NCBI RefSeq assembly: GCF_001544615.1
Contig: NZ_FCNV02000019.1
Location: 1-52,647 of the forward strand
From: Caballeronia concitans
GTDB lineage: Bacteria > Pseudomonadota > Gammaproteobacteria > Burkholderiales > Burkholderiaceae
Direction of reading: 5' to 3'
Length of the DNA stretch: 52,647 nt
Position 1 is the stretch's first letter, and every line of letters starts with the position of its first letter. The position numbers were made by a program, and so were the translations under genes. Shown piece by piece: positions 1 to 52,647 of this stretch. The notes beneath the pieces were generated by a model. The model did not search any database, was not told the origin of the DNA, and saw only the letters and a program-made list of their open reading frames with translations.

Positions 1-119
1 TTCGCACCGCACGCCGCAAAGAAGGATCAACTGAAACCACCGACACCCGGTTTCTGCACATCTTGACGCACACAACTCTCTCTCACAGTCACCCGCACAT
101 ACCTTGCGCGATAAGGCGT

Positions 120-189
120 TGCGGGTAGAAAGCCTCTCGCCCACTCTCGCCTCTACCCGCAAAATTTCACCGTCATATGCGGGTAGAAA
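120..189. repeat. TGCGGGTAGA repeats before integrase relic
   Basis: The 12-mer TGCGGGTAGAAA occurs at 120-131 and again at 178-189. The 10-mer core is present in inverted orientation (TCTACCCGCA) at 152-161, and a weaker variant GTGGGTAG follows at about 191. These lie directly upstream of an integrase N-terminal relic. Clusters of short direct and inverted repeats in this position are typical of arm-type integrase or excisionase binding sites near an attachment site. The repeats are seen directly; the attachment-site role is inferred. No flanking tRNA is visible in the window. Confidence 0.5.
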
Positions 190-207
190 TGTGGGTAGGG
201 GGTAGAG

Positions 208-363
208 GTGGCGGGGCGTCAGCTTCATCGATTGGGTGCACTGCAGATCGCGAAAGAAATATCGCCGGGCTATTACGCCGACGGTGGCGGCCTGTATCTT
301 CAAATATCAACAAGCGGTTCACGCTCGTGGATTTATCGCTTCACGATCATGAGTCGCGCTTGA
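208..363 (+). pseudogene. Tyrosine integrase N-terminal relic (arm-binding domain)
   Basis: A GTG at 208, preceded by a GGGGGTAGAG stretch, opens a 51-codon frame ending at TGA 361-363. It contains the motifs PGYYADGGGLYLQIS and SGSRSWIYRF, characteristic of the N-terminal arm DNA-binding domain (DUF4102) of P4/CP4-57-type integrases. Such integrases are about 400 residues, so the core-binding and catalytic domains are absent. No continuation was found downstream in any frame, because the next gene (412-1527) runs on the opposite strand. It is read as the footprint of a decayed genomic island. The gene cannot be functional as an integrase. Confidence 0.7.
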
Positions 364-411
364 GAGACGTGTGCCGAGATGTCCTCTATGGCGAGGACAT
401 GTGTCGCACGG

Positions 412-1527
412 TCATCTCGAACCGTAGGCGAGCGTGCTCGGATTCGTCCGCCCAAATGTCAGGTACCACCCGGCTTTCACGGTCCCAGCCGGAACGAAAA
501 CATCGAAATGATTGTTGTTGCTCAAATCATAACGGCGAACACTCCCGATCTCTGTAGTGGAGGGCCCCCCGCCAGAGATGGGGACGAATAGCTTCCCACC
601 AGGGCCAAAGAGAAGGGCCTGGGCATAAACGCGGTGAGCGTCATCGCCTGCGGTATAAAGATTAATTGTATTAACGAGTGAGCCAGGACTCCCATTAGAG
701 GGTCCTTGGAACACGAGAATCTTGTCGCTGTCGGTCTTATCCGCCCGAAAGCTGGTGATATAAAGGTATCCATCAGGCCCGAACACCAAACCCTCGGGCC
801 GGTTCAGGTCATTGCTGCTGTCAATGAAGACATCCTTGAAGGCTCCTCTGCCGTTAAGCGGATCGAACCTAATTACTTGCCCCCGTAGCCCCGAGCCCGT
901 GCAGGTGTAGCTCGAAATGTAAATCAGGCCATCGGGACCTAGTACAAGTCCGCGCGGATGGAATTGACCTGAAACAGGGTTCCCGGGCGGCGGTACTGCG
1001 CATGTGCCGAACGATAAGTTGCTCGGGACAAAAGTGTCGACGAGTTTCCCTTCTGCCGTGTATTTCAGAAGGCGACCCGGAGTCGGCGGTTTGCTAGAAT
1101 TTGGCTCGGTTGTAAAGTCAGCGACGAAAATAAAGTCTTGTTTGGCCCTGGAATCTCTCCAAAGTATGAGGCCGCGCGACGCAACGGGGGAGTCGGGGTC
1201 GTTGTGGACGACGAGTTTCTTCAACAGTTGGCCAGTGGCATCGTATTCGAGTATGTCGCTATTGGCCGACGTCCCCGTATTTTGGTCGGATACAATAAGG
1301 TCGCCATTCGCTTTAAAAACGAGTCCCATAGGCCCGTGCAAACCGTTGGTCGACTTGACGAATGTGCCGAGAGATTCCCCCTGCAGCCCGAACCGCTTTA
1401 CCGTGTTATCGCCGTCGTCCGCGACATATAAAGAGTCAGTAGTTTGCGAAAAACCTGGTGCGCTAAAAATGAATTGTGTTGTTAAGACAACTGCTACGAA
1501 CTGCGCGGCACGCTTGTTCATATTCAT
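412..1527 (-). CDS. Secreted NHL/SMP-30-like beta-propeller protein
   Basis: A 371-residue protein with an N-terminal signal peptide (MNMNKRAAQFVAVVLTTQF, ending near FSQT), so it is probably exported. The body has repeated blade-like segments: LYVADDGDNTVKRF near the start, then GLVLGPDGLIYISSY and GLVFGPDGYLYITSF. These resemble NHL/SGL (gluconolactonase-like) six-bladed propellers. No catalytic signature could be assigned. A GAGGAG ribosome site lies 8 bases before the ATG at 1527. The gene is visibly richer in A/T than genes further right and sits beside an integrase relic, which suggests acquired DNA. The function is unknown; substrate binding or a lactonase-type activity would be guesses. 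Confidence 0.75.
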   Translation of the reverse strand: MNMNKRAAQFVAVVLTTQFIFSAPGFSQTTDSLYVADDGDNTVKRFGLQGESLGTFVKSTNGLHGPMGLVFKANGDLIVSDQNTGTSANSDILEYDATGQLLKKLVVHNDPDSPVASRGLILWRDSRAKQDFIFVADFTTEPNSSKPPTPGRLLKYTAEGKLVDTFVPSNLSFGTCAVPPPGNPVSGQFHPRGLVLGPDGLIYISSYTCTGSGLRGQVIRFDPLNGRGAFKDVFIDSSNDLNRPEGLVFGPDGYLYITSFRADKTDSDKILVFQGPSNGSPGSLVNTINLYTAGDDAHRVYAQALLFGPGGKLFVPISGGGPSTTEIGSVRRYDLSNNNHFDVFVPAGTVKAGWYLTFGRTNPSTLAYGSR

Positions 1528-1813
1528 GACATGCTCCTCGCTTTCAGAAGACAGGTTTCGGATCTAACTCCTTGGAAGAGACGGGCGCGGGACTTTCAGA
1601 AAGCTATGCGACGGTTCTGCGGATTGCAAGGGAAAAATCTTTGCACATAACTGCGAACGCTTTGCGGTTGAAATTCTTTCACTTTACCCGTCCCATCGGC
1701 GTGGCCAAACAGTTCTTTCGCCGACAAGATACGAACCGTCGCCGAATACGGAACCAACGGGCGACGCAACCTTAGCGCGCTCGAATCGGCTCACAGCCGG
1801 GCGGCTAATTCAG

Positions 1814-2068
1814 CTAGGCATGTCGGAATGCTTTGCCGACCAAGTGGTCATAATCGGCGGGGTCGCTCTGAACGATCGTCAAGATCATCCGGCCGAACGC
1901 GGTATCGGGTACCAATTCGCTCGCCAATACACGTGCGGTACGCAGCGAGACCACGTTGCGTACGGGCTGCGTATTCAGTTCGTCGCTGATCGAAAATATG
2001 AATCGATGAAGCTCGTCCGACTCCGGTTCTACGGCTTCGTGAGCAAGGATCGTTGCGTTCACCTGCAT
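1814..2068 (-). CDS. Small hypothetical protein, 84 aa
   Basis: The frame stays open upstream, but the ATG at 2068 is chosen because a GAGGAG ribosome site lies just before it (minus strand GGCGCAGAGGAGCCACG then ATG). The product begins MQVNATILAHEAVEPESDEL and has a mixed-charge composition. It has no signal peptide, membrane segment or recognised motif. It stands alone between the propeller gene and a poorly coding stretch. I do not recognise the family. Confidence 0.5.
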   Translation of the reverse strand: MQVNATILAHEAVEPESDELHRFIFSISDELNTQPVRNVVSLRTARVLASELVPDTAFGRMILTIVQSDPADYDHLVGKAFRHA

Positions 2069-2604
2069 CGTGGCTCCTCTGCGCCCTGAAAAGATTGGCT
2101 CAGCCGCAGCATAGACGATTCCTGGACATTCCGCGTTTCGGATGGGCGACTGGTCCATGCGAGCGCTCCACGCGGAACAGTTCGAGATCAACGGCGAGCC
2201 GTTGCAGATGGATCTCACACGCGCCTGGACGTTGATCCGCTTCAAGAACGCCGGGACTCTCCGGCTCGCGGGCTGCGCGCGCTGGCGCGGCAGGTTCGTC
2301 GCGCACAACGGCATATCGCTGCGTCGACGCTCCTAAAGCCATCCCACTGGTGGCATCCGACCGCTTGAGCGGCTAACGTAAGAATGTCGATCAGGCCGAA
2401 AGACGGGGTCCTCTTTCTCGCTGCTATGAACTGCTCGGCGAGCGCCGGTGCAATCCGAAGTCTGCACATCGCGGCGAGTTCTCCATACTTAAAGAGCTTC
2501 ATCATCATGGGCCGGCTCGCCACCAAGCCACTCAACTTACGCGACGGTACTGCCTGCCGAGGGGTCTCCAATTCGTACTCAATCGATCGGTGAACCGAAT
2601 CTTT
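2069..2604. other. 536-bp stretch with no confident gene
   Basis: Two overlapping weak possibilities exist. On the plus strand, an ATG at 2142 opens a 64-residue frame (begins MGDWSMRALHAEQFEINGEP) without a clear ribosome site. On the minus strand, an ATG at 2502 opens an 86-residue frame ending at 2242 (begins MKLFKYGELAAM), also without one. The second contains GLIDILTLAAQAVGCHQWDGF, which looks protein-like, but its C-terminal third looks like a shadow. The stretch may be decayed gene material next to the integrase relic. Nothing else is seen. Confidence 0.3.
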
Positions 2605-4152
2605 CTACGAAGTTGTTACTTCACAATGCTGCTGCGCGAGCTGCTCGGCCGTCACCGGCCGCTGATAGAGGTACCCTTGTGCGAATGGCACCCCCGCTGC
2701 CCGCAAAGCCAGATGCTGAGATTCAGTCTCGACGCCTTCCGCAATGACTTGGAGCCCATAGTGCTTCGCGACTGAGACAATGCCCCTGATCAGTTGGGCG
2801 TCCCCTCTGTCAACCTGACTCACGAATTGACGGTCGATTTTCACGTAGTCGAACTGGAAGCGACCGAGTAGTTCGAGATTGCTATGCTGAGTGCCAAAGT
2901 CGTCGATGGCAAACTTGACTCCCTTGGCCTTCAGTGCGTTGAAGGTCGCCGCCGTACGCCCGCTCTCGCGAAGAAAAAATCGCTCGGTGAGTTCAAGAAC
3001 GAGAGTGACACCTGCCGGCAGGCGAGCGGTCAGGGCCTGGACCTGGGCGACGAAGTCTCTGCGTTCCAAATCCCGAGAAGCAACATTGACCGCAATGCGT
3101 AATGGGATCGCCACCAATCGCTGCGCCATCTCGGCAACGGCCGTCCTCATCACGAATTGCGTCACTGGTCCCAGCATGTCACTGGACTCGACTTCCTCCA
3201 TGAAGCTAGCCGGACTTATTGGGCCCCATTTCGGGTGGTGCCACCTCAGTAACGCCTCGACGCCGACCAACGAGCGGTTGGAAGTCTCGATAATCGGCTG
3301 GTAGACAACATGAAACTCGTTGCGCTCAAGTGCCTGACGCACTGCCTTCAGCAACAATCGTCGCGGGGCAAACGTGAGCAGGTAGCCCGCTGCGAGCAGC
3401 GCGTCAAGTAGCAGGCCGAGCGTCAGGCCCGCGACTCGGTACTTCCAGTGCATGCCCGACACGAAGCCTTCGGAGGGCGATACCAGGACCTCAAACGGCC
3501 ACTTGAGAGATTCAATGCGCGTCGTGTATGCATCGGGCGGCGCAGAAGCTGGCGTGAACGTCCCACGCGCGTCGAGACGGCCCGTATTCGCGACCGATAT
3601 CGACACGGTCTGCGCCCCGTACCGGAGACCGTGCGCCAGCGCATTCATGAGGTAATCACCTTCAACAATCGACAGTACACCGGCACCGGGCGCCGTCCGG
3701 TTGAAAACGACGAGCACCGGCACGCCTGGCTGGTAGCGCGTTTGGGCGAGAAGACCAATGCTGTCGCCACGGCCTATCGAGAGGGAATAATTCGACAGGG
3801 GCACGTCGATGCGTCCAAGCGCGGAAGAGCAGTAAAGACGGTCGCCAGAGACCAGCGCGACGGCGCGGACATATCGCAGATAGGTTTCCAGATCGGCCAG
3901 CAACGCCCCGACCTGGCTGCAGGGTTTGCCGGCGAGCGCAGCAAGTTCATTTCGGCGTAGCGAACTGACGCTGTCCAAAATCCGGTCAACGGATTGAACC
4001 ACATCACGACCGATGATTTGCTCATGGTCGGCTATTTTGACCGTCGCCATATGTTCGCTAAACATGATGGCCGCGAGCATGACTGCGGCGCCGCAGACGA
4101 CGCACAGGAGCAACGACAAGCGCGCTGGCGTCCGATAGATTCGATCAGGCAT
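2605..4152 (-). CDS. EAL-domain c-di-GMP phosphodiesterase with CSS-motif sensor
   Basis: A 515-residue inner-membrane enzyme predicted to hydrolyse cyclic di-GMP to pGpG. A membrane segment lies at about 12-31. A periplasmic sensor follows and contains the CSS motif (YCSSALG, Cys108), a domain known in E. coli PdeC-type enzymes for redox-controlled activity. A second membrane segment lies at about 240-260, followed by a cytoplasmic EAL domain. The signature residues are present: EALLRW at 299, NVASR, ELTE at 387, DDFGT at 417, K438, AEGVE at 471 and QG at 492, so the domain should be catalytically competent. There is no GGDEF domain. The ATG at 4152 is preferred over an upstream GTG at 4161 because GGTGA lies just before it. 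A second conserved cysteine (Cys78) precedes the CSS motif. Confidence 0.9.
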   Translation of the reverse strand: MPDRIYRTPARLSLLLCVVCGAAVMLAAIMFSEHMATVKIADHEQIIGRDVVQSVDRILDSVSSLRRNELAALAGKPCSQVGALLADLETYLRYVRAVALVSGDRLYCSSALGRIDVPLSNYSLSIGRGDSIGLLAQTRYQPGVPVLVVFNRTAPGAGVLSIVEGDYLMNALAHGLRYGAQTVSISVANTGRLDARGTFTPASAPPDAYTTRIESLKWPFEVLVSPSEGFVSGMHWKYRVAGLTLGLLLDALLAAGYLLTFAPRRLLLKAVRQALERNEFHVVYQPIIETSNRSLVGVEALLRWHHPKWGPISPASFMEEVESSDMLGPVTQFVMRTAVAEMAQRLVAIPLRIAVNVASRDLERRDFVAQVQALTARLPAGVTLVLELTERFFLRESGRTAATFNALKAKGVKFAIDDFGTQHSNLELLGRFQFDYVKIDRQFVSQVDRGDAQLIRGIVSVAKHYGLQVIAEGVETESQHLALRAAGVPFAQGYLYQRPVTAEQLAQQHCEVTTS

Positions 4153-4317
4153 AGATTTCACCCGGTTTCTGACCCGGCACGATCTCGGCGGACTCGGCCA
4201 GCCGTCGGGCTACCTGCATGATCGCGCGTTGCTGCGGTTCAACCTCCGACAGACGCACCGGCCAGAGCGATGCATCAGTGTGATGTTGTCCGGCTGCATC
4301 GGGTCGCGGCTGTTCAT
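4145..4317 (-). pseudogene. Possible frameshifted small ORF overlapping the EAL gene start
   Basis: An ATG at 4317 opens MNSRDPMQPDNITLMHRSG. In another frame the sequence then continues as PVRLSEVEPQQRAIMQVARR and ends EIYA at a TGA at 4145, overlapping the start of the EAL gene. One deleted base near 4255 would join them into a roughly 57-residue protein. The tail has protein-like composition. Either this is a disrupted leader gene, or translation begins at a GTG inside the second frame. No family is recognised. Confidence 0.3.
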
Positions 4318-4369
4318 CGCGCCCGACTCGGATTTTTCAATAGCCGCTACCACGGGGCGAGCGGGCAAT

Positions 4370-4582
4370 TCAATTGACATGAGTCAAACCCGCCTCCGGG
4401 ACATCGCCAAGCAGGTGATGCAGTGCGCACAATCGCTGCCGGTCGCCGCCCGTGATGTCGGCGCGGCCCAGCTGCCGCTCGACTTCGGCTCGCCAGTAGT
4501 CACGGCGGATCAGCCGTGGCCGGCGGACTAGCGTAAGCACCGTCTTTTCAAGTTCTCCAATCTCGTTGTTAGCCCGAGCCAT
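4370..4582 (-). CDS. Small hypothetical protein, 70 aa
   Basis: Begins MARANNEIGELEKTVLTLVR and continues with a basic stretch (RRPRLIRRDYWRAEVERQL), ending with a likely helical tail. It is all-helical in character with no membrane segment. A longer upstream frame exists, but the ATG at 4582 follows an AGGGAGAACAAGG purine-rich ribosome site. It stands between the EAL gene and a long regulatory region. The family is not recognised. The charge pattern suggests a small soluble regulatory or DNA/RNA-associated protein, which is inference only. Confidence 0.5.
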   Translation of the reverse strand: MARANNEIGELEKTVLTLVRRPRLIRRDYWRAEVERQLGRADITGGDRQRLCALHHLLGDVPEAGLTHVN

Positions 4583-4730
4583 TGCCTTGTTCTCCCTATG
4601 TGTCTCTGCCCACGGTTTGGCGACGCTTGGTCGAAAAACGGAAACTCGTCGCGACGGAGCTTGTGATTGAAGCGGTACGTTAATCCGCAAACCGGAATCG
4701 TGTAACGTTTGCTTAACGGCGTCTTTAGCG

Positions 4731-4976
4731 TTTACTTAAACGTGTAAACCCTAATTTGGTGCATTTGCGGATCACCTAATAACGCGATTGCAGCTCGCGC
4801 TCCGTTTACATTCGAGGAAACCGCCGAGGAGAAAAAACTACAAGGAAGAACTCGGTGCCGCTCGTCCGTTTTTCGAGAAGGCTGCCCGGGTCGCGGCAGG
4901 TGTGGCGTTTTGTCCCAGCGACACTGCTGATCGCCGCCTCAAGTGACCGGTAACCCCGCCGTAAACTGGTGTTTAC
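4731..4976 (+). promoter_or_regulatory. Repeated GTTTAC/GTAAAC half-sites upstream of chemoreceptor
   Basis: The 406-base gap 4583-4988 has no gene but contains five copies of one hexamer. GTTTAC at 4731 with GTAAAC at 4744 forms an inverted repeat with a 7-base spacer. GTTTAC stands alone at 4804. GTAAAC at 4961 with GTTTAC at 4971 forms an inverted repeat with a 4-base spacer. The last pair ends 12 bases before the chemoreceptor ATG at 4989, which has no clear ribosome site. A regulator binding these half-sites is a reasonable inference; its identity is unknown. Confidence 0.4.
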
Positions 4977-4988
4977 CCGATCACGACT

Positions 4989-6536
4989 ATGATGAAAAAT
5001 ATTCCTTTCCGGCTGCGCATGTGGATCCCCTTGGCGATCAGCCTCGTATGCCTCACCACGCTTTCCATTTTCGATGCCTTCCAGATGCGCGAGATCAGAC
5101 TGGAGGAACGTCGCGCCATGCTCCAGGCGGTCACGGACGCCGCTCTCAATACGGTCAAAGACTATGCGGCCAAGGTCCAGACGGGGCAGCTCACGGAGAA
5201 TGAGGCGCGCAAGCAAGCCGCCGAGCGCGTGCGTGTGATGCGTTACGGCGGCGGTGGCTATTTCGCGATCATCGATCCCAATGTCACGCTCGTGATGCAC
5301 TCGACCAAGCCGGACATGGAAGGCAAGAGCGCCAGAGACATCCAAGACAAGGACGGCATCCACATGTGGTCCGATGCGGTGACGCTTGCGCAGCGCGACG
5401 GCCAAGGCTTCCTTCGCTATAGCTGGCCCAAGCCCGGTGCGACTGAAAGCGTGCCGAAGCTCAGCTATGTTGCCTCATACAAGCCGTGGCAATGGACGAT
5501 GTTGACGGGCGTCTACCTTGACGATCTTCAGGCGGACTTCACGCGGTCGGTGTATCGCGCGCTTCTGGTGTTCGCCGGCATCGCAACGCTGCTTGCACTG
5601 ACTACAGTGCTGCTTAACCGTTCTCTGCGACGTACTCTCGGTGGAGAGCCCGAATATGCGGTTCAAATCGCGGACGGTATCGCGAGCAACGACCTGTCGG
5701 TGTCCGTGGTGACCGCGCCGGACGATCGCACGAGCCTTCTGTATTCGATCAGCCGCATGCAGCGGCAATTGAAGCAAACCATCACGGCCATTAAGACGTC
5801 CGCGGATTCGATCGCGACTGCGTCCCAGCAGATTTCAGCCGGCAACCTCGATCTGTCACAGCGAACGGAGGAACAGGCGGCATCGCTTCAGCAGACTGCA
5901 GCGAGCATGGAAGAACTGACTTCGACAGTGACTAACAATGCGAGTAACGCACACGAGGCCAATCGTCTGGCTTCTGAAGCGGCAGACGTCGCCGACCGCG
6001 GCGCGAACGTGGTTTCCGATGTCGTGGCGACGATGGAAGCGATCAACATCGATTCCAAACAGATTGCTGAGATCGCCGGAATCATCGAAGGGATAGCGTT
6101 TCAGACGAATATCCTGGCGCTGAATGCCGCCGTCGAAGCCGCGCGAGCGGGCGAGCACGGCCGAGGCTTCGCGGTGGTTGCCTCTGAAGTGCGATCCCTT
6201 GCGCAACGGTCGTCAGTAGCATCGAAGGAAGTACGCGAGCTGATCGACCGATCCGTGGATAGAGTGCGCACGGGGAGGAGCCACGTCGAGGATGCCGGTG
6301 CAACAATGGCGCAGATTACCGGCGCTATCAAGCGAGTCACTGGGTTGATGAGCGAGATCGCCGCAGCTTCCGAAGAGCAGAGCAAGGGCATCGGGCAGGT
6401 CAATCAAGCGGTGTCGCAGATGGATCAGGTGACGCAACAGAATGCGGCGCTCGTCGAGGAGGCCGCGGCTGCGACGACTGCGCTTGAGGCGCAGGCTGGC
6501 GATTTGCGGGCGTCGACGGGGGTTTTTGTCGTTTGA
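4989..6536 (+). CDS. Methyl-accepting chemotaxis protein with single Cache sensor
   Basis: A 515-residue transmembrane chemoreceptor. The first membrane helix lies at about 11-30. A periplasmic single-Cache (sCache_2-like) domain follows ([20 protein letters not shown] at 86-105, then [18 protein letters not shown]), and a second helix lies at about 190-210. A HAMP linker and a long cytoplasmic coiled coil come next. The hairpin tip that contacts CheA/CheW is conserved at 363-400, including [20 protein letters not shown]. The C-terminus ends TGVFVV with no CheR-binding pentapeptide. Receptors of this class usually sense small carboxylates, but the ligand here is not known. The start has no obvious Shine-Dalgarno and sits next to a GTTTAC inverted repeat. 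No che or fla genes are nearby, so it is an orphan receptor. Confidence 0.93.
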
Positions 6537-6759
6537 TGGCGTGCCTCTGACAACGCGAGGCTGTCGAGACGCCGCGGATGGCGCAAAAGCGAGCCGGCTG
6601 AATGGAGAGCGTTCGGCTTCGACGTGTGAATGCGTGAGCGCGGATGGTCGTCAGGCAGGCGCCACGCGCCGAGCATGACTTCGGAACGAGCGGTCTCGCG
6701 ATCGGCGGGTCCCGTTGCCCGCTGTGGTCGCACCCGTCTCCCTTTCGTCGCCGATGCTT

Positions 6760-6948
6760 TTAGAACTGCTCTGCTCGCTTCAACGCTTCCAGGCTGCGGT
6801 GGAGAGCGAACAGCAAGTACCGTGACGTTGAGGCAGCCCTTCCAGCTTTCGTCTGTTGCGTAACCCGGTCCGTTTGGGCCGCAATTTGCCGCTGGCACTC
6901 CTCGATGGCCGTCTCGACGGCGTTGTGTTCATGGAACTCGAGTTTCAT
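6760..6948 (-). CDS. Small hypothetical protein, 62 aa
   Basis: Begins MKLEFHEHNAVETAIEECQR and is charged and likely helical throughout, with no membrane segment or signal peptide. A GCCGGAGCGCTT ribosome region precedes the ATG at 6948. It lies alone, back to back with the compact plus-strand unit at 7004-7167. The family is not recognised. Confidence 0.45.
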   Translation of the reverse strand: MKLEFHEHNAVETAIEECQRQIAAQTDRVTQQTKAGRAASTSRYLLFALHRSLEALKRAEQF

Positions 6949-7008
6949 AAGCGCTCCGGCGAGTTCAACACAGTCAGTAGGCGAGTGACGCCTATAGAGT
7001 AGGACGTT

Positions 7009-7024
7009 CTTTTGCCGGCAAAAG
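7009..7024. promoter_or_regulatory. Perfect 16-bp palindrome CTTTTGCCGGCAAAAG
   Basis: All eight base pairs match. It begins about ten bases after a TATAGA -10-like box, and its right end merges into the AAAAGGAG ribosome site of a micro-ORF. It could be a repressor operator at the transcription start, or a site controlling translation. It is seen directly; the role is inferred. Confidence 0.4.
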
Positions 7025-7037
7025 GAGTGCGGAACCG

Positions 7038-7088
7038 ATGTCTTTCGTACAGGCCGCGCATCTTGAATCGCCGGACCGCGCGGTTTAA
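7038..7088 (+). CDS. Possible 16-residue micro-ORF
   Basis: ATG at 7038 follows a strong AAAAGGAG site by ten bases. The product would be MSFVQAAHLESPDRAV. It lies between the palindrome and a downstream hairpin and terminator. A coding role is uncertain; it may be a leader peptide or chance. Confidence 0.25.
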   Translation: MSFVQAAHLESPDRAV

Positions 7089-7133
7089 AACGGTAACGTC
7101 TCCTCCAGAGACGACTCTCTCGTTGTACCTCAC

Positions 7134-7167
7134 GCCCGCTTCTGCCCCCGGAAAGCGGGCTTTTTTT
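7134..7167 (+). terminator. Intrinsic terminator
   Basis: Stem GCCCGCTT (7134-7141) pairs with AAGCGGGC (7153-7160), followed at once by seven Ts (7161-7167). This is a canonical Rho-independent terminator for plus-strand transcription. The stop codon of the minus-strand frame at 7166 lies in the T-tract, so the two units converge here. Confidence 0.75.
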
Positions 7168-7330
7168 AGGGAGCGGGCTTTACGCCGCGTCGTCCTCGAA
7201 TGTCGACGTACTTCGGGTATGGGCCCGCATCCGCTGCAGCCCGCTCGACCTCCAGCGTGGACGGAAAGGCTCCGACGTTGCCAAGGAGCGCCGTCACGCC
7301 GACGAGTCGATTCGCGACAGGGTGCTTCAC
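7166..7330 (-). CDS. Small hypothetical protein, 54 aa
   Basis: A GTG at 7330 follows an AAGGAAG ribosome site and opens a 54-residue frame containing GNVGAFPSTLEVERAAADAG and ending PYPKYVDIRGRRGVKPAP. The frame extends further upstream to a TTG at 7405 without a better site. No family is recognised and no membrane segment is evident. It converges on the plus-strand terminator. Confidence 0.35.
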   Translation of the reverse strand: MKHPVANRLVGVTALLGNVGAFPSTLEVERAAADAGPYPKYVDIRGRRGVKPAP

Positions 7331-7476
7331 CTCGGCTTCCTTCCGCCAGACGCCATAGACACTGAGCAGCGAAACTCCGAGTGCGCACCCCGGGTTCGTC
7401 GCCAAATGCGCACCGTTATCGGAGAAAAGCGGCGCGCGACGTGCGGAAGTGCGCAGTCGCGCGTGACTCGACGTGT

Positions 7477-8529
7477 TCAGCGCGTCATCAACAAAGCCCG
7501 CGCCTCGTCGCTCGAAAGGAGACCGCGGCCCCGGCGGTTCGCAGCACTCGTCGCATAGACTTCCCCACGCGCGTGCGTGATGCCGAGCGGCGCGAAGCCG
7601 TTGGCCGGATTGAACGCCATCTTGTCGATGTTCGCTTCGTCCTCGCGCGAAGGCTGCGACGCGATTTCCAGCTCGCCAATCCGAATGACCGGCGACTTCC
7701 AGGCAACCGACGCGTCGTTCACCGGGGTCGTGGCTTCATCGACGAAAAGCTGCACGCCGAGCCACCAGCCGACCGGTCCTTCTTCCAGACGGTTGAACAA
7801 ATCCGCGCGCAGATAGTTCTCGCCCTCGCCCGTGGCCTGCGTGCCAGAGGGCGTCGAATCGAAATGATGCAGCGAATATTTGATCGCCGCCGGGCCAAGC
7901 CGCACGACCGATCCCCAGAAATCCTCCAGGGTGACGCTCGCGACCGGATGCAGCCCGACCTGTTTGACGAGAATCGCGACGCTGTCCACGCCCTCCCCGA
8001 GATGGAGCTCGCCGGTCCGAAGCTCGTGTAGCGTCTGCCTGAGACCGCCGGCGACGCCGTCCGCGAGTTTCGCGACGATGATGTCGGATACGGCCATGAA
8101 CTGTTTCGCGTCGCGCGCATGTGAACGGCCGCCTTCGTTGGTCATCAGGAGATCTGTTTCCACGCCGTCGTCGGTGAAGAACTTGATCGCGATGCCGCGC
8201 ACGTCAGATTCGGTGTCGGCCTGCGGACAAGGCTGACCGTTCGAAATCCGGCACGCGACGCGGTACAGAATCGGTCCGGCCGAGGCATCGCGCTTCGCGA
8301 AGGGGCCGAACCTGACCGTATCGGGGATGTCGTCTGCAATGCGAAGCGTGCCGAAAGCGCCGAGCACCTGTTTCTGATGCTGCGCCCGATCGACTTGTCC
8401 GCCCAGACCGGTATGCCGGCTGCGGGCGAGTTTCGCCTGCTGCTCGCCGATTTTCGTGACCAGCTTCGTGATGGTGGTCGCGTCGTCCGGCTTGTCTGTC
8501 CAACCTGTTCCGTCATTGCCTGCGCTCAT
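7477..8529 (-). CDS. Catalase-like haem protein, atypical active site
   Basis: A 350-residue protein with the catalase-fold segments HQKQVLGAFGTLRIADDI, SNGQPC and SDVRGIAIKFFTDDGVETD. It matches the shorter catalase-related family found beside cytochromes rather than true catalases. In canonical catalases the distal His sits in VHAKG and the distal Asn in a GNN(T/S) motif; here the matching positions read AQHQKQ and TNEGG, so activity may differ (peroxidase-like or structural). No signal peptide is seen. GGAGGTGAATC precedes the ATG at 8529. It is the last gene of a three-gene minus-strand operon after a lipoprotein-like protein and cytochrome c, which points to peroxide handling or redox stress. 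Confidence 0.75.
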   Translation of the reverse strand: MSAGNDGTGWTDKPDDATTITKLVTKIGEQQAKLARSRHTGLGGQVDRAQHQKQVLGAFGTLRIADDIPDTVRFGPFAKRDASAGPILYRVACRISNGQPCPQADTESDVRGIAIKFFTDDGVETDLLMTNEGGRSHARDAKQFMAVSDIIVAKLADGVAGGLRQTLHELRTGELHLGEGVDSVAILVKQVGLHPVASVTLEDFWGSVVRLGPAAIKYSLHHFDSTPSGTQATGEGENYLRADLFNRLEEGPVGWWLGVQLFVDEATTPVNDASVAWKSPVIRIGELEIASQPSREDEANIDKMAFNPANGFAPLGITHARGEVYATSAANRRGRGLLSSDEARALLMTR

Positions 8530-8619
8530 GATTCACCTCCGTTGCGCGCCATGAAGGAAGTCCTGCAATTGAAGTCTAGTCGCGTTCCCGAAGATGCCAA
8601 GCGCTTGTCGACGAAGCCC

Positions 8620-8991
8620 TCATCGGCCGTGCGGCGCCGCGCCGGGCGCGATGCTGCCGTCGGCGCGGCCCGCGAAGTAGCGATAGATCGCGTCGATGCG
8701 GTCCGCAACCAGCGGCGTGCCACGATAGGCGGGCATGCCCATCGGCGGATTGCCGTCGAGCACGGCGGCGAGGAAGCGCTCGCGGCCTTGCGTGCGCGCA
8801 AAGCCGACGATCGACGGCGCGGCCAGTCCCTCGTGATCCTTGCCGTGACAACGGGCGCAATCGGCGATGCGCACCGCGCGCCATGCATCGTCGAGCGATG
8901 CATCGGCGGCGGCATTCGGCTGCGCGTGGGCGTATGCGGCAAAGGAGGCGGCCAGCATGAAGGCCGCGCCGCGCACCAGCGATTTCCGCAT
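8620..8991 (-). CDS. Periplasmic c-type cytochrome
   Basis: A 123-residue protein with a signal peptide (residues 1 to about 23, ending AYAHA) and one haem-binding motif CARCH (Cys45, Cys48, His49). The GMPAY segment at 85-89 supplies a plausible axial Met86. This is class I mono-haem cytochrome c size. It probably passes electrons to or from the downstream catalase-like protein in the same operon. It starts 10 bases after the stop of the upstream gene and ends 90 bases before the next start. Confidence 0.85.
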   Translation of the reverse strand: MRKSLVRGAAFMLAASFAAYAHAQPNAAADASLDDAWRAVRIADCARCHGKDHEGLAAPSIVGFARTQGRERFLAAVLDGNPPMGMPAYRGTPLVADRIDAIYRYFAGRADGSIAPGAAPHGR

Positions 8992-9001
8992 GGCGAAGCA
9001 C

Positions 9002-9409
9002 TCAGTGCTTGCGATCGGCGAGGCGGCCGACGAACTTCCAGCCCTGATCGCGCATCCACACGTAAGTGAAGCCCGTCGGGCCGTCGATGAACACGGTCAT
9101 CGGTCGCTCCGCGCCGGACGCCCCCTTGGGCGGCTCAGTGGAAGCGGGCGTGATCCGCGCTTCCGTTGGCTTGAGGCTCGCGTCGCGGTCATCGAGCCGC
9201 CAGCCGTCTTCATCGATATAAGTCAGGCGCGACGTTCCGCCGGACGGCGCGAGAAGCGTGAGCGTAAGCGGCCCGCCGCCGTCGACGCCGATCGCGCGGG
9301 CGTCGGCCGTGTCCGCGCTGGTCGCCGCGACGCCGGACTCGCAGGCCGCGCCGAACATGAGGATGCCGAGCGCGAGGAGCATCGCGCACTTCGTTTGATG
9401 GGCTTTCAT
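9002..9409 (-). CDS. Exported hypothetical protein, possibly a lipoprotein
   Basis: A 135-residue protein. A frame upstream exists, but the ATG at 9409 has a perfect AAGGAGGT site just before it. The N-terminus MKAHQTKCAMLLALGILMF is a signal sequence, and FGAAC resembles an imperfect lipobox (Gly at -3), with Cys at about 28. The mature part contains GPTGFTYVWMRDQGWKFVG. It has no recognised domain. It is first in the operon with cytochrome c and the catalase-like protein, so an envelope redox role is inferred. Confidence 0.6.
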   Translation of the reverse strand: MKAHQTKCAMLLALGILMFGAACESGVAATSADTADARAIGVDGGGPLTLTLLAPSGGTSRLTYIDEDGWRLDDRDASLKPTEARITPASTEPPKGASGAERPMTVFIDGPTGFTYVWMRDQGWKFVGRLADRKH

Positions 9410-9670
9410 TTCGAATACCTCCTTCCTGGCCGCGTCGTGGCGGCCGTCCATGTGCCGAGACACGTGAGGCGCAGCGCGCCTGTGTAGTCATACGGAGAAG
9501 AGAGCGTTGCCTCGACGAATGTGAGGCCAAGAGAGCCGCAGGCGCGGGCGTTGATGTTTTCGTTGGCCCTTTCGCTGCAGGATGAGTGTTTGTCGTGTGG
9601 AGACACCGCCACGCGTGGCCGTTCGAAGGCCGTCTTGTGATGGCTTCACTATGAAGCGAACGGCCGTTGG

Positions 9671-9704
9671 AAAAAACCACGCATTCGCGGGGAAAACACC
9701 CCGC
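9671..9704 (-). terminator. Possible terminator after the HEAT-repeat gene
   Basis: On the minus strand GCGGGG-TGTTTT-CCCCGC forms a perfect 6-bp hairpin (9687-9704), with a run of six Ts at 9676-9671 after a ten-base gap. The position suits termination of the long minus-strand operon ending at 9848. The gap before the T-tract weakens the call. The rest of the gap 9410-9847 holds one relic (9759-9845). Confidence 0.35.
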
Positions 9705-9758
9705 CAAAGGAGGACTGCGTAATGGACGGCGCCCTTGTGCGGGGCGCAGGCACGGCAT

Positions 9759-9845
9759 GCCACCGCGCTGTTCTTCATCACGCATGATCCCAATGTCGTG
9801 GGCCATCTGCGCGATCGGATGCTCGTGTTCAAGTCCGGACGCGGG
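9759..9845 (+). pseudogene. ABC transporter ATPase C-terminal relic
   Basis: A 29-codon plus-strand segment reads ATALFFITHDPNVVGHLRDR followed by MLVFKSGRG. This matches the H-loop region (ITHD) and the following strand of dipeptide/oligopeptide-type ABC ATPases. No Walker A, signature or Walker B motif is nearby, and the frame runs into the antisense of the HEAT-repeat gene. It is the remains of a deleted gene at the end of the flavoprotein operon. Confidence 0.55.
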
Positions 9846-9847
9846 CG

Positions 9848-10843
9848 TCAGCCGTGCCGCGTGCCGATCTGCGCAATCGCTATGCGCGCTGCCTTGCGCA
9901 CTTCGGGATCGCCGTCTTTCAGCGCGGCTTCGAGTACCGGAAGCGCATCGATGTCGCCGAGTTCGCCGAGCGCGAGCGCCGCTTCCTTGCGCACGTTGCT
10001 GATCGGATAGGTCAAGAGTTCCGCGACCGCAGGCGTGCTCGTCGCATCGCGCAACCGGCCCAGCGCGCGCGTGGCCTGCAACGTCACTTGCCAGTAGTCG
10101 TCGGCAAGCGCGCCTTCGAGCGCGGCGCGCGCCGACAAGAGGCGCAATTTGCCGAGCGTGGCCGCCGCTTCCTCGCGCACGCGCCACTCGCCGTCGTGAA
10201 GCGCGGAGGTCAACGTATCGAGCACGGTGTCGTCCGTGGCGAAGCCCAGCGCGCCGATCGCGGCATGCCGCACTTCCGGCGATGCATCGTCGCGCGCAAG
10301 CGATGCGAGTCGCGGGAGCGCTTGCGCATGACGAAGCCAGCCGAGCACGCCGACCGCTTCGCGGCGCACATTCGCCGATGCATCCGCCAGCGCTTCCAGT
10401 GCGGGCGTTGCCGCCGCCGGAAGACGCAGCTCGCGCACGCCGCGCAGCAACGCGGCGCGTGCGTAAGGTTCGTCATCGGCATCGGTGAGATGGTTCAGGA
10501 CGCGCGCGCCCGCTGCCGCGTCCTTCAACGCCGTGAGGCTTTCCGCCGCCGCATTACGTACGTTCGCGTCGAGCCGCGCGTCCTTGATGGCGTCGCACAA
10601 CGCATCGACGACATCCGCGGATTCCCATGCCCCGAGCCGCTGTGCCGCTGTGCGCTGCACTGCGGCGTCCGCATCGTGACGAAGCGCGTGGATCAGTGCG
10701 GGCAGCCACGCTTCGTCTTCCAGTTCGGCCGCTTCGATCACGGCGAGGCGGCGCACGGCGGGGTCGGCATCAGCGAGCCGAGCGGCGAGAGCGGCATCGT
10801 CGGAATCGGTGAATGAATCGAAGAGAGGCGATGCTTGAGTCAT
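9848..10843 (-). CDS. HEAT-repeat protein of the flavoprotein/ABC operon
   Basis: A 331-residue soluble protein built almost wholly of HEAT/PBS-lyase-like repeats of about 31 residues. Repeated blocks include VRREAVGVLGWL, VRHAAIGALGF, VREEAAATLGKL and VRKEAALALGEL. It has no signal peptide, membrane segment or catalytic motif. The ATG at 10843 overlaps the ATPase stop in an ATGA tetranucleotide, so it belongs to the same transcript and is probably translationally coupled. HEAT proteins are scaffolds; CpcE/PBS-lyase relatives help attach cofactors. Here an assembly or docking role for the ferredoxin/flavoprotein pair or the transporter is inferred, not shown. Confidence 0.85.
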   Translation of the reverse strand: MTQASPLFDSFTDSDDAALAARLADADPAVRRLAVIEAAELEDEAWLPALIHALRHDADAAVQRTAAQRLGAWESADVVDALCDAIKDARLDANVRNAAAESLTALKDAAAGARVLNHLTDADDEPYARAALLRGVRELRLPAAATPALEALADASANVRREAVGVLGWLRHAQALPRLASLARDDASPEVRHAAIGALGFATDDTVLDTLTSALHDGEWRVREEAAATLGKLRLLSARAALEGALADDYWQVTLQATRALGRLRDATSTPAVAELLTYPISNVRKEAALALGELGDIDALPVLEAALKDGDPEVRKAARIAIAQIGTRHG

Positions 10844-11706
10844 GAGGCGGTCTGCACTGAGCGATTGAAACGAACGCTCGCCGTCGCGTGATCGGCGGCG
10901 GGCGACGCGATGGGTTGATGGCGAAGCAGCGCGAGGCAACGGCGCTTGAGCGCGATGAATTCCGGCTCCGTAACGAGATCGCGCGTCTCGCCGCGCTCGC
11001 GCGGACGCGCGAACGGCACCTGCAAGTCTTCCAGCACCGTACCGGGGCTCGCGCTCATCACCAGGATGCGATCTGCGAGAAAAAGCGCTTCGTCGATGTC
11101 GTGCGTGACGAAGACCACGGTCGGCTTGCGCTCGCTCCAGACATCGAGAAGAAGGGCCTGCATCATCGCGCGCGTTTGCGCGTCGAGCGCGCCGAAGGGC
11201 TCGTCCATCAGCAGGACGCGTGGCGCAATCAGCATGGCGCGTGCGATTTCCGCGCGCTGCTGCATGCCGCCTGAAAGTTGCGCGGGATAGCGGTCCGCGA
11301 AGGCGCCGAGGCCCACGCGCTCCAGTAAGGCGCGTGCCTGCCGATGCCTTTCGCGCTTGCCGATGCCCTGCATCTTCAGGCCGAACGCCACGTTGTCGAG
11401 CGTTTTGCGCCACGGTAGCAAGGTATGCTGCTGGAAGACCATGCCGCGCTCGGGATGCGGCCCGTCGATGCGCTTGCCATCGAGTGTCGCCTGACCCGCA
11501 CTCGTCGCGACATGTCCTGCGAGCGCCGCGAGCAATGTCGACTTGCCGCAGCCGGACGGCCCGAGTATGCAGACGAATTCGCCGGCCTCGATGGTCATGT
11601 TCACATCGCGCACGGCGGTGAACGCCTGCGGTCCATCGCCCAGCGTGAGCGCGACGTGCTCGAGCGTTACCCTGCCTGCGCTGCCTTGCGGATTCCGAGA
11701 AGTCAT
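10840..11706 (-). CDS. ABC transporter ATP-binding protein (nitrate/sulfonate/taurine type)
   Basis: A 288-residue ATPase of the SsuB/TauB/NrtD group. Walker A is GPSGCGKST at 49-57, the signature is LSGGMQQR, Walker B is VLLMDEP and the H-loop is FVTHD. The start at 11706 is chosen by a GGGAG site and the ATGA overlap with the permease stop. A C-terminal tail of about 40 residues after the conserved domain is longer than usual. It energises uptake with the permease at 11703-12515 and the binding protein at 12523-13929. The substrate class (organosulfur, nitrate-like or other small anion) cannot be read from the ATPase itself. Confidence 0.9.
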   Translation of the reverse strand: MTSRNPQGSAGRVTLEHVALTLGDGPQAFTAVRDVNMTIEAGEFVCILGPSGCGKSTLLAALAGHVATSAGQATLDGKRIDGPHPERGMVFQQHTLLPWRKTLDNVAFGLKMQGIGKRERHRQARALLERVGLGAFADRYPAQLSGGMQQRAEIARAMLIAPRVLLMDEPFGALDAQTRAMMQALLLDVWSERKPTVVFVTHDIDEALFLADRILVMSASPGTVLEDLQVPFARPRERGETRDLVTEPEFIALKRRCLALLRHQPIASPAADHATASVRFNRSVQTAS

Positions 11707-12515
11707 GGACGGCTCCCGCTTGTAAGCCACGGTGTCAGACGCCGGCCCGCCGCGCGAACGAGCGCGCTGCTTCCCATTCCGAGCAGGCCGATCAACAGCA
11801 TGCCGACGACGACCTGCGGATATTGCTGCACCGTGTACGACTGCCACGTGTAATAGCCGATGCCGAATTGCCCGGAGATCATCTCCGCGGTCACGAGACA
11901 GAACCAGGAGGTGCCCATGCCGATGGCAAGGCCGGTGACGATGGCGGGTGCAGCGCCTGGCAATACGACTTCACGAAGAATCGTCAAGTTGCTCGCGCCC
12001 AGGCTTTTAGCGGACGATACGAGCCGCGGCTCCACGCCTTCGACGCCGTGTATCGTGCCAAGCAGGATGGGAAAGAACGCGCCGGTGAAGGTGATGAAGA
12101 TCATCGACATTTCTGACGAAGGGAACATCAGGATCGCCAGCGGAATCCATGCGACGGCGGGAATGGGCCGCAATACCTCGAGCGGCGTGAGCAAGCACAG
12201 GCGCGCAAACTGCGAGCGTCCGATCGCGACCCCGAGCACAATGCCGCTTGCCGCCGCCACGCCATAGCCCGCCGCGATGCGCCGCAGGCTGCTCGACAAG
12301 TCCGCGAAGAGCTTGGGCGAGTGCGCCAGATCGACGATGGCCGCGATGGTATCGGCTGGCGTCGGCACGTTCGCGAACGTGATGAAGCCGAGGTTCCAGC
12401 GATGCGTCGTCGCGAGATGCCAGAGCAGCAACGTCAACGCGAGCGATGCCCACTGCACGCCGGCACGCGTGCCGCGATGGCGAAGCAGGGGAACGGAAGA
12501 AACGAGCGTCGCCAT
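11703..12515 (-). CDS. ABC transporter permease (nitrate/sulfonate/taurine type)
   Basis: A 270-residue inner-membrane permease of the BPD_transp_1 fold with about six membrane helices. The EAA-type coupling loop is visible as SSAKSLGASNLTILREVVLP, followed by GLAIGMGTSWFCLVTAEM. The ATG at 12515 lies 7 bases after the binding-protein stop, and its own stop overlaps the ATPase start. It forms a homodimeric channel with the ATPase. The frame continues upstream, but that would overlap the binding-protein gene. Confidence 0.9.
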   Translation of the reverse strand: MATLVSSVPLLRHRGTRAGVQWASLALTLLLWHLATTHRWNLGFITFANVPTPADTIAAIVDLAHSPKLFADLSSSLRRIAAGYGVAAASGIVLGVAIGRSQFARLCLLTPLEVLRPIPAVAWIPLAILMFPSSEMSMIFITFTGAFFPILLGTIHGVEGVEPRLVSSAKSLGASNLTILREVVLPGAAPAIVTGLAIGMGTSWFCLVTAEMISGQFGIGYYTWQSYTVQQYPQVVVGMLLIGLLGMGSSALVRAAGRRLTPWLTSGSRP

Positions 12516-12522
12516 GCGCGCC

Positions 12523-13929
12523 TCAGCGATTCGCAAGTGCGGTCGGCTGCCGCGCGGCGGCGAAATCGAGCACTTGTCCACCGTGCTGCGCCGCCCAGGC
12601 TTGCGCGCGATCCTTCAGCAGGAATGCGTTCAGTTGCCCGTCACCGCTTCTCGCGAACCACGCCTGATTGCCGAGCAGCTTGATGCCGCTCTCGCGATCC
12701 TGCGCATAAAACGCGCGTACTTGCTTCCCTTCGCTTTCCAGCTTGCCCATCTGCTGCACGGCTTCTTCCGGCGACGCGTAGCTGCGCACCCGCGCTTCGC
12801 CGCGCACCCAGATCTGTGCGACGCGCTCCGTCCGCGCGATTGGCTTGCCGGTGCGCGCATCATTCGCAACAAGCGGCGTTTGCGCATAGTTGCGCAAGGC
12901 GGCGTCGTAATCGAGATGTTCAGCCTTGAAGGCCGCGCGCAGATAGCTGTCGTCGATGAACGTGTTCGCATTCAGATCGCCGTCGGCTCGCTTGAGCAGC
13001 TTCAGCGTATCGAACGATGTCTGCACCGCCTTGCGGTATTCGGGCTTCCATGTGAGATCGCGCGTCTGCAGACCGAGCGGCCCGTGGAACAAGTAATCGA
13101 CTTCGGGCTCGATGCCCGTCACTTTGGCGATCAGTTCACTGTATCGCTCCGGCTCCGCGGCGAGCAGACGGTTCGCTTCGATTACCGCGCGCAGATAGGC
13201 GATAACGACTTCGGGATACTTCTGCGCATAGTCCTTCTCGACAAGCGCGCCATGCAGGGTCGGCGCATTGGCTTGCGAGCCGTCGTAGATCTTGCGCGCG
13301 AAGCCTCGATACGGAAACAGTTCGGCGAAGGGCACGAAGTCCGCGTGCGCCTCGATCTTGTGCGTCTGCAACGCCGGTCCGGCTACTTCGGGCGGCTGGG
13401 CGACGATGTTCACGTCGCGTTCGGGATCCCAGCCTTGGGCCGCGATCGCCCGCAGCAACATGCCGTGCGAGGTCGAGGCGAACGGCACCGAGATAGTCTT
13501 GCCCTTGAGTTCGGAGATCGACTGTACCGGAGAGTCGACCGGCACGACGATCCCGTTGCCGCTGCCGCGCACGCTGCCCGAGAGCACGCTGATGAAGACG
13601 CTGCTCTTGCCCGCCTTTTGATTCGCGACGCCGTTGAGCACGCCAGGAAAATCCGCCATCGAGCCGAAATCGAGCTTGCCCGCGACCATTTCGTTCGTGA
13701 TGGGCGCGCCGCTCGTGAAGTTCTTCCATTGAATGTCGTACTGCGCGTCTTTGTACTTGCCGTCGTGCGGCAAGTACTTGTCGAGCAGATGCAGTTCGCG
13801 GATTAGCGCGCCGCCCGCAGCCGTGTTGATGGTCGTGTCCTGCGTGCCGATGGCGACGCGAATGGTTTCCGCCTGCGCATGCGCGCCAAACAGCGCGACG
13901 GTCAGCGCGAACAAGAGCGTTCGTTTCAT
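12523..13929 (-). CDS. ABC substrate-binding protein with NosL-like C-terminal extension
   Basis: A 468-residue periplasmic binding protein, about 100-130 residues longer than usual for the SsuA/TauA/NrtA family. A signal peptide is cleaved after about residue 20 (HAQA). The binding fold includes KLDFGSMADFPGVLNG and the KGKTISVPFASTSHGMLLRA segment. The extra C-terminus (371-468) contains VRAFYAQDRESGIKLLGNQ and AQAWAAQHGGQVLDFAAA, resembling the end of NosL, a copper-delivery lipoprotein of nitrous oxide reductase. The NosL metal-site cysteine motif is missing. A GAGGAATCC site precedes the ATG at 13929. It sits between the ferredoxin and permease genes, which ties uptake to the redox pair. 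The fusion call rests on recalled similarity. Confidence 0.8.
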   Translation of the reverse strand: MKRTLLFALTVALFGAHAQAETIRVAIGTQDTTINTAAGGALIRELHLLDKYLPHDGKYKDAQYDIQWKNFTSGAPITNEMVAGKLDFGSMADFPGVLNGVANQKAGKSSVFISVLSGSVRGSGNGIVVPVDSPVQSISELKGKTISVPFASTSHGMLLRAIAAQGWDPERDVNIVAQPPEVAGPALQTHKIEAHADFVPFAELFPYRGFARKIYDGSQANAPTLHGALVEKDYAQKYPEVVIAYLRAVIEANRLLAAEPERYSELIAKVTGIEPEVDYLFHGPLGLQTRDLTWKPEYRKAVQTSFDTLKLLKRADGDLNANTFIDDSYLRAAFKAEHLDYDAALRNYAQTPLVANDARTGKPIARTERVAQIWVRGEARVRSYASPEEAVQQMGKLESEGKQVRAFYAQDRESGIKLLGNQAWFARSGDGQLNAFLLKDRAQAWAAQHGGQVLDFAAARQPTALANR

Positions 13930-13939
13930 TCTGGATTCC

Positions 13940-14185
13940 TCATCGAAGAAGATACGGTATATCGACATGCACCGCGTTGGTTGGGCAATCGCGTTCGCAA
14001 GGCATGCAGTACCAGCATTCGTCGAACTTCATGAAAGCCTTGCCGGTGTCGGGATCGATCGCCAGCAGATCCATCGGACAGACATCGATGCAGACTGTGC
14101 AGCCTTTATCGGCAATGCACTTGTCTTCATCGATCATGACGGGAAGGCTCGTGCGCAAATGCGCCTCACGAGGAACGAGGGCCAT
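13940..14185 (-). CDS. AprB-like dicluster 4Fe-4S ferredoxin
   Basis: An 81-residue ferredoxin with eight cysteines for two [4Fe-4S] clusters: Cys23, 29, 32, 36 (C-x5-C-x2-C-x3-CP) and Cys57, 60, 63, 67. The wide first spacing (CIADKGCTVCIDVCPMDLL) and the ECWYCMPCERDCP block resemble the beta subunit of adenylylsulfate reductase. It lacks the long C-terminal tail of AprB that wraps the alpha subunit. AAGGAGAG precedes the ATG at 14185. It follows the flavoprotein stop by 11 bases, so the pair is probably a cytosolic complex in which the ferredoxin relays electrons to or from FAD. Confidence 0.88.
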   Translation of the reverse strand: MALVPREAHLRTSLPVMIDEDKCIADKGCTVCIDVCPMDLLAIDPDTGKAFMKFDECWYCMPCERDCPTNAVHVDIPYLLR

Positions 14186-14196
14186 GCAGTCTCTCC

Positions 14197-15933
14197 TTAG
14201 GCAGCGACCGGTTGCGCGCTGCGGGCGACGCGCAGGCGCGAGTACGCGCCGCGCTCGGTTTCGTCGATGGGAACCACGTAAGGCTCAACGGCCTTCTTGA
14301 ACGAGGTCATGCGCCCCGATGCATCCTTCTTCAGATGCGCGTGGCAGAACCAATCGTCATCGTTTCGTTGAGGAAAATCCACGCGATGGTGATAAAGCCC
14401 CCATCGGCTTTCCGTGCGATACAGCGATGCGCGGGCAGCCATCTCGGCGCAATCGAGGATTGCGGCGACTTCGGCGGCGCGCATGAGTTCATGTGCATCG
14501 GCAGCGCGCAGCTGCGCGATGTCGTCGCGAATCTCCGCGAAGCGTTGCAGTCCGATCTCCATGCGGCGCGTGGCTTTGGGCGGCTGAAGATAGTCGTTCA
14601 CGAAGCGTCGCAGCTTGTATTCGACTTGCGCGGGTGGAAGGCCGCGTTCGCGTTCGAGCGGCGCGAAGACGCGAGCGCGTTCCGCTTCGACTTGCGATGC
14701 ATCGAGTGACGGCAGCTCCCTGCCTGCCACGTGCGAAGCAGCGTCCTCTCCCGCGAACCAGCCGTAAGTGAACGCGCCGAGCATGTAGTTGTGCGGTACG
14801 GCGGCCATGTCGCCTGCTGCATAGAGTCCTTGCACCGAGGTGCGTGCGCTTTCATCGACCCACACCCCCGATGCGCTGTGTCCGCTGCACAAGCCGATCT
14901 CCGAGATGTGCATTTCGATCATGCGCGTCCGATAGTCGTTGCCGCGACGCGCGTGAAAGCGCCCGCGGCTCGGGCGCTCGTTCGTATGCAGAATGGTTTC
15001 GATGGTCTGGATAGTTTCCTCGGCGAGATGATCCAGCTTGAGGAACACCGGACCGTTGCCGCTCTGGAGTTCCTGATAGAACTCCCACATCATCTGCCCG
15101 CTCCAGTAATCGCATTCGATGAAGCGCTCGCCTTTGCCGTTTGCCGTATAGCCGCCAAGTGGTCCTGTCACATACGCGCATGCAGGACCGTTGTAATCCT
15201 TGATCAGTGGATTGATCTGGAAACATTCGAGATTCGCGAGCTCGGCGCCCGCGTGATAAGCCATCGCGTAGCCATCGCCGGCGTTGGTCGGATTTTCGTA
15301 TGTGCCCATCAGATAGCCGGACGCCGGCAGGCCCAGACGACCAGCCGCGCCGCAGCAGAGAATCACCGCCTTTGCGCGAATGACGTAGAAGTGCGCGGTT
15401 CGGCAATCGAAGCCCATCACGCCCGCAATCTCACCGTGGGTCCCGGTCAGAAGACGCGTCGCGACGACGCGATTCGTGATCTCGACACGGGTGCGCTTCA
15501 ATTGCCGGTAGAGCACTTTCTTGACGTCGTGACCTTCCGGCATTGGCAATACGTATGCGCCCATGTGATGCACCTTGCGCACCGCGTAATCGCCCGTCGG
15601 GTCTTTCTCGAACTTGACGCCCCAACGATCGAGCTCTTCGATCGTCTTGAAGCTGTGCTTCGCATACGCATGGATCGTGGCCTGGTTGACGATTCCGTCG
15701 TTGGCCACGGTGATCTCCTTCACGTACTGCTCGGGCGTCGCATGTCCGGGGATGATGGCGTTATTCAGGCCGTCCATGCCCATCGAGATTGCGCCGCTGC
15801 GTTTGACGTGGGCTTTATCGATGAGCAGGACGCGCAGCTTCGGGTCGCGCTGCTTGGCCTTGATCGCAGCCATCGGGCCGGCTGTGCCGCCGCCGACCAC
15901 GACGATGTCGTATTCGAGTTCGTGTGTCTGCAT
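14197..15933 (-). CDS. AprA-like FAD-dependent reductase subunit
   Basis: A 578-residue flavoprotein of the fumarate reductase/succinate dehydrogenase/AprA superfamily. The FAD Rossmann motif VVVGGGTAGP lies at 11-20, the RSGAISMGMDG loop at 45-55, GHSASGVWVD at 351-360 and YAAGDMAA at 371. The C-terminal ESRWGLYHHRVDFP and DDWFCHAHLKK blocks match AprA closely, better than FrdA or SdhA. In AprA an arginine of the ARFKDGYGP segment binds the nucleotide; here the equivalent reads LIKDYNGP (241-249), so APS is probably not the substrate. It is first in the operon, behind a palindromic operator at 15989-16002. The ATG at 15933 gives the normal N-terminus. Confidence 0.85.
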   Translation of the reverse strand: MQTHELEYDIVVVGGGTAGPMAAIKAKQRDPKLRVLLIDKAHVKRSGAISMGMDGLNNAIIPGHATPEQYVKEITVANDGIVNQATIHAYAKHSFKTIEELDRWGVKFEKDPTGDYAVRKVHHMGAYVLPMPEGHDVKKVLYRQLKRTRVEITNRVVATRLLTGTHGEIAGVMGFDCRTAHFYVIRAKAVILCCGAAGRLGLPASGYLMGTYENPTNAGDGYAMAYHAGAELANLECFQINPLIKDYNGPACAYVTGPLGGYTANGKGERFIECDYWSGQMMWEFYQELQSGNGPVFLKLDHLAEETIQTIETILHTNERPSRGRFHARRGNDYRTRMIEMHISEIGLCSGHSASGVWVDESARTSVQGLYAAGDMAAVPHNYMLGAFTYGWFAGEDAASHVAGRELPSLDASQVEAERARVFAPLERERGLPPAQVEYKLRRFVNDYLQPPKATRRMEIGLQRFAEIRDDIAQLRAADAHELMRAAEVAAILDCAEMAARASLYRTESRWGLYHHRVDFPQRNDDDWFCHAHLKKDASGRMTSFKKAVEPYVVPIDETERGAYSRLRVARSAQPVAA

Positions 15934-15988
15934 GCTCGTAAAGACGTGGCGCCACCGCCAGCAGAAGCGCATCGGCCATCTGGCGCAG

Positions 15989-16018
15989 CTTGTTATGACA
16001 AGTTAGGACCAGATTGTA
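15989..16018 (-). promoter_or_regulatory. Promoter and GntR/HutC-type operator of the flavoprotein operon
   Basis: CTTGT-TATG-ACAAG at 15989-16002 is a perfect inverted repeat with a 4-base centre, the shape expected for HutC-family GntR regulators (TGT...ACA half-sites). A minus-strand TACAAT (16018-16013) makes a good -10 box just upstream, so the operator overlaps the likely transcription start. The -35 is weak (TTCCCG at 17-base spacing). The only neighbour of the right family is the GntR gene at 16094-16870. Confidence 0.6.
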
Positions 16019-16093
16019 TGAGCCGATGTGCGCAGCGGGAATCAATCGTTTCTGCTTTGCTTTCGCGTGCGCCGAATAACGGCTCAGCGGCGT

Positions 16094-16870
16094 TCAGACG
16101 TGCCGACGGCGGGCGGGACTCGCGGCGCGTGCCCGGTCGATGCGCAGGCGGTATTGGAACGTGTCGCCGCGAAAGTAGAGGTATTCGAAATCCACGGGCC
16201 GTCCGTTGGCATCGTGCGTGAGGCGCTCGATGCGCAGCAGCGGTTCACCTGCGGCGATGGCGAGTGCTCGCGCGATGCCGGGTTTTGCCGCGACGGCATC
16301 GATGGCGAGATCCGCGCTGCCCAGCGGCAGCGCGCAGTCGTTTTCGAGAATGAGGAAAATGTCGCGTGTGACGAGATCCGCGCGTTCGAGTTGACGCCCG
16401 AGCAGTTCCGGCAAGTACGTCATCTCATATGAAACCGGTGATCGATTGAGCAAGCGCACCCGATGAATCTCTGCGACTCGCGTTTGCTCCGGCAGCGAAA
16501 GCCGCGCGGCCACTTCCGCTGGCGCCGGTACGAATCGAAACTTCACTACACGGTTGATGATCTCGTGACCGCTGCGCGACATCGCTTCGGCAAAGCCCTG
16601 CAAGGACGTGATGTTCTGGAAGGCCTTCGGTTGCGAGACGAAGGAGCCTTTGCCGTGCACCTTGAAAATGAGCCCTTCCTTCTGCAGATCTCCGAGCGCC
16701 TGACGAATCGTGATGCGGCTGACGTCGAAGATCGTCTGCAGTTCGCTTTCGGACGGCATGCGACTGTGCGGCGGATAGCGACCATCGAGAATGCCCGAGC
16801 GTAGGGCGTCCTTGATCTGAGCGTAAAGCGGAACGTGGGAATCGGGGGAAACTTTGAGACGAGGCGGCAT
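16094..16870 (-). CDS. GntR-family (HutC/UTRA) transcriptional regulator
   Basis: A 258-residue regulator. The winged helix-turn-helix occupies about 10-78, with SESELQTIFDVSRITIRQAL and the wing GKGSFVSQP. An effector-binding UTRA domain follows (about 95-245), including SLQGFAEAMSRSG and VSYEMTYLP. The ATG at 16870 gives family-typical length although no clear ribosome site precedes it. It lies 160 bases upstream of the flavoprotein gene in the same direction, so it may be transcribed through. It probably represses the 9848-15933 operon via the palindrome in that gap, with release by the substrate or a product. Confidence 0.88.
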   Translation of the reverse strand: MPPRLKVSPDSHVPLYAQIKDALRSGILDGRYPPHSRMPSESELQTIFDVSRITIRQALGDLQKEGLIFKVHGKGSFVSQPKAFQNITSLQGFAEAMSRSGHEIINRVVKFRFVPAPAEVAARLSLPEQTRVAEIHRVRLLNRSPVSYEMTYLPELLGRQLERADLVTRDIFLILENDCALPLGSADLAIDAVAAKPGIARALAIAAGEPLLRIERLTHDANGRPVDFEYLYFRGDTFQYRLRIDRARAASPARRRHV

Positions 16871-16976
16871 GGAGGGCTGTTGCGCGTCAGCCGGCCGGGC
16901 AGGGCGCCGTTTGCAGTTTGAATTGCGGAGGATTATAGCCACGCCTCGGCTAGTCCGACGGCGCGATGGTCGCGCA

Positions 16977-17115
16977 GTCACCGAGATCATGCCGGTCGGG
17001 GTTCTCGCCCGCGTTTAGCCGGGCGGCGGCGTGTTCGGCGGATTCACACCGGCTGTCTCGACGTATCTCGTCCACGTCACGCACGACAAGGCCGCACCCG
17101 GCAATTGGAAAAGCG
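16977..17115 (+). pseudogene. MFS transporter C-terminal relic
   Basis: In the 314-base gap 16871-17184 one plus-strand frame reads VTEIMPVGVLARV, a TAG at 17016, then PGGG and VFGGFTPAVSTYLVHVTHDK, followed by AAPGNW. This matches the EIMP...FGGFTP...STYLI.VTG.KAAPG region of the metabolite:proton symporter (KgtP/ShiA/citrate) MFS group. The stop and the shortened spacing show decay and deletion. The rest of the gap holds nothing recognisable. Confidence 0.65.
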
Positions 17116-17184
17116 GGCCGTCAGATGCAAGTCCGCGCGGCGTGCGTGATCCGTTGTCGATAAAGCGGCGATCGAAGCGCAGCT

Positions 17185-17955
17185 TCAGGCGGCATCGGTG
17201 AAAAACGTCTCGACAATATCGTCCCGCAACTGCGCGACCTTGCGATCCCCGAGCTTCCGCGGCCTCGGCACCGCGACCTCCACCACTTCCCCGATACGCC
17301 CCGGCCGCGCCTGCATCACCACGATCCGGTCCGACAGCAGCACGGCTTCCTCCACGTCATGCGTGACGAGCACCATCGTGATGCGCTCATGCTCCCATAT
17401 GCGCTGCAATTCGAGCTGCAGGCGGCTACGCGTGAGCGCGTCGAGCGCGCCGAACGGTTCATCGAGCAACAGGAGACGCGGCCGGGTCACGAGCCCGCGC
17501 GCAATCGCCACGCGCTGCGCCATGCCGCCCGACAACTGATGCGGGTAATGCCGCTCGTGGCCCTTCAATCCGACGAGTTCAATATGCTCCGCCACCGCGC
17601 GCGCCTTCTCGGCCTTCGACAGTGGCGCGTTGCGCAATGCCACCGCGACGTTCTGCGCGACATCGAGCCACGGAAACAGCCGATGATCCTGAAACACGAT
17701 GCCGCGCGACAGATCCGTCGTCACGACGCGCTCACCGCCGAAATCGATCTCGCCGTCGTAATCGCCATCGAGGCCCGCGATGAGCCGCAGCAACGTCGAC
17801 TTGCCGCAACCGCTCGCCCCGACGATGCTCACGAACTCGCCGCTCGCGATCGACAGATCGATGCGATCGAGCACCGGCGCTGCCGCATCGCCAGCGAAGC
17901 GCTTGCTCACATGCCGCAGCGTCAGGCCGCCGTCCTGCACTATTTGTGTCGTCAT
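17185..17955 (-). CDS. ABC transporter ATP-binding protein (AtsC/SsuB type)
   Basis: A 256-residue ATPase with Walker [10 protein letters not shown], signature LSGGMAQR, Walker B LLLLDEP and H-loop LVTHD. It ends with the family-typical basic tail ([17 protein letters not shown]). The ATG at 17955 follows a GAGGAGAATCC site. It is last in a five-gene minus-strand operon with two permeases, a binding protein and an AtsK-like dioxygenase, so it should energise import of sulfate esters or related organosulfur compounds. Confidence 0.9.
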
Positions 17956-17968
17956 TTCCGGATTCTCC

Positions 17969-18751
17969 TCAAGCCACGCGCGACGCGCCGAGCCAGCGCC
18001 GCTGCACGCCGCGCGCGAAGGCATTCAACGCCCACCCCGTCAAACCGACCACGATCACGCCGAACACGACGAGATCCATACGAAACTGTTCGCTGCCATC
18101 CACGAGCGTATTGCCGATCCCGCTGCCCGCGACGAGCAGATACTCCGCGCCGAGCGTCGCGAGCCACGAATAGATGAGCGCGAGATAGACGCCCGTGAAG
18201 ATGGACGGCAACGCGGCGGGCAATACGACATAGGCGAGTGTCTGCAGCCTGCCATAGCGATACGCGCGCGCGACATCGAGCCAGCTCGCGGGCACGGCGC
18301 GGATGCCGTCGCTCGTATGCATCACGACGGGCACGAGCGCGGCGAGCGAAAGGAACACGACCTTCGCGACATCGCCCAAGCCGAACCACACGGAAATGAG
18401 CGGAATCCACGCGAACAGCGACACTTGCTTGAACGTGTTGAAGCTCGGCGCGATCGCACGATTGGCGAGCTTCGATATGCCGAGCAGCGCGCCGAGCGCA
18501 AGCCCGAGACTCGTGCCGATCGCAAAGCCCGTCAACTCGCGCGCAAGCGAGGCGGACAACGCACGCGCGAGCGCCCCGCTGCGGACCTGATCGACGGCCG
18601 TATTCCACACCTGTGCGGGCGAAACCATCACGCCGCGCCCCACTTGCGCATCGCGCGACACGTACCACCACACGGCGAGCGCGACTATCGGCAACACGAG
18701 TCCGCGCCACGATCCCTTGACTGTTCCCGCTTCCCAATCCAGCGTCGACAT
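17969..18751 (-). CDS. ABC permease, second of a pair (SsuC/AtsB type)
   Basis: A 260-residue permease with about six helices. The coupling loop is [20 protein letters not shown] and the conserved [19 protein letters not shown] follows. GAGGAGGAGCC precedes the ATG at 18751, 9 bases after the upstream permease stop. The operon holds two different permeases, so the channel is probably a heterodimer, unlike the single SsuC of the E. coli sulfonate system. Confidence 0.9.
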
Positions 18752-18760
18752 GGCTCCTCC

Positions 18761-19585
18761 TCAATTGGCGCGGCCGCGTTGCAGCTTGCGCTCGAATGCA
18801 TCGAGCAGGCGATCGGCCGCATAGCCGATTGCACCGACGATGAGCACCGCGGCCAGCACGAGATCGAGCTGAAAGAGCTGTCGTCCATACACGATCAGAT
18901 AACCCAGCCCTTCCGACGACGCGACGAGCTCCACGACCACGAGCGTCAGCCACGCTTTCGTGAACGCGAGCCGCACGCCCGTCCCGATGACGGGAATCGC
19001 GGACGGCAAAGTCACGCGCGTGATGACTTGCCAGCGCGTATAGCGATACACCGACGCGACTTCCTGCAACGCGCGCGGCGTGCCGCGAAAGCCTTGCAGC
19101 GTCGAGAGCGTGACGGGCACGAGCGCCGCATGCCCGATCAGCAGATACTTCAGGGGCTCGCCGATGCCGGCGACGATCATCAGAAACGGCAGCCATCCGA
19201 GCACGGGCACCTGCACGATCGCGTTGAAGCTCGGCAGCACGTAGGCTTCCAGCGTGCGCGACAGACCGAGCAATCCGCCGAGCACGATGCCGAGCAGCAC
19301 GCCGCCGCCGAACCCGACAGCGGCGCGCGTCGTGCTTGCCAGCAGGTGCGTCCACAATTCGCCGCTCTTCGCGAGCGCGCCGAGCGTTTCGAAAACGAGC
19401 GCGGGCGGCGGCAACACTTGCGCGGAGATCCAGCCGTAGTGCGAGCCGAGCACCCACAGCAACGCGCACACGCTGGGCACGAGCCACGGCAACGCAGTCC
19501 AGCCGATCGTGCGCCACGTATCCGTCGATGAAATCCCGCGCGCACGATCCGCAGGCTGAACCACACGCGTCAGTGCATTGGCCAT
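18761..19585 (-). CDS. ABC permease, first of a pair (SsuC/AtsB type)
   Basis: A 274-residue permease of the same fold as its neighbour but clearly diverged. The coupling loop reads ALQEVASVYRYTRWQVITRV and the C-terminal ELVASSEGLGYLIVYG. Its start directly abuts the binding-protein stop (19586). Together with the 17969-18751 product it should form the membrane channel. Confidence 0.9.
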   Translation of the reverse strand: MANALTRVVQPADRARGISSTDTWRTIGWTALPWLVPSVCALLWVLGSHYGWISAQVLPPPALVFETLGALAKSGELWTHLLASTTRAAVGFGGGVLLGIVLGGLLGLSRTLEAYVLPSFNAIVQVPVLGWLPFLMIVAGIGEPLKYLLIGHAALVPVTLSTLQGFRGTPRALQEVASVYRYTRWQVITRVTLPSAIPVIGTGVRLAFTKAWLTLVVVELVASSEGLGYLIVYGRQLFQLDLVLAAVLIVGAIGYAADRLLDAFERKLQRGRAN

Positions 19586-20671
19586 TTACCGGTTCTCCGC
19601 AAGACGTTCGCCGGAAGGCTTGCCCGCTGCATCGAAACGCGGCCAGTATGCTTCGAGCTTCAGCGACTTCAGCGCCTGATCGAGATACTTCGGCTCGAAC
19701 CATCCATTCACGCTGACGGGCTGACGAATCAGATTCAGACGCAATGCGTCATCGGCGACGGCCTGATAGCGCGCGACCAGAAACGGATCGATGAGCGGCG
19801 ACATGCGGTCCTTCATCGGCTGATTCGCAAACTCGGACGACCACGATTCGACGGGCACGCCGCTCTTCGCCCACAACGCGAAAAGCGCATTGCGATTGGC
19901 TTCGTCGGAGGACCATTGCGCGGCCTGCACCACGGCGGTCACCACCTTCTGCACCGTGTCGGGATGCGCGCGCTCGTAGTCTTCGAGCACGAGCAGATGC
20001 GCTTGCCGCGTGAACTGCACGCCGTCGTCGCGCGATGCGTAGACGATCTTCGCAAGCCCCTGACGTTGCAGCTTGAAGAGCGAGTAGTCGAGGAACACGG
20101 CATCGACGCCCTTCGATGCCAGCGCGGCCTGCGCAGCGGCGGTATCGAGATTGATGACGCGCAGATCGCGTTCGCTGAGGCCGTTTTCCTTCAACACGTT
20201 ATCGGCGACGAGTTGCAGATTCGTGCCGCGAAAGATGCCGACGCGCTTGCCTTTCAGATCCTTGACGCTCTTGATGCCGGAATCCGGCGGCACCGCGAGA
20301 TACACGCCCGTGCGCACGTTCGACGCGAGCAGCAGATGCGTCTTCAATCCGTTCGCGCGGCCGAGCACAGAGGGCAGATCGCCCTGATACGCGAAGTCGA
20401 GCTGCTTGTTCGCGAGCGCCTCGTTGACCGCGGGCCCCGCGCCTTTGAAGAAGATCCACTCGACCTTGATGTGCTCGGGCTGCAACGCATCTTCCACGCG
20501 ATGCTGCAATAACGCGGTCGCGGCGGGCGATCCGCCGAACGTCGGCGGATCGCCGGTGCCCTGCTGCGCGACGCCGATGCGCACCACGGCCGGATCGGCG
20601 GCATGCGCGGGACCGATGAGCGCGGCGAACAGCGTCGCCGCGCCGACGAAGAGCTTGAATCGTAGTGTCAT
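19586..20671 (-). CDS. Aliphatic sulfur compound-binding protein (AtsR/SsuA type)
   Basis: A 361-residue periplasmic protein with a signal peptide (cleaved after about residue 24, AHAA). The SsuA-like fold is seen in IKVEWIFFKGAGPAVNEALA, NKQLDFAYQGDLPS and DLKGKRVGIFRGTNLQLVA. Linkage to an AtsK-like dioxygenase suggests alkyl sulfate esters rather than taurine as the ligand. The start codon has no strong ribosome site and lies 67 bases downstream of the dioxygenase gene, after a hairpin. Confidence 0.88.
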   Translation of the reverse strand: MTLRFKLFVGAATLFAALIGPAHAADPAVVRIGVAQQGTGDPPTFGGSPAATALLQHRVEDALQPEHIKVEWIFFKGAGPAVNEALANKQLDFAYQGDLPSVLGRANGLKTHLLLASNVRTGVYLAVPPDSGIKSVKDLKGKRVGIFRGTNLQLVADNVLKENGLSERDLRVINLDTAAAQAALASKGVDAVFLDYSLFKLQRQGLAKIVYASRDDGVQFTRQAHLLVLEDYERAHPDTVQKVVTAVVQAAQWSSDEANRNALFALWAKSGVPVESWSSEFANQPMKDRMSPLIDPFLVARYQAVADDALRLNLIRQPVSVNGWFEPKYLDQALKSLKLEAYWPRFDAAGKPSGERLAENR

Positions 20672-20695
20672 CGTGCAATGAGAAAGAGTGGATCG

Positions 20696-20715
20696 CCGGC
20701 GATGTCACTCGCCGG
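20696..20715 (-). other. Hairpin between dioxygenase and binding-protein genes
   Basis: CCGGCGA-TGTCAC-TCGCCGG is a perfect 7-bp stem with a 6-base loop in the 67-base gap 20672-20738. It is not followed by a T-run on the minus strand, so it is more likely an mRNA processing or stability element than a terminator. Such an element could set different expression for dioxygenase and transporter. Confidence 0.35.
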
Positions 20716-20738
20716 TGCATGCGGTATCGCGCGACGCG

Positions 20739-21677
20739 TCACGCCGTGCGCGTTTCCTGTTTGACGATGCGGCTCTTGCGCCCGTCGATGCCTACGGGCA
20801 CATCGCCGTGCACGGTCGCGCGGCGCACGACGCGATGCGCGTCGGCGTAATCGGCCACCGCGTAATGCTGGGTCGCGCGGTTGTCCCAGATCGCGACATC
20901 GCCTTGCGTCCAGCGCCAGCGCACGGTGTTTTCGAGGCGCGTGACGTGATCGTGAAACAGCTCGGCGAGACGATCCGAATCGCGCTGAGAAAGTCCGATG
21001 AAGCGCTGCACGAAGTGACCCAGCACAAGCGTGCGTTCGCCCGTTTCCGGATGCACGCGCACGACCGGATGCTCCGTTTCGTAGAGCGTCGATGTGAACT
21101 GCTTGCGATACTCGCGTTCGGATTCCGTATCGGGCACGTTGCGCGTCGCGGCATAGTCGTAGGCGTTCGAATGCAGCGCCCAGAGCTTGTCGGCGAGATC
21201 GCGCAGCACTTCCGGCAGGTTTGCATACGCGGCGGCCGTGTTGGCCCATACGGTGTCGCCGCCTGCTGGCGGAATCACGACGCCGCGCAGAATCGAAATC
21301 TTCGGATAGGCATCGACGAACGTGACGTCCGTATGCCATGAATTCGCGCGCGTGCCGTGCTTCGAATCGAGCTCGAGCAGACGGCTTCCGCTCGAAAGCG
21401 ACGGCACGGTCGGATGCGCGACGGTCTCGCCGAAACGCGCGGCGAAGGCTTCCTGCGCGGCGTCGTCGAGATGCGACTGACCGCGGAAGAACAGCACCTT
21501 GTGTTCGAGCAGCGCATGGTTGATCGCGGCGACGGCGTCATCGTCGAGATCCGCGGAAAGCGTCACGCCGCGCACTTCGGCGCCGATGCGTCCGCCGATC
21601 GGGCGCACCTGGAACGGTTCATTCGACGTGACAGGGGCAAGCGTGGACTCGGCGGCGAGCGTGGGAAGTTCGGGCAT
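20739..21677 (-). CDS. atsK: Alpha-ketoglutarate-dependent alkylsulfatase (AtsK-like, TauD family)
   Basis: A 312-residue Fe(II)/2-oxoglutarate dioxygenase. Metal ligands are His115 and Asp117 (SWHTDVTF) and distal His271 (WDNRATQHYAV); arginines near 282-286 bind 2-oxoglutarate. The long matches LFFRGQSHLDD, WHTDVTFVDAYPKISIL and LENTVRWRWTQGDVAIWDNR fit AtsK of Pseudomonas putida better than TauD. AtsK oxidises alkyl sulfate esters, giving an aldehyde and free sulfate. GGAG precedes the ATG at 21677. It is first in the operon with a two-permease transporter: import followed by desulfurisation under sulfur starvation. A taurine or other sulfonate substrate is a less likely alternative. Confidence 0.82.
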   Translation of the reverse strand: MPELPTLAAESTLAPVTSNEPFQVRPIGGRIGAEVRGVTLSADLDDDAVAAINHALLEHKVLFFRGQSHLDDAAQEAFAARFGETVAHPTVPSLSSGSRLLELDSKHGTRANSWHTDVTFVDAYPKISILRGVVIPPAGGDTVWANTAAAYANLPEVLRDLADKLWALHSNAYDYAATRNVPDTESEREYRKQFTSTLYETEHPVVRVHPETGERTLVLGHFVQRFIGLSQRDSDRLAELFHDHVTRLENTVRWRWTQGDVAIWDNRATQHYAVADYADAHRVVRRATVHGDVPVGIDGRKSRIVKQETRTA

Positions 21678-22099
21678 CGAAAGTCTCCGTTGGTTTGCGT
21701 TGGTCGGATGCAGACCGCATTGAATGTGACGGAAACATTGAAGCATCGTCGCGACGTATTACCAACGAAGCGTTTCGGCTATGCATATCGCTGCAATCCC
21801 GCGATGCTTTCCCGCAGTTCCCTGCTGGAGCCGCCGTCGGACTGCCGGAATTCGCTCGCAGCTCTGTCTGCCGGAACGCGGGCAACCAGCCGCGCTCGGG
21901 TTTTCCCGCGACAACCCTCTCGTGCTCGATGAAAACGTGCACGAGCTACGCGAGATGGTGCGAATACTGAGCCGAAATACAGAAGAAGGGGCGGCGCGGA
22001 GCACTGGCGCGTGGGAGTTGAAAGCGAAGCGCAAGTCGGGGCTTCTTGCTAGACGTTGGGACCGCGCGTGCTAGTGGCAAGCGCGGCTCGGATGACCAG
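21678..22099. other. 422-bp gap with no confident gene
   Basis: This must hold the promoter of the AtsK operon, probably within about 100 bases of 21677. Short plus-strand frames exist, one reading NPLVLDENVHELREMVRIL near 21913-21970, but none has a ribosome site or recognised motif. No terminator or repeat was seen. Confidence 0.4.
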
Positions 22100-22307
22100 T
22101 CAGGCGCTCGGCGAGCCGTCCTTGTGGACGAACCGGCCATCGGCGTTGGCGCTCATCATGTCGACATCGGAACAGATCGTCAGATCTTCGTAGACGCGCG
22201 CGCCGACTCTGAGATAGACCGCCAATCGCGACGAGCGGTTGATCATGTGATGACCGTTGCCCGTGCCCTTCGCGTTGCGGCACGTTCGCGACATCGATCC
22301 TGGGCAT
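22100..22307 (-). pseudogene. Cupin-domain protein with internal deletion
   Basis: The N-terminus MPRIDVANVPQREG (ATG at 22307) is followed almost at once, in another frame, by TGNGHHMINRSSRLAVYLRV and later FVHKDGSPSA (stop at 22100). Small cupin proteins start MP.ID...VP.R.G and end GTGNGHHL.N.S...VYLEVG...D...DGR..HKDG, with about 80 residues of beta-barrel between. The middle, including the metal-binding histidines, is gone and the ends are out of frame. The junction lies near 22266. It is clearly non-functional. Confidence 0.7.
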
Positions 22308-22406
22308 GGCGAAGCCTCGCTTTGAGACGCGCACGATGCGCGTTGGTCGCGGCTAGCCTGGCAGACTTTCACGATGAATCGGGCATAAGGCGCGCGACGC
22401 GTTCGG

Positions 22407-23114
22407 CTATGTACCTCTGAGTTGCACCAGCGAGGCGCGCTGCTGGCGTTGCGAATCGAAGTTGTCGTCGGCGAGCCATCGCTCGAAGGCCTGCCTGATG
22501 CGCGGCCAATCCTGATCGATGATCGCGTACCATGCGGTATCGCGATTGCGGCCCTTGTAGACGATCGCCTGTCGGAAGATGCCTTCGAATTCGAAACCGA
22601 GCCGTTGCGCGGTCTTGCGCGAAGGCGCGTTGAGGCTGTCGCACTTCCATTCGTAACGGCGATACTTCAGATCGTCGAAGACGTAACGCATCAGCAGATA
22701 CTGCGCTTCGGTCGAGAGGCGCGTCTTCTTGAGCGACGGCGAGAAGGTCACGCTGCCTACTTCGATCACGCCATGCACGGGTTCGATGCGCATCAGCGCA
22801 AAGGTGCCGACCGCCTTGTCGTTCGCGCGATCGATGACCGCATAGTGCAGCGGATCGGTGGATGCCGCCGCTTGCACGAGGTAGCGGTCGAATGACTCGC
22901 GATCCCTGAACGGCTCGGCGAACAGGTAGGTCCAGTCGCGGCCATCGGCGGCCTGGCCGTATGCGTCATACAGATCCGCTGCGTGACGTGCGACATCGAG
23001 CGGTTCGATGCGGCAATGCGCTCCATCGATGACGATGCGTGCGGGCCGCTCGCGTGGCGTCCATCCGTCCACCGGCTCGCCGATGCTTTGCCCGAATCCG
23101 TTGGTTCTCGTCAT
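22407..23114 (-). CDS. GNAT family N-acetyltransferase (RimJ/RimL type)
   Basis: A 235-residue acetyltransferase of the Acetyltransf_3 family. It has IEPLDVARHAADLYDAYGQ near the start, GVIEVGSVTFSPSLKKTRLS and MRYVFDDLKYRRYEWKCDS, then NAPSRKTAQRLGFEFEGIFR, the acetyl-CoA-binding end of the fold. It is probably cytosolic; relatives acetylate ribosomal proteins or small amines. The ATG at 23114 is preferred (AGGAA upstream) over one at 23147. It stands alone. Confidence 0.88.
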   Translation of the reverse strand: MTRTNGFGQSIGEPVDGWTPRERPARIVIDGAHCRIEPLDVARHAADLYDAYGQAADGRDWTYLFAEPFRDRESFDRYLVQAAASTDPLHYAVIDRANDKAVGTFALMRIEPVHGVIEVGSVTFSPSLKKTRLSTEAQYLLMRYVFDDLKYRRYEWKCDSLNAPSRKTAQRLGFEFEGIFRQAIVYKGRNRDTAWYAIIDQDWPRIRQAFERWLADDNFDSQRQQRASLVQLRGT

Positions 23115-23246
23115 GTTGTGCGGGTTCCTGTCGTAGTGTGCTGTCATTTATTGCTCAAGTCCACCGCGAATCTTCGGCGATTCATTTCCGAAACATCACT
23201 TGGTTGGCTTCTCTCAGTACGCCAACGGATAGATACGCCAAAGGGC

Positions 23247-23480
23247 CTACAGAACGCCTTTCTTGATCAGTTCGATAAATTCGCGAGTCTGCGCAATGTG
23301 CGCCTTCATCGTCTCTCGAGCGTCCAGCATGATAGTGAGCAGTCTTCGCGCATCATCGGTCGATAGACCTTTCTCGTCCAAACGCAGCAAGTGCCCCTCT
23401 TGGTCATCGATTCGTCGGTTCGCTTCCGCGAGGTGCTCCAGAGCCTTGCCAAGTTGAACTGTCTCGTATTCGAGGTCCAT
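23247..23480 (-). CDS. Small hypothetical helical protein, 77 aa
   Basis: Begins MDLEYETVQLGKALEHLAEA and is almost entirely charged and helical, likely a short coiled coil, ending IELIKKGVL. The ATG at 23480 has a CGGAGACG ribosome site; the longer upstream frame has none and low coding quality. No family is recognised. Confidence 0.55.
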   Translation of the reverse strand: MDLEYETVQLGKALEHLAEANRRIDDQEGHLLRLDEKGLSTDDARRLLTIMLDARETMKAHIAQTREFIELIKKGVL

Positions 23481-23860
23481 GTTCGTCTCCGTATGGGTGA
23501 TGCGCTGCGCGTGCAGTGAATGCACACGCAGCGCCATTCCTTGGAACTCGATTTTACGACCGCGCAACCACCCCTGACTGCTCAGGCAAACGGAATCCGG
23601 ATGGCCAATCCAAACAACACCACCGCGAAAGAGCAGCGTTGAAACCGCTCGGCACGTGGACTGCGCCGTAGACAGGACGACAGGTGCGACGCGCCGGCGA
23701 CGCAGGCCAGGTCGAAGGCGATTTCCTGTCAGCACGAGGACGGAGCCGAGTTCAGCCGCTTGAGACGAGACGGGGGCTCGCCTTGGGATTCAGCAGGCTG
23801 CATAGCATTCCCGTGGCAACCGACGAGCGCAGCGTCGCTGCAGCAGCGCGTTTTACTGCT
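23481..23860. other. 380-bp gap without a gene
   Basis: It separates the small gene at 23247-23480 from the 3' end of the dehydrogenase gene at 23861. No ribosome site, terminator, repeat or recognisable protein relic was seen on either strand. The promoter of the small gene probably lies in its left part. Confidence 0.4.
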
Positions 23861-24733
23861 TCAATCCCCGAGCAGCTTCGGCAACTCAAGCAACGTCCGA
23901 TGCGCGCCACCTTGCTCGACCGCATCCGCATATGTCGCGCGCACGGCGGCAGCGATCCCGTCGACGGCGCCGTTGTCACCGGCCATCGTCACGTAATAGC
24001 CGAGATCCTTGAGTGCGTTCGACATATGAAACGGCATGCCCGACGGATCGCCTTCGATGAGCGACGGACGCAGCCGCTCCAGCGCCGCACCGCCGCCGCC
24101 GCCTTTCGCGAGCACGTCGACGAACGTGCGCGCATCCACGCCCGCGCGTGTCGCGCAGGCCGCCGCTTCCGAGATCAGCGCAATCGTCCCGAGCGACACG
24201 AAGTTGTGCAGCAGCTTCATGCTGTGTCCCGCGCCAAGGCCGCCGACGAGCGTCACGTTCTCCGCATAGGTGCGCAGCAACGGCTCGATGCGCGCGAACA
24301 GCTCGGCTGACGCGCCGACCAGCAGGTTCAGACGTCCTTCGTGCGCTTCCTTCGCGGTGCGCGTCATCGGCGCATCGACGAAGAAGCCGCCTGCTTCCTC
24401 CACGAGCGCTGCCATGCGCCGCGTCGATGCGGGCACGGCCGTCGAGCAGTCGATGACGATCGTTTCCGGCCGCAATCCCGCCAGCACGCCATCGGGCGCG
24501 GTCAGCACCGCTTCGACTTCGGGCGAACCCGTCACGCACAGAATGACGATGTCCGATTCCCGCGCGAGCGCCGCGCCGTTCGCGACGGTCTTCACGCCGC
24601 CCGCAAGAAGTTCGTCGAGCGGCTGATTGCCGGGATGCTCGACCACCGTGAGCGGATAACCATGCTTCATCACGTTGCGTGCGATGCCGTGCCCCATCAG
24701 GCCGATACCGATCATGCCGATTCGTTGCTTCAT
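23861..24733 (-). CDS. Beta-hydroxyacid dehydrogenase (3-hydroxyisobutyrate/tartronate semialdehyde reductase family)
   Basis: A 290-residue NAD(P)-dependent enzyme. The Rossmann motif is GMIGIGLMGHGIA at 6-18. The substrate loop reads DAPMTRTAKEAHEG (120-132) where the family usually has DAPVSGG...A..G. The catalytic lysine is K173 in GAGHSMKLLHN, with N177 beside it. It is 33 bases downstream of an MFS carrier gene in the same direction. With the tartrate-dehydrogenase-like enzyme on the other side of the LysR gene, a role reducing a semialdehyde such as tartronate or malonate semialdehyde is likely; the exact substrate is not determinable. Confidence 0.87.
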   Translation of the reverse strand: MKQRIGMIGIGLMGHGIARNVMKHGYPLTVVEHPGNQPLDELLAGGVKTVANGAALARESDIVILCVTGSPEVEAVLTAPDGVLAGLRPETIVIDCSTAVPASTRRMAALVEEAGGFFVDAPMTRTAKEAHEGRLNLLVGASAELFARIEPLLRTYAENVTLVGGLGAGHSMKLLHNFVSLGTIALISEAAACATRAGVDARTFVDVLAKGGGGGAALERLRPSLIEGDPSGMPFHMSNALKDLGYYVTMAGDNGAVDGIAAAVRATYADAVEQGGAHRTLLELPKLLGD

Positions 24734-24766
24734 GCGTGTCTCTTCCGTTGTCGTGTTCGAATTGAT

Positions 24767-26095
24767 TCAGCGGTTGACGAGGCGCTTCGGCAGCATCATG
24801 GTGAGCACGATGCCGAGCACGAGGCAGCCGACCATCGAGAAAATCGGCAGCGTCATGCCGCCCGATGCCTGCTTCAGAAATCCGACCGCATACGGGCCGA
24901 AGAAGCCGCCGAGATTGCCGAAGGCGCTGATCCATGCAATGCCGACCGCCGCCGCGGCCTGCCCGAGCACCGCAGTCGGCATGCTCCAGAAGAGCGGCGG
25001 AAACGACAGCAATCCCGCATTGGCGATGCACAGCGCGATCATGCCGAGCCACAGATTGTCATGCCAGATCACCGAGAGCGACAGGCCGGCCGCGCCCATC
25101 AGCAGGAGCGCCGCAACGTGCATGCGCCGTTCGCCGCGCCGGTCCGCGCTGCGGCCGAACATCACCATCACGACGACGGCGACCGCGTTGGGCAATGCCG
25201 CGAGCGCGCCGATCGCGAAGTCGCCGGAAATGCCCATCGACTTGATCATGGTCGGGGCCCAGAACGTGTAGCCGTAGATGCCGAACACATCGAGAAAATA
25301 GATCAGGCAGAACGCCCACACGAGCGCGCTCGTGAAGAGGCCCTTGTGATTCGATTCCGCCGTCACCGCGCGATCCTCGGCGAGCACGCGCGACAGGAAC
25401 ACGCGATCCGTCTCGCTGAAGCGCGGGCTCTTCGTGACGTCGTCGTCGAGGCCTTTCCACGTGTAGACCGCCGCGATGAACGCGGGCAAGGCCTCCACGA
25501 TGAAGATCCACTTCCAGCCGGCGAGGTGCATGAGGCCGTCGAAGTACTGCATGATGAAGCCGGTCAGCGGCGAGCCGATGAGACCCGCGAGCGCGAGCGC
25601 CGCATAGAACATGCTCAGGATGCGCGCGCGCCGGTTGCGCGGAAACGACTGGCCGATATAGAAGATGATCGCCGGAATGAAGCCCGCCTCCGCGACGCCG
25701 AGCAGGCAGCGCATCACGTAGAACTGCATCGGCGTGGCGACGAAGGCGGTCAGCCCCGACACGACGCCCCACGAAAGAATGATGCGCGTGATCCATCGGC
25801 GCGCGCCGACGCGCTGAAGGATCATGTTGCTCGGCACTTCGAAAACCACGTAGCCGAGAAAGAAGATGCCCGCGCCGAAGCCGAACACGGCATCGGAGAA
25901 ACCGAGCTGCTGCGCCATTTGCAGCTTCGCGAAGCTCACGTTCACGCGATCGATATAAGACGTGATGTACGCGAACATCAGGATCGGCAGGACCTGCAGC
26001 GCGAGACGCCGGAAAATCCGGTCGGCGGTGGCCGCATCATGTGACGGCGCGGGCGATGCCGCGCCGTGCGGCATGTTGGTCGCATCGATTTCCAC
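24767..26095 (-). CDS. MFS transporter, anion:cation symporter (ACS) family
   Basis: A 442-residue carrier with about 12 membrane helices. Family motifs include SYIDRVNVSFAKLQM in helix 1, the GYVVFEVPSNMILQRVGAR loop, GVAEAGFIPAIIFYIGQSFP and WKWIFIVEALPA. This group imports tartrate, phthalate, glucarate and other organic acids. The start is a GTG at 26095 following GGAGACAGAC. Divergence from the LysR gene and co-orientation with the hydroxyacid dehydrogenase suggest import of a hydroxydicarboxylate such as tartrate. Confidence 0.9.
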   Translation of the reverse strand: MEIDATNMPHGAASPAPSHDAATADRIFRRLALQVLPILMFAYITSYIDRVNVSFAKLQMAQQLGFSDAVFGFGAGIFFLGYVVFEVPSNMILQRVGARRWITRIILSWGVVSGLTAFVATPMQFYVMRCLLGVAEAGFIPAIIFYIGQSFPRNRRARILSMFYAALALAGLIGSPLTGFIMQYFDGLMHLAGWKWIFIVEALPAFIAAVYTWKGLDDDVTKSPRFSETDRVFLSRVLAEDRAVTAESNHKGLFTSALVWAFCLIYFLDVFGIYGYTFWAPTMIKSMGISGDFAIGALAALPNAVAVVVMVMFGRSADRRGERRMHVAALLLMGAAGLSLSVIWHDNLWLGMIALCIANAGLLSFPPLFWSMPTAVLGQAAAAVGIAWISAFGNLGGFFGPYAVGFLKQASGGMTLPIFSMVGCLVLGIVLTMMLPKRLVNR

Positions 26096-26205
26096 GTCTG
26101 TCTCCGTCTATGTTTTTTGAGTCCGGCTCGCGCGGGACGCGGCGGGACAGGAGAAATGTAGCGGCTGCAGAGCGCGGGTGATATGCGAAATCGCTGAAGC
26201 GGGCT

Positions 26206-26220
26206 TTCGAATACTTCGAA
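26206..26220. promoter_or_regulatory. TTCGAA-TAC-TTCGAA inverted repeat in divergent promoter region
   Basis: This lies in the 242-base gap between the divergent MFS and LysR genes. The two TTCGAA arms also satisfy the T-N11-A pattern of LysR operators. It is a candidate binding site for the LysR protein at 26338-27258. No confident -35/-10 pair was seen. Confidence 0.35.
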
Positions 26221-26337
26221 CACGCGCTTTCCGGCACGGCGCGCGCCCCGGTCAGGGTTTTCCTGTACTCAAGCGCGACGCGGCGAGCGTAGGCGAATGC
26301 CATACTGCGCGGCATGAACTCTTGAGGGGCATCCGGT

Positions 26338-27258
26338 TTGTTCGATCTCACGTCGCTGGCTCTCTTTCTGCGCGCCGTCGAAATGGGCAGCTTGTCCAAG
26401 GCGGCGCAGCAATCGCACATGTCGCTGTCGACGGCGAGCCGGCGCATCGCGCTGCTCGAGCATCACTTTCGCGTGGGGCTCTTGAACCGCACGTCGGCGG
26501 GCGTCGAGCCCACGCCCGCGGGCGAAGCGCTCGCGCGTCACGCCACCGATCTCTTGCTCAAGACCGACGCGATCTATAGCGAGTTGTCCGACTATACGAA
26601 AGGGTCGGTCGGCCGGGTGCGCGTGTTCGCCAATATCTCCGCGATCAGCCAGGACTTGCCCGATCATCTGCGTGCATTCTCGCAGCGCTATCAGGACATC
26701 AAGCTCCATATCAGCGAACTGCGCAGCCTGGATATTCTTCAGGCCTTGCGCGAAGGGCGCGCGGATGTAGGCGTCGTGACATCGCAGAGCGGCATGGAAG
26801 GCATTCGCCTCGCCCCGTATTGCACCGACCGCATCAGCGTGGTCGTGCCGGAAGATCATGTGCTGCGCGGCGAAGAGATCGATTTTGCCGCGCTGCTCGA
26901 ACACGATATCGTCGGCCTCGACGACAAGGCCGAAGTCACGCGCATGCTCGTCAAGGAAGCCGCGCTCGCGGGCCGCACCATCCGCTTTCGCGTGCAGGTG
27001 CAAAGCTTCGAGGGCATGTGCCGGCTGATCGCGGCGGGACAGGGCATCGGCGTGCTGCCCGAAGGCGCGGTGCGGCTCTTTCGCGAGCCGATGCGCCTGC
27101 GCTTCATCCGCCTGACGAATCCGTGGGCCGAGCGCGTGATGTCCGTCGGCATACGCTCGGGCGCGGCGCCCTTGCCCGCGCGCAAGCTCTTCGATTATCT
27201 GAGCGCACTCGCGCCCGCTACGCTCATCGCGCCGGGGGGCGAGCGCTCCGCCACGTGA
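26338..27258 (+). CDS. LysR-family regulator of the hydroxyacid locus
   Basis: A 306-residue regulator. The helix-turn-helix is at about 18-40 (GSLSKAAQQSHMSLSTASRR), followed by the LLNRTSAGVEPTPAGEAL linker and a periplasmic-binding-like effector domain (NISAISQDLPDHLRAFSQRY onward, GIRLAPYCTDRISVVVPEDH). The start is TTG at 26338 after GAGGGG; any later Met would cut into the DNA-binding domain. It is divergent from the MFS carrier and upstream of the tartrate-dehydrogenase-like gene, so it probably controls both sides in response to the imported acid. Confidence 0.9.
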   Translation: MFDLTSLALFLRAVEMGSLSKAAQQSHMSLSTASRRIALLEHHFRVGLLNRTSAGVEPTPAGEALARHATDLLLKTDAIYSELSDYTKGSVGRVRVFANISAISQDLPDHLRAFSQRYQDIKLHISELRSLDILQALREGRADVGVVTSQSGMEGIRLAPYCTDRISVVVPEDHVLRGEEIDFAALLEHDIVGLDDKAEVTRMLVKEAALAGRTIRFRVQVQSFEGMCRLIAAGQGIGVLPEGAVRLFREPMRLRFIRLTNPWAERVMSVGIRSGAAPLPARKLFDYLSALAPATLIAPGGERSAT

Positions 27259-27369
27259 AGCCTTGCGCATATTCGAAGACTCCCGTTTCCGCATTCGCAC
27301 TTCCACCGCTTGCGCGCGTCCGCTAGATTGGCCCTCTGAACAGGCGTCGAAAAGAGGAGACATCGCGCA

Positions 27370-28473
27370 ATGGCAACAACGCATCACATCGCCGTCATTC
27401 CGGGCGACGGCATCGGCAAGGAAGTCATGGTCGAAGGCTTGCGCGTGCTGAAGGCGGCCGCCGCGCGCTATGACATCGGACTCGATTTCGACGAATTCGC
27501 GTCATGGTGCACCGAGCACTACGTGCAGCACGGCACGATGATGCCCGCCGATTGGGACAGGCAGATCGGCAAGCACGACGCGATCTTCTTCGGCGCGGTC
27601 GGCACGCCGGACGTCGTGCCGGATCACACGGCCGTGTGGGAATCGATCATCAGGATTCGCCGGGACTTCGATCAATACGTGAACCTGCGGCCGGTGCGCC
27701 TGATGCCCGGCGTGCCTTCGCCGCTCGCGAACCGCAAGCCCGGCGACATCGACTTTCTGGTGGTGCGCGAGAACACCGAAGGGGAGTATTCGTCGGTCGG
27801 CGGACGCATGTTCGAAGGCACCGAGCGCGAGTTCGCGACGCAGCAGGCGGTCTTCACGCGCACGGGCGTCGACCGCATTCTCGACTTCGCGTTCCAGCTC
27901 GCGCAAAGCCGCCCGAAGAAACAACTGACCGCCGCGACGAAGTCCAACGGCATCTCGATCACGATGCCGTATTGGGACGAGCGCCTGGCCGAAGCGGCGA
28001 AGCGATACCCCGACATCGCGACGCGCAAGTTCCACATCGACATTCTGTGCGCGCATTTCGTGCAGCATCCGGATCGTTTCGATGTCGTGGTCGCGTCGAA
28101 TCTGTTCGGCGACATCCTTTCCGATCTCGGGCCGGCTTGCACGGGCACCATCGGCATCGCGCCTTCGGCGAATCTGAATCCGGAGCGGCGCTTTCCGTCG
28201 CTCTTCGAGCCGGTGCATGGCTCGGCGCCCGATATCGCGGGCAAGGGCATCGCCAATCCGATCGGGCAGATATGGTCGGCGGCCCTGATGCTGCAGCATC
28301 TCGGGCGCGGCGACGCGCGCTATGAAGCAGCGGCGAAGACGATCGTCTCGGCCATCGAAAGCGTGCTCGAAAACGGCCCGCGCACGCCCGACATGGGCGG
28401 CACGGCGAACACCATCGAAGTCGGCACGGCGATCGCCGAAGCCGTCACGGAACACGCACTGATCACGGAGTAA
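27370..28473 (+). CDS. Tartrate dehydrogenase/decarboxylase-like enzyme
   Basis: A 367-residue isocitrate/isopropylmalate-dehydrogenase-family enzyme. The start AVIPGDGIGKEVM is typical. The segment FASWCTEHYVQHGTMMPADW is characteristic of tartrate dehydrogenase (TtuC/YeaU). The NTEGEYSSVGG loop, the TKSNGI segment and the metal-binding DVVVASNLFGDILSDL are present. It would oxidise or decarboxylate tartrate or D-malate with NAD and a divalent metal. It lies 111 bases after the LysR gene and 2 bases before the aldehyde dehydrogenase. D-malate dehydrogenase (DmlA) is an alternative. Confidence 0.87.
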   Translation: MATTHHIAVIPGDGIGKEVMVEGLRVLKAAAARYDIGLDFDEFASWCTEHYVQHGTMMPADWDRQIGKHDAIFFGAVGTPDVVPDHTAVWESIIRIRRDFDQYVNLRPVRLMPGVPSPLANRKPGDIDFLVVRENTEGEYSSVGGRMFEGTEREFATQQAVFTRTGVDRILDFAFQLAQSRPKKQLTAATKSNGISITMPYWDERLAEAAKRYPDIATRKFHIDILCAHFVQHPDRFDVVVASNLFGDILSDLGPACTGTIGIAPSANLNPERRFPSLFEPVHGSAPDIAGKGIANPIGQIWSAALMLQHLGRGDARYEAAAKTIVSAIESVLENGPRTPDMGGTANTIEVGTAIAEAVTEHALITE

Positions 28474-28475
28474 GC

Positions 28476-29924
28476 ATGGAATATCGTCACTTCATCGGCA
28501 ATGCGTGGAGCGCGGGCAATAACGGCGAATCGCTCGATGTCATCGACCCGAGCACCGGCGAGCCGTTCGCGGCGATCGCACGCGGCAACGCCGCCGATAT
28601 CGCCACGGCCGTCCACGCAGCCCGCAGCGCAATGGGCGACGCGCTCGACGGTCCGTGGGCGAAGCTCTCGCCTGCCGAGCGCTCGAACCTGCTGTTCGCC
28701 TACGCGAAGGCCGTGCTCGATCATGCCGACGAACTCGCGCAACTCGAAGCGCGCGACACGGGCAAGGCGCTCAAGACCGCGCGCACCGATGCGGCCGTGC
28801 TCGCGCGCTATCTGCAGTACTACGCCGGCTGCGTCGACAAGCTGCACGGCGAAACGCTGCCCTATGCGACCGGCTTCACCGTGCTGACGGTGCGCGAGCC
28901 GATCGGCGTGACGGGCCACATCATTCCGTGGAATTACCCGATGCAGATCTACGGACGCAGCGTCGGCGCATCGCTCGCGGCGGGCAACGCGTGCGTCGTG
29001 AAACCCGCGGAGGACGCGAGCCTGTCGATCCTGCGTCTCGCCGAAATCGCCGCCGACATCGGCTTTCCGGCAGGCGCGATCAATGTCGTCACGGGACTCG
29101 GCAGCGAAGCGGGCGCGGCGTTGTCGGCGAACGAAGGCATCGGTCATATCTCGTTCACCGGTTCGACGGCGACGGGCGCGCTCGTCGGACGCACGGCGGC
29201 GGAACGTCATTGCCCGAGCGTGCTGGAACTCGGCGGCAAGTCGCCGCAACTCGTGTTCGACGATGCCGATCTCGACGAAGCCCTGCCCGTGATCCAGAAC
29301 GCGATCATCCAGAACGCCGGGCAAACGTGCTCGGCGGGCAGCCGTCTGCTGGTTCAGCGCGGCATCTACGAAACCGTGATCGAACGTCTCGCGCAGCGTT
29401 TCGAAGCGCTGCGTTCCGGTCCGCCGGCGATGGACCTCGACATGGGCCCGCTCGTCAACGCGAAGCAACATGCGCGCGTGCGCGGCATCGTCGAGCAGGC
29501 AGAAGGCGAGGGCATTCGCGTGGCGGCGCGCGGCAAGATCGTGGTGGAGGCATCGCGTAACGGCTTTTTCCAGGAAGCGGTGCTGTTTCGCGACGTGCCG
29601 CCGGAAAGCCGGCTCGCGCAGGAAGAAGTCTTCGGGCCGGTGCTCGCGGTGATGCCCTTCGACGATGAAGCCGAAGCCGTGAAGCTCGCGAACGGCACGA
29701 ACTACGGTCTCGTCGCGGGCGTATGGACGCGCGACGGATCGCGCGGCCTGCGTCTCGCGCGCAAACTGCAGGCGGGTCAGGTGTTCATCAACAACTACGG
29801 CGCGGGCGGCGGCGTGGAGTTGCCGTTCGGCGGCGTGAAGGCGAGCGGGCATGGACGCGAGAAGGGCTTCGAGGCGCTGTACGGTTTCACGAGCCTGAAG
29901 ACCATCGCGATCAGGCACGGCTAG
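28476..29924 (+). CDS. NAD(P)-dependent aldehyde dehydrogenase
   Basis: A 482-residue ALDH. Catalytic residues are Asn153 (PWNYP), Lys176, Glu251 (LELGGKSPQ) and Cys285 (GQTCSAGSR); cofactor motif is FTGSTATG at 227-234. The ATG at 28476 lies 2 bases after the tartrate-dehydrogenase-like stop with GGAG just upstream, so the two are coupled. It probably oxidises an aldehyde or semialdehyde from the same pathway. The aldehyde itself is not determinable. Confidence 0.92.
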   Translation: MEYRHFIGNAWSAGNNGESLDVIDPSTGEPFAAIARGNAADIATAVHAARSAMGDALDGPWAKLSPAERSNLLFAYAKAVLDHADELAQLEARDTGKALKTARTDAAVLARYLQYYAGCVDKLHGETLPYATGFTVLTVREPIGVTGHIIPWNYPMQIYGRSVGASLAAGNACVVKPAEDASLSILRLAEIAADIGFPAGAINVVTGLGSEAGAALSANEGIGHISFTGSTATGALVGRTAAERHCPSVLELGGKSPQLVFDDADLDEALPVIQNAIIQNAGQTCSAGSRLLVQRGIYETVIERLAQRFEALRSGPPAMDLDMGPLVNAKQHARVRGIVEQAEGEGIRVAARGKIVVEASRNGFFQEAVLFRDVPPESRLAQEEVFGPVLAVMPFDDEAEAVKLANGTNYGLVAGVWTRDGSRGLRLARKLQAGQVFINNYGAGGGVELPFGGVKASGHGREKGFEALYGFTSLKTIAIRHG

Positions 29925-29946
29925 TTCCGCGCGGGTTCACATCGTC

Positions 29947-30828
29947 ATGGCGACTCTCAACATCATCGGCGCGGGGCGTGTCGGCGCGACGCTCGGCAAT
30001 CTGATCGTCGCGAACCGCGTGCTCGATATCGGCGATGTATCCGACAGCGATATCGCGCACGCGCGCGAAGCGGTCGATTTCATCGGCGCGGGCCGCGCGC
30101 TCGGCGATATCGGCGCGATGCGTCCCGCCGATATCTGGCTGCTCTCGGTGCCCGACGCGCGTATCGCGGACGTGGCGCACGTGCTCGCACGGCATCGAAA
30201 GAACGACGCGCCTGCGATTGCCGTGCATTGCAGCGGCGCGCTCGATACCGACACGCTTTCGCCCTTGCGCGCGATCGGCTGGAGCGTGGCGAGCGCGCAT
30301 CCGATGCTGAGCTTCGCCAAGCCGGGCACCGCCGTGTTCCAGTTCGAAGGCACGCCGTGCGGACTCGAAGGCGATCGCGCCGCGCGTGCGGCATGGAGCG
30401 AGATTCTCGCGGCCATCGGCGCGCGCTGCTTCGATATCGAGCCGGGCAGCAAGGCGCTCTATCACGCGGCGGCGGTCGTCGCGTCGAACTTTCTGCCGAT
30501 TCTCGCGGCAATGTCCGTCGAGATGTGGCAGGCGGCGGGCATTCCGCAAGCGCTCATCGATGACATGATGCATACGCTCACGCGCAATGCCGCCACCAAC
30601 GTCGTTTCGCTCGGGCCGCAGGATGCGCTGACCGGACCGGCGGCGCGCGGCGATCATGCGGTCGTCGAAGCGCAAGCGCAGGCCATCGGCGCGTGGGACG
30701 CGGTATCGCGCGATGCGTACGATGCGCTCTCGACGCTCGCCACGCGGCTTGCGCGCACGGGCAAGGTGCGTGAGGTATCGTCCGCGGATGCCGGTCTTAA
30801 CGTCGCCCCGTCATCGCTTGGCCGTTGA
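29947..30828 (+). CDS. Rossmann-like/DUF2520 oxidoreductase-type protein
   Basis: A 293-residue protein with a Rossmann-like N-terminus (LNIIGAGRVGATLGNLIV) and a helical DUF2520 C-terminus (ALYHAAAVVASNFLPILA, then NVVSLGPQDALTGPAARGD). The family resembles ketopantoate reductase and 6-phosphogluconate-type dehydrogenases, but its reaction is not established. It is 22 bases after the ALDH gene, so probably the last gene of the LysR-controlled plus-strand operon. The ribosome site is weak. Confidence 0.85.
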   Translation: MATLNIIGAGRVGATLGNLIVANRVLDIGDVSDSDIAHAREAVDFIGAGRALGDIGAMRPADIWLLSVPDARIADVAHVLARHRKNDAPAIAVHCSGALDTDTLSPLRAIGWSVASAHPMLSFAKPGTAVFQFEGTPCGLEGDRAARAAWSEILAAIGARCFDIEPGSKALYHAAAVVASNFLPILAAMSVEMWQAAGIPQALIDDMMHTLTRNAATNVVSLGPQDALTGPAARGDHAVVEAQAQAIGAWDAVSRDAYDALSTLATRLARTGKVREVSSADAGLNVAPSSLGR

Positions 30829-30989
30829 TGTGCGCACTTCCCCGCACTCGAGCCTTGACGCACAACCCGGCGAAACTCCAAAAACGCCCGAGCAATCGAG
30901 CGGTTTGTGCACTACGATTGCCTCTGCACGTTCCATACGTTGGGTAAGTCAGCCAGGCAGCACGTAACCCACAACGAAGGAGACGCCAG

Positions 30990-32138
30990 ATGAGTGAGCG
31001 AGATGCGCTGTTTTGCGCGTGCTGCGGCAGTGTCGAGCATCGGGCAATGAGTCGCCGTACTTTCATGAGCCTCGTCGCCGGCACCGCTGCCGGACTCGTG
31101 GTGCCTCCGGCGTTCGCCGACGCTCAGGCCGTGCCGTCGATTGCTTACGACTCGATTGCCGATCCCGTTCATTTGCCCAAGGACATGTATTTCGGCGAGT
31201 GCTCCGGTGTCGCGCTCAACTCGCACGGGCACATCTTCGTGCTGTCACGCGGCAACACGATGGGGCCCGCCTATGGCGCCGCCGCGGCACAACTGCTGGA
31301 GTTCGCGCCGGACGGACGCTTCGTCCGCGAGATAGGGCACAACCTATACGCGTGGTCGTTCGCTCATACGGTGAAGGTCGATCGGCAGGACAACATCTGG
31401 GTGACGGACAAGGGCTCCGACATGGTGATCAAGTTCACGCCGGAAGGCCGCGTCGCGATGGTGTTCGGCCGCAAGCAGGAAGCCGCCGACGAGGAGACCG
31501 GCCCGCTGAAGCATCCGAACCCGCCGCTGCGCGCCGAGCCTGGCCGCTTCCGCCAAGTGACCGACGTCGCGTGGGACGTCGCGGGCAACACCTACATCAG
31601 CGACGGCTATATCAACTCGCGCGTCGCGAAGGTCGATCGCGACGGCAACTGGATCAAGTCGTGGGGCGATCGCGGTAGCGGCCCGGGTCAGTTCCATACG
31701 CCGCATAGCATCGCGGTCGATGCGAACGACAACGTCTACGTCGCGGACCGCAGCAACCGGCGCATTCAGGTGTTCGACACCGAAGGCAACTTCCAGCGGC
31801 AATTCACGATCGACGTTCCCGTGCCGCCGGATGCACGTCCGGCGATTGGCAACATGCCGGATGAAGCGGCCATCGCGGCCGGCACGTTCGCGCCGGGCTC
31901 GCCGTGGGCCATCTGCATATCGCCCGGGCCGAATCAGGTGCTCTACAGCGCCGATGCATTCCCGGGCCGCATCTACAAGATGACGCTCGACGGCAAAGTG
32001 CTCGGCGTGCTCGGGAAAGCGGGCAAGCAGCCGAAGCAGTTCGGCTGGATTCATCAGATGGCATGCCCTTCGGAGAACGTGCTATTCGTCGCCGAACTGC
32101 TGAACTGGCGCGTGCAGAAGCTGGTTCTGCACGCTTGA
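30990..32138 (+). CDS. Tat-exported NHL-repeat protein
   Basis: A 382-residue protein with a twin-arginine signal SRRTFMSLVAGTAAGLVVPP (about 20-39), so it is exported folded. Two cysteine pairs (CACC at 9-12) precede it. The rest is an NHL-type propeller with repeats such as GQFHTPHSIAVDANDNVYVA and DRSNRRIQVFDTEGNFQ. It resembles peptidylglycine monooxygenase-like/SMP-30 proteins that often carry a metal in the central tunnel. A clear AAGGAG site precedes the ATG at 30990. It is separated from the DUF2520 gene by 161 bases and is probably its own unit. Catalytic function unknown. Confidence 0.82.
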   Translation: MSERDALFCACCGSVEHRAMSRRTFMSLVAGTAAGLVVPPAFADAQAVPSIAYDSIADPVHLPKDMYFGECSGVALNSHGHIFVLSRGNTMGPAYGAAAAQLLEFAPDGRFVREIGHNLYAWSFAHTVKVDRQDNIWVTDKGSDMVIKFTPEGRVAMVFGRKQEAADEETGPLKHPNPPLRAEPGRFRQVTDVAWDVAGNTYISDGYINSRVAKVDRDGNWIKSWGDRGSGPGQFHTPHSIAVDANDNVYVADRSNRRIQVFDTEGNFQRQFTIDVPVPPDARPAIGNMPDEAAIAAGTFAPGSPWAICISPGPNQVLYSADAFPGRIYKMTLDGKVLGVLGKAGKQPKQFGWIHQMACPSENVLFVAELLNWRVQKLVLHA

Positions 32139-32231
32139 TGAGTCGGCTATCGAGCAAGTCGCGGCGACCTGGCACATCACGCCGGTATGTCGCGCGTAGC
32201 GTGCGTATCGAGCGGGCGAGCTTGCAGGTCA

Positions 32232-32327
32232 GATGACACGGTCGAACGGATCACGGGCCGCAAGCCGATGACCGTGCGCAATTACGTCCTCGAGAATCGC
32301 GAGATTTTCACGCCTGCAGCGGGATAA
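32232..32327 (+). pseudogene. NmrA-like NAD(P)-binding protein C-terminal relic
   Basis: One frame reads DDTVERITGRKPMTVRNYVL then ENREIFTPAAG and a TAA at 32325. The V..ITGR...T.R.YV..N...F pattern is the usual end of NmrA/atypical SDR proteins. Nothing of the Rossmann domain remains upstream in the 32139-32231 gap. The relic overlaps the 3' end of the oppositely oriented amidohydrolase. Confidence 0.5.
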
Positions 32328-33153
32328 ATCGGTCCGTGTGCGGGCGCGTGTTGAACCGGTACAACTCCGCAGGATTATCGGTGAGTATCTTGCGGCGAAC
32401 GCCGTCGCTTTCCACGAGCCGCATCGTCCAGTCGAGCATGCGGGCGTCGTCCGGCACCGGCTTGACGTTGGGATGCGGCCAGTTCGACGCCCACACGCCG
32501 CGCTCGGGAAAACGCGCGGACAGCGTGCGCACGAGCCAGGACACGTCGTCGAAATCCGGCGCGCCGGTGCGGGAGCTTTCATACGGCGCGGACAGCTTGA
32601 TCCAGCAACGCGGTCCATCGAGCAGGCGGCACAGCGACGCGAATCCTTCGCTTTGCGGCGTGACCGGCGCGAGAAACTTGCCGAGATGATCGATGACGAG
32701 ATTCGACGGCAGACGCGCGAGCATTGCTTCGTGCTGCGGCAGCGTGTGGCCGTCGAGCTGAAGGTCGATATTCCAGCCGAGCGGTGCGATACGCGCTGAC
32801 TTATCCGCGAGCGCATCCCACGGCAGCACGCCGCCCGGCAGCATCATGAAGCGCACGCCGCGAATGCCGGCATCGTGCAGGCGCTGGAGTTCGTCATCGC
32901 CGATATCCGGCGGCACCACCGCGATGCCGCGCGCGCCGTCGCCCAGTTGCGCGATGGCCGCGAGCGTGCAGCGGTTGTCGAAGCCATAGCCCGTCGGCTG
33001 CACGACGATCGCCCGCGAGAAACCGAGCGCGCGCTGCACCTCCCGATACGCCGATGCGGGCGCGGGCGGCGGCGCGAACGTCGCGGTCTTCGCGAGTGGA
33101 TAGCCTTCTTCGTAGACGTGAATGTGGCAGTCGCAAGCGCCTTCGAGGTTCAT
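32308..33153 (-). CDS. Amidohydrolase_2 family hydrolase (lactonase type)
   Basis: A 281-residue TIM-barrel metal hydrolase of the 2-pyrone-4,6-dicarboxylate lactonase/sugar-lactonase group. The HxH metal pair is CDCHIHVYE near residue 8, and LVIDHLGK follows later. The position that carries catalytic Asp in most relatives (SDWPH, as in the paralogue at 42616-43425) reads SNWPHPN here, with the codon AAC seen directly. Activity may therefore be altered or use another base. The ATG at 33153 overlaps the dehydrogenase stop in ATGA. It is last in the LacI-controlled TRAP operon, probably hydrolysing a lactone or ring of the imported acid. Confidence 0.82.
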   Translation of the reverse strand: MNLEGACDCHIHVYEEGYPLAKTATFAPPPAPASAYREVQRALGFSRAIVVQPTGYGFDNRCTLAAIAQLGDGARGIAVVPPDIGDDELQRLHDAGIRGVRFMMLPGGVLPWDALADKSARIAPLGWNIDLQLDGHTLPQHEAMLARLPSNLVIDHLGKFLAPVTPQSEGFASLCRLLDGPRCWIKLSAPYESSRTGAPDFDDVSWLVRTLSARFPERGVWASNWPHPNVKPVPDDARMLDWTMRLVESDGVRRKILTDNPAELYRFNTRPHTDRFIPLQA

Positions 33154-34157
33154 CGCGCGTCCGCCTGCATGTCGAAGCCGACGAGACGGAACGCGTGCGC
33201 CGCGTTCACCGCGCCTGCGGGAACGACGCCGTCGAAGAGCGCTCGCGTTTGCGCGACCGTTTCCATCGACTGATGCTCGATCGCGCCGGGCGTCAACCCG
33301 CCGACATGCGGCGCCGCGATCACGCGCGGATGTGCCGCGAGCGCCGGCGCGGGCATCTGATCCGCCGCGCGTCCGACATCGAGCGCGCATCCCGCGAGAT
33401 GACCGCGCTCGAGCGCGTCGAGCAGCGCGTCATCGTCGACGAGTTCGCCGCGCGCGGCGTTGATGAAGTACGCGCCGCGCTTCATCGCGGAGAAAGCGCG
33501 CGCGTTCATGAGATTCGCCGTCTGCGCATTGGCGGCCGCGAGACACACGACGAAATCCGACTGCGCGAGCAAGTCGTCGAAGCCGGTCTGATGAAGGCGC
33601 GTATCGTCGATCGTCGCGAAAGGATCGGACACGACGACGCGCATGCCGAATGCCAGTGCGAGATCGCATAGATAGCGCGAAATCTGTCCGTAGCCGATCA
33701 CGCCGAACGTGCTGCCGCGCAATTCGCGGCCCATCATCGGCGCGGGCGCTTCATGGCGATGAAAGGCCTCTGCATACGCGGTCGTCCCGCGCGCGAGATC
33801 GAGCATCGCGCCGATCACCCACTCCGACACGGACGGCACGAAGCCCGCGCTCGCCTGCGTGACGAGCACGCCGAACTCGCTGGCGGCATCGACATCGACG
33901 GTGCGGATATCGACCGCGCAGCGCACGAACGCGGCGAGCTTCGGCAACGCCTCGAACAAGGCGCGCGGCGCGGGCGTCTGACGGTACGCGATGATGACAT
34001 CGGCATCGCGCGCGGCCTCGATGAGTTCGGCGGTCGTCAGCTCGCGATCTTCGCGGTTGTACGCGACGTCCGCGAACGCCGCGAGCGCAGCCGATGCGCG
34101 TGCGCCGAAGTAATGATCCAGCATGTGCCGGGGATGACTCACGAATACCTTGTTCAT
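33150..34157 (-). CDS. D-2-hydroxyacid dehydrogenase family protein
   Basis: A 335-residue NAD(P)-dependent dehydrogenase of the phosphoglycerate/glyoxylate reductase family. It has the cofactor motif GVIGYGQISRYLCDLALAFG, the SEWVIGAMLDLARG helix, NAARGELVDDDALLDALERG with catalytic-domain residues, and the HVGGLTPGA end containing the catalytic His. The ATG at 34157 overlaps the LacI stop (ATGA). It should interconvert a 2-hydroxy and a 2-keto acid derived from the TRAP substrate. Confidence 0.88.
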   Translation of the reverse strand: MNKVFVSHPRHMLDHYFGARASAALAAFADVAYNREDRELTTAELIEAARDADVIIAYRQTPAPRALFEALPKLAAFVRCAVDIRTVDVDAASEFGVLVTQASAGFVPSVSEWVIGAMLDLARGTTAYAEAFHRHEAPAPMMGRELRGSTFGVIGYGQISRYLCDLALAFGMRVVVSDPFATIDDTRLHQTGFDDLLAQSDFVVCLAAANAQTANLMNARAFSAMKRGAYFINAARGELVDDDALLDALERGHLAGCALDVGRAADQMPAPALAAHPRVIAAPHVGGLTPGAIEHQSMETVAQTRALFDGVVPAGAVNAAHAFRLVGFDMQADAR

Positions 34158-35227
34158 GTCCTCGTCCTGATTCGTTTCGCGGGCGCGGCGACCGACTCGC
34201 GCTCCACCAGCGTGATATTCGTGAACAGCGCCTGCTCCGATGCAGGCATGGGTTCGTCGTGCGGACGCATCGCGCGCTCGACCATCGCGGCGGCCATCGC
34301 GGGGACGGGAAGCTGCACGGTCGTGAGCGCGGGGTTCGAGATCGCCGCGAGAAAATGCCCGTCCATGCCGACGATCGATACGTCTTCCGGCACGCGCAGG
34401 CCGCACTCGCGCAAACCGGCCATCAAGCCCAGCGCCATCAGATCGTTGACGGCGACGATGCCGGTCGGGCGCGCGTCGTCCTTCGCGAGCAGACGCGCGA
34501 GCGCGCGGCCGTTTTCGGCGATCATCGAATCGCCGTATTCGTTCACCGGGCCACTGTCGAGCACGCGCGCCGTCTGCGTGAGACCCGCCTCGTCGGCGGC
34601 GGAAAGAAAGCCGTTGATCTTGTCGCGCCGGCTCATCGTCACGCCGGTCAGCGTGGCGAATGCGAGCCGCGTATGGCCGTGCGCGATCAGATGCCGTGTC
34701 GCGATGCGCGCCGCTTCGAAGTTGTCCGGCGTGACGTGCTCGACACGCGTCGCTTCGCCTTCGGTCGCGCGGCGGTCGTAACTGACGACGACCATGCCGC
34801 GCTCGACCGCGGTTTCCAGATGCCGCTCGTTCGCGAGCGACGAAATGACGATCACGCGGCGCACGCCTTGCGAGAGCAGATCCTCGAAGAACGATGCCTC
34901 CTTCGCCGGATCGCGATACGTGTTGCCGATCATCACCCGATAGCCGTAGCGCTCCTGCGCACAGGTTTCGACTTCGCGCGCGATATAGCCGTACATCGGA
35001 TTGGCGATCGACGGCACCAGCAGTCCGATCAGCGGCGTCTGCCCGGTCTTCAACTGACGCGCGAGCGTGCTCGGACGGTATTGCAGCGCGTTCATCGCGG
35101 CCTGCACGCGTGCGAGCGTTTCCTGGCGCATCTGGTCGGTGCGGCCGTTCAACACGTTGGATACCGTGCTCACGGACACGCGGGCCTCGCGGGCGACATC
35201 CTGAATGGTGCTCATAAGGTTTGACAT
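34154..35227 (-). CDS. LacI-family transcriptional regulator
   Basis: A 357-residue regulator. The helix-turn-helix is TIQDVAREARVSVSTVSNVL (about 7-26), with the hinge helix YRPSTLARQLKTGQTPLIGL and a periplasmic-binding-like sensor domain (ITNITLVERESV near the end). It lies 7 bases after the TRAP permease stop and overlaps the next gene, so it is inside the operon it probably controls. The likely operator is TGTATCGATACA at 38289-38300, upstream of the TRAP binding protein. ATG at 35227 is used; 35215 is an alternative. Confidence 0.9.
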   Translation of the reverse strand: MSNLMSTIQDVAREARVSVSTVSNVLNGRTDQMRQETLARVQAAMNALQYRPSTLARQLKTGQTPLIGLLVPSIANPMYGYIAREVETCAQERYGYRVMIGNTYRDPAKEASFFEDLLSQGVRRVIVISSLANERHLETAVERGMVVVSYDRRATEGEATRVEHVTPDNFEAARIATRHLIAHGHTRLAFATLTGVTMSRRDKINGFLSAADEAGLTQTARVLDSGPVNEYGDSMIAENGRALARLLAKDDARPTGIVAVNDLMALGLMAGLRECGLRVPEDVSIVGMDGHFLAAISNPALTTVQLPVPAMAAAMVERAMRPHDEPMPASEQALFTNITLVERESVAAPAKRIRTRT

Positions 35228-35234
35228 CTGCCGG

Positions 35235-37130
35235 CTACAGGCCGAGCCGGGTCGGCAACCACAACGAAAACGACGGCACGAGAATCAGCGCCACCAGTGC
35301 GATGAAAAGCACCAGCAAGTATTTGAGCATAGGGCGTGCGACAGCCTTCATTTCCGTGCCGGTGATGGCGCAGGTCGCGAAGAGCCCGAGCCCGACCGGC
35401 GGGGAGAACAGGCCCAGGCCCATCGCGACGACGATCACCGTGCCGAAGTGCAGCGGGCTGATGCCGAGCTGCGTCGCGATCGGCGTGAGGAGCGGCCCGA
35501 AGATGATGAGCGCGGGCGCGCCTTCGAGCACCGCGCCGAACACGATCATGATGAGCACGGACAGCAGCAGGAACATCGTGGGGCCGTACTGATGCGCGAA
35601 CGCGATCATCGAATCGGACACGAGCGCGGGAATCTGCTCGATGGTCAGCGCGAACGACACGCTGGAAGCCGCCGCCACGATGAACAGAATGCTGCTCGCC
35701 ATCGACGCCGAGCGCACGAACACGCGCACGACCGACTTCAGCGTGAGTTCGCGAAACGCGAGCCATCCGACGATCAACGCATACACCACGGCGAACGCCG
35801 ACACTTCCGTCGATGTCGCGATGCCCGAAGTCACGCCTTTGCCGATCATCGTGATCATGACGAGCGCGACCAGCGCGCCCCCGGCGAGCGGCAGCCACGC
35901 GCGCGGATTCGTGAGCGCATCGGCGAGATTGATGCGCCGGCCGAAGATGACCGCGACGATCGCGAGCGCCACCGCCAGCACCGCCGCCGGCACGACGCCC
36001 GCGAGAAACAGACCCGCGATCGATATGTTCGCGACGAAGCCCATGATGATCATGTTCACGCACGGCGGAATGGTCTCCGCCATCACGGCGCTGCAGGCGA
36101 GCAACGCCGCCGCCTCGTTCGGATCTTCCTTGCTCTGGCGCACGGCGGGCATGACCACGCCGCCGACCGCCGCGATATCCGCGAGCTTGGAACCGGACAC
36201 GCCGGAGAAGAACGCCGTCGCCATGATCGTGATGAGGCCGAGTCCGCCGCGCACGCGCCCGAAAATGCGCAGCAGCAGTTCGATCAGGCGCGACGACATG
36301 CCGTTGGTTTCCATCAGCAGGCCGGCCAGCACGAAGAACGGAATGGCGAGCAGCACGAAGTGGTCGGTGCCGGCCATCACTTGCTGCGAGTAGACGAGCA
36401 TCGGCAGCGACGGTTCGGCGAGGAAGTAGAGCAGGGCCGAGAACGCGAGCACGAAGCCGATCGGCACGCCGAGCACGAGTCCGCCGATGAAACCGGCCAG
36501 CAGCAGGAAGCCGGGCTTCATCGCGTGAGCGGGCACCAACGCGTTCCACGCGAACACGGCTGCCGCGAGCAGCACGCAGCCGGCGAGCGTGCCGAGCACG
36601 ATCTTGCGCGCGCCGTTCAGGGCATTGGCAAGCGCGAAGACCGTAATGAACACGCTGCCTATCACGAGCGGATACACGTTGATCCACGCGGGCAGGCCGC
36701 TCGGCGTCATCTGGCCATACGAATCGACGAGCAGAAGACACGACGACACGCACAGATTCCCCGCGACGCCCGCGATCACCCAATGCCCGACGTGCACGAG
36801 CGCGGGTTGCCAGCGTCCCGGCAACATGCCGCGAAACAGGTCGACGCCGACGTGCTGGCTGCGTCCGAGCACGGTGGCCGCGCCGAAGAACACCAGCACG
36901 ATCATCAGCGCGCCGGCGACTTCCTCGGCCCAGTCGAACGGATCGTGCAGGAAATAGCGATAGATCACCGAGAGGAACACCACGATCACATCGGCGGCGA
37001 GCACGGCCGCGCAGAAGTATTCGATCCAGTGCATGAGGCGCGCGAGGCCGCGCGCAAGCACGGTCTCATGGCCGAATCCGGGCGCGGCGAGTTGCGCCTC
37101 CGGTCCGGGCGTCGCGGAGAAAGTGGTCAT
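35235..37130 (-). CDS. TRAP transporter fused permease, DctQ-DctM type
   Basis: A 631-residue inner-membrane protein. Residues 1 to about 190 are the small DctQ-like subunit (four helices, VIYRYFLHDPFDWAEEVAG, SQHVGVDLFRG). Residues about 205-631 are the DctM large subunit (FIGGLVLGVPIGFVLAFSAL, IPFFVLAGLLMETNGM, FFSGVSGSKLADIAAVGGVV, GLGLFSPPVGLGLFATCAI). The fusion is known in many TRAP systems. It drives sodium-coupled uptake of an organic or sugar acid delivered by the binding protein, 33 bases upstream. Confidence 0.92.
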   Translation of the reverse strand: MTTFSATPGPEAQLAAPGFGHETVLARGLARLMHWIEYFCAAVLAADVIVVFLSVIYRYFLHDPFDWAEEVAGALMIVLVFFGAATVLGRSQHVGVDLFRGMLPGRWQPALVHVGHWVIAGVAGNLCVSSCLLLVDSYGQMTPSGLPAWINVYPLVIGSVFITVFALANALNGARKIVLGTLAGCVLLAAAVFAWNALVPAHAMKPGFLLLAGFIGGLVLGVPIGFVLAFSALLYFLAEPSLPMLVYSQQVMAGTDHFVLLAIPFFVLAGLLMETNGMSSRLIELLLRIFGRVRGGLGLITIMATAFFSGVSGSKLADIAAVGGVVMPAVRQSKEDPNEAAALLACSAVMAETIPPCVNMIIMGFVANISIAGLFLAGVVPAAVLAVALAIVAVIFGRRINLADALTNPRAWLPLAGGALVALVMITMIGKGVTSGIATSTEVSAFAVVYALIVGWLAFRELTLKSVVRVFVRSASMASSILFIVAAASSVSFALTIEQIPALVSDSMIAFAHQYGPTMFLLLSVLIMIVFGAVLEGAPALIIFGPLLTPIATQLGISPLHFGTVIVVAMGLGLFSPPVGLGLFATCAITGTEMKAVARPMLKYLLVLFIALVALILVPSFSLWLPTRLGL

Positions 37131-37163
37131 GGTGTCGGCCTCTTTGACGTCGTTCGCGTGGCT

Positions 37164-38204
37164 TTAGCCGCGCGCGGCGGCGATGGCGGTGAAGAGCGGC
37201 GCGGTCGCCGGATACTGCTTCGCGAAGCTCGCATACAACTGCGACTGCATTTCGGCGCGCGCGGTGTCGCGATCGGCCTTCGACATCGGGTAGAAGGTCA
37301 TGCCTTTCTTCTTCAGTTCCTGCTCGGCCCCGGCGGCGGTCTGGATGGCCGTGGCGCGCTGCTTCGCGGTCGCGTCCTGCGCCGCTTTCTGGAACGCGGG
37401 CCGCAGATTTTCCGGAATCTTCGCGAGCGCGCGGCGGCCCATCACGACGACGAGCGGGCTGAACACGTGCTGCGTCTGCCAGCACGACTTCACGACTTCG
37501 TCGTACTTGCTCGCGAGAACCGTCGCGCAGTCGTGCTCGAAGCCATCGACGACGCCGGTCTGCGCGGCCATATACAGTTCGCCGATGGGAATCGGCGTCG
37601 GCACCGCGCCCATCAGCCTGAAGGTCTCCATGAAGGCGGGCGTGGGCAGCACGCGCAGCTTCACGCCCTTGATGTCGGCGAGCGATTGCGTGGGCTTCTT
37701 GGTGAACACGTTGCGCGCGCCGAAGGAATAGCCCCATGTGAGCACCGAGCAGCCTGCGCGCTGTTGCAGCAGCGTGTCGAACGACTTGCCGACGGTGCCG
37801 TCCATCGCGCGGCCGACGTGATCGAAGTTGTCGAACACATAGCCGAGATCGAGCATGCCGAGTTCGGGAAGCGCGGTGGCCCAGATCGACGAGCCCGTGA
37901 CCATCATGTCGACCGCGCCGACTTTCACCTGCTGCACGACGTCGCTTTCCTTGCCGAGCTGGTTGTTCGGGAAGAAGTCGATGCGAATCTGATCGCCGAC
38001 GCTCGCCTTCAGGTTCGCGGCGAAGTTCTGGTACCACACGTAGTGCGCGGCGTTTTCGTTCGGCGGCATCGAGGACGACAGCCGCAGCGTCGCGGCGGGC
38101 TGGGCGCGCACGATCGCGGGAAAGCCCGCGCCCGCGGCCGCGAGCGTCGTCGCCGAGGCAGCCTGAAGGAACCGTCGGCGGGAAAAGCCTGAAGCGAATT
38201 GCAT
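37164..38204 (-). CDS. TRAP transporter substrate-binding protein, DctP type
   Basis: A 346-residue periplasmic binding protein with a Tat-like signal (SRRRFLQAASATTLAAAGAG). The DctP fold includes FFPNNQLGKESDVVQQVKVG and KGVKLRVLPTPAFMETFRLM, with the conserved arginine (Arg in LRVLPTP) that pairs with the substrate carboxylate. AGGAGA precedes the ATG at 38204. It is first in the operon, which continues to permease, LacI, dehydrogenase and amidohydrolase. The ligand should be a carboxylate; sugar acid or lactone-derived acid is inferred from the partner enzymes. Confidence 0.9.
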   Translation of the reverse strand: MQFASGFSRRRFLQAASATTLAAAGAGFPAIVRAQPAATLRLSSSMPPNENAAHYVWYQNFAANLKASVGDQIRIDFFPNNQLGKESDVVQQVKVGAVDMMVTGSSIWATALPELGMLDLGYVFDNFDHVGRAMDGTVGKSFDTLLQQRAGCSVLTWGYSFGARNVFTKKPTQSLADIKGVKLRVLPTPAFMETFRLMGAVPTPIPIGELYMAAQTGVVDGFEHDCATVLASKYDEVVKSCWQTQHVFSPLVVVMGRRALAKIPENLRPAFQKAAQDATAKQRATAIQTAAGAEQELKKKGMTFYPMSKADRDTARAEMQSQLYASFAKQYPATAPLFTAIAAARG

Positions 38205-38288
38205 GGTGTTGTCTCCTGGGTGCCGCTCTGAGCGCGGGCGGTTATATGAAGCGCGACAGCATACGAACGACGCGCTGTAACGATTTAG

Positions 38289-38300
38289 TGTATCGATACA
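38289..38300. promoter_or_regulatory. LacI-type operator TGTATCGATACA
   Basis: A perfect 12-base palindrome with the central CG step typical of LacI-family operators. It lies 85 bases upstream of the DctP start, in the divergent gap 38205-38599 between the TRAP operon and the GST gene. The LacI regulator inside this operon is the obvious partner. The remainder of the gap shows no gene. Confidence 0.55.
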
Positions 38301-38599
38301 GTAGAACGGAGCGCGCGCGAATCCTATCGACGTAAACCCGGGAGCAAGCAGTGCATTCGACGATAAACATCGTTCGTCACCGTCGCGCCGGCGCTCTCCC
38401 GCGATTTGGGACTGTCGGCTGACGAGGCGTCGTCGTCCCATGTCGGTGGACGCGAAGAGCAGGCATGTTGCGGTCAGTGATGCGCCCGTCCGCCGAGGAT
38501 CTTCACGATGAATGCCGCCGCGCTTCGAACGCGTTTGCGTGTTTTGGATCGATCGATCTAGAATGAAGCGACATTGGCCACGGCACGGAGACAACCTGC

Positions 38600-39304
38600 A
38601 TGATCGATTTCTACTTTCACCCTACGCCCAATCCCGCGAAGATCGCACTGTTTCTCGAGGAATCCGGACTGCCTTACGAACTGAAGCCCGTGGATACCAG
38701 CAAGGGCGAGCAGCATTCGCCCGAGTTCCGCGCGATCAACCCGAATGGCAAGGTGCCCGCCATCGTGGACAGTGAAGGGCCGGGCGGCAAGCCCGCTTTC
38801 GTGTTCGACTCCACCGCGATCCTGCTTTATCTCGCGGACAAGACCGGCCAGTTTCTCGGTGCGCCGGAAGATCGTCCGCAGCTTCTTTCGTGGCTCATGT
38901 TCGTCGCGAGTGGTCTCGGGCCGTTTTCGGGGCAGGCGGTGCATTTCCAGTACGCGGCGCCGGAAGGGCTCGACTACGCGGTGAACCGCTATCGGCGAGA
39001 AGCGGACCGTCATTATCAAGTGCTCAATGACAGGCTGAAGGGCCGCGAATTCATCGTCGGCGAAAGCTATACGATCGCGGACATGTCGGCGTGGGGCTGG
39101 GTCGATCGGGCATCGCGCGTGTTCAAGTCGAGTGAAGATCCGCTCGGGCCGTATCCCGAACTCAAACGCTGGTTCGCGAAGATCGACGCGCGGCCCGCTG
39201 TCGAACGCGCGCGCGGCGTGAACAAGAAGCACGCCTTCAAGACGGTGAACGACGACGAGACCAGGCGCGCGCTGTTCCCGTCGAACTATCCGAAGACGGC
39301 CTGA
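38600..39304 (+). CDS. Glutathione S-transferase
   Basis: A 234-residue cytosolic GST. The thioredoxin-like N-terminal domain has FYFHPTPNPAKIALFLEESG, the cis-Pro loop NGKVPAIVD and the glutathione gamma-glutamate site FDSTAILLYLADK. The helical C-terminal domain has GESYTIADMSAWGWVDRA. It resembles the Ure2p/YfcG group, often disulfide-bond reductases rather than classical conjugating enzymes. It is 10 bases upstream of a TetR gene, with which it probably forms an operon responsive to an electrophile. Confidence 0.9.
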   Translation: MIDFYFHPTPNPAKIALFLEESGLPYELKPVDTSKGEQHSPEFRAINPNGKVPAIVDSEGPGGKPAFVFDSTAILLYLADKTGQFLGAPEDRPQLLSWLMFVASGLGPFSGQAVHFQYAAPEGLDYAVNRYRREADRHYQVLNDRLKGREFIVGESYTIADMSAWGWVDRASRVFKSSEDPLGPYPELKRWFAKIDARPAVERARGVNKKHAFKTVNDDETRRALFPSNYPKTA

Positions 39305-39314
39305 AGGGAGTCGC

Positions 39315-39923
39315 ATGCCGCGTCCGCGTGAGTTCGACGAGGAGGCCGTGCTCGATGCGGCCATCGCGCAATTCTGGTCGCATGGTTACGAGGCGACTTC
39401 CGTGCGCGATCTCGCCTCGACCATGGGTCTGGCGGCGGCGAGTCTCTACAACACGTTCGGCGACAAGCGTGCGCTCTATGAACGCGCGCTCGAAGCTTAC
39501 GTGGAGCGCGGCTTTCGCGAGCGGGTGAGGCGTCTCGAACATCACATGCCGCCGCGCGAGGCGATCGCCGCGTTCTTCGACGAAATCATCCGGCTTTCGG
39601 TGAACGATCCGCATCGCAAGGGATGCCTCATCGTGAACTCGGCGATAGAACTGGCACCGCACGACAGCCATTTTCATCGTGCCTTGAATGGCGTGCTGAA
39701 GGACATGGAAGGGTTCTTCTCGCGTTGCGTGGCGGCGGGTCAGGCGGACGGATCGATTCCATCGGAACTGAACACCTCCGACACGGCCAAGGCGCTCCTC
39801 GCCTCGCTGCTGGGCCTGCGCGTGCTCGCGCGTGTCAATCCGAAGCGCGAACTGCTCGAAGGCGCGGCGAGGCCGGTGCTCGCGCTCATCGGCGTGAAAC
39901 CTCGCGCGCGCCGCAAGTCCTGA
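39315..39923 (+). CDS. TetR/AcrR-family regulator
   Basis: A 202-residue regulator. The N-terminal helix-turn-helix is seen in ATSVRDLASTMGLAAASLYN and TFGDKRALYERAL (about 27-60), followed by a helical ligand domain containing FFDEIIRLSVNDPHRKGCLI. AAGGGAG precedes the ATG at 39315. It lies just after the GST gene and probably regulates it, with release by an electrophilic or aromatic compound. The stop is followed within 12 bases by a truncated MmgE/PrpD gene. Confidence 0.9.
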   Translation: MPRPREFDEEAVLDAAIAQFWSHGYEATSVRDLASTMGLAAASLYNTFGDKRALYERALEAYVERGFRERVRRLEHHMPPREAIAAFFDEIIRLSVNDPHRKGCLIVNSAIELAPHDSHFHRALNGVLKDMEGFFSRCVAAGQADGSIPSELNTSDTAKALLASLLGLRVLARVNPKRELLEGAARPVLALIGVKPRARRKS

Positions 39924-39935
39924 TTACCGGCGCAC

Positions 39936-41078
39936 GTGGCCGCTTTCGCGAACGGCGCGGCAATACGCTTCTACGACCTCAACGACGTCTATGCAGGCAA
40001 GGAGATCGGCCACCCGAGCGACAACATCGCCGCGTGTCTCGCGCAAGCCGAAGCAGAGGGCGCGAGCGGCCGCGATCTCATCGTCGCGATCGCGCTCGCC
40101 TACGAGATCGATTGCCGGTTGATGGATGCCGCGTCGATCAGCCAGCACGGCTGGGATCATCCGAACTTCAGCCTTCCCGCCGCCGCGCTGGCAGCGGGCA
40201 AGCTCATGAAGCTCGACGAAGCGAGACTCACGCAGGCAGTGAATCTCGCCATCAACGGTCACGTCGCGCTGAATCAGACGCGCGTGCAAACCATCTCCGA
40301 CTGGAAAGGACTCGCCGATGCCGACGCGGCGCGCAACGGCGTGTTCGCAGCGGCGCTCGCGCGGGAGGGCATCACCGGCCCCTCGCCGATGTTCGAAGGC
40401 GATGCGGGCTTCTTCAAGCTGGTTTCAGGGCCTTTCACGCTCGACGTCGCGAAGTTCGGCGGTCGCGGCCGTCCGTTTCGCATCCGCGATTGCTCGGTGA
40501 AGTACTACCCGGCGCAGGCGCTCACGCAGACCGCGATCGATGCGGGCATCGACGTGGCGCGGCAAGCCGGTGGCGTCGACAGGATCACCGCGGTCGAGAT
40601 ACGCACGTCGCACGAAGGATGGTTCTCCGCCGGCAAGGATGCGGAAAAGTGGGCGCCGGAAACGAGCGGCACGGCGGACCACAGCCTGCCGTACGTGACT
40701 GCGCGCGCCATGTTCGACGGCGACGTCACGCTCGCCAGCTACAGCAAGGATGCGTTGCACGACCCGAAGCTGCGCGCGTTCATGAAGAAGATCAAGGTGA
40801 TCGACGATCCCGAGATGTCGAAGCTGTATCCGAAATACTGTGCGACCGTCGTCACGGCGACACGCGACGACGGCAAGGCGTTCACGAAGCGCATCGACGA
40901 CATTCCCGGCTCCGCCACGCGGCCGATGCAGCGCACCGACTTCGCCGCGAAGTTCAGGAAGAACGCAGCGCCGGTGCTGGGTGCATCGGCGGCCGACGAA
41001 GCGCTCGGCGTGCTATGGAGTCTCGAACAGCGCGCCCACGTCTCGGATGTTTTCGCGCCGCTCGTGCTGCGCGGCTAG
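39936..41078 (+). pseudogene. MmgE/PrpD family protein, 5'-truncated
   Basis: The frame is open from just after the TetR stop (39923) and encodes about 380 residues starting AAFANGAAIRFYDLNDVYAG. Intact MmgE/PrpD (2-methylcitrate dehydratase family) proteins are about 450 residues, with roughly 80 residues before this point. The rest is well preserved: GHPSDNIAACLAQAEAEG, ISQHGWDHPNFSLPAAALAA, VKYYPAQALTQTAIDAG. The GTG at 39936 lies inside a conserved segment and has no ribosome site. A deletion probably joined the TetR gene to the middle of this gene. Product, if made, is unlikely to be active. Confidence 0.8.
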
Positions 41079-41194
41079 CGCATCCACGCGAAGGCGGCGA
41101 GCGCGATCATGACCGTGATCGCGCCGCCGAGTCCGGTCTGCGTCGCGGTGACGATGGCCGCGTGGTTGAGCCCGCGGCCAGCACCGGACTGACG
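41075..41194 (-). pseudogene. Membrane-transporter C-terminal relic
   Basis: In the 144-base gap between the MmgE/PrpD relic and the AtoE gene, the minus strand encodes GRGLNHAAIVTATQTGLGGA then ITVMIALAAFAWMR and a TAG at 41077-41075. It looks like the last helix of a carrier. The family cannot be fixed. Two tandem copies of CGACGTCGAAC-like sequence follow at about 41192-41214. No start or ribosome site. Confidence 0.35.
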
Positions 41195-41222
41195 TCGAAC
41201 CGACGTCGAACTTCACGGCGCC

Positions 41223-42587
41223 TCAGACGAAGATCAAGAGCGCCGCGCCATACACGATCAAGCCGAGCGCGAACGTCATCACCGTGAAGCCGAGCACGCG
41301 CTGCACGCCGACGCCTGCCATCGCGACCACGGGCGCGGCCCAGAACGGCTGCAACATGTTCGAGACCTGCTCGCCCATCGCGACGGCCATCGTGGTGGCG
41401 GGGACGGACGCGTGCAGCGCGACCGCGGCGGGCACGACGAACGGTCCCTGAACGGCCCAGTGGCCGCCGCCGCTCGGAATGAAGAAGGTGACGATCAGCG
41501 AGCACACGTAGCTCCAGAACGGCAGCGTGTGCGCATTCGAAATGGCGATGAAGAAGTGCGAGATGGTATCGGGCAGGCCGGTCGCGTCCATCATCCCCAT
41601 GATGCCGCCATAGAGCGGGTACTGGAGCATCATCGAGCCGGTCTGCTTCGCGGCGTTCTTGATGGCGTCCGCATACGCGAGCGGATAGCCATGCAGAATC
41701 ACGCCCGCGATGAACATCACGAAGATCACCGCGTTCACGCCGGAAAACGGGATCTTCTGGAATTGCGTCAATACGATCAGCGCCACGCCCACCACGCCGA
41801 TGAACGCGCTGCCGATCCACGAATGCTCGATCCGGCGCGCGAAGCTCTGCTTGCCTTCGGGTCTCTCGCGCATGGGCGCGTCGGGAAACTTCTCCGTGTC
41901 GAGCGCGACGACATCTTCGTCGCGCGGCTTGAGCCAGATCAGCACGAAGGGCATCGCGAACAGCATGACGAGCGTCGGCACGAGGTTGAAGCGCGTGAAC
42001 ACGGTTTCGCCGAACGGCAGCACCGCGCCCGTCAGCTTCTGCACGACGTTCATGGAACTGCCGGGCGTCGATTGCGCCAGCGCGATGGAACTGGAAATGC
42101 CGCTCGCCCACACGACCCAGCCCGAAAACCCCGCCGCCACGATCCACGCGAAATCGACGCGCAATCGCTTCGCGACTTCACGCGCGAGCAGCGCCGCGAC
42201 GACGAGACCCATGCCCCAATTGAAGAACGACGTCACCGCGACGAGCACGAAGGTCAGCGTGGCCGCCTGCGCGGGCGTGCGCGCGATCGAGACGAGCGCC
42301 TTGAAGATGCGCTGCACCGGCGGCGCATGCGCGAACGCGTGGCCGGTCACGAGAACGAGCGTGATCTGGAAGGCGAACGTGAAGATGTCGAAGAAGCCTT
42401 TGTACCAGCCGCCGATCATCTTCGGCACGGTTGCGTGCGGCGCGAAGATGAACGACAGCGCCGCGACGATCGCCGTGATCAGAATCGCCAGCACGAAGGG
42501 ATCGGGGATAGTGCGCTCGAAAAGCTGAATGGTCGCTTCGGTGAAGCGTCTTTTGCGCACGGGGGGCGGCGCGGCGGCGGTTTTCAT
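41223..42587 (-). CDS. Short-chain fatty acid transporter, AtoE family
   Basis: A 454-residue inner-membrane carrier with about ten or more helices. Family features include FERTIPDPFVLAILITAIVA at the N-terminus, FFNWGMGLVVAALLAREVAK, STPGSSMNV and the FFIPSGGGHWAVQGPFVVPA segment. AtoE-type proteins import short-chain fatty acids or related monocarboxylates such as acetoacetate. It is last in a four-gene minus-strand operon with amidohydrolase, CoA-transferase and CitE-like lyase, so it probably imports the acid that the operon degrades. Confidence 0.88.
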   Translation of the reverse strand: MKTAAAPPPVRKRRFTEATIQLFERTIPDPFVLAILITAIVAALSFIFAPHATVPKMIGGWYKGFFDIFTFAFQITLVLVTGHAFAHAPPVQRIFKALVSIARTPAQAATLTFVLVAVTSFFNWGMGLVVAALLAREVAKRLRVDFAWIVAAGFSGWVVWASGISSSIALAQSTPGSSMNVVQKLTGAVLPFGETVFTRFNLVPTLVMLFAMPFVLIWLKPRDEDVVALDTEKFPDAPMRERPEGKQSFARRIEHSWIGSAFIGVVGVALIVLTQFQKIPFSGVNAVIFVMFIAGVILHGYPLAYADAIKNAAKQTGSMMLQYPLYGGIMGMMDATGLPDTISHFFIAISNAHTLPFWSYVCSLIVTFFIPSGGGHWAVQGPFVVPAAVALHASVPATTMAVAMGEQVSNMLQPFWAAPVVAMAGVGVQRVLGFTVMTFALGLIVYGAALLIFV

Positions 42588-42615
42588 GCGGTGTCTCCGG
42601 GAAAGTCTTGTTCTT

Positions 42616-43425
42616 TTAGAGTGCGAAGCCGTAGAGCACGGCGGGATTCGTGACGAGGATGTGTTCGCTGGTCGCGTCGTCCTCGGTCCATTCGGCGAGC
42701 AGGTCGAGCAGGAAGGCGTCGTCGGGCTTCTCGGTCTCCGTCACGTGCGGCCAGTCGCTGCCCCACACGAGCCGTTCAGGAGCGGCCTGGACCCATGCGC
42801 GCGCCATCGGCGTGACATCCGCGTAGCGGTGCTTCAGCCCGACGGCCGAGTCGAGATAAGGACCGGACAGCTTGACCCACGCGCGGCCCGCATCGGCGAG
42901 ACGGCGCACGATATCGAACGCCGCGTGATGCTCGCCGGCTTCGAGCGGCAGACGCGCGCGATGATCGAAGACCATCGTTGCGGGCATGCGCTCAAGCATC
43001 GCCTGATGCTCGACGATCTGCTCGGCAGTCCAGTGCAATTGCACGTGCCAGCCAAGCTCGGCGACCCGGTGCGCAAGCGGCTCGACCATCTCGAAGCCGA
43101 CGGCCGCGTTCTTCGCCGTATAGAGCGTGAAGCGGATGCCGCGAATGCCGCCTTGATGCAGCGCGGCCAGTTCTCCGTCGGTGACGTCCGGATTCAGCAC
43201 GGCGACGCCGCGCGCATTGTCGATGCCGAGCTGACGGATGGCATCGACGGTGACGGCGTTATCCGTGCCGTACACGCGCGGCGTCACGATCACCACGCGC
43301 CCGGTGCCGATCTTCGCCTGCACCTTGCGGTAGGCATCGACATCGGCGTTCTCTTGAAAGGCCGCCGCGTCGCCTTGCGTGAGGAACGCGCGGTCATAGA
43401 TATGGATGTGCGAGTCGCAATTCAT
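42616..43425 (-). CDS. Amidohydrolase_2 family hydrolase
   Basis: A 269-residue TIM-barrel hydrolase with NCDSHIHIYD (HxH metal ligands) at the start, FDHRARLP in the middle and LVWGSDWPHVTE carrying the expected catalytic Asp. It is a distant paralogue of the 32308-33153 protein, which has Asn there. Relatives hydrolyse lactones, pyrones or decarboxylate aromatic acids. Position between transporter and CoA-transferase suggests it opens a ring or lactone before CoA activation; the substrate is unknown. Confidence 0.87.
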   Translation of the reverse strand: MNCDSHIHIYDRAFLTQGDAAAFQENADVDAYRKVQAKIGTGRVVIVTPRVYGTDNAVTVDAIRQLGIDNARGVAVLNPDVTDGELAALHQGGIRGIRFTLYTAKNAAVGFEMVEPLAHRVAELGWHVQLHWTAEQIVEHQAMLERMPATMVFDHRARLPLEAGEHHAAFDIVRRLADAGRAWVKLSGPYLDSAVGLKHRYADVTPMARAWVQAAPERLVWGSDWPHVTETEKPDDAFLLDLLAEWTEDDATSEHILVTNPAVLYGFAL

Positions 43426-43464
43426 CGCTATAAGTCTCCTCCGTTCTTGTGTGCGGTGAGCCGG

Positions 43465-44655
43465 TCAGAGCACGGCGGCCTTCGCGCGCAATGCTTCGAT
43501 CTGCATGTCGCTCAAGCCCGCTTCGCGCAGCAGGGCATCGCTGTGCTGCCCGAATGCGGGCGCGGCGAAAGGCTCGGGCAGCGGCGTCGCGCCGAAGCGC
43601 ACCGGATGCTTGAATCCGCGATATCCGCCGACGCCCGGATAGTCGAACCGCGCGACCATGTCTTCGGCGAGCACTTGAGGATCGTCGAACATGTCCTCGA
43701 TGCTGCGCGCGGCGGCGCACGGGACGGCATCGCCGAAAAGCGCTTCCCATTCGAGCGCCGAACGCCGTGCGAGCGCCGCGTGCAGCTTCGGCACGATTTC
43801 ATCGCGATGAATCGCGCGCTTGCGCACGGTGTCATAGCGTTCGTCGGTTGCGAGCGCATCGAGGCCGGTCAGCCCGCAGAGCGACTTCCAGAAGTGCGGC
43901 GTATTGGCGGAAAGGTACAGATAGCCTTCGCGCGTCGGATGAATGCCGGTGATGCCGCCCGAGCGCATGTCGCGGCCCACGTCCTTCGGTTCGCTGTCGG
44001 CCCAGATCATGCGCGCGGATTGCATCGTGAGCGCGCTGCGCAACAGCGATACGCCGACGTACTGGCCTTCGCCGCTCTTCTCGCGCGCGAACAGCGCCGA
44101 CGAGACGCTCGACGCCACCAGCGCCGCCGCGTAGTAATCGACCACCGATCCGTAAAGCACTTCGGGCGGACCGCCGGCGGGGCCTTGCAGCGCGCACATG
44201 CCGGTCATCGTTTGCAGAACCTGGTCGTAACCGGCCTTGTCCTTGTTCGGACCGGCTTCGCCGTAGCCCGTCACGGCGCAATAGACGAGACGCGGATTCA
44301 CGTCGCGCAACTGCTCGTACGCGATGCCGAGCCGCGCCGGCACGCTCGGGCGGAAATTGTGGACGAGCACGTCGGCTTCCTTGACGAGCGCCAGCAGCAC
44401 GTCGAGCGCCTCCGGTTGCTTGAGATCGAGCACGAGGCCGCGCTTGCCGCGATTCACGCCGAGAAACGCGCGGCTTTCGGCTTCGAGCGTCGACGGATAC
44501 TTGCGCAGATTGTCGCCCGTGGGCGGTTCGATCTTGATGACTTCCGCGCCCTGATCCGCGAGCAGCGTGCAGCCGTACGGCCCGGCGATATAGGCGCTCA
44601 GATCGAGCACACGGACGCCCGAAAGCGGTCCGCCCCGTCCTGCCTGTTGTCCCAT
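43465..44655 (-). CDS. Class III CoA-transferase (CaiB/BaiF family)
   Basis: A 396-residue enzyme. N-terminal GPLSGVRVLDLSAYIAGPYG, KIEPPTGDNLRKYPS, KQPEALDVLLALVKEADVLV and NFRPSVPARLGI are typical. The catalytic aspartate probably lies in GSVVDYYAA. It transfers CoA between carboxylates without an acyl-phosphate step. Immediately upstream (15 bases) is the CitE-like lyase gene. Together they would activate an organic acid (hydroxy-acid) as its thioester and cleave it. Confidence 0.9.
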   Translation of the reverse strand: MGQQAGRGGPLSGVRVLDLSAYIAGPYGCTLLADQGAEVIKIEPPTGDNLRKYPSTLEAESRAFLGVNRGKRGLVLDLKQPEALDVLLALVKEADVLVHNFRPSVPARLGIAYEQLRDVNPRLVYCAVTGYGEAGPNKDKAGYDQVLQTMTGMCALQGPAGGPPEVLYGSVVDYYAAALVASSVSSALFAREKSGEGQYVGVSLLRSALTMQSARMIWADSEPKDVGRDMRSGGITGIHPTREGYLYLSANTPHFWKSLCGLTGLDALATDERYDTVRKRAIHRDEIVPKLHAALARRSALEWEALFGDAVPCAAARSIEDMFDDPQVLAEDMVARFDYPGVGGYRGFKHPVRFGATPLPEPFAAPAFGQHSDALLREAGLSDMQIEALRAKAAVL

Positions 44656-44670
44656 CTGACTTCTCCTTTC

Positions 44671-45564
44671 TCAAATGCCTGCGCAGGCGCGCTGTTCTTC
44701 CGAGAGCAGGCCGAGCCGCGCCGCGTCCGCGACGAGCGAGCGCGCCCGTTCGACGAACGGCGGATCGATCATCGTTCCATCGACGACATACGCGCCGATG
44801 CCTTGCGCGTCCGCGTCGCGCGCCGCCTGCACCACGCGCACGGCATGCGCGATGTCGTCATCGGACGGACGGAACACCTCGTTGGCAATCGCGATCTGGC
44901 TCGGATGAATGCAGCTCTTGCCGATGAAGCCGAACGCGCGCGCCATCTGCGCTTCGGCGCGAAAGCCGTCGATGTCCTTGATGTTGGCGAATGCGGTGTC
45001 GTAGGCGAACACGCCGGCTTCGCCCGCCGCGACGCGCAGCGCGAACATCGCCTGCTGGATCGCGGCGGTTTCCCGGCGCGCGATCGAAAGCGGCTCGAAG
45101 AGATCGCCGAGGCCGAGTTGCAGTCCGGCGACGCGCGGATGCGCGAGCGCCAGTTCCGCCGCGTGGCGCAATGCACGGGGCGATTCGACGTTCAGCAGCA
45201 GCCCGATCGGCGCGGTGACGCCGTTCGCGCGCTCCGCCGCTTCGAGCGCGGCAGCGGCGGCGCGGACGTCGTCGGGATGTTCCGGCTTCGGCAGGTTGAC
45301 GAGCGATACGCCGTTGCGCGCGACCGCTTCGATGTCGGCGGCGAAATACGGTGTCGAGAGCGCATTGACGCGCACGATCAGCGTCTTGCGGCTCGCGCGG
45401 GCGTCGTCGGCGGCGAGCAGCGCGCGCAGATCGGTGCGCGCCTGCGGCTTGCGCTCCGGCGAAACGGCGTCTTCCAGATCGAACGACAGGGCGTCGGCGG
45501 CGCTGGCGAGCGCCTTGGCGAAGAGTTCCGGGCGCGAGGCCGGGACGAAGAGCTTGCTTCTCAT
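44671..45564 (-). CDS. CitE-like lyase (HpcH/HpaI aldolase family)
   Basis: A 297-residue enzyme. Motifs: SKLFVPASRPELFAKALASA, SFDLEDAV (Mg-binding acidic residues), LIVRVNAL, LQLGLGDLFEP and FGFIGKSCIHPSQI. Relatives cleave citryl-, malyl- or citramalyl-CoA. GGGAGACGT precedes the ATG at 45564; the frame extends upstream without a better site. It is first in the operon opposite a LysR gene. With the CoA-transferase it suggests cleavage of a beta-hydroxyacyl-CoA to acetyl-CoA plus a keto acid. Confidence 0.88.
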   Translation of the reverse strand: MRSKLFVPASRPELFAKALASAADALSFDLEDAVSPERKPQARTDLRALLAADDARASRKTLIVRVNALSTPYFAADIEAVARNGVSLVNLPKPEHPDDVRAAAAALEAAERANGVTAPIGLLLNVESPRALRHAAELALAHPRVAGLQLGLGDLFEPLSIARRETAAIQQAMFALRVAAGEAGVFAYDTAFANIKDIDGFRAEAQMARAFGFIGKSCIHPSQIAIANEVFRPSDDDIAHAVRVVQAARDADAQGIGAYVVDGTMIDPPFVERARSLVADAARLGLLSEEQRACAGI

Positions 45565-45608
45565 ACGTCTCCCTTGCTTTAGTATGCCGGTCAGTCTACG
45601 TTCGCTCA

Positions 45609-45644
45609 CGTTTTAGATAAACTATCCGCGTCTATCTTAAAACG
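45609..45644. promoter_or_regulatory. Inverted repeat in LysR/CitE divergent promoter
   Basis: CGTTTTAGATA at 45609-45619 is mirrored by TATCTTAAAACG at 45633-45644 with one extra base. It lies in a strikingly AT-rich 96-base gap between divergent genes. The size and symmetry fit a LysR recognition site overlapping promoters of both genes. The bound protein is most likely the product of 45661-46551. Confidence 0.55.
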
Positions 45645-45660
45645 AAAGAAAAGCTAGCTT

Positions 45661-46551
45661 ATGGAGACGGCATTCCTGTCCAACCTCCTGCTCGTCGTCG
45701 ATACAGGTTCGATGGCGGAAGCCGCGCGGCGCGTCGGCGTGACGCCGGCTGCCATTGCACAGCAAATGTCGGCGCTCGAACGCGAGCTGGGTGTCGCGCT
45801 CCTGACGCGATCGGGCCGCACGGTGATGCCGACGGAGGCGGGATATCGCGTGATCGAGCGGGCGCGCGGCCTCGTCGCCGATCTCGCGGAATTGAAGGCG
45901 CACGCGCTGGAAGGCGAGGCGACGGGGGAATTGCGTATCGGCACCATCACGACGGCGCTTTTGAGCCTGCTGCCCGATGTGCTTGCCAACTTCGCACGCG
46001 CGTTCCCGCGCGCGAAGCTGCTGATTCGGGCGGGTACGTCGATGGAGCTATACGACACGCTTCAGCGCGGCGACCTCGATGTCGCCATCTGCCTCCATCC
46101 GGCTTTCGCGCTGCCGAAGGCGTACGACTGGCACCTGCTGCGAGAAGAGCCGCTGGTCGTGCTCGCGCCCGCGCGGCTCGCCGGCGAGGACCCGCACGAA
46201 CTGCTTCAGCGTGAGCCGTTCATCCGCTACGACCGCACGCTCGGCGGCGGCAAGCAGGCGGATCAGTACTTGCGTGCCGCGCGGATCGTGCCGAACGAAC
46301 TCTTCGAACTGAACTCGCTGATGGCGATTGCGATGATGGTCGATCGCGGACTGGGGGTATCGCTCGTGCCGGATATCGTCTCGCCGATGACGTCCGCGCT
46401 GTCGGTCGTGCAGCTCGCGTTGCCGGTCCGGGCGGAGCCGCGCCGCTTCGGCATGGTCTGGCAGCGGGCGTCGCCGCGCGCGCGGCTCATCTACGGCCTG
46501 ATGCAATGCGCCGATGAAGTGATCGCGGCGAGCGTGGTCAACGGTGGCTGA
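45661..46551 (+). CDS. LysR-family regulator of the CoA-transferase operon
   Basis: A 296-residue regulator. The helix-turn-helix is GSMAEAARRVGVTPAAIAQQ (about 17-36), then LLTRSGRTVMPTEAGYRVIE, and an effector domain (GELRIGTITTALLSLLPDVL onward; RGLGVSLVPDIVSP near the end). The weak ribosome region GAAAGAAAAGC precedes the ATG. It is divergent from the CitE/CoA-transferase/amidohydrolase/AtoE operon and probably activates it when the substrate is present. Confidence 0.9.
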   Translation: METAFLSNLLLVVDTGSMAEAARRVGVTPAAIAQQMSALERELGVALLTRSGRTVMPTEAGYRVIERARGLVADLAELKAHALEGEATGELRIGTITTALLSLLPDVLANFARAFPRAKLLIRAGTSMELYDTLQRGDLDVAICLHPAFALPKAYDWHLLREEPLVVLAPARLAGEDPHELLQREPFIRYDRTLGGGKQADQYLRAARIVPNELFELNSLMAIAMMVDRGLGVSLVPDIVSPMTSALSVVQLALPVRAEPRRFGMVWQRASPRARLIYGLMQCADEVIAASVVNGG

Positions 46552-46591
46552 CCGTGGCCTCCCTGGATGCGCCGGCCTGAGAGCCTCGCGC

Positions 46592-47410
46592 TCAGTTTTC
46601 CCGCGCGCCGCTTGCATTTAGTTCGACGATCGCGTCGAGCGCACCGCTCACCATCCCGCGCACGACCGGCTCCACTTTCCGCGCGACCTCGGGCAGATAG
46701 TCGAACGGTGCATCCTCGCTCATGTAGGTGGACTGGCACATCTCCAGCTGCACCGCATGCACGCCGTCCTGCGGCGCGCCGGCGTGCCGCGTGATGTAGC
46801 CGCCTTTGAAGCGGCCGTTCGCAATCCACGTGAACGGGCTCGCGGCGGCGGCGCGCTGCACCGCTTCCTGCACCGGGGGCGCGGCGGTGCGGCCATCCTG
46901 CGTGCCGATGTTCAGATCCGGCAGCTTGCCTTCGAACAGGCGCGGCAGCACGCTCGCGATCGAATGCGCTTCCCACAGCAGCACGTTGCGATGCTGGCTG
47001 CGCAGGCGCGTCAGTTCATCGCGAAGGGCGTCGTGATACGGCTGCCAGTACGTGGCCACGCGGCGATCGCGCTCGGCCGCGTCGGGCGCGCAGCCATCGC
47101 GATACAGCGGCGCGCCGCGAAACGTTTCGGTCGGGCACAGCGACGTCGTGGTCTGCCCGGGATAGAGGCTCTCGTCGTTCGACGGCCGGTTCAGGTCGAT
47201 CACGTAGCGCGACACGCGCGCGCCGAGGATCGTCGCGCCGAGCGCGCGGGCGAATCCGTAGAGGCGGTCGAGATGCCAGTCGGTATCCGCGACCGTCAGC
47301 GCGACCTCCGTGTACCGGTCGCGCAAAGCGTCGGGAATGTGCTTGCCGAGATGCGGAATGGAGATCATCAGCGGCGCATCGCCGCGTTCGAGTGAGAAGA
47401 GATCGGTCAT
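46592..47410 (-). CDS. hutG: N-formylglutamate amidohydrolase
   Basis: A 272-residue enzyme of the N-formylglutamate deformylase family. It catalyses N-formyl-L-glutamate to formate and glutamate, the last step of the five-step histidine pathway. Motifs: MISIPHLGKHIP, DTDWHLDRLYGF, VIDLNRP, LLWEAHSIAS and FKGGYITRHAG. It follows HutF by 28 bases and is the last gene of the operon. Together with HutF (which makes formylglutamate) the assignment is firm. Confidence 0.93.
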   Translation of the reverse strand: MTDLFSLERGDAPLMISIPHLGKHIPDALRDRYTEVALTVADTDWHLDRLYGFARALGATILGARVSRYVIDLNRPSNDESLYPGQTTTSLCPTETFRGAPLYRDGCAPDAAERDRRVATYWQPYHDALRDELTRLRSQHRNVLLWEAHSIASVLPRLFEGKLPDLNIGTQDGRTAAPPVQEAVQRAAAASPFTWIANGRFKGGYITRHAGAPQDGVHAVQLEMCQSTYMSEDAPFDYLPEVARKVEPVVRGMVSGALDAIVELNASGAREN

Positions 47411-47438
47411 GATGGCTGGGATCGGATGACGGTTGCGT

Positions 47439-48839
47439 TCAGGCGTCGGCGAGAAGCTGCGCCAGCGCCCGGCGATAGTCCGCGTAATGCCTGGCTTCGT
47501 CGCGATGACGGCGCTCGTGGATCACGCGCTCGCCGCCGACGAAGACATCGCGCACCGGCGTTTCGCCGTGTTCGCAGAAGACGGCGGACGAGAGCCAGGT
47601 CGCGCTGGTCTGTTCGGCGAGAGCGGGATGGTCGGAATCGAGCACGATCCAGTCCGCCCGCGCGCCTTGTTCGAGCGCGCCGACGGCACGGCCGGCCGCG
47701 CGCGCGCCGCCCGCGAGCGCGCCCCGGAACAGGCGGTCGGCGACATGCGAAGTCTGCGGCGAAGCCAGCACGTTGCGCTGACGCCGCGCGAGCCGCTGGC
47801 CGTATTCCAGCAGGCGCAGTTCCGCGCGCCAGTCCACGCCGATATGGCTGTCCGAGCCCACGCCGAACGCGCCGCCCGCATCGAGATAATCGAACGCGGG
47901 GAACAGGCCGTCGCCGAGATTGGCTTCGGTCGTGAGGCACAGGCCCGCAATCGCGCCGCTCTTCGCGAGCGCGAGCGTTTCGCGTTCGTCGACGTGCGTC
48001 GCATGCACGAGGCACCAGCGCGCGTCGACGTCGAAACGATCGAGCAGCCATTGCACGGGCCGCGCGCCGAGCGCCGCGAGGCAGGCATCGACTTCCGCTG
48101 TCTGCTCCGCGACGTGGATGTGCACCGGCGCGCCGGGCGACATCGCATCGAGCCCTTCGAGCGCGGCGCGCAACGTCTCCTCCGACACGGCGCGCAACGA
48201 ATGCGGCGCGATGCCGTAACGCAGCGCGCCGTGCTCCGGACGCGCCGCGCGCAGCGTGGCGAGAAGCTCGAGGAAGGCGTCGGTCGTGTTGATGAAGCGG
48301 CGCTGGTCGGCGCGCGGCGGCTCTGCGCCGAAGCCGCTGTACTGGTAGAGCACCGGCAGCATCGTCATGCCGATGCCCGTTTCGCTCGCGGCGTCCACGA
48401 CGCGCTCCGCCATCTCGGCGGGATGCGCGTGGCGGCTGCCGTCCTGCGCGTGATGAACGTAGTGGAACTCGCACACGGACGTATAGCCCGCCTTGAGCAT
48501 CTCGACGTACAGCCAGCGCGCAATCGCGCCGAGCGTCTCGGGCGTGATGCGCGCGGCGAAGCGGTACATCAGGTCGCGCCAGCTCCAGAAACTGTCCGTC
48601 GGGTTGGCGCGATATTCGGTGAGGCCGGCCATCGCGCGCTGAAACGCGTGCGAGTGCAGGTTCGGCATGCCGGGCATGACCGGCCCCGCCGCACGCGCGG
48701 CATCCGGCGGCGCGGCAGGCGTATCGGGCGTGACGGCGACGAGCGTGCCCGCATCGTTCCATTCGAGCAGCACGTTGGTGCGCCAACCGTCCGGCAACAG
48801 CGCGTGCGCGGCGAACAGCGATTTCGTGGATGAATTCAT
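47439..48839 (-). CDS. hutF: Formimidoylglutamate deiminase
   Basis: A 466-residue amidohydrolase that converts N-formimino-L-glutamate to N-formyl-L-glutamate and ammonia. The metal HxH motif is GMPNLHSHAFQRAM; further ligands lie in HIHVAEQTAEVD and LCLTTEANLGDGLFP, and the late GVGSDSHIGVDWRAELRLLE holds the Asp ligand. TGSDS-type closure and length fit HutF. The ATG at 48839 overlaps the HutD stop (ATGA). Its presence defines the five-step route through formylglutamate, matching HutG. Confidence 0.93.
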   Translation of the reverse strand: MNSSTKSLFAAHALLPDGWRTNVLLEWNDAGTLVAVTPDTPAAPPDAARAAGPVMPGMPNLHSHAFQRAMAGLTEYRANPTDSFWSWRDLMYRFAARITPETLGAIARWLYVEMLKAGYTSVCEFHYVHHAQDGSRHAHPAEMAERVVDAASETGIGMTMLPVLYQYSGFGAEPPRADQRRFINTTDAFLELLATLRAARPEHGALRYGIAPHSLRAVSEETLRAALEGLDAMSPGAPVHIHVAEQTAEVDACLAALGARPVQWLLDRFDVDARWCLVHATHVDERETLALAKSGAIAGLCLTTEANLGDGLFPAFDYLDAGGAFGVGSDSHIGVDWRAELRLLEYGQRLARRQRNVLASPQTSHVADRLFRGALAGGARAAGRAVGALEQGARADWIVLDSDHPALAEQTSATWLSSAVFCEHGETPVRDVFVGGERVIHERRHRDEARHYADYRRALAQLLADA

Positions 48840-49384
48840 GAGTCGGCTTCCGTATCCAGCGACGCGCACACCAGCACGCCGTCTCCTTGTATATCGATCT
48901 CGACGGAATGCGCCCCGTCGATGCGCAGCGTGTCGAATCGGCTCAGCGCGATGCGCGTCTCACCGGCCCGCACGTCGAACGAACCCTGAGCGCAAAGCAG
49001 CAACGCCGTGTCGGTGCCGAGCGCCCGGCGGCCCGGCGTGCGCAGGCGTTCGACCGAAGCGCGCGCGGCGCCGCGATACGTCATCAGGTTGAACACCCGC
49101 ACCGGGCCGCTCGCGAGTTGTGCCGCAATTGGCGCGTCGCCGGCGAAGCGGGCAACGTCGAATGCACGCAGCACGCCGTGGCTGCCGAGCGTCACGCCTG
49201 CGCCGTCGAGCACCATCAACAGGCGGTCGATGCCGTCGAAGCGGGAGAACGGCCCGTCGCGATCGATATCGGCGATGCTCGCGCGCCAGGCGTTCGCGCG
49301 GGACGCGACTTCGCGCGTGACGCCGCCGCCGTTCTTCCACGGCGACGCCACGAGCGCGTCGCCGCGTATCAAGGTCAGGTTCAT
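48836..49384 (-). CDS. hutD: HutD family protein
   Basis: A 182-residue cupin-like protein of the HutD/Ves family. It has [14 protein letters not shown] near the N-terminus, [19 protein letters not shown] and FNLMTYRG. HutD is found in hut operons of many proteobacteria and is thought to limit excess hut activity, possibly by binding formylglutamate; its biochemistry is not settled. The start overlaps the ATPase stop (ATGA) and its stop overlaps hutF. Confidence 0.9.
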
Positions 49385-50145
49385 GCGCGCGACAGCACGG
49401 CCTGCAGGAAAGAGCGCGTGCGGGGCTGCGAGGGAGCCGAGAAAATCTGCGCGGGCGGTCCCGCTTCGACGATCTCGCCGCCGTCCATCACGACCACGAC
49501 ATCCGCCACTTCCTTCGCGAAGCCCATCTCGTGCGTGACGACGAGCATGGTCATGCCTTCGGAGGCGAGCAGCTTCATCACCTGCAGCACTTCGCCCACG
49601 AGCTCGGGGTCGAGCGCCGAAGTCGGCTCGTCGAAGAGCATGACGCGCGGCTGCATCGCCAAAGCCCGCGCGATGGCGACGCGCTGCTTCTGGCCGCCCG
49701 ACAGGCTCGCGGGCATGGCATCCGCCTTGTGCTCCAGACCCACCTTCTTGAGCAGCGCGAGCGCGGCGGCTTCCGCGTCGGCTTTCGATGCGCCGCGCAG
49801 CATGCGCGGACCCACCGTGATGTTGTGCAGCACCGAGAGATGCGGGAACAGGTTGAACGACTGGAACACCATGCCCACTTCGGTGCGCAGCGCGTTGAGC
49901 GAGCGCTCCTTGAGCATCGCGCCGTGATCGACGAGCCGTTGGCCGCAGATATCGATCGTGCCGCGCTCGGGCTGCTCCAACCCGTTGCAGCAGCGCAGGA
50001 ACGTGCTCTTGCCGGAACCGCTCGGCCCGATCACGACCACGACCTGGCTCGGCTGAATGTCGAAGTCGATGCCGTTCAGCACGCGATGCGGCCCGAACGA
50101 CTTCGTGAGTTCGCGAATGCTGACGATAGGTTGAGCGCTGCTCAT
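49381..50145 (-). CDS. Polar amino acid ABC transporter ATP-binding protein
   Basis: A 254-residue ATPase of the HisP/GlnQ group. Walker [10 protein letters not shown], signature LSGGQKQR, Walker B VMLFDEP, and [14 protein letters not shown]. The ATG at 50145 overlaps the permease stop (ATGA). As part of a hut operon it most probably energises uptake of histidine or urocanate-related compounds. Confidence 0.92.
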
Positions 50146-50810
50146 TGCACCATGCCTCCTGCGCGCAGCCGGCGCTCGACGCGATGAAGAATGAAGTTGG
50201 TCGCCTGCGTGAGCACGAGGTAGACGAGCGCGATCACGATATAGACCTCCAGCGACCGGTACGACACGCTGATGATCTTCTGGCCTTCGTGCATGAGATC
50301 GTGAATGGTCAGGAGCGACACCAGCGCCGAGTTCTTGATGAGCGCGATGAACTCGTTGCCGAGCGGCGGAATCATGCGCACGATGGCCTGCGGCAGAATG
50401 ATCGCGCGCATGGCCTGTCCCGACGACATGCCGATGGAGCGCGCCGCTTCCATCTGTCCGCGATCCACGGACTGAATCGCGCCGCGCACGATCTCCGACA
50501 CGTAGGCCGCCGAATACAGCCCGAGCCCGAGCATGCCGCACACGAACGCGGGCAGCAGGATGTCGAATTGCGGCAAGCCGAAGAACAGCAGGAACAACTG
50601 CACGAGCAGCGGCGTGCCGCGAAAGAAGATCAGGTAGCCGGTGCAAAAGCCGTAGACGAGCCGCCGCTGCGGATGGAGCCGGCCGATGCCGATCAGGAGG
50701 CCGAGCAGGCACGAGAGCACGAGCGCGGCGGCGGTCACTTCCACCGTGACCAGCGCGCCGTGCGCGATATCGGCCCAACCGGCGAAGGCCGGTGTGAAGT
50801 CGAGTTGCAT
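50142..50810 (-). CDS. Polar amino acid ABC transporter permease
   Basis: A 222-residue inner-membrane permease of the HisM/HisQ/GlnP family, about five helices. It has [39 protein letters not shown] and the coupling loop [20 protein letters not shown]. Only one permease gene is present, so it probably forms a homodimer. GAATCCGACTC precedes the ATG at 50810 without an obvious strong site. It is 17 bases after the binding-protein stop. Confidence 0.92.
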
Positions 50811-50827
50811 GAGTCGGATTCGCCGGA

Positions 50828-51601
50828 TTACTTCGCGCTTGCCGTGGTGCTGGCGCTCGTGCTGAACCACTTCTTGACGATGGTGTCGTAGGTGCCGTCC
50901 GCCTTGATCTTCGCGAGCGCGGCATTCATCTGGTCGCGCAGTTGCGGTTCGTCCTTGCGCACCGCGATGCCATACGCTTCGGTCGTCAGCTCCTTGTCGA
51001 GCACGCGGAAGCCGGGGCGCGTGCGCACGAACTGGTACGCGGCGGGCTTGCCGGTGACGGCGGCGTCGGCACGGCCGATACCGACGAGATCGAACATCTC
51101 CTGGTTCTTTTCCACTTCCACGCGCTGCACTTGCGGATAGTTGTCGCGCAGGAAATTGACCGACTTCGTGCCGACCTGCACGGTCACTTTCTTGCCGTTG
51201 AGATCGGCGAGCGTCTTGATCGGCGAGTCCGCCTTGACGAGCGCGGAGAGACCGCCCGCGAAATACGACTGCGTGAAATCGACGACCTGCGCGCGCTCCG
51301 GCGTGATGTAGATGCCCGAGATCGCCGCGTCGAAGCGCTTCGCCACGAGACCCGGAATCAGACCCTTGAAGTCGATGTCCGTCCACTGGACCTGCTTGCC
51401 CATTGCCTTGGCGAGCGCGTTCATGATGTCGATGTCGAAGCCGGTGCGCTGGCCCTTGTCGACGAATTCCATCGGCGGGAAGGTCGCGTCGGTCGCGACG
51501 TTGAGCACGTTCGAATCCTGCGCGGATGCCGTGCCGGGCGCGATCGCCGTCAGCAGCGCCATGCCGAGGCTCGCAGCAGAAAGAAGGCTTTTCAGTTTCA
51601 T
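50828..51601 (-). CDS. Polar amino acid-binding periplasmic protein
   Basis: A 257-residue solute-binding protein with a signal peptide (cleaved about residue 27, ASAQ). The SBP_bac_3 fold is seen in [40 protein letters not shown] and [20 protein letters not shown]. It is first of the transport genes and follows the IclR gene by 38 bases. Histidine is the expected ligand by context; other basic or polar amino acids are possible. Confidence 0.92.
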
Positions 51602-51639
51602 GGTGTGGGCTCCAGAGTGTGTGGTCGTCGTTGAGTGAG

Positions 51640-52389
51640 TCAGGCGGATTGCAGCCGGGCGGAGATGCTGTTGGCCGTGCGCACGGTCCAGTCGGCGAGT
51701 TGCCGCTCGCGGCCCGCGGCGCGCGAGGACGGGGCCATCAGCGTGATCGATGCGGTCGCGCCCGCGCCGCGCGACACGCGGCGGAACACGGGTGCGCTCA
51801 CGCCCCAGACGCCGGGATCGACTTCGCTGTCGCTCACGGCGTAACCGCGCGCGCGGATGCGCTCCAGTTCCGCTTCGAGCGCGCCGCGCGCGGCGGGGTC
51901 GTCGGCGAACTGGCGATCGAGCGCTTCGTTGCGCGTTTTCTCGGACATGAACGCGAGCAGCGACTTGGCGGATGCGCCCGCGCGCAGCGGCACCGCGCGG
52001 CCTTTTTCGAACGAGCAGCGCAGCGAGTGGGTGCTCTCGATCATTTCCAGGCAGATCACCTGATCGTTGATGGCGACGATGAGTCCGACGCTCTCCTGCG
52101 TCGCGCGCGAGAGCTGCACCATGCCGTCGCGGCTCGCTTCGACCAGCATCGAATTGACGTCGAAGCCGAGCGCGAGCTGCAGGCTCACGGGGCCGGGCGC
52201 ATAGTAGCCCGCGTCCTCCGTCACGAAGCCCCAGCGCTTGAGCAGCGCGACCTGGCGATAGAGCGTGCTTTGCGCGAGACCGGTCGCGCCGAGCATGTCC
52301 TTCACGGACATGGCCTTGCCGTGGCTCGCGAGCGCGGTGAGCACGAGCAGCAGGCGCTCGGCGCCGATAACGGTGGATTCCTGTGTCAC
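51640..52389 (-). CDS. IclR-family regulator at head of hut operon
   Basis: A 249-residue regulator. The winged helix-turn-helix is VIGAERLLLVLTALASHGKA through SVKDMLGATGLAQSTLYRQV; the effector domain has GFDVNSMLVEASRDGMVQLS and GASAKSLLAFMSEKT. A GTG at 52389 gives family-typical length; the longer upstream frame reads poorly. It lies in the same direction just ahead of the transporter and hut genes, so it probably controls the operon, replacing the usual HutC. Urocanate or histidine as effector is inference. Confidence 0.87.
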   Translation of the reverse strand: MTQESTVIGAERLLLVLTALASHGKAMSVKDMLGATGLAQSTLYRQVALLKRWGFVTEDAGYYAPGPVSLQLALGFDVNSMLVEASRDGMVQLSRATQESVGLIVAINDQVICLEMIESTHSLRCSFEKGRAVPLRAGASAKSLLAFMSEKTRNEALDRQFADDPAARGALEAELERIRARGYAVSDSEVDPGVWGVSAPVFRRVSRGAGATASITLMAPSSRAAGRERQLADWTVRTANSISARLQSA

Positions 52390-52569
52390 GTTGAGTGTTG
52401 CCTGAAGGGAAGCGATCGCGATAACGCAGAATGCCACGTCACTCCCGCCGGACAAAAATAGGATTCCCGGCTGGTGAGAATAAGGGGCTAGGGTTTGCAC
52501 TGATGGTTGTTGGGGGCGTGAGGGGAGAAGCACTTTGGTGAAGCGCGATTGCTTCAAGGGCGACGCTGA

Positions 52570-52647
52570 CTAGACATCGGTGCGCCGCGAGAAGCGGTAA
52601 TCGGCCATCGCACTGACCTGATTCCAATGTGGAAGCCCGCCGCCGCC
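52570..52647 (-). pseudogene. Porin C-terminal fragment at window edge
   Basis: The minus-strand frame entering from the right edge reads LPHWNQVSAMADYRFSRRTD then V and a TAG at 52572-52570. Burkholderia general porins (Porin_4) contain WNQV...DY.LSKRTDVY near the C-terminus, about 60 residues before the end. The early stop implies a truncated porin. Only 25 codons are visible. The 52390-52569 gap holds the IclR gene's leader and nothing else recognised. Confidence 0.45.

Follow-up and report, generated by a model that had tools for sequence, protein, structure and literature searches.

The nearest solved relatives of the redox pair reported here are described as reducing PAPS or APS by means of FAD and two clusters, and the PAPS reductase of M. 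thermolithotrophicus is presented in the same description as an assimilatory use of an AprAB-type enzyme (PMC10322725). Another described pair is AsfAB of the aromatic-sulfonate system, defined by its requirement for growth with aryl-sulfonates when sulfate is limiting. The asf clusters are reported to comprise a reductase, a ferredoxin, a binding protein and an ABC transporter (PMC4267179), asfA is listed for genera that include Burkholderia, Cupriavidus and Pseudomonas (PMC9694294), and AsfA and AsfB of C. metallidurans CH34 are given as Rmet_4334/5 (PMC2864759). We analyzed a 52,647-nucleotide stretch of Caballeronia concitans DNA (the window) that encodes a related flavoprotein and ferredoxin together with an ABC importer, a HEAT-repeat protein and a regulator. 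No operon of the same composition was found in the published literature searched, which covered open-licence papers.

Gene organization and regulation

All genes of the unit lie on the minus strand, in the order GntR/UTRA regulator, flavoprotein, ferredoxin, binding protein, permease, ATPase and HEAT protein. From flavoprotein to permease the genes are separated by 11, 10 and 7 bases, followed by two 4-base ATGA overlaps, and the flavoprotein gene begins 160 bases past the end of the GntR gene. The single operon behind a GntR gene that the first-pass annotation had proposed, with its gene order and spacing, was thus seen in full.

The regulator (16094..16870, minus strand) carries both a GntR domain (Pfam, 1.7e-19) and a UTRA ligand-binding domain (2.3e-37), and is therefore of the HutC type. 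Between its gene and the flavoprotein gene, a palindrome (CTTGTYATRACAAG, 15989..16002; window form CTTGTTATGACAAG on the plus strand) marks the module promoter region. The exact sequence CTTGTNNNNACAAG matched once in the window, at the module, and in none of 100 shuffles; with no second exact match in the window, there is none at the adjoining Ssu/TauD operon. At a minimum of 13 of 14 positions, the palindrome occurred in 74 of 76 GntR-bearing loci of one set (L004-L083; 1 of 1600 control stretches) and in 19 of 21 of another (L137-L167; 0 of 620). Among 24 genomes, 13 had a single exact site, located at the module, and 11 had none. With a GntR/UTRA regulator and a conserved palindrome, the module seems to have its own switch, the palindrome being the putative operator.

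The flavoprotein, ferredoxin and HEAT protein

The flavoprotein (14197..15933, minus strand, 578 aa) belongs to the AprA/FrdA family of FAD proteins and is a member of NF006131/PRK08275, scoring 1133.4 bits over residues 1-573 against a curated cut-off of 587. Scores were below cut-off for the aprA model TIGR02061 (185.9 of 641.75 bits) and for PRK06854 (307 of 557 bits), and Pfam FAD_binding_2 matched at 3.6e-34. Its nearest solved chain is the archaeal PAPS reductase alpha subunit (8a8o_A, 1.6e-81), followed by AprA (1jnr_A, 2.1e-59). The 81-aa ferredoxin (13940..14185, minus strand) has a Fer4 dicluster domain for two [4Fe-4S] clusters, and its eight cysteines are present in 86 of 86 homologues. 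It comprises an AprB-like core from which the AprB C-terminal tail is absent, and it scored 35.4 bits with the aprB model TIGR02060 (cut-off 135.65). Its PDB matches include AprB (3gyx_B, 166 aa; 1jnr_B, 150 aa) and the PAPS reductase beta subunit (8a8o_C, 104 aa), all outscored by two further ferredoxin-type chains.

We take Arg265 and Trp234 (A. fulgidus numbering) to be active-site residues of AprA. In an alignment read by eye, all members of the flavoprotein family (87 of 87) have Leu243 and Tyr212 in their place, and the AprA APS loop, Glu141/Gln145 (120-133), differs in the window protein. Gln145 is named as an AprA active-site residue, in A. fulgidus numbering, in the account that also describes the Lys120-Arg121-Ser122 loop of the PAPS reductase (PMC10322725); the latter aligns with KVHHMGAYVLPM in the window flavoprotein. 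Asn74 of AprA is kept, and a histidine is present at the inferred place of His398. In E. coli SdhA, His242, Arg286 and Arg399 are catalytic and His45 links the FAD. Here, His242 corresponds to Asn241 and His45 to a glycine, and no arginine stands at the Arg286 and Arg399 places; the equivalent of SDH His354, His342, is invariant. The family has invariant residues of its own, and its active site is unlike those of the APS, PAPS and fumarate enzymes. An identity as AprAB was rejected on the aprA and aprB scores and the loss of Arg265, Trp234 and the loop, as was one as SDH or fumarate reductase, of whose residues compared here only the His354 equivalent remains. The first-pass label "AprA-like" applies to the family and probably the fold, but does not extend to the active site. 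Given the replaced Arg265 and Trp234 and the exchanged loop, N5-sulfur chemistry is here a proposal. As far as the sequence tells, the database name "fumarate reductase/succinate dehydrogenase flavoprotein subunit" is misleading for NF006131/PRK08275, since the SDH catalytic residues are mostly lost and the protein is regularly accompanied by a ferredoxin and a HEAT protein, in most cases also by an importer.

The HEAT-repeat protein (9848..10843, minus strand, 331 aa; HEAT_2, 2e-56) aligns with profile positions 633-896, the C-terminal portion, of NF010374, a model of flavoprotein and HEAT in fused form (3.7e-19). In Tsukamurella, flavoprotein and HEAT are fused in one 893-aa protein (1568 bits to NF010374; cut-off 1196) encoded beside GntR, ferredoxin and ABC importer genes. 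This natural fusion ties the HEAT protein to the flavoprotein; the scaffold role proposed for it earlier is something we infer beyond the fusion.

The importer

The binding protein (12523..13929, minus strand, 468 aa) is NMT1_2/SsuA-like, above the cut-off for NMT1_2 (PF13379, 1.4e-11) and below that for SsuA_fam. With the curated SsuA and TauA models it remained below cut-off (112.9 of 163.5 bits and 83.2 of 304.25 bits). The nearest solved relatives are a taurine-binding protein (6ssy, 1.8e-17) and SsuA (2x26, 1e-16), then a nitrate-transport protein; NMT1/SsuA-type binders also take non-sulfur ligands. The extra domain noted earlier is present as a C-terminal extension from about residue 370 (12526..12822, minus strand; boundary set by eye). 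It is NosL-like, but its match to PF05573 (residues 431-458, E 0.0014) is weak, at 19.4 bits against a gathering cut-off of 24. With a limit of E 10, PF05573 matched 15 of 16 binding-protein members, the best at 0.00044. The permease (11703..12515, minus strand, 270 aa; BPD_transp_1, 3.7e-22) had its best E-value with a nitrate permease model, though below that model's cut-off, and the ATPase (10840..11706, minus strand, 288 aa; ABC_tran, 5.8e-33) scored 276.6 bits with the TauB-like model NF008421 (cut-off 357).

Proteins of sulfur starvation are poor in cysteine and methionine. Combined Cys and Met content was 3.45% in the permease (63 loci), 3.70% in the ATPase (61 loci) and 4.99% in the flavoprotein (87), as against 0.0-1.6% in the Ssu/TauD operon next to the module; the binding protein (0.86%) and HEAT protein (0.54%) were poor in both residues.

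Distribution and neighboring genes

The NF006131 cut-off was exceeded by a flavoprotein in 107 of the 299 genomes sampled from the window's family, where some copies are broken, and in 15 of the 299 sampled from its phylum. The flavoprotein family is present in three phyla. Many carriers of the module are soil and plant-associated bacteria. In a spread sample of 31 loci, flavoprotein, ferredoxin and HEAT protein occurred together in all 31, with an importer in 23 and a DUF971/GBBH-like_N gene in 28. Co-occurrence therefore extends well past one strain, the test that the first-pass annotation had set, and the gene set recurs jointly in other genera, classes and phyla above chance. Its wider claim, an import-plus-redox system for a small sulfur-, nitrogen- or metal-containing compound, is supported as to dedicated import-plus-redox by the recurrent unit, the one-per-genome operator and the fusion.

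By tblastn with Methylobacterium and A. caldus queries, ferredoxin-NADP reductase was found in 6 of the 31 loci and FdxA in 4, all within eight loci (L143-L150); neither was found in the other 24 of 31. In 5 of the 32 genomes compared (0.16 expected), or 3 of 17 genera (0.09 expected), the module had within 10 kb a gene for YeiH, which is described as giving sulfite resistance in Salmonella (PMC12880088). Two cyanobacterial loci have both YeiH and TauE/SafE near the module, and an Aquabacterium locus has TauE/SafE; among the matches listed, TauE/SafE lay within 10 kb in 0 of 32 genomes. For TauD, 3 of 32 genomes had a copy within 10 kb (0.39 expected), a number that rose to 8 at a distance of up to 25 kb (0.92 expected). 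Iron-sulfur carrier genes (Mrp/ApbC-like) accompany all three cyanobacterial loci viewed, and amidase and GNAT genes are close to a few loci. In 15 plasmid module neighborhoods viewed, no sat, qmo or hdr was annotated.

Proposed function

We tentatively favor a self-contained, substrate-induced import-and-reduce module, which may most plausibly free sulfite from an organosulfur compound. The regulator would let go of the palindrome once the imported compound binds. Low-potential electrons would pass from NADPH through ferredoxin-NADP reductase to FdxA, in loci with genes for these close by, and from there by way of the ferredoxin subunit to the FAD. Flavin N5 would then attack the oxidised anionic substrate and cleave it, most likely releasing sulfite from a sulfate ester, sulfamate or sulfonate, and the HEAT protein would substitute for the missing AprB tail as the part that keeps flavoprotein and ferredoxin joined. 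Such a ferredoxin-driven, sulfite-releasing reductase is suggested by genes for ferredoxin-NADP reductase, FdxA and YeiH in the vicinity of some copies, and a sulfur substrate is favored by the importer type and the sulfite-resistance genes. Counting against the proposal are the small number of genera with YeiH linkage (3 of 17), the 24 of 31 loci in which ferredoxin-NADP reductase and FdxA were not found, the 0 of 32 genomes with TauE/SafE within 10 kb among the matches listed, and the non-sulfur ligands that binders of this type also take. Carbon or nitrogen catabolism, or detoxification, is a more likely setting than sulfur starvation, which the Cys and Met content of permease and ATPase disfavors.

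The same architecture and electron flow could act on a non-sulfur nitrogen or carbon anion, such as a nitro compound, N-oxide or activated alkene. The family-specific invariant residues, the permease and ATPase that are not sulfur-economised, the nitrate model as the one with the best permease E-value (below its cut-off) and the amidase and GNAT genes near a few loci agree with this, but the taurine and alkanesulfonate binders rank ahead of the nitrate-transport one and YeiH and TauE are linked in some loci, and we consider such a substrate plausible though somewhat unlikely. Electrons might instead run outward, with the flavoprotein dehydrogenating the imported compound and the ferredoxin handing them on. 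The superfamily also holds SDH and L-aspartate oxidase, and His342 is invariant; but SDH His242 is Asn and the two arginines are missing, and the ferredoxin-NADP reductase and FdxA genes of several loci fit electron supply, even if reverse flow is possible, which makes this direction unlikely. Still less probable is a sulfur-starvation scavenger of organosulfur compounds akin to the adjoining Ssu/TauD operon: TauD linkage and the Cys/Met-poor binding and HEAT proteins speak for it, and against it stand the Cys and Met content of permease, ATPase and flavoprotein and the lack of an exact operator match at that operon.

A true APS/PAPS reductase for sulfate assimilation would account for the top PDB matches, but the model scores (186 vs 642 bits for aprA, 307 vs 557 for PRK06854), the exchanged residues and loop and the missing tail make it very improbable, and APS needs no dedicated importer. 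We give equally little credence to the module being AsfAB renamed, despite the similar cluster composition and the genera recorded for asfA. A CH34-like genome (G276), expected to carry asfAB, had no NF006131 match above cut-off (best 3.6e-35), and the C. metallidurans pair was rejected as the same system. At the interpolated Rmet_4334 place that genome encodes another FAD protein, then an iron-sulfur membrane protein, presumably a TcuA/TcuB-like pair.

A narrower form of the sulfite-releasing import-and-reduce module, and a rather doubtful one, is a reductive organosulfur lyase that would cleave an imported organic sulfate, sulfamate or sulfonate straight to sulfite by APS-reductase-type flavin chemistry with ferredoxin electrons, without ATP activation or an oxygenase, the HEAT protein clamping the redox pair. 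If true, it would be an oxygen-independent counterpart to SsuD, TauD and the sulfatases, and, with sulfite as product, would bring oxygen-independent organosulfur cleavage to soil and plant-associated bacteria. As it stands, a widespread redox enzyme family is named as a respiratory enzyme, against the evidence of its active site. The module is small, with one local regulator, one palindrome per genome where exact and a purifiable binding protein, so its substrate can be searched for directly.

Comparison with known systems

With AprAB (1jnr/2fja), the window pair shares a FAD protein, two [4Fe-4S] clusters, Asn74 and the histidine at the inferred His398 place; it differs in Leu243, Tyr212, the changed Glu141/Gln145 loop and the missing AprB tail. 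In the M. thermolithotrophicus PAPS reductase (8a8o), likewise, the alpha subunit is a FAD protein from the shared superfamily and the beta subunit is of the ferredoxin type with two clusters; the section of its description drawn on here mentions neither a HEAT protein nor an importer (PMC10322725). Compared with that enzyme, the window flavoprotein has KVHHMGAYVLPM as its substrate loop, and the site Arg and Trp are exchanged. AsfAB resembles the module in general composition, as described above. SsuABC and TauABC draw binding protein, permease and ATPase from the same superfamily, but all three window proteins fall below the Ssu/Tau cut-offs, the binding protein has an added C-terminal NosL-like stretch, and permease and ATPase are not sulfur-economised, unlike the neighboring Ssu/TauD operon. 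NF010374/PRK13800 (898 positions) describes the same flavoprotein and HEAT protein as a single chain, whereas the window encodes them as two separate genes, each below the NF010374 cut-off.

Gene organization and conservation of the module

The module lies on the minus strand and begins with the GntR/UTRA regulator gene (16094-16870), followed by genes for the flavoprotein (14197-15933), an 81-aa ferredoxin (13940-14185), the binding protein (12523-13929), permease (11703-12515) and ATPase (10840-11706) of an ABC importer, and last the HEAT protein (9848-10843). Downstream of the flavoprotein gene, the first three junctions are gaps of 11, 10 and 7 bases, and the last two are ATGA overlaps. 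Family scans agree with the gene names proposed in the first-pass annotation, except that the flavoprotein scores over the cut-off for family NF006131/PRK08275 and resembles AprA, the APS reductase alpha subunit, at the superfamily level only. It is single-copy in the genome, where two further matches share only 25 and 28% identity and nothing exceeds the cut-off of the TcuA-type model NF006130. An Rfam search of window positions 9000-18000 gave no match, and a sigma-70 pattern scan of 15900-17200 returned no promoter-like match. A 350-aa catalase-related protein encoded at 7480-8529 on the minus strand matches Pfam Catalase (7.7e-12) over residues 48-145 only.

Among the best 80 of 595 matched stretches, which comprise closest relatives only, the ferredoxin is present in 79 loci and the HEAT protein in 77, with two loci (L036 and L043) ending early. 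One Pseudomonas locus (L072) carries GntR and flavoprotein genes, but tblastn finds neither ferredoxin nor HEAT alongside. Because this first set is so closely related, a second sample of 31 loci was taken from 14 other phylum-search matches and 17 family-search matches, hand-picked at one or two per genus and thus non-random. The first-pass annotation had proposed a check for co-occurrence across Burkholderiales. By tblastn the flavoprotein, ferredoxin and HEAT protein occur together in all 31 of these spread loci, of which 23 also have the module's own importer genes (binding protein, permease and ATPase). The importer was rejected as a core part, its three genes not being found by tblastn in the other eight loci (L150, L152, L157-L159, L161, L164, L165). 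DUF971 accompanies the module in 28/31 loci (tblastn); it was likewise rejected as a core part, being missing at L151, L155 and L156 and having its sole match in the window's genome on another contig (C18). Tsukamurella encodes the flavoprotein and HEAT protein as a single 893-aa protein adjoining GntR, ferredoxin and ABC genes. The window's HEAT protein matches the C-terminal part of this fusion (E 2e-5, alignments between repeat proteins being easily obtained). It also matches model NF010374, again in the C-terminal part (3.7e-19). GNAT acetyltransferase and amidase genes lie near the module in Methylocystis and Nostoc (L127, L122), as do amidases in Pandoraea, possibly hinting at the substrate's chemistry.

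Distribution of the flavoprotein family

The flavoprotein family is tight but patchy in distribution: it was found over cut-off in 15/299 Pseudomonadota genomes (the window's own included) and 9/153 genera, each member scoring above 1058 bits. Within the Burkholderiaceae it exceeds the NF006131 cut-off in 107/299 genomes, some copies being broken or split. In three genomes of the window's own genus (G081, G277 and G292) the gene has internal stops or is in two pieces, which suggests recent loss. The closest named relatives are from Caballeronia, at 94% identity. A search of plasmid records matched 55, of which 54 share at least 59% identity, although in six of these only about a quarter to half of the query is covered; the remaining record, from Ilyobacter, is annotated as APS reductase alpha and shares 27.7%. 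Plasmid hosts include Burkholderiales, rhizobia, Methylobacterium, Methylocystis, Acinetobacter, Acidithiobacillus, cyanobacteria and actinobacteria.

A putative operator for the GntR regulator

A palindrome, CTTGTTATGACAAG, first spotted by eye, is located at 15989-16002 and has no other such match in the window. An inverted-repeat search of two intergenic stretches requiring arms of at least 7 bases did not show it, its arms being 5 bases. The consensus CTTGTYATRACAAG was then tested across loci, requiring at least 13/14 matching positions in the 250 bases that precede the GntR gene or the flavoprotein gene. Among loci with GntR, such sites were found in 74/76 of the first set and 19/21 of the second, compared with 1/1600 and 0/620 random 500-base stretches from the same loci; these counts are not independent, as many loci are close relatives. 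Where GntR was not detected, such a site was present in 2/4 and 1/10 loci, respectively. The best site (at least 12/14) precedes GntR in 61 first-set and 18 second-set loci, and the flavoprotein gene in 14 and 2. In Caballeronia loci it lies between the two genes, as in the window, 28-71 bases before the flavoprotein match. Searching 24 whole genomes located the exact site in 13, once each and always at the module, with 11 lacking a zero-mismatch site. Given this exclusive placement in the 13 genomes, the GntR protein appears to serve the module, with the palindrome as its putative operator, and not the neighboring Ssu/TauD operon.

Alphaproteobacterial modules (L125, L131-L133, L135 and L143-L149, the last range assigned to this class on similarity) lack a GntR gene immediately upstream and have a Crp/Fnr-family gene nearby. 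Neither an exact nor a near operator was found at these loci.

Sulfur content and possible links to electron supply and sulfite

Poverty in Cys and Met has been noted for sulfur-acquisition proteins (PMC7661421). The adjacent Ssu/TauD operon (17185-21746, minus strand), which encodes another ABC system of the sulfonate type, follows this pattern, with Cys+Met contents of 1.57% for its ATPase, 1.16 and 0.73% for its two permeases, 0.56% for the SsuA-like binder and 0.00% for the TauD-like dioxygenase (counted over 311 of 335 residues). In the module, by contrast, Cys+Met content is 3.45% for the permease (63 loci), 3.70% for the ATPase (61 loci) and 4.99% for the flavoprotein (87), none of them Cys/Met-poor, compared with a mean of 2.63% for 453 recurrent flanking ORFs, a background of flanking genes rather than a whole proteome. 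Other flanking ABC permeases range from 0.99 to 2.82% and other flanking ABC ATPases from 0.85 to 5.0%. The binding protein (0.86%, 67 loci) and HEAT protein (0.54%, 82) are themselves Cys/Met-poor, as a role in scavenging during sulfur starvation would have it; the contents of the permease, ATPase and flavoprotein weaken that role. Composition, an indirect line of evidence, speaks less for sulfur scavenging than for a module that would serve in detoxification or in the use of carbon or nitrogen.

Neighboring genes bear on electron supply and on sulfite. A tblastn search of the 31 loci with Methylobacterium and Acidithiobacillus caldus genes identified ferredoxin-NADP reductase in 6, FdxA in 4 and either in 7, all within L143-L150; FdxA is also present in the A. 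caldus locus. In this subset of the family, such neighbors are consistent with electron delivery. On A. caldus plasmid pTcM1, a 1153-aa FAD protein (L123:10574-14035), whose only match is Pyr_redox_2 (E 1e-5), adjoins FdxA and the module and is a possible alternative donor. YeiH, the main sulfite-resistance factor in Salmonella (PMC12880088), is encoded within 10 kb of the module in 5/32 genomes (0.16 expected) and 3/17 genera (0.09 expected), its presence in those five loci, one weakly, being already known from tblastn before the linkage test. TauD lies within 10 kb in 3/32 genomes (0.39 expected) and 2/17 genera (0.19 expected), and within 25 kb, a distance set after the list was seen, in 8/32 (0.92 expected) and 4/17 (0.46 expected), the window itself being included. 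All of these YeiH and TauD counts were made by hand from match lists. YeiH and TauE/SafE occur together in two cyanobacterial loci (Pseudanabaena and Leptolyngbya), and TauE/SafE also in an Aquabacterium locus. An Acinetobacter record has a TSUP gene lying 6.6 kb upstream. TauE/SafE was rejected as a regular partner, occurring within 10 kb in 0/32 genomes among the matches listed.

Comparison with known systems

The aryl-sulfonate pair AsfAB (asfRABC) was a strong early lead for the module's identity. It was rejected on the evidence of one genome, taken to be that of Cupriavidus metallidurans CH34, which has no flavoprotein family member over the NF006131 cut-off. CH34 carries named AsfA and AsfB, Rmet_4334/5 (PMC2864759). 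The first-pass annotation knew of no characterized system of this composition, and none was recognized in the retrieved text of open-licence papers. The retrieved parts of transcriptome and proteome studies (PMC5979394, PMC5748707, PMC7661421, PMC8557817) gave no link to the module genes. The module's parts belong to known superfamilies, while the module itself is uncharacterized in the literature searched and its flavoprotein misleadingly named.

The solved chains nearest to the flavoprotein are the Methanothermococcus thermolithotrophicus PAPS reductase alpha subunit (8a8o) and Archaeoglobus fulgidus AprA. Equivalences were taken by eye from the profile alignment. AprA Asn74 is retained as Asn57, whereas Trp234 is replaced by Tyr212 and Arg265 by Leu243, and the loop bearing AprA Glu141/Gln145 (Lys120-Arg121-Ser122 in PAPS reductase) reads KVHHMGAYVLPM. 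AprA His398 would correspond to His352, an equivalence drawn through the PAPS reductase row, AprA being unaligned in that part. Of the succinate dehydrogenase residues examined, SdhA His354 is retained, but His45, His242, Arg286 and Arg399 are not. The ferredoxin keeps eight cysteines in 86/86 homologues but is only 81 aa long, without the tail found in AprB (150-166 aa). The M. thermolithotrophicus enzyme forms an alpha2beta2 complex that carries FAD and two [4Fe-4S] clusters, for which attack of flavin N5 on sulfur has been proposed (PMC10322725). With several AprA, PAPS reductase and SDH residues replaced and the AprB tail missing, the flavoprotein probably does not act as an enzyme of APS, PAPS or fumarate. 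The family has conserved residues of its own. Asn57, Tyr212, Leu243, His342 and His352 are identical in 87/87 flavoproteins, six of them from more distant groups.
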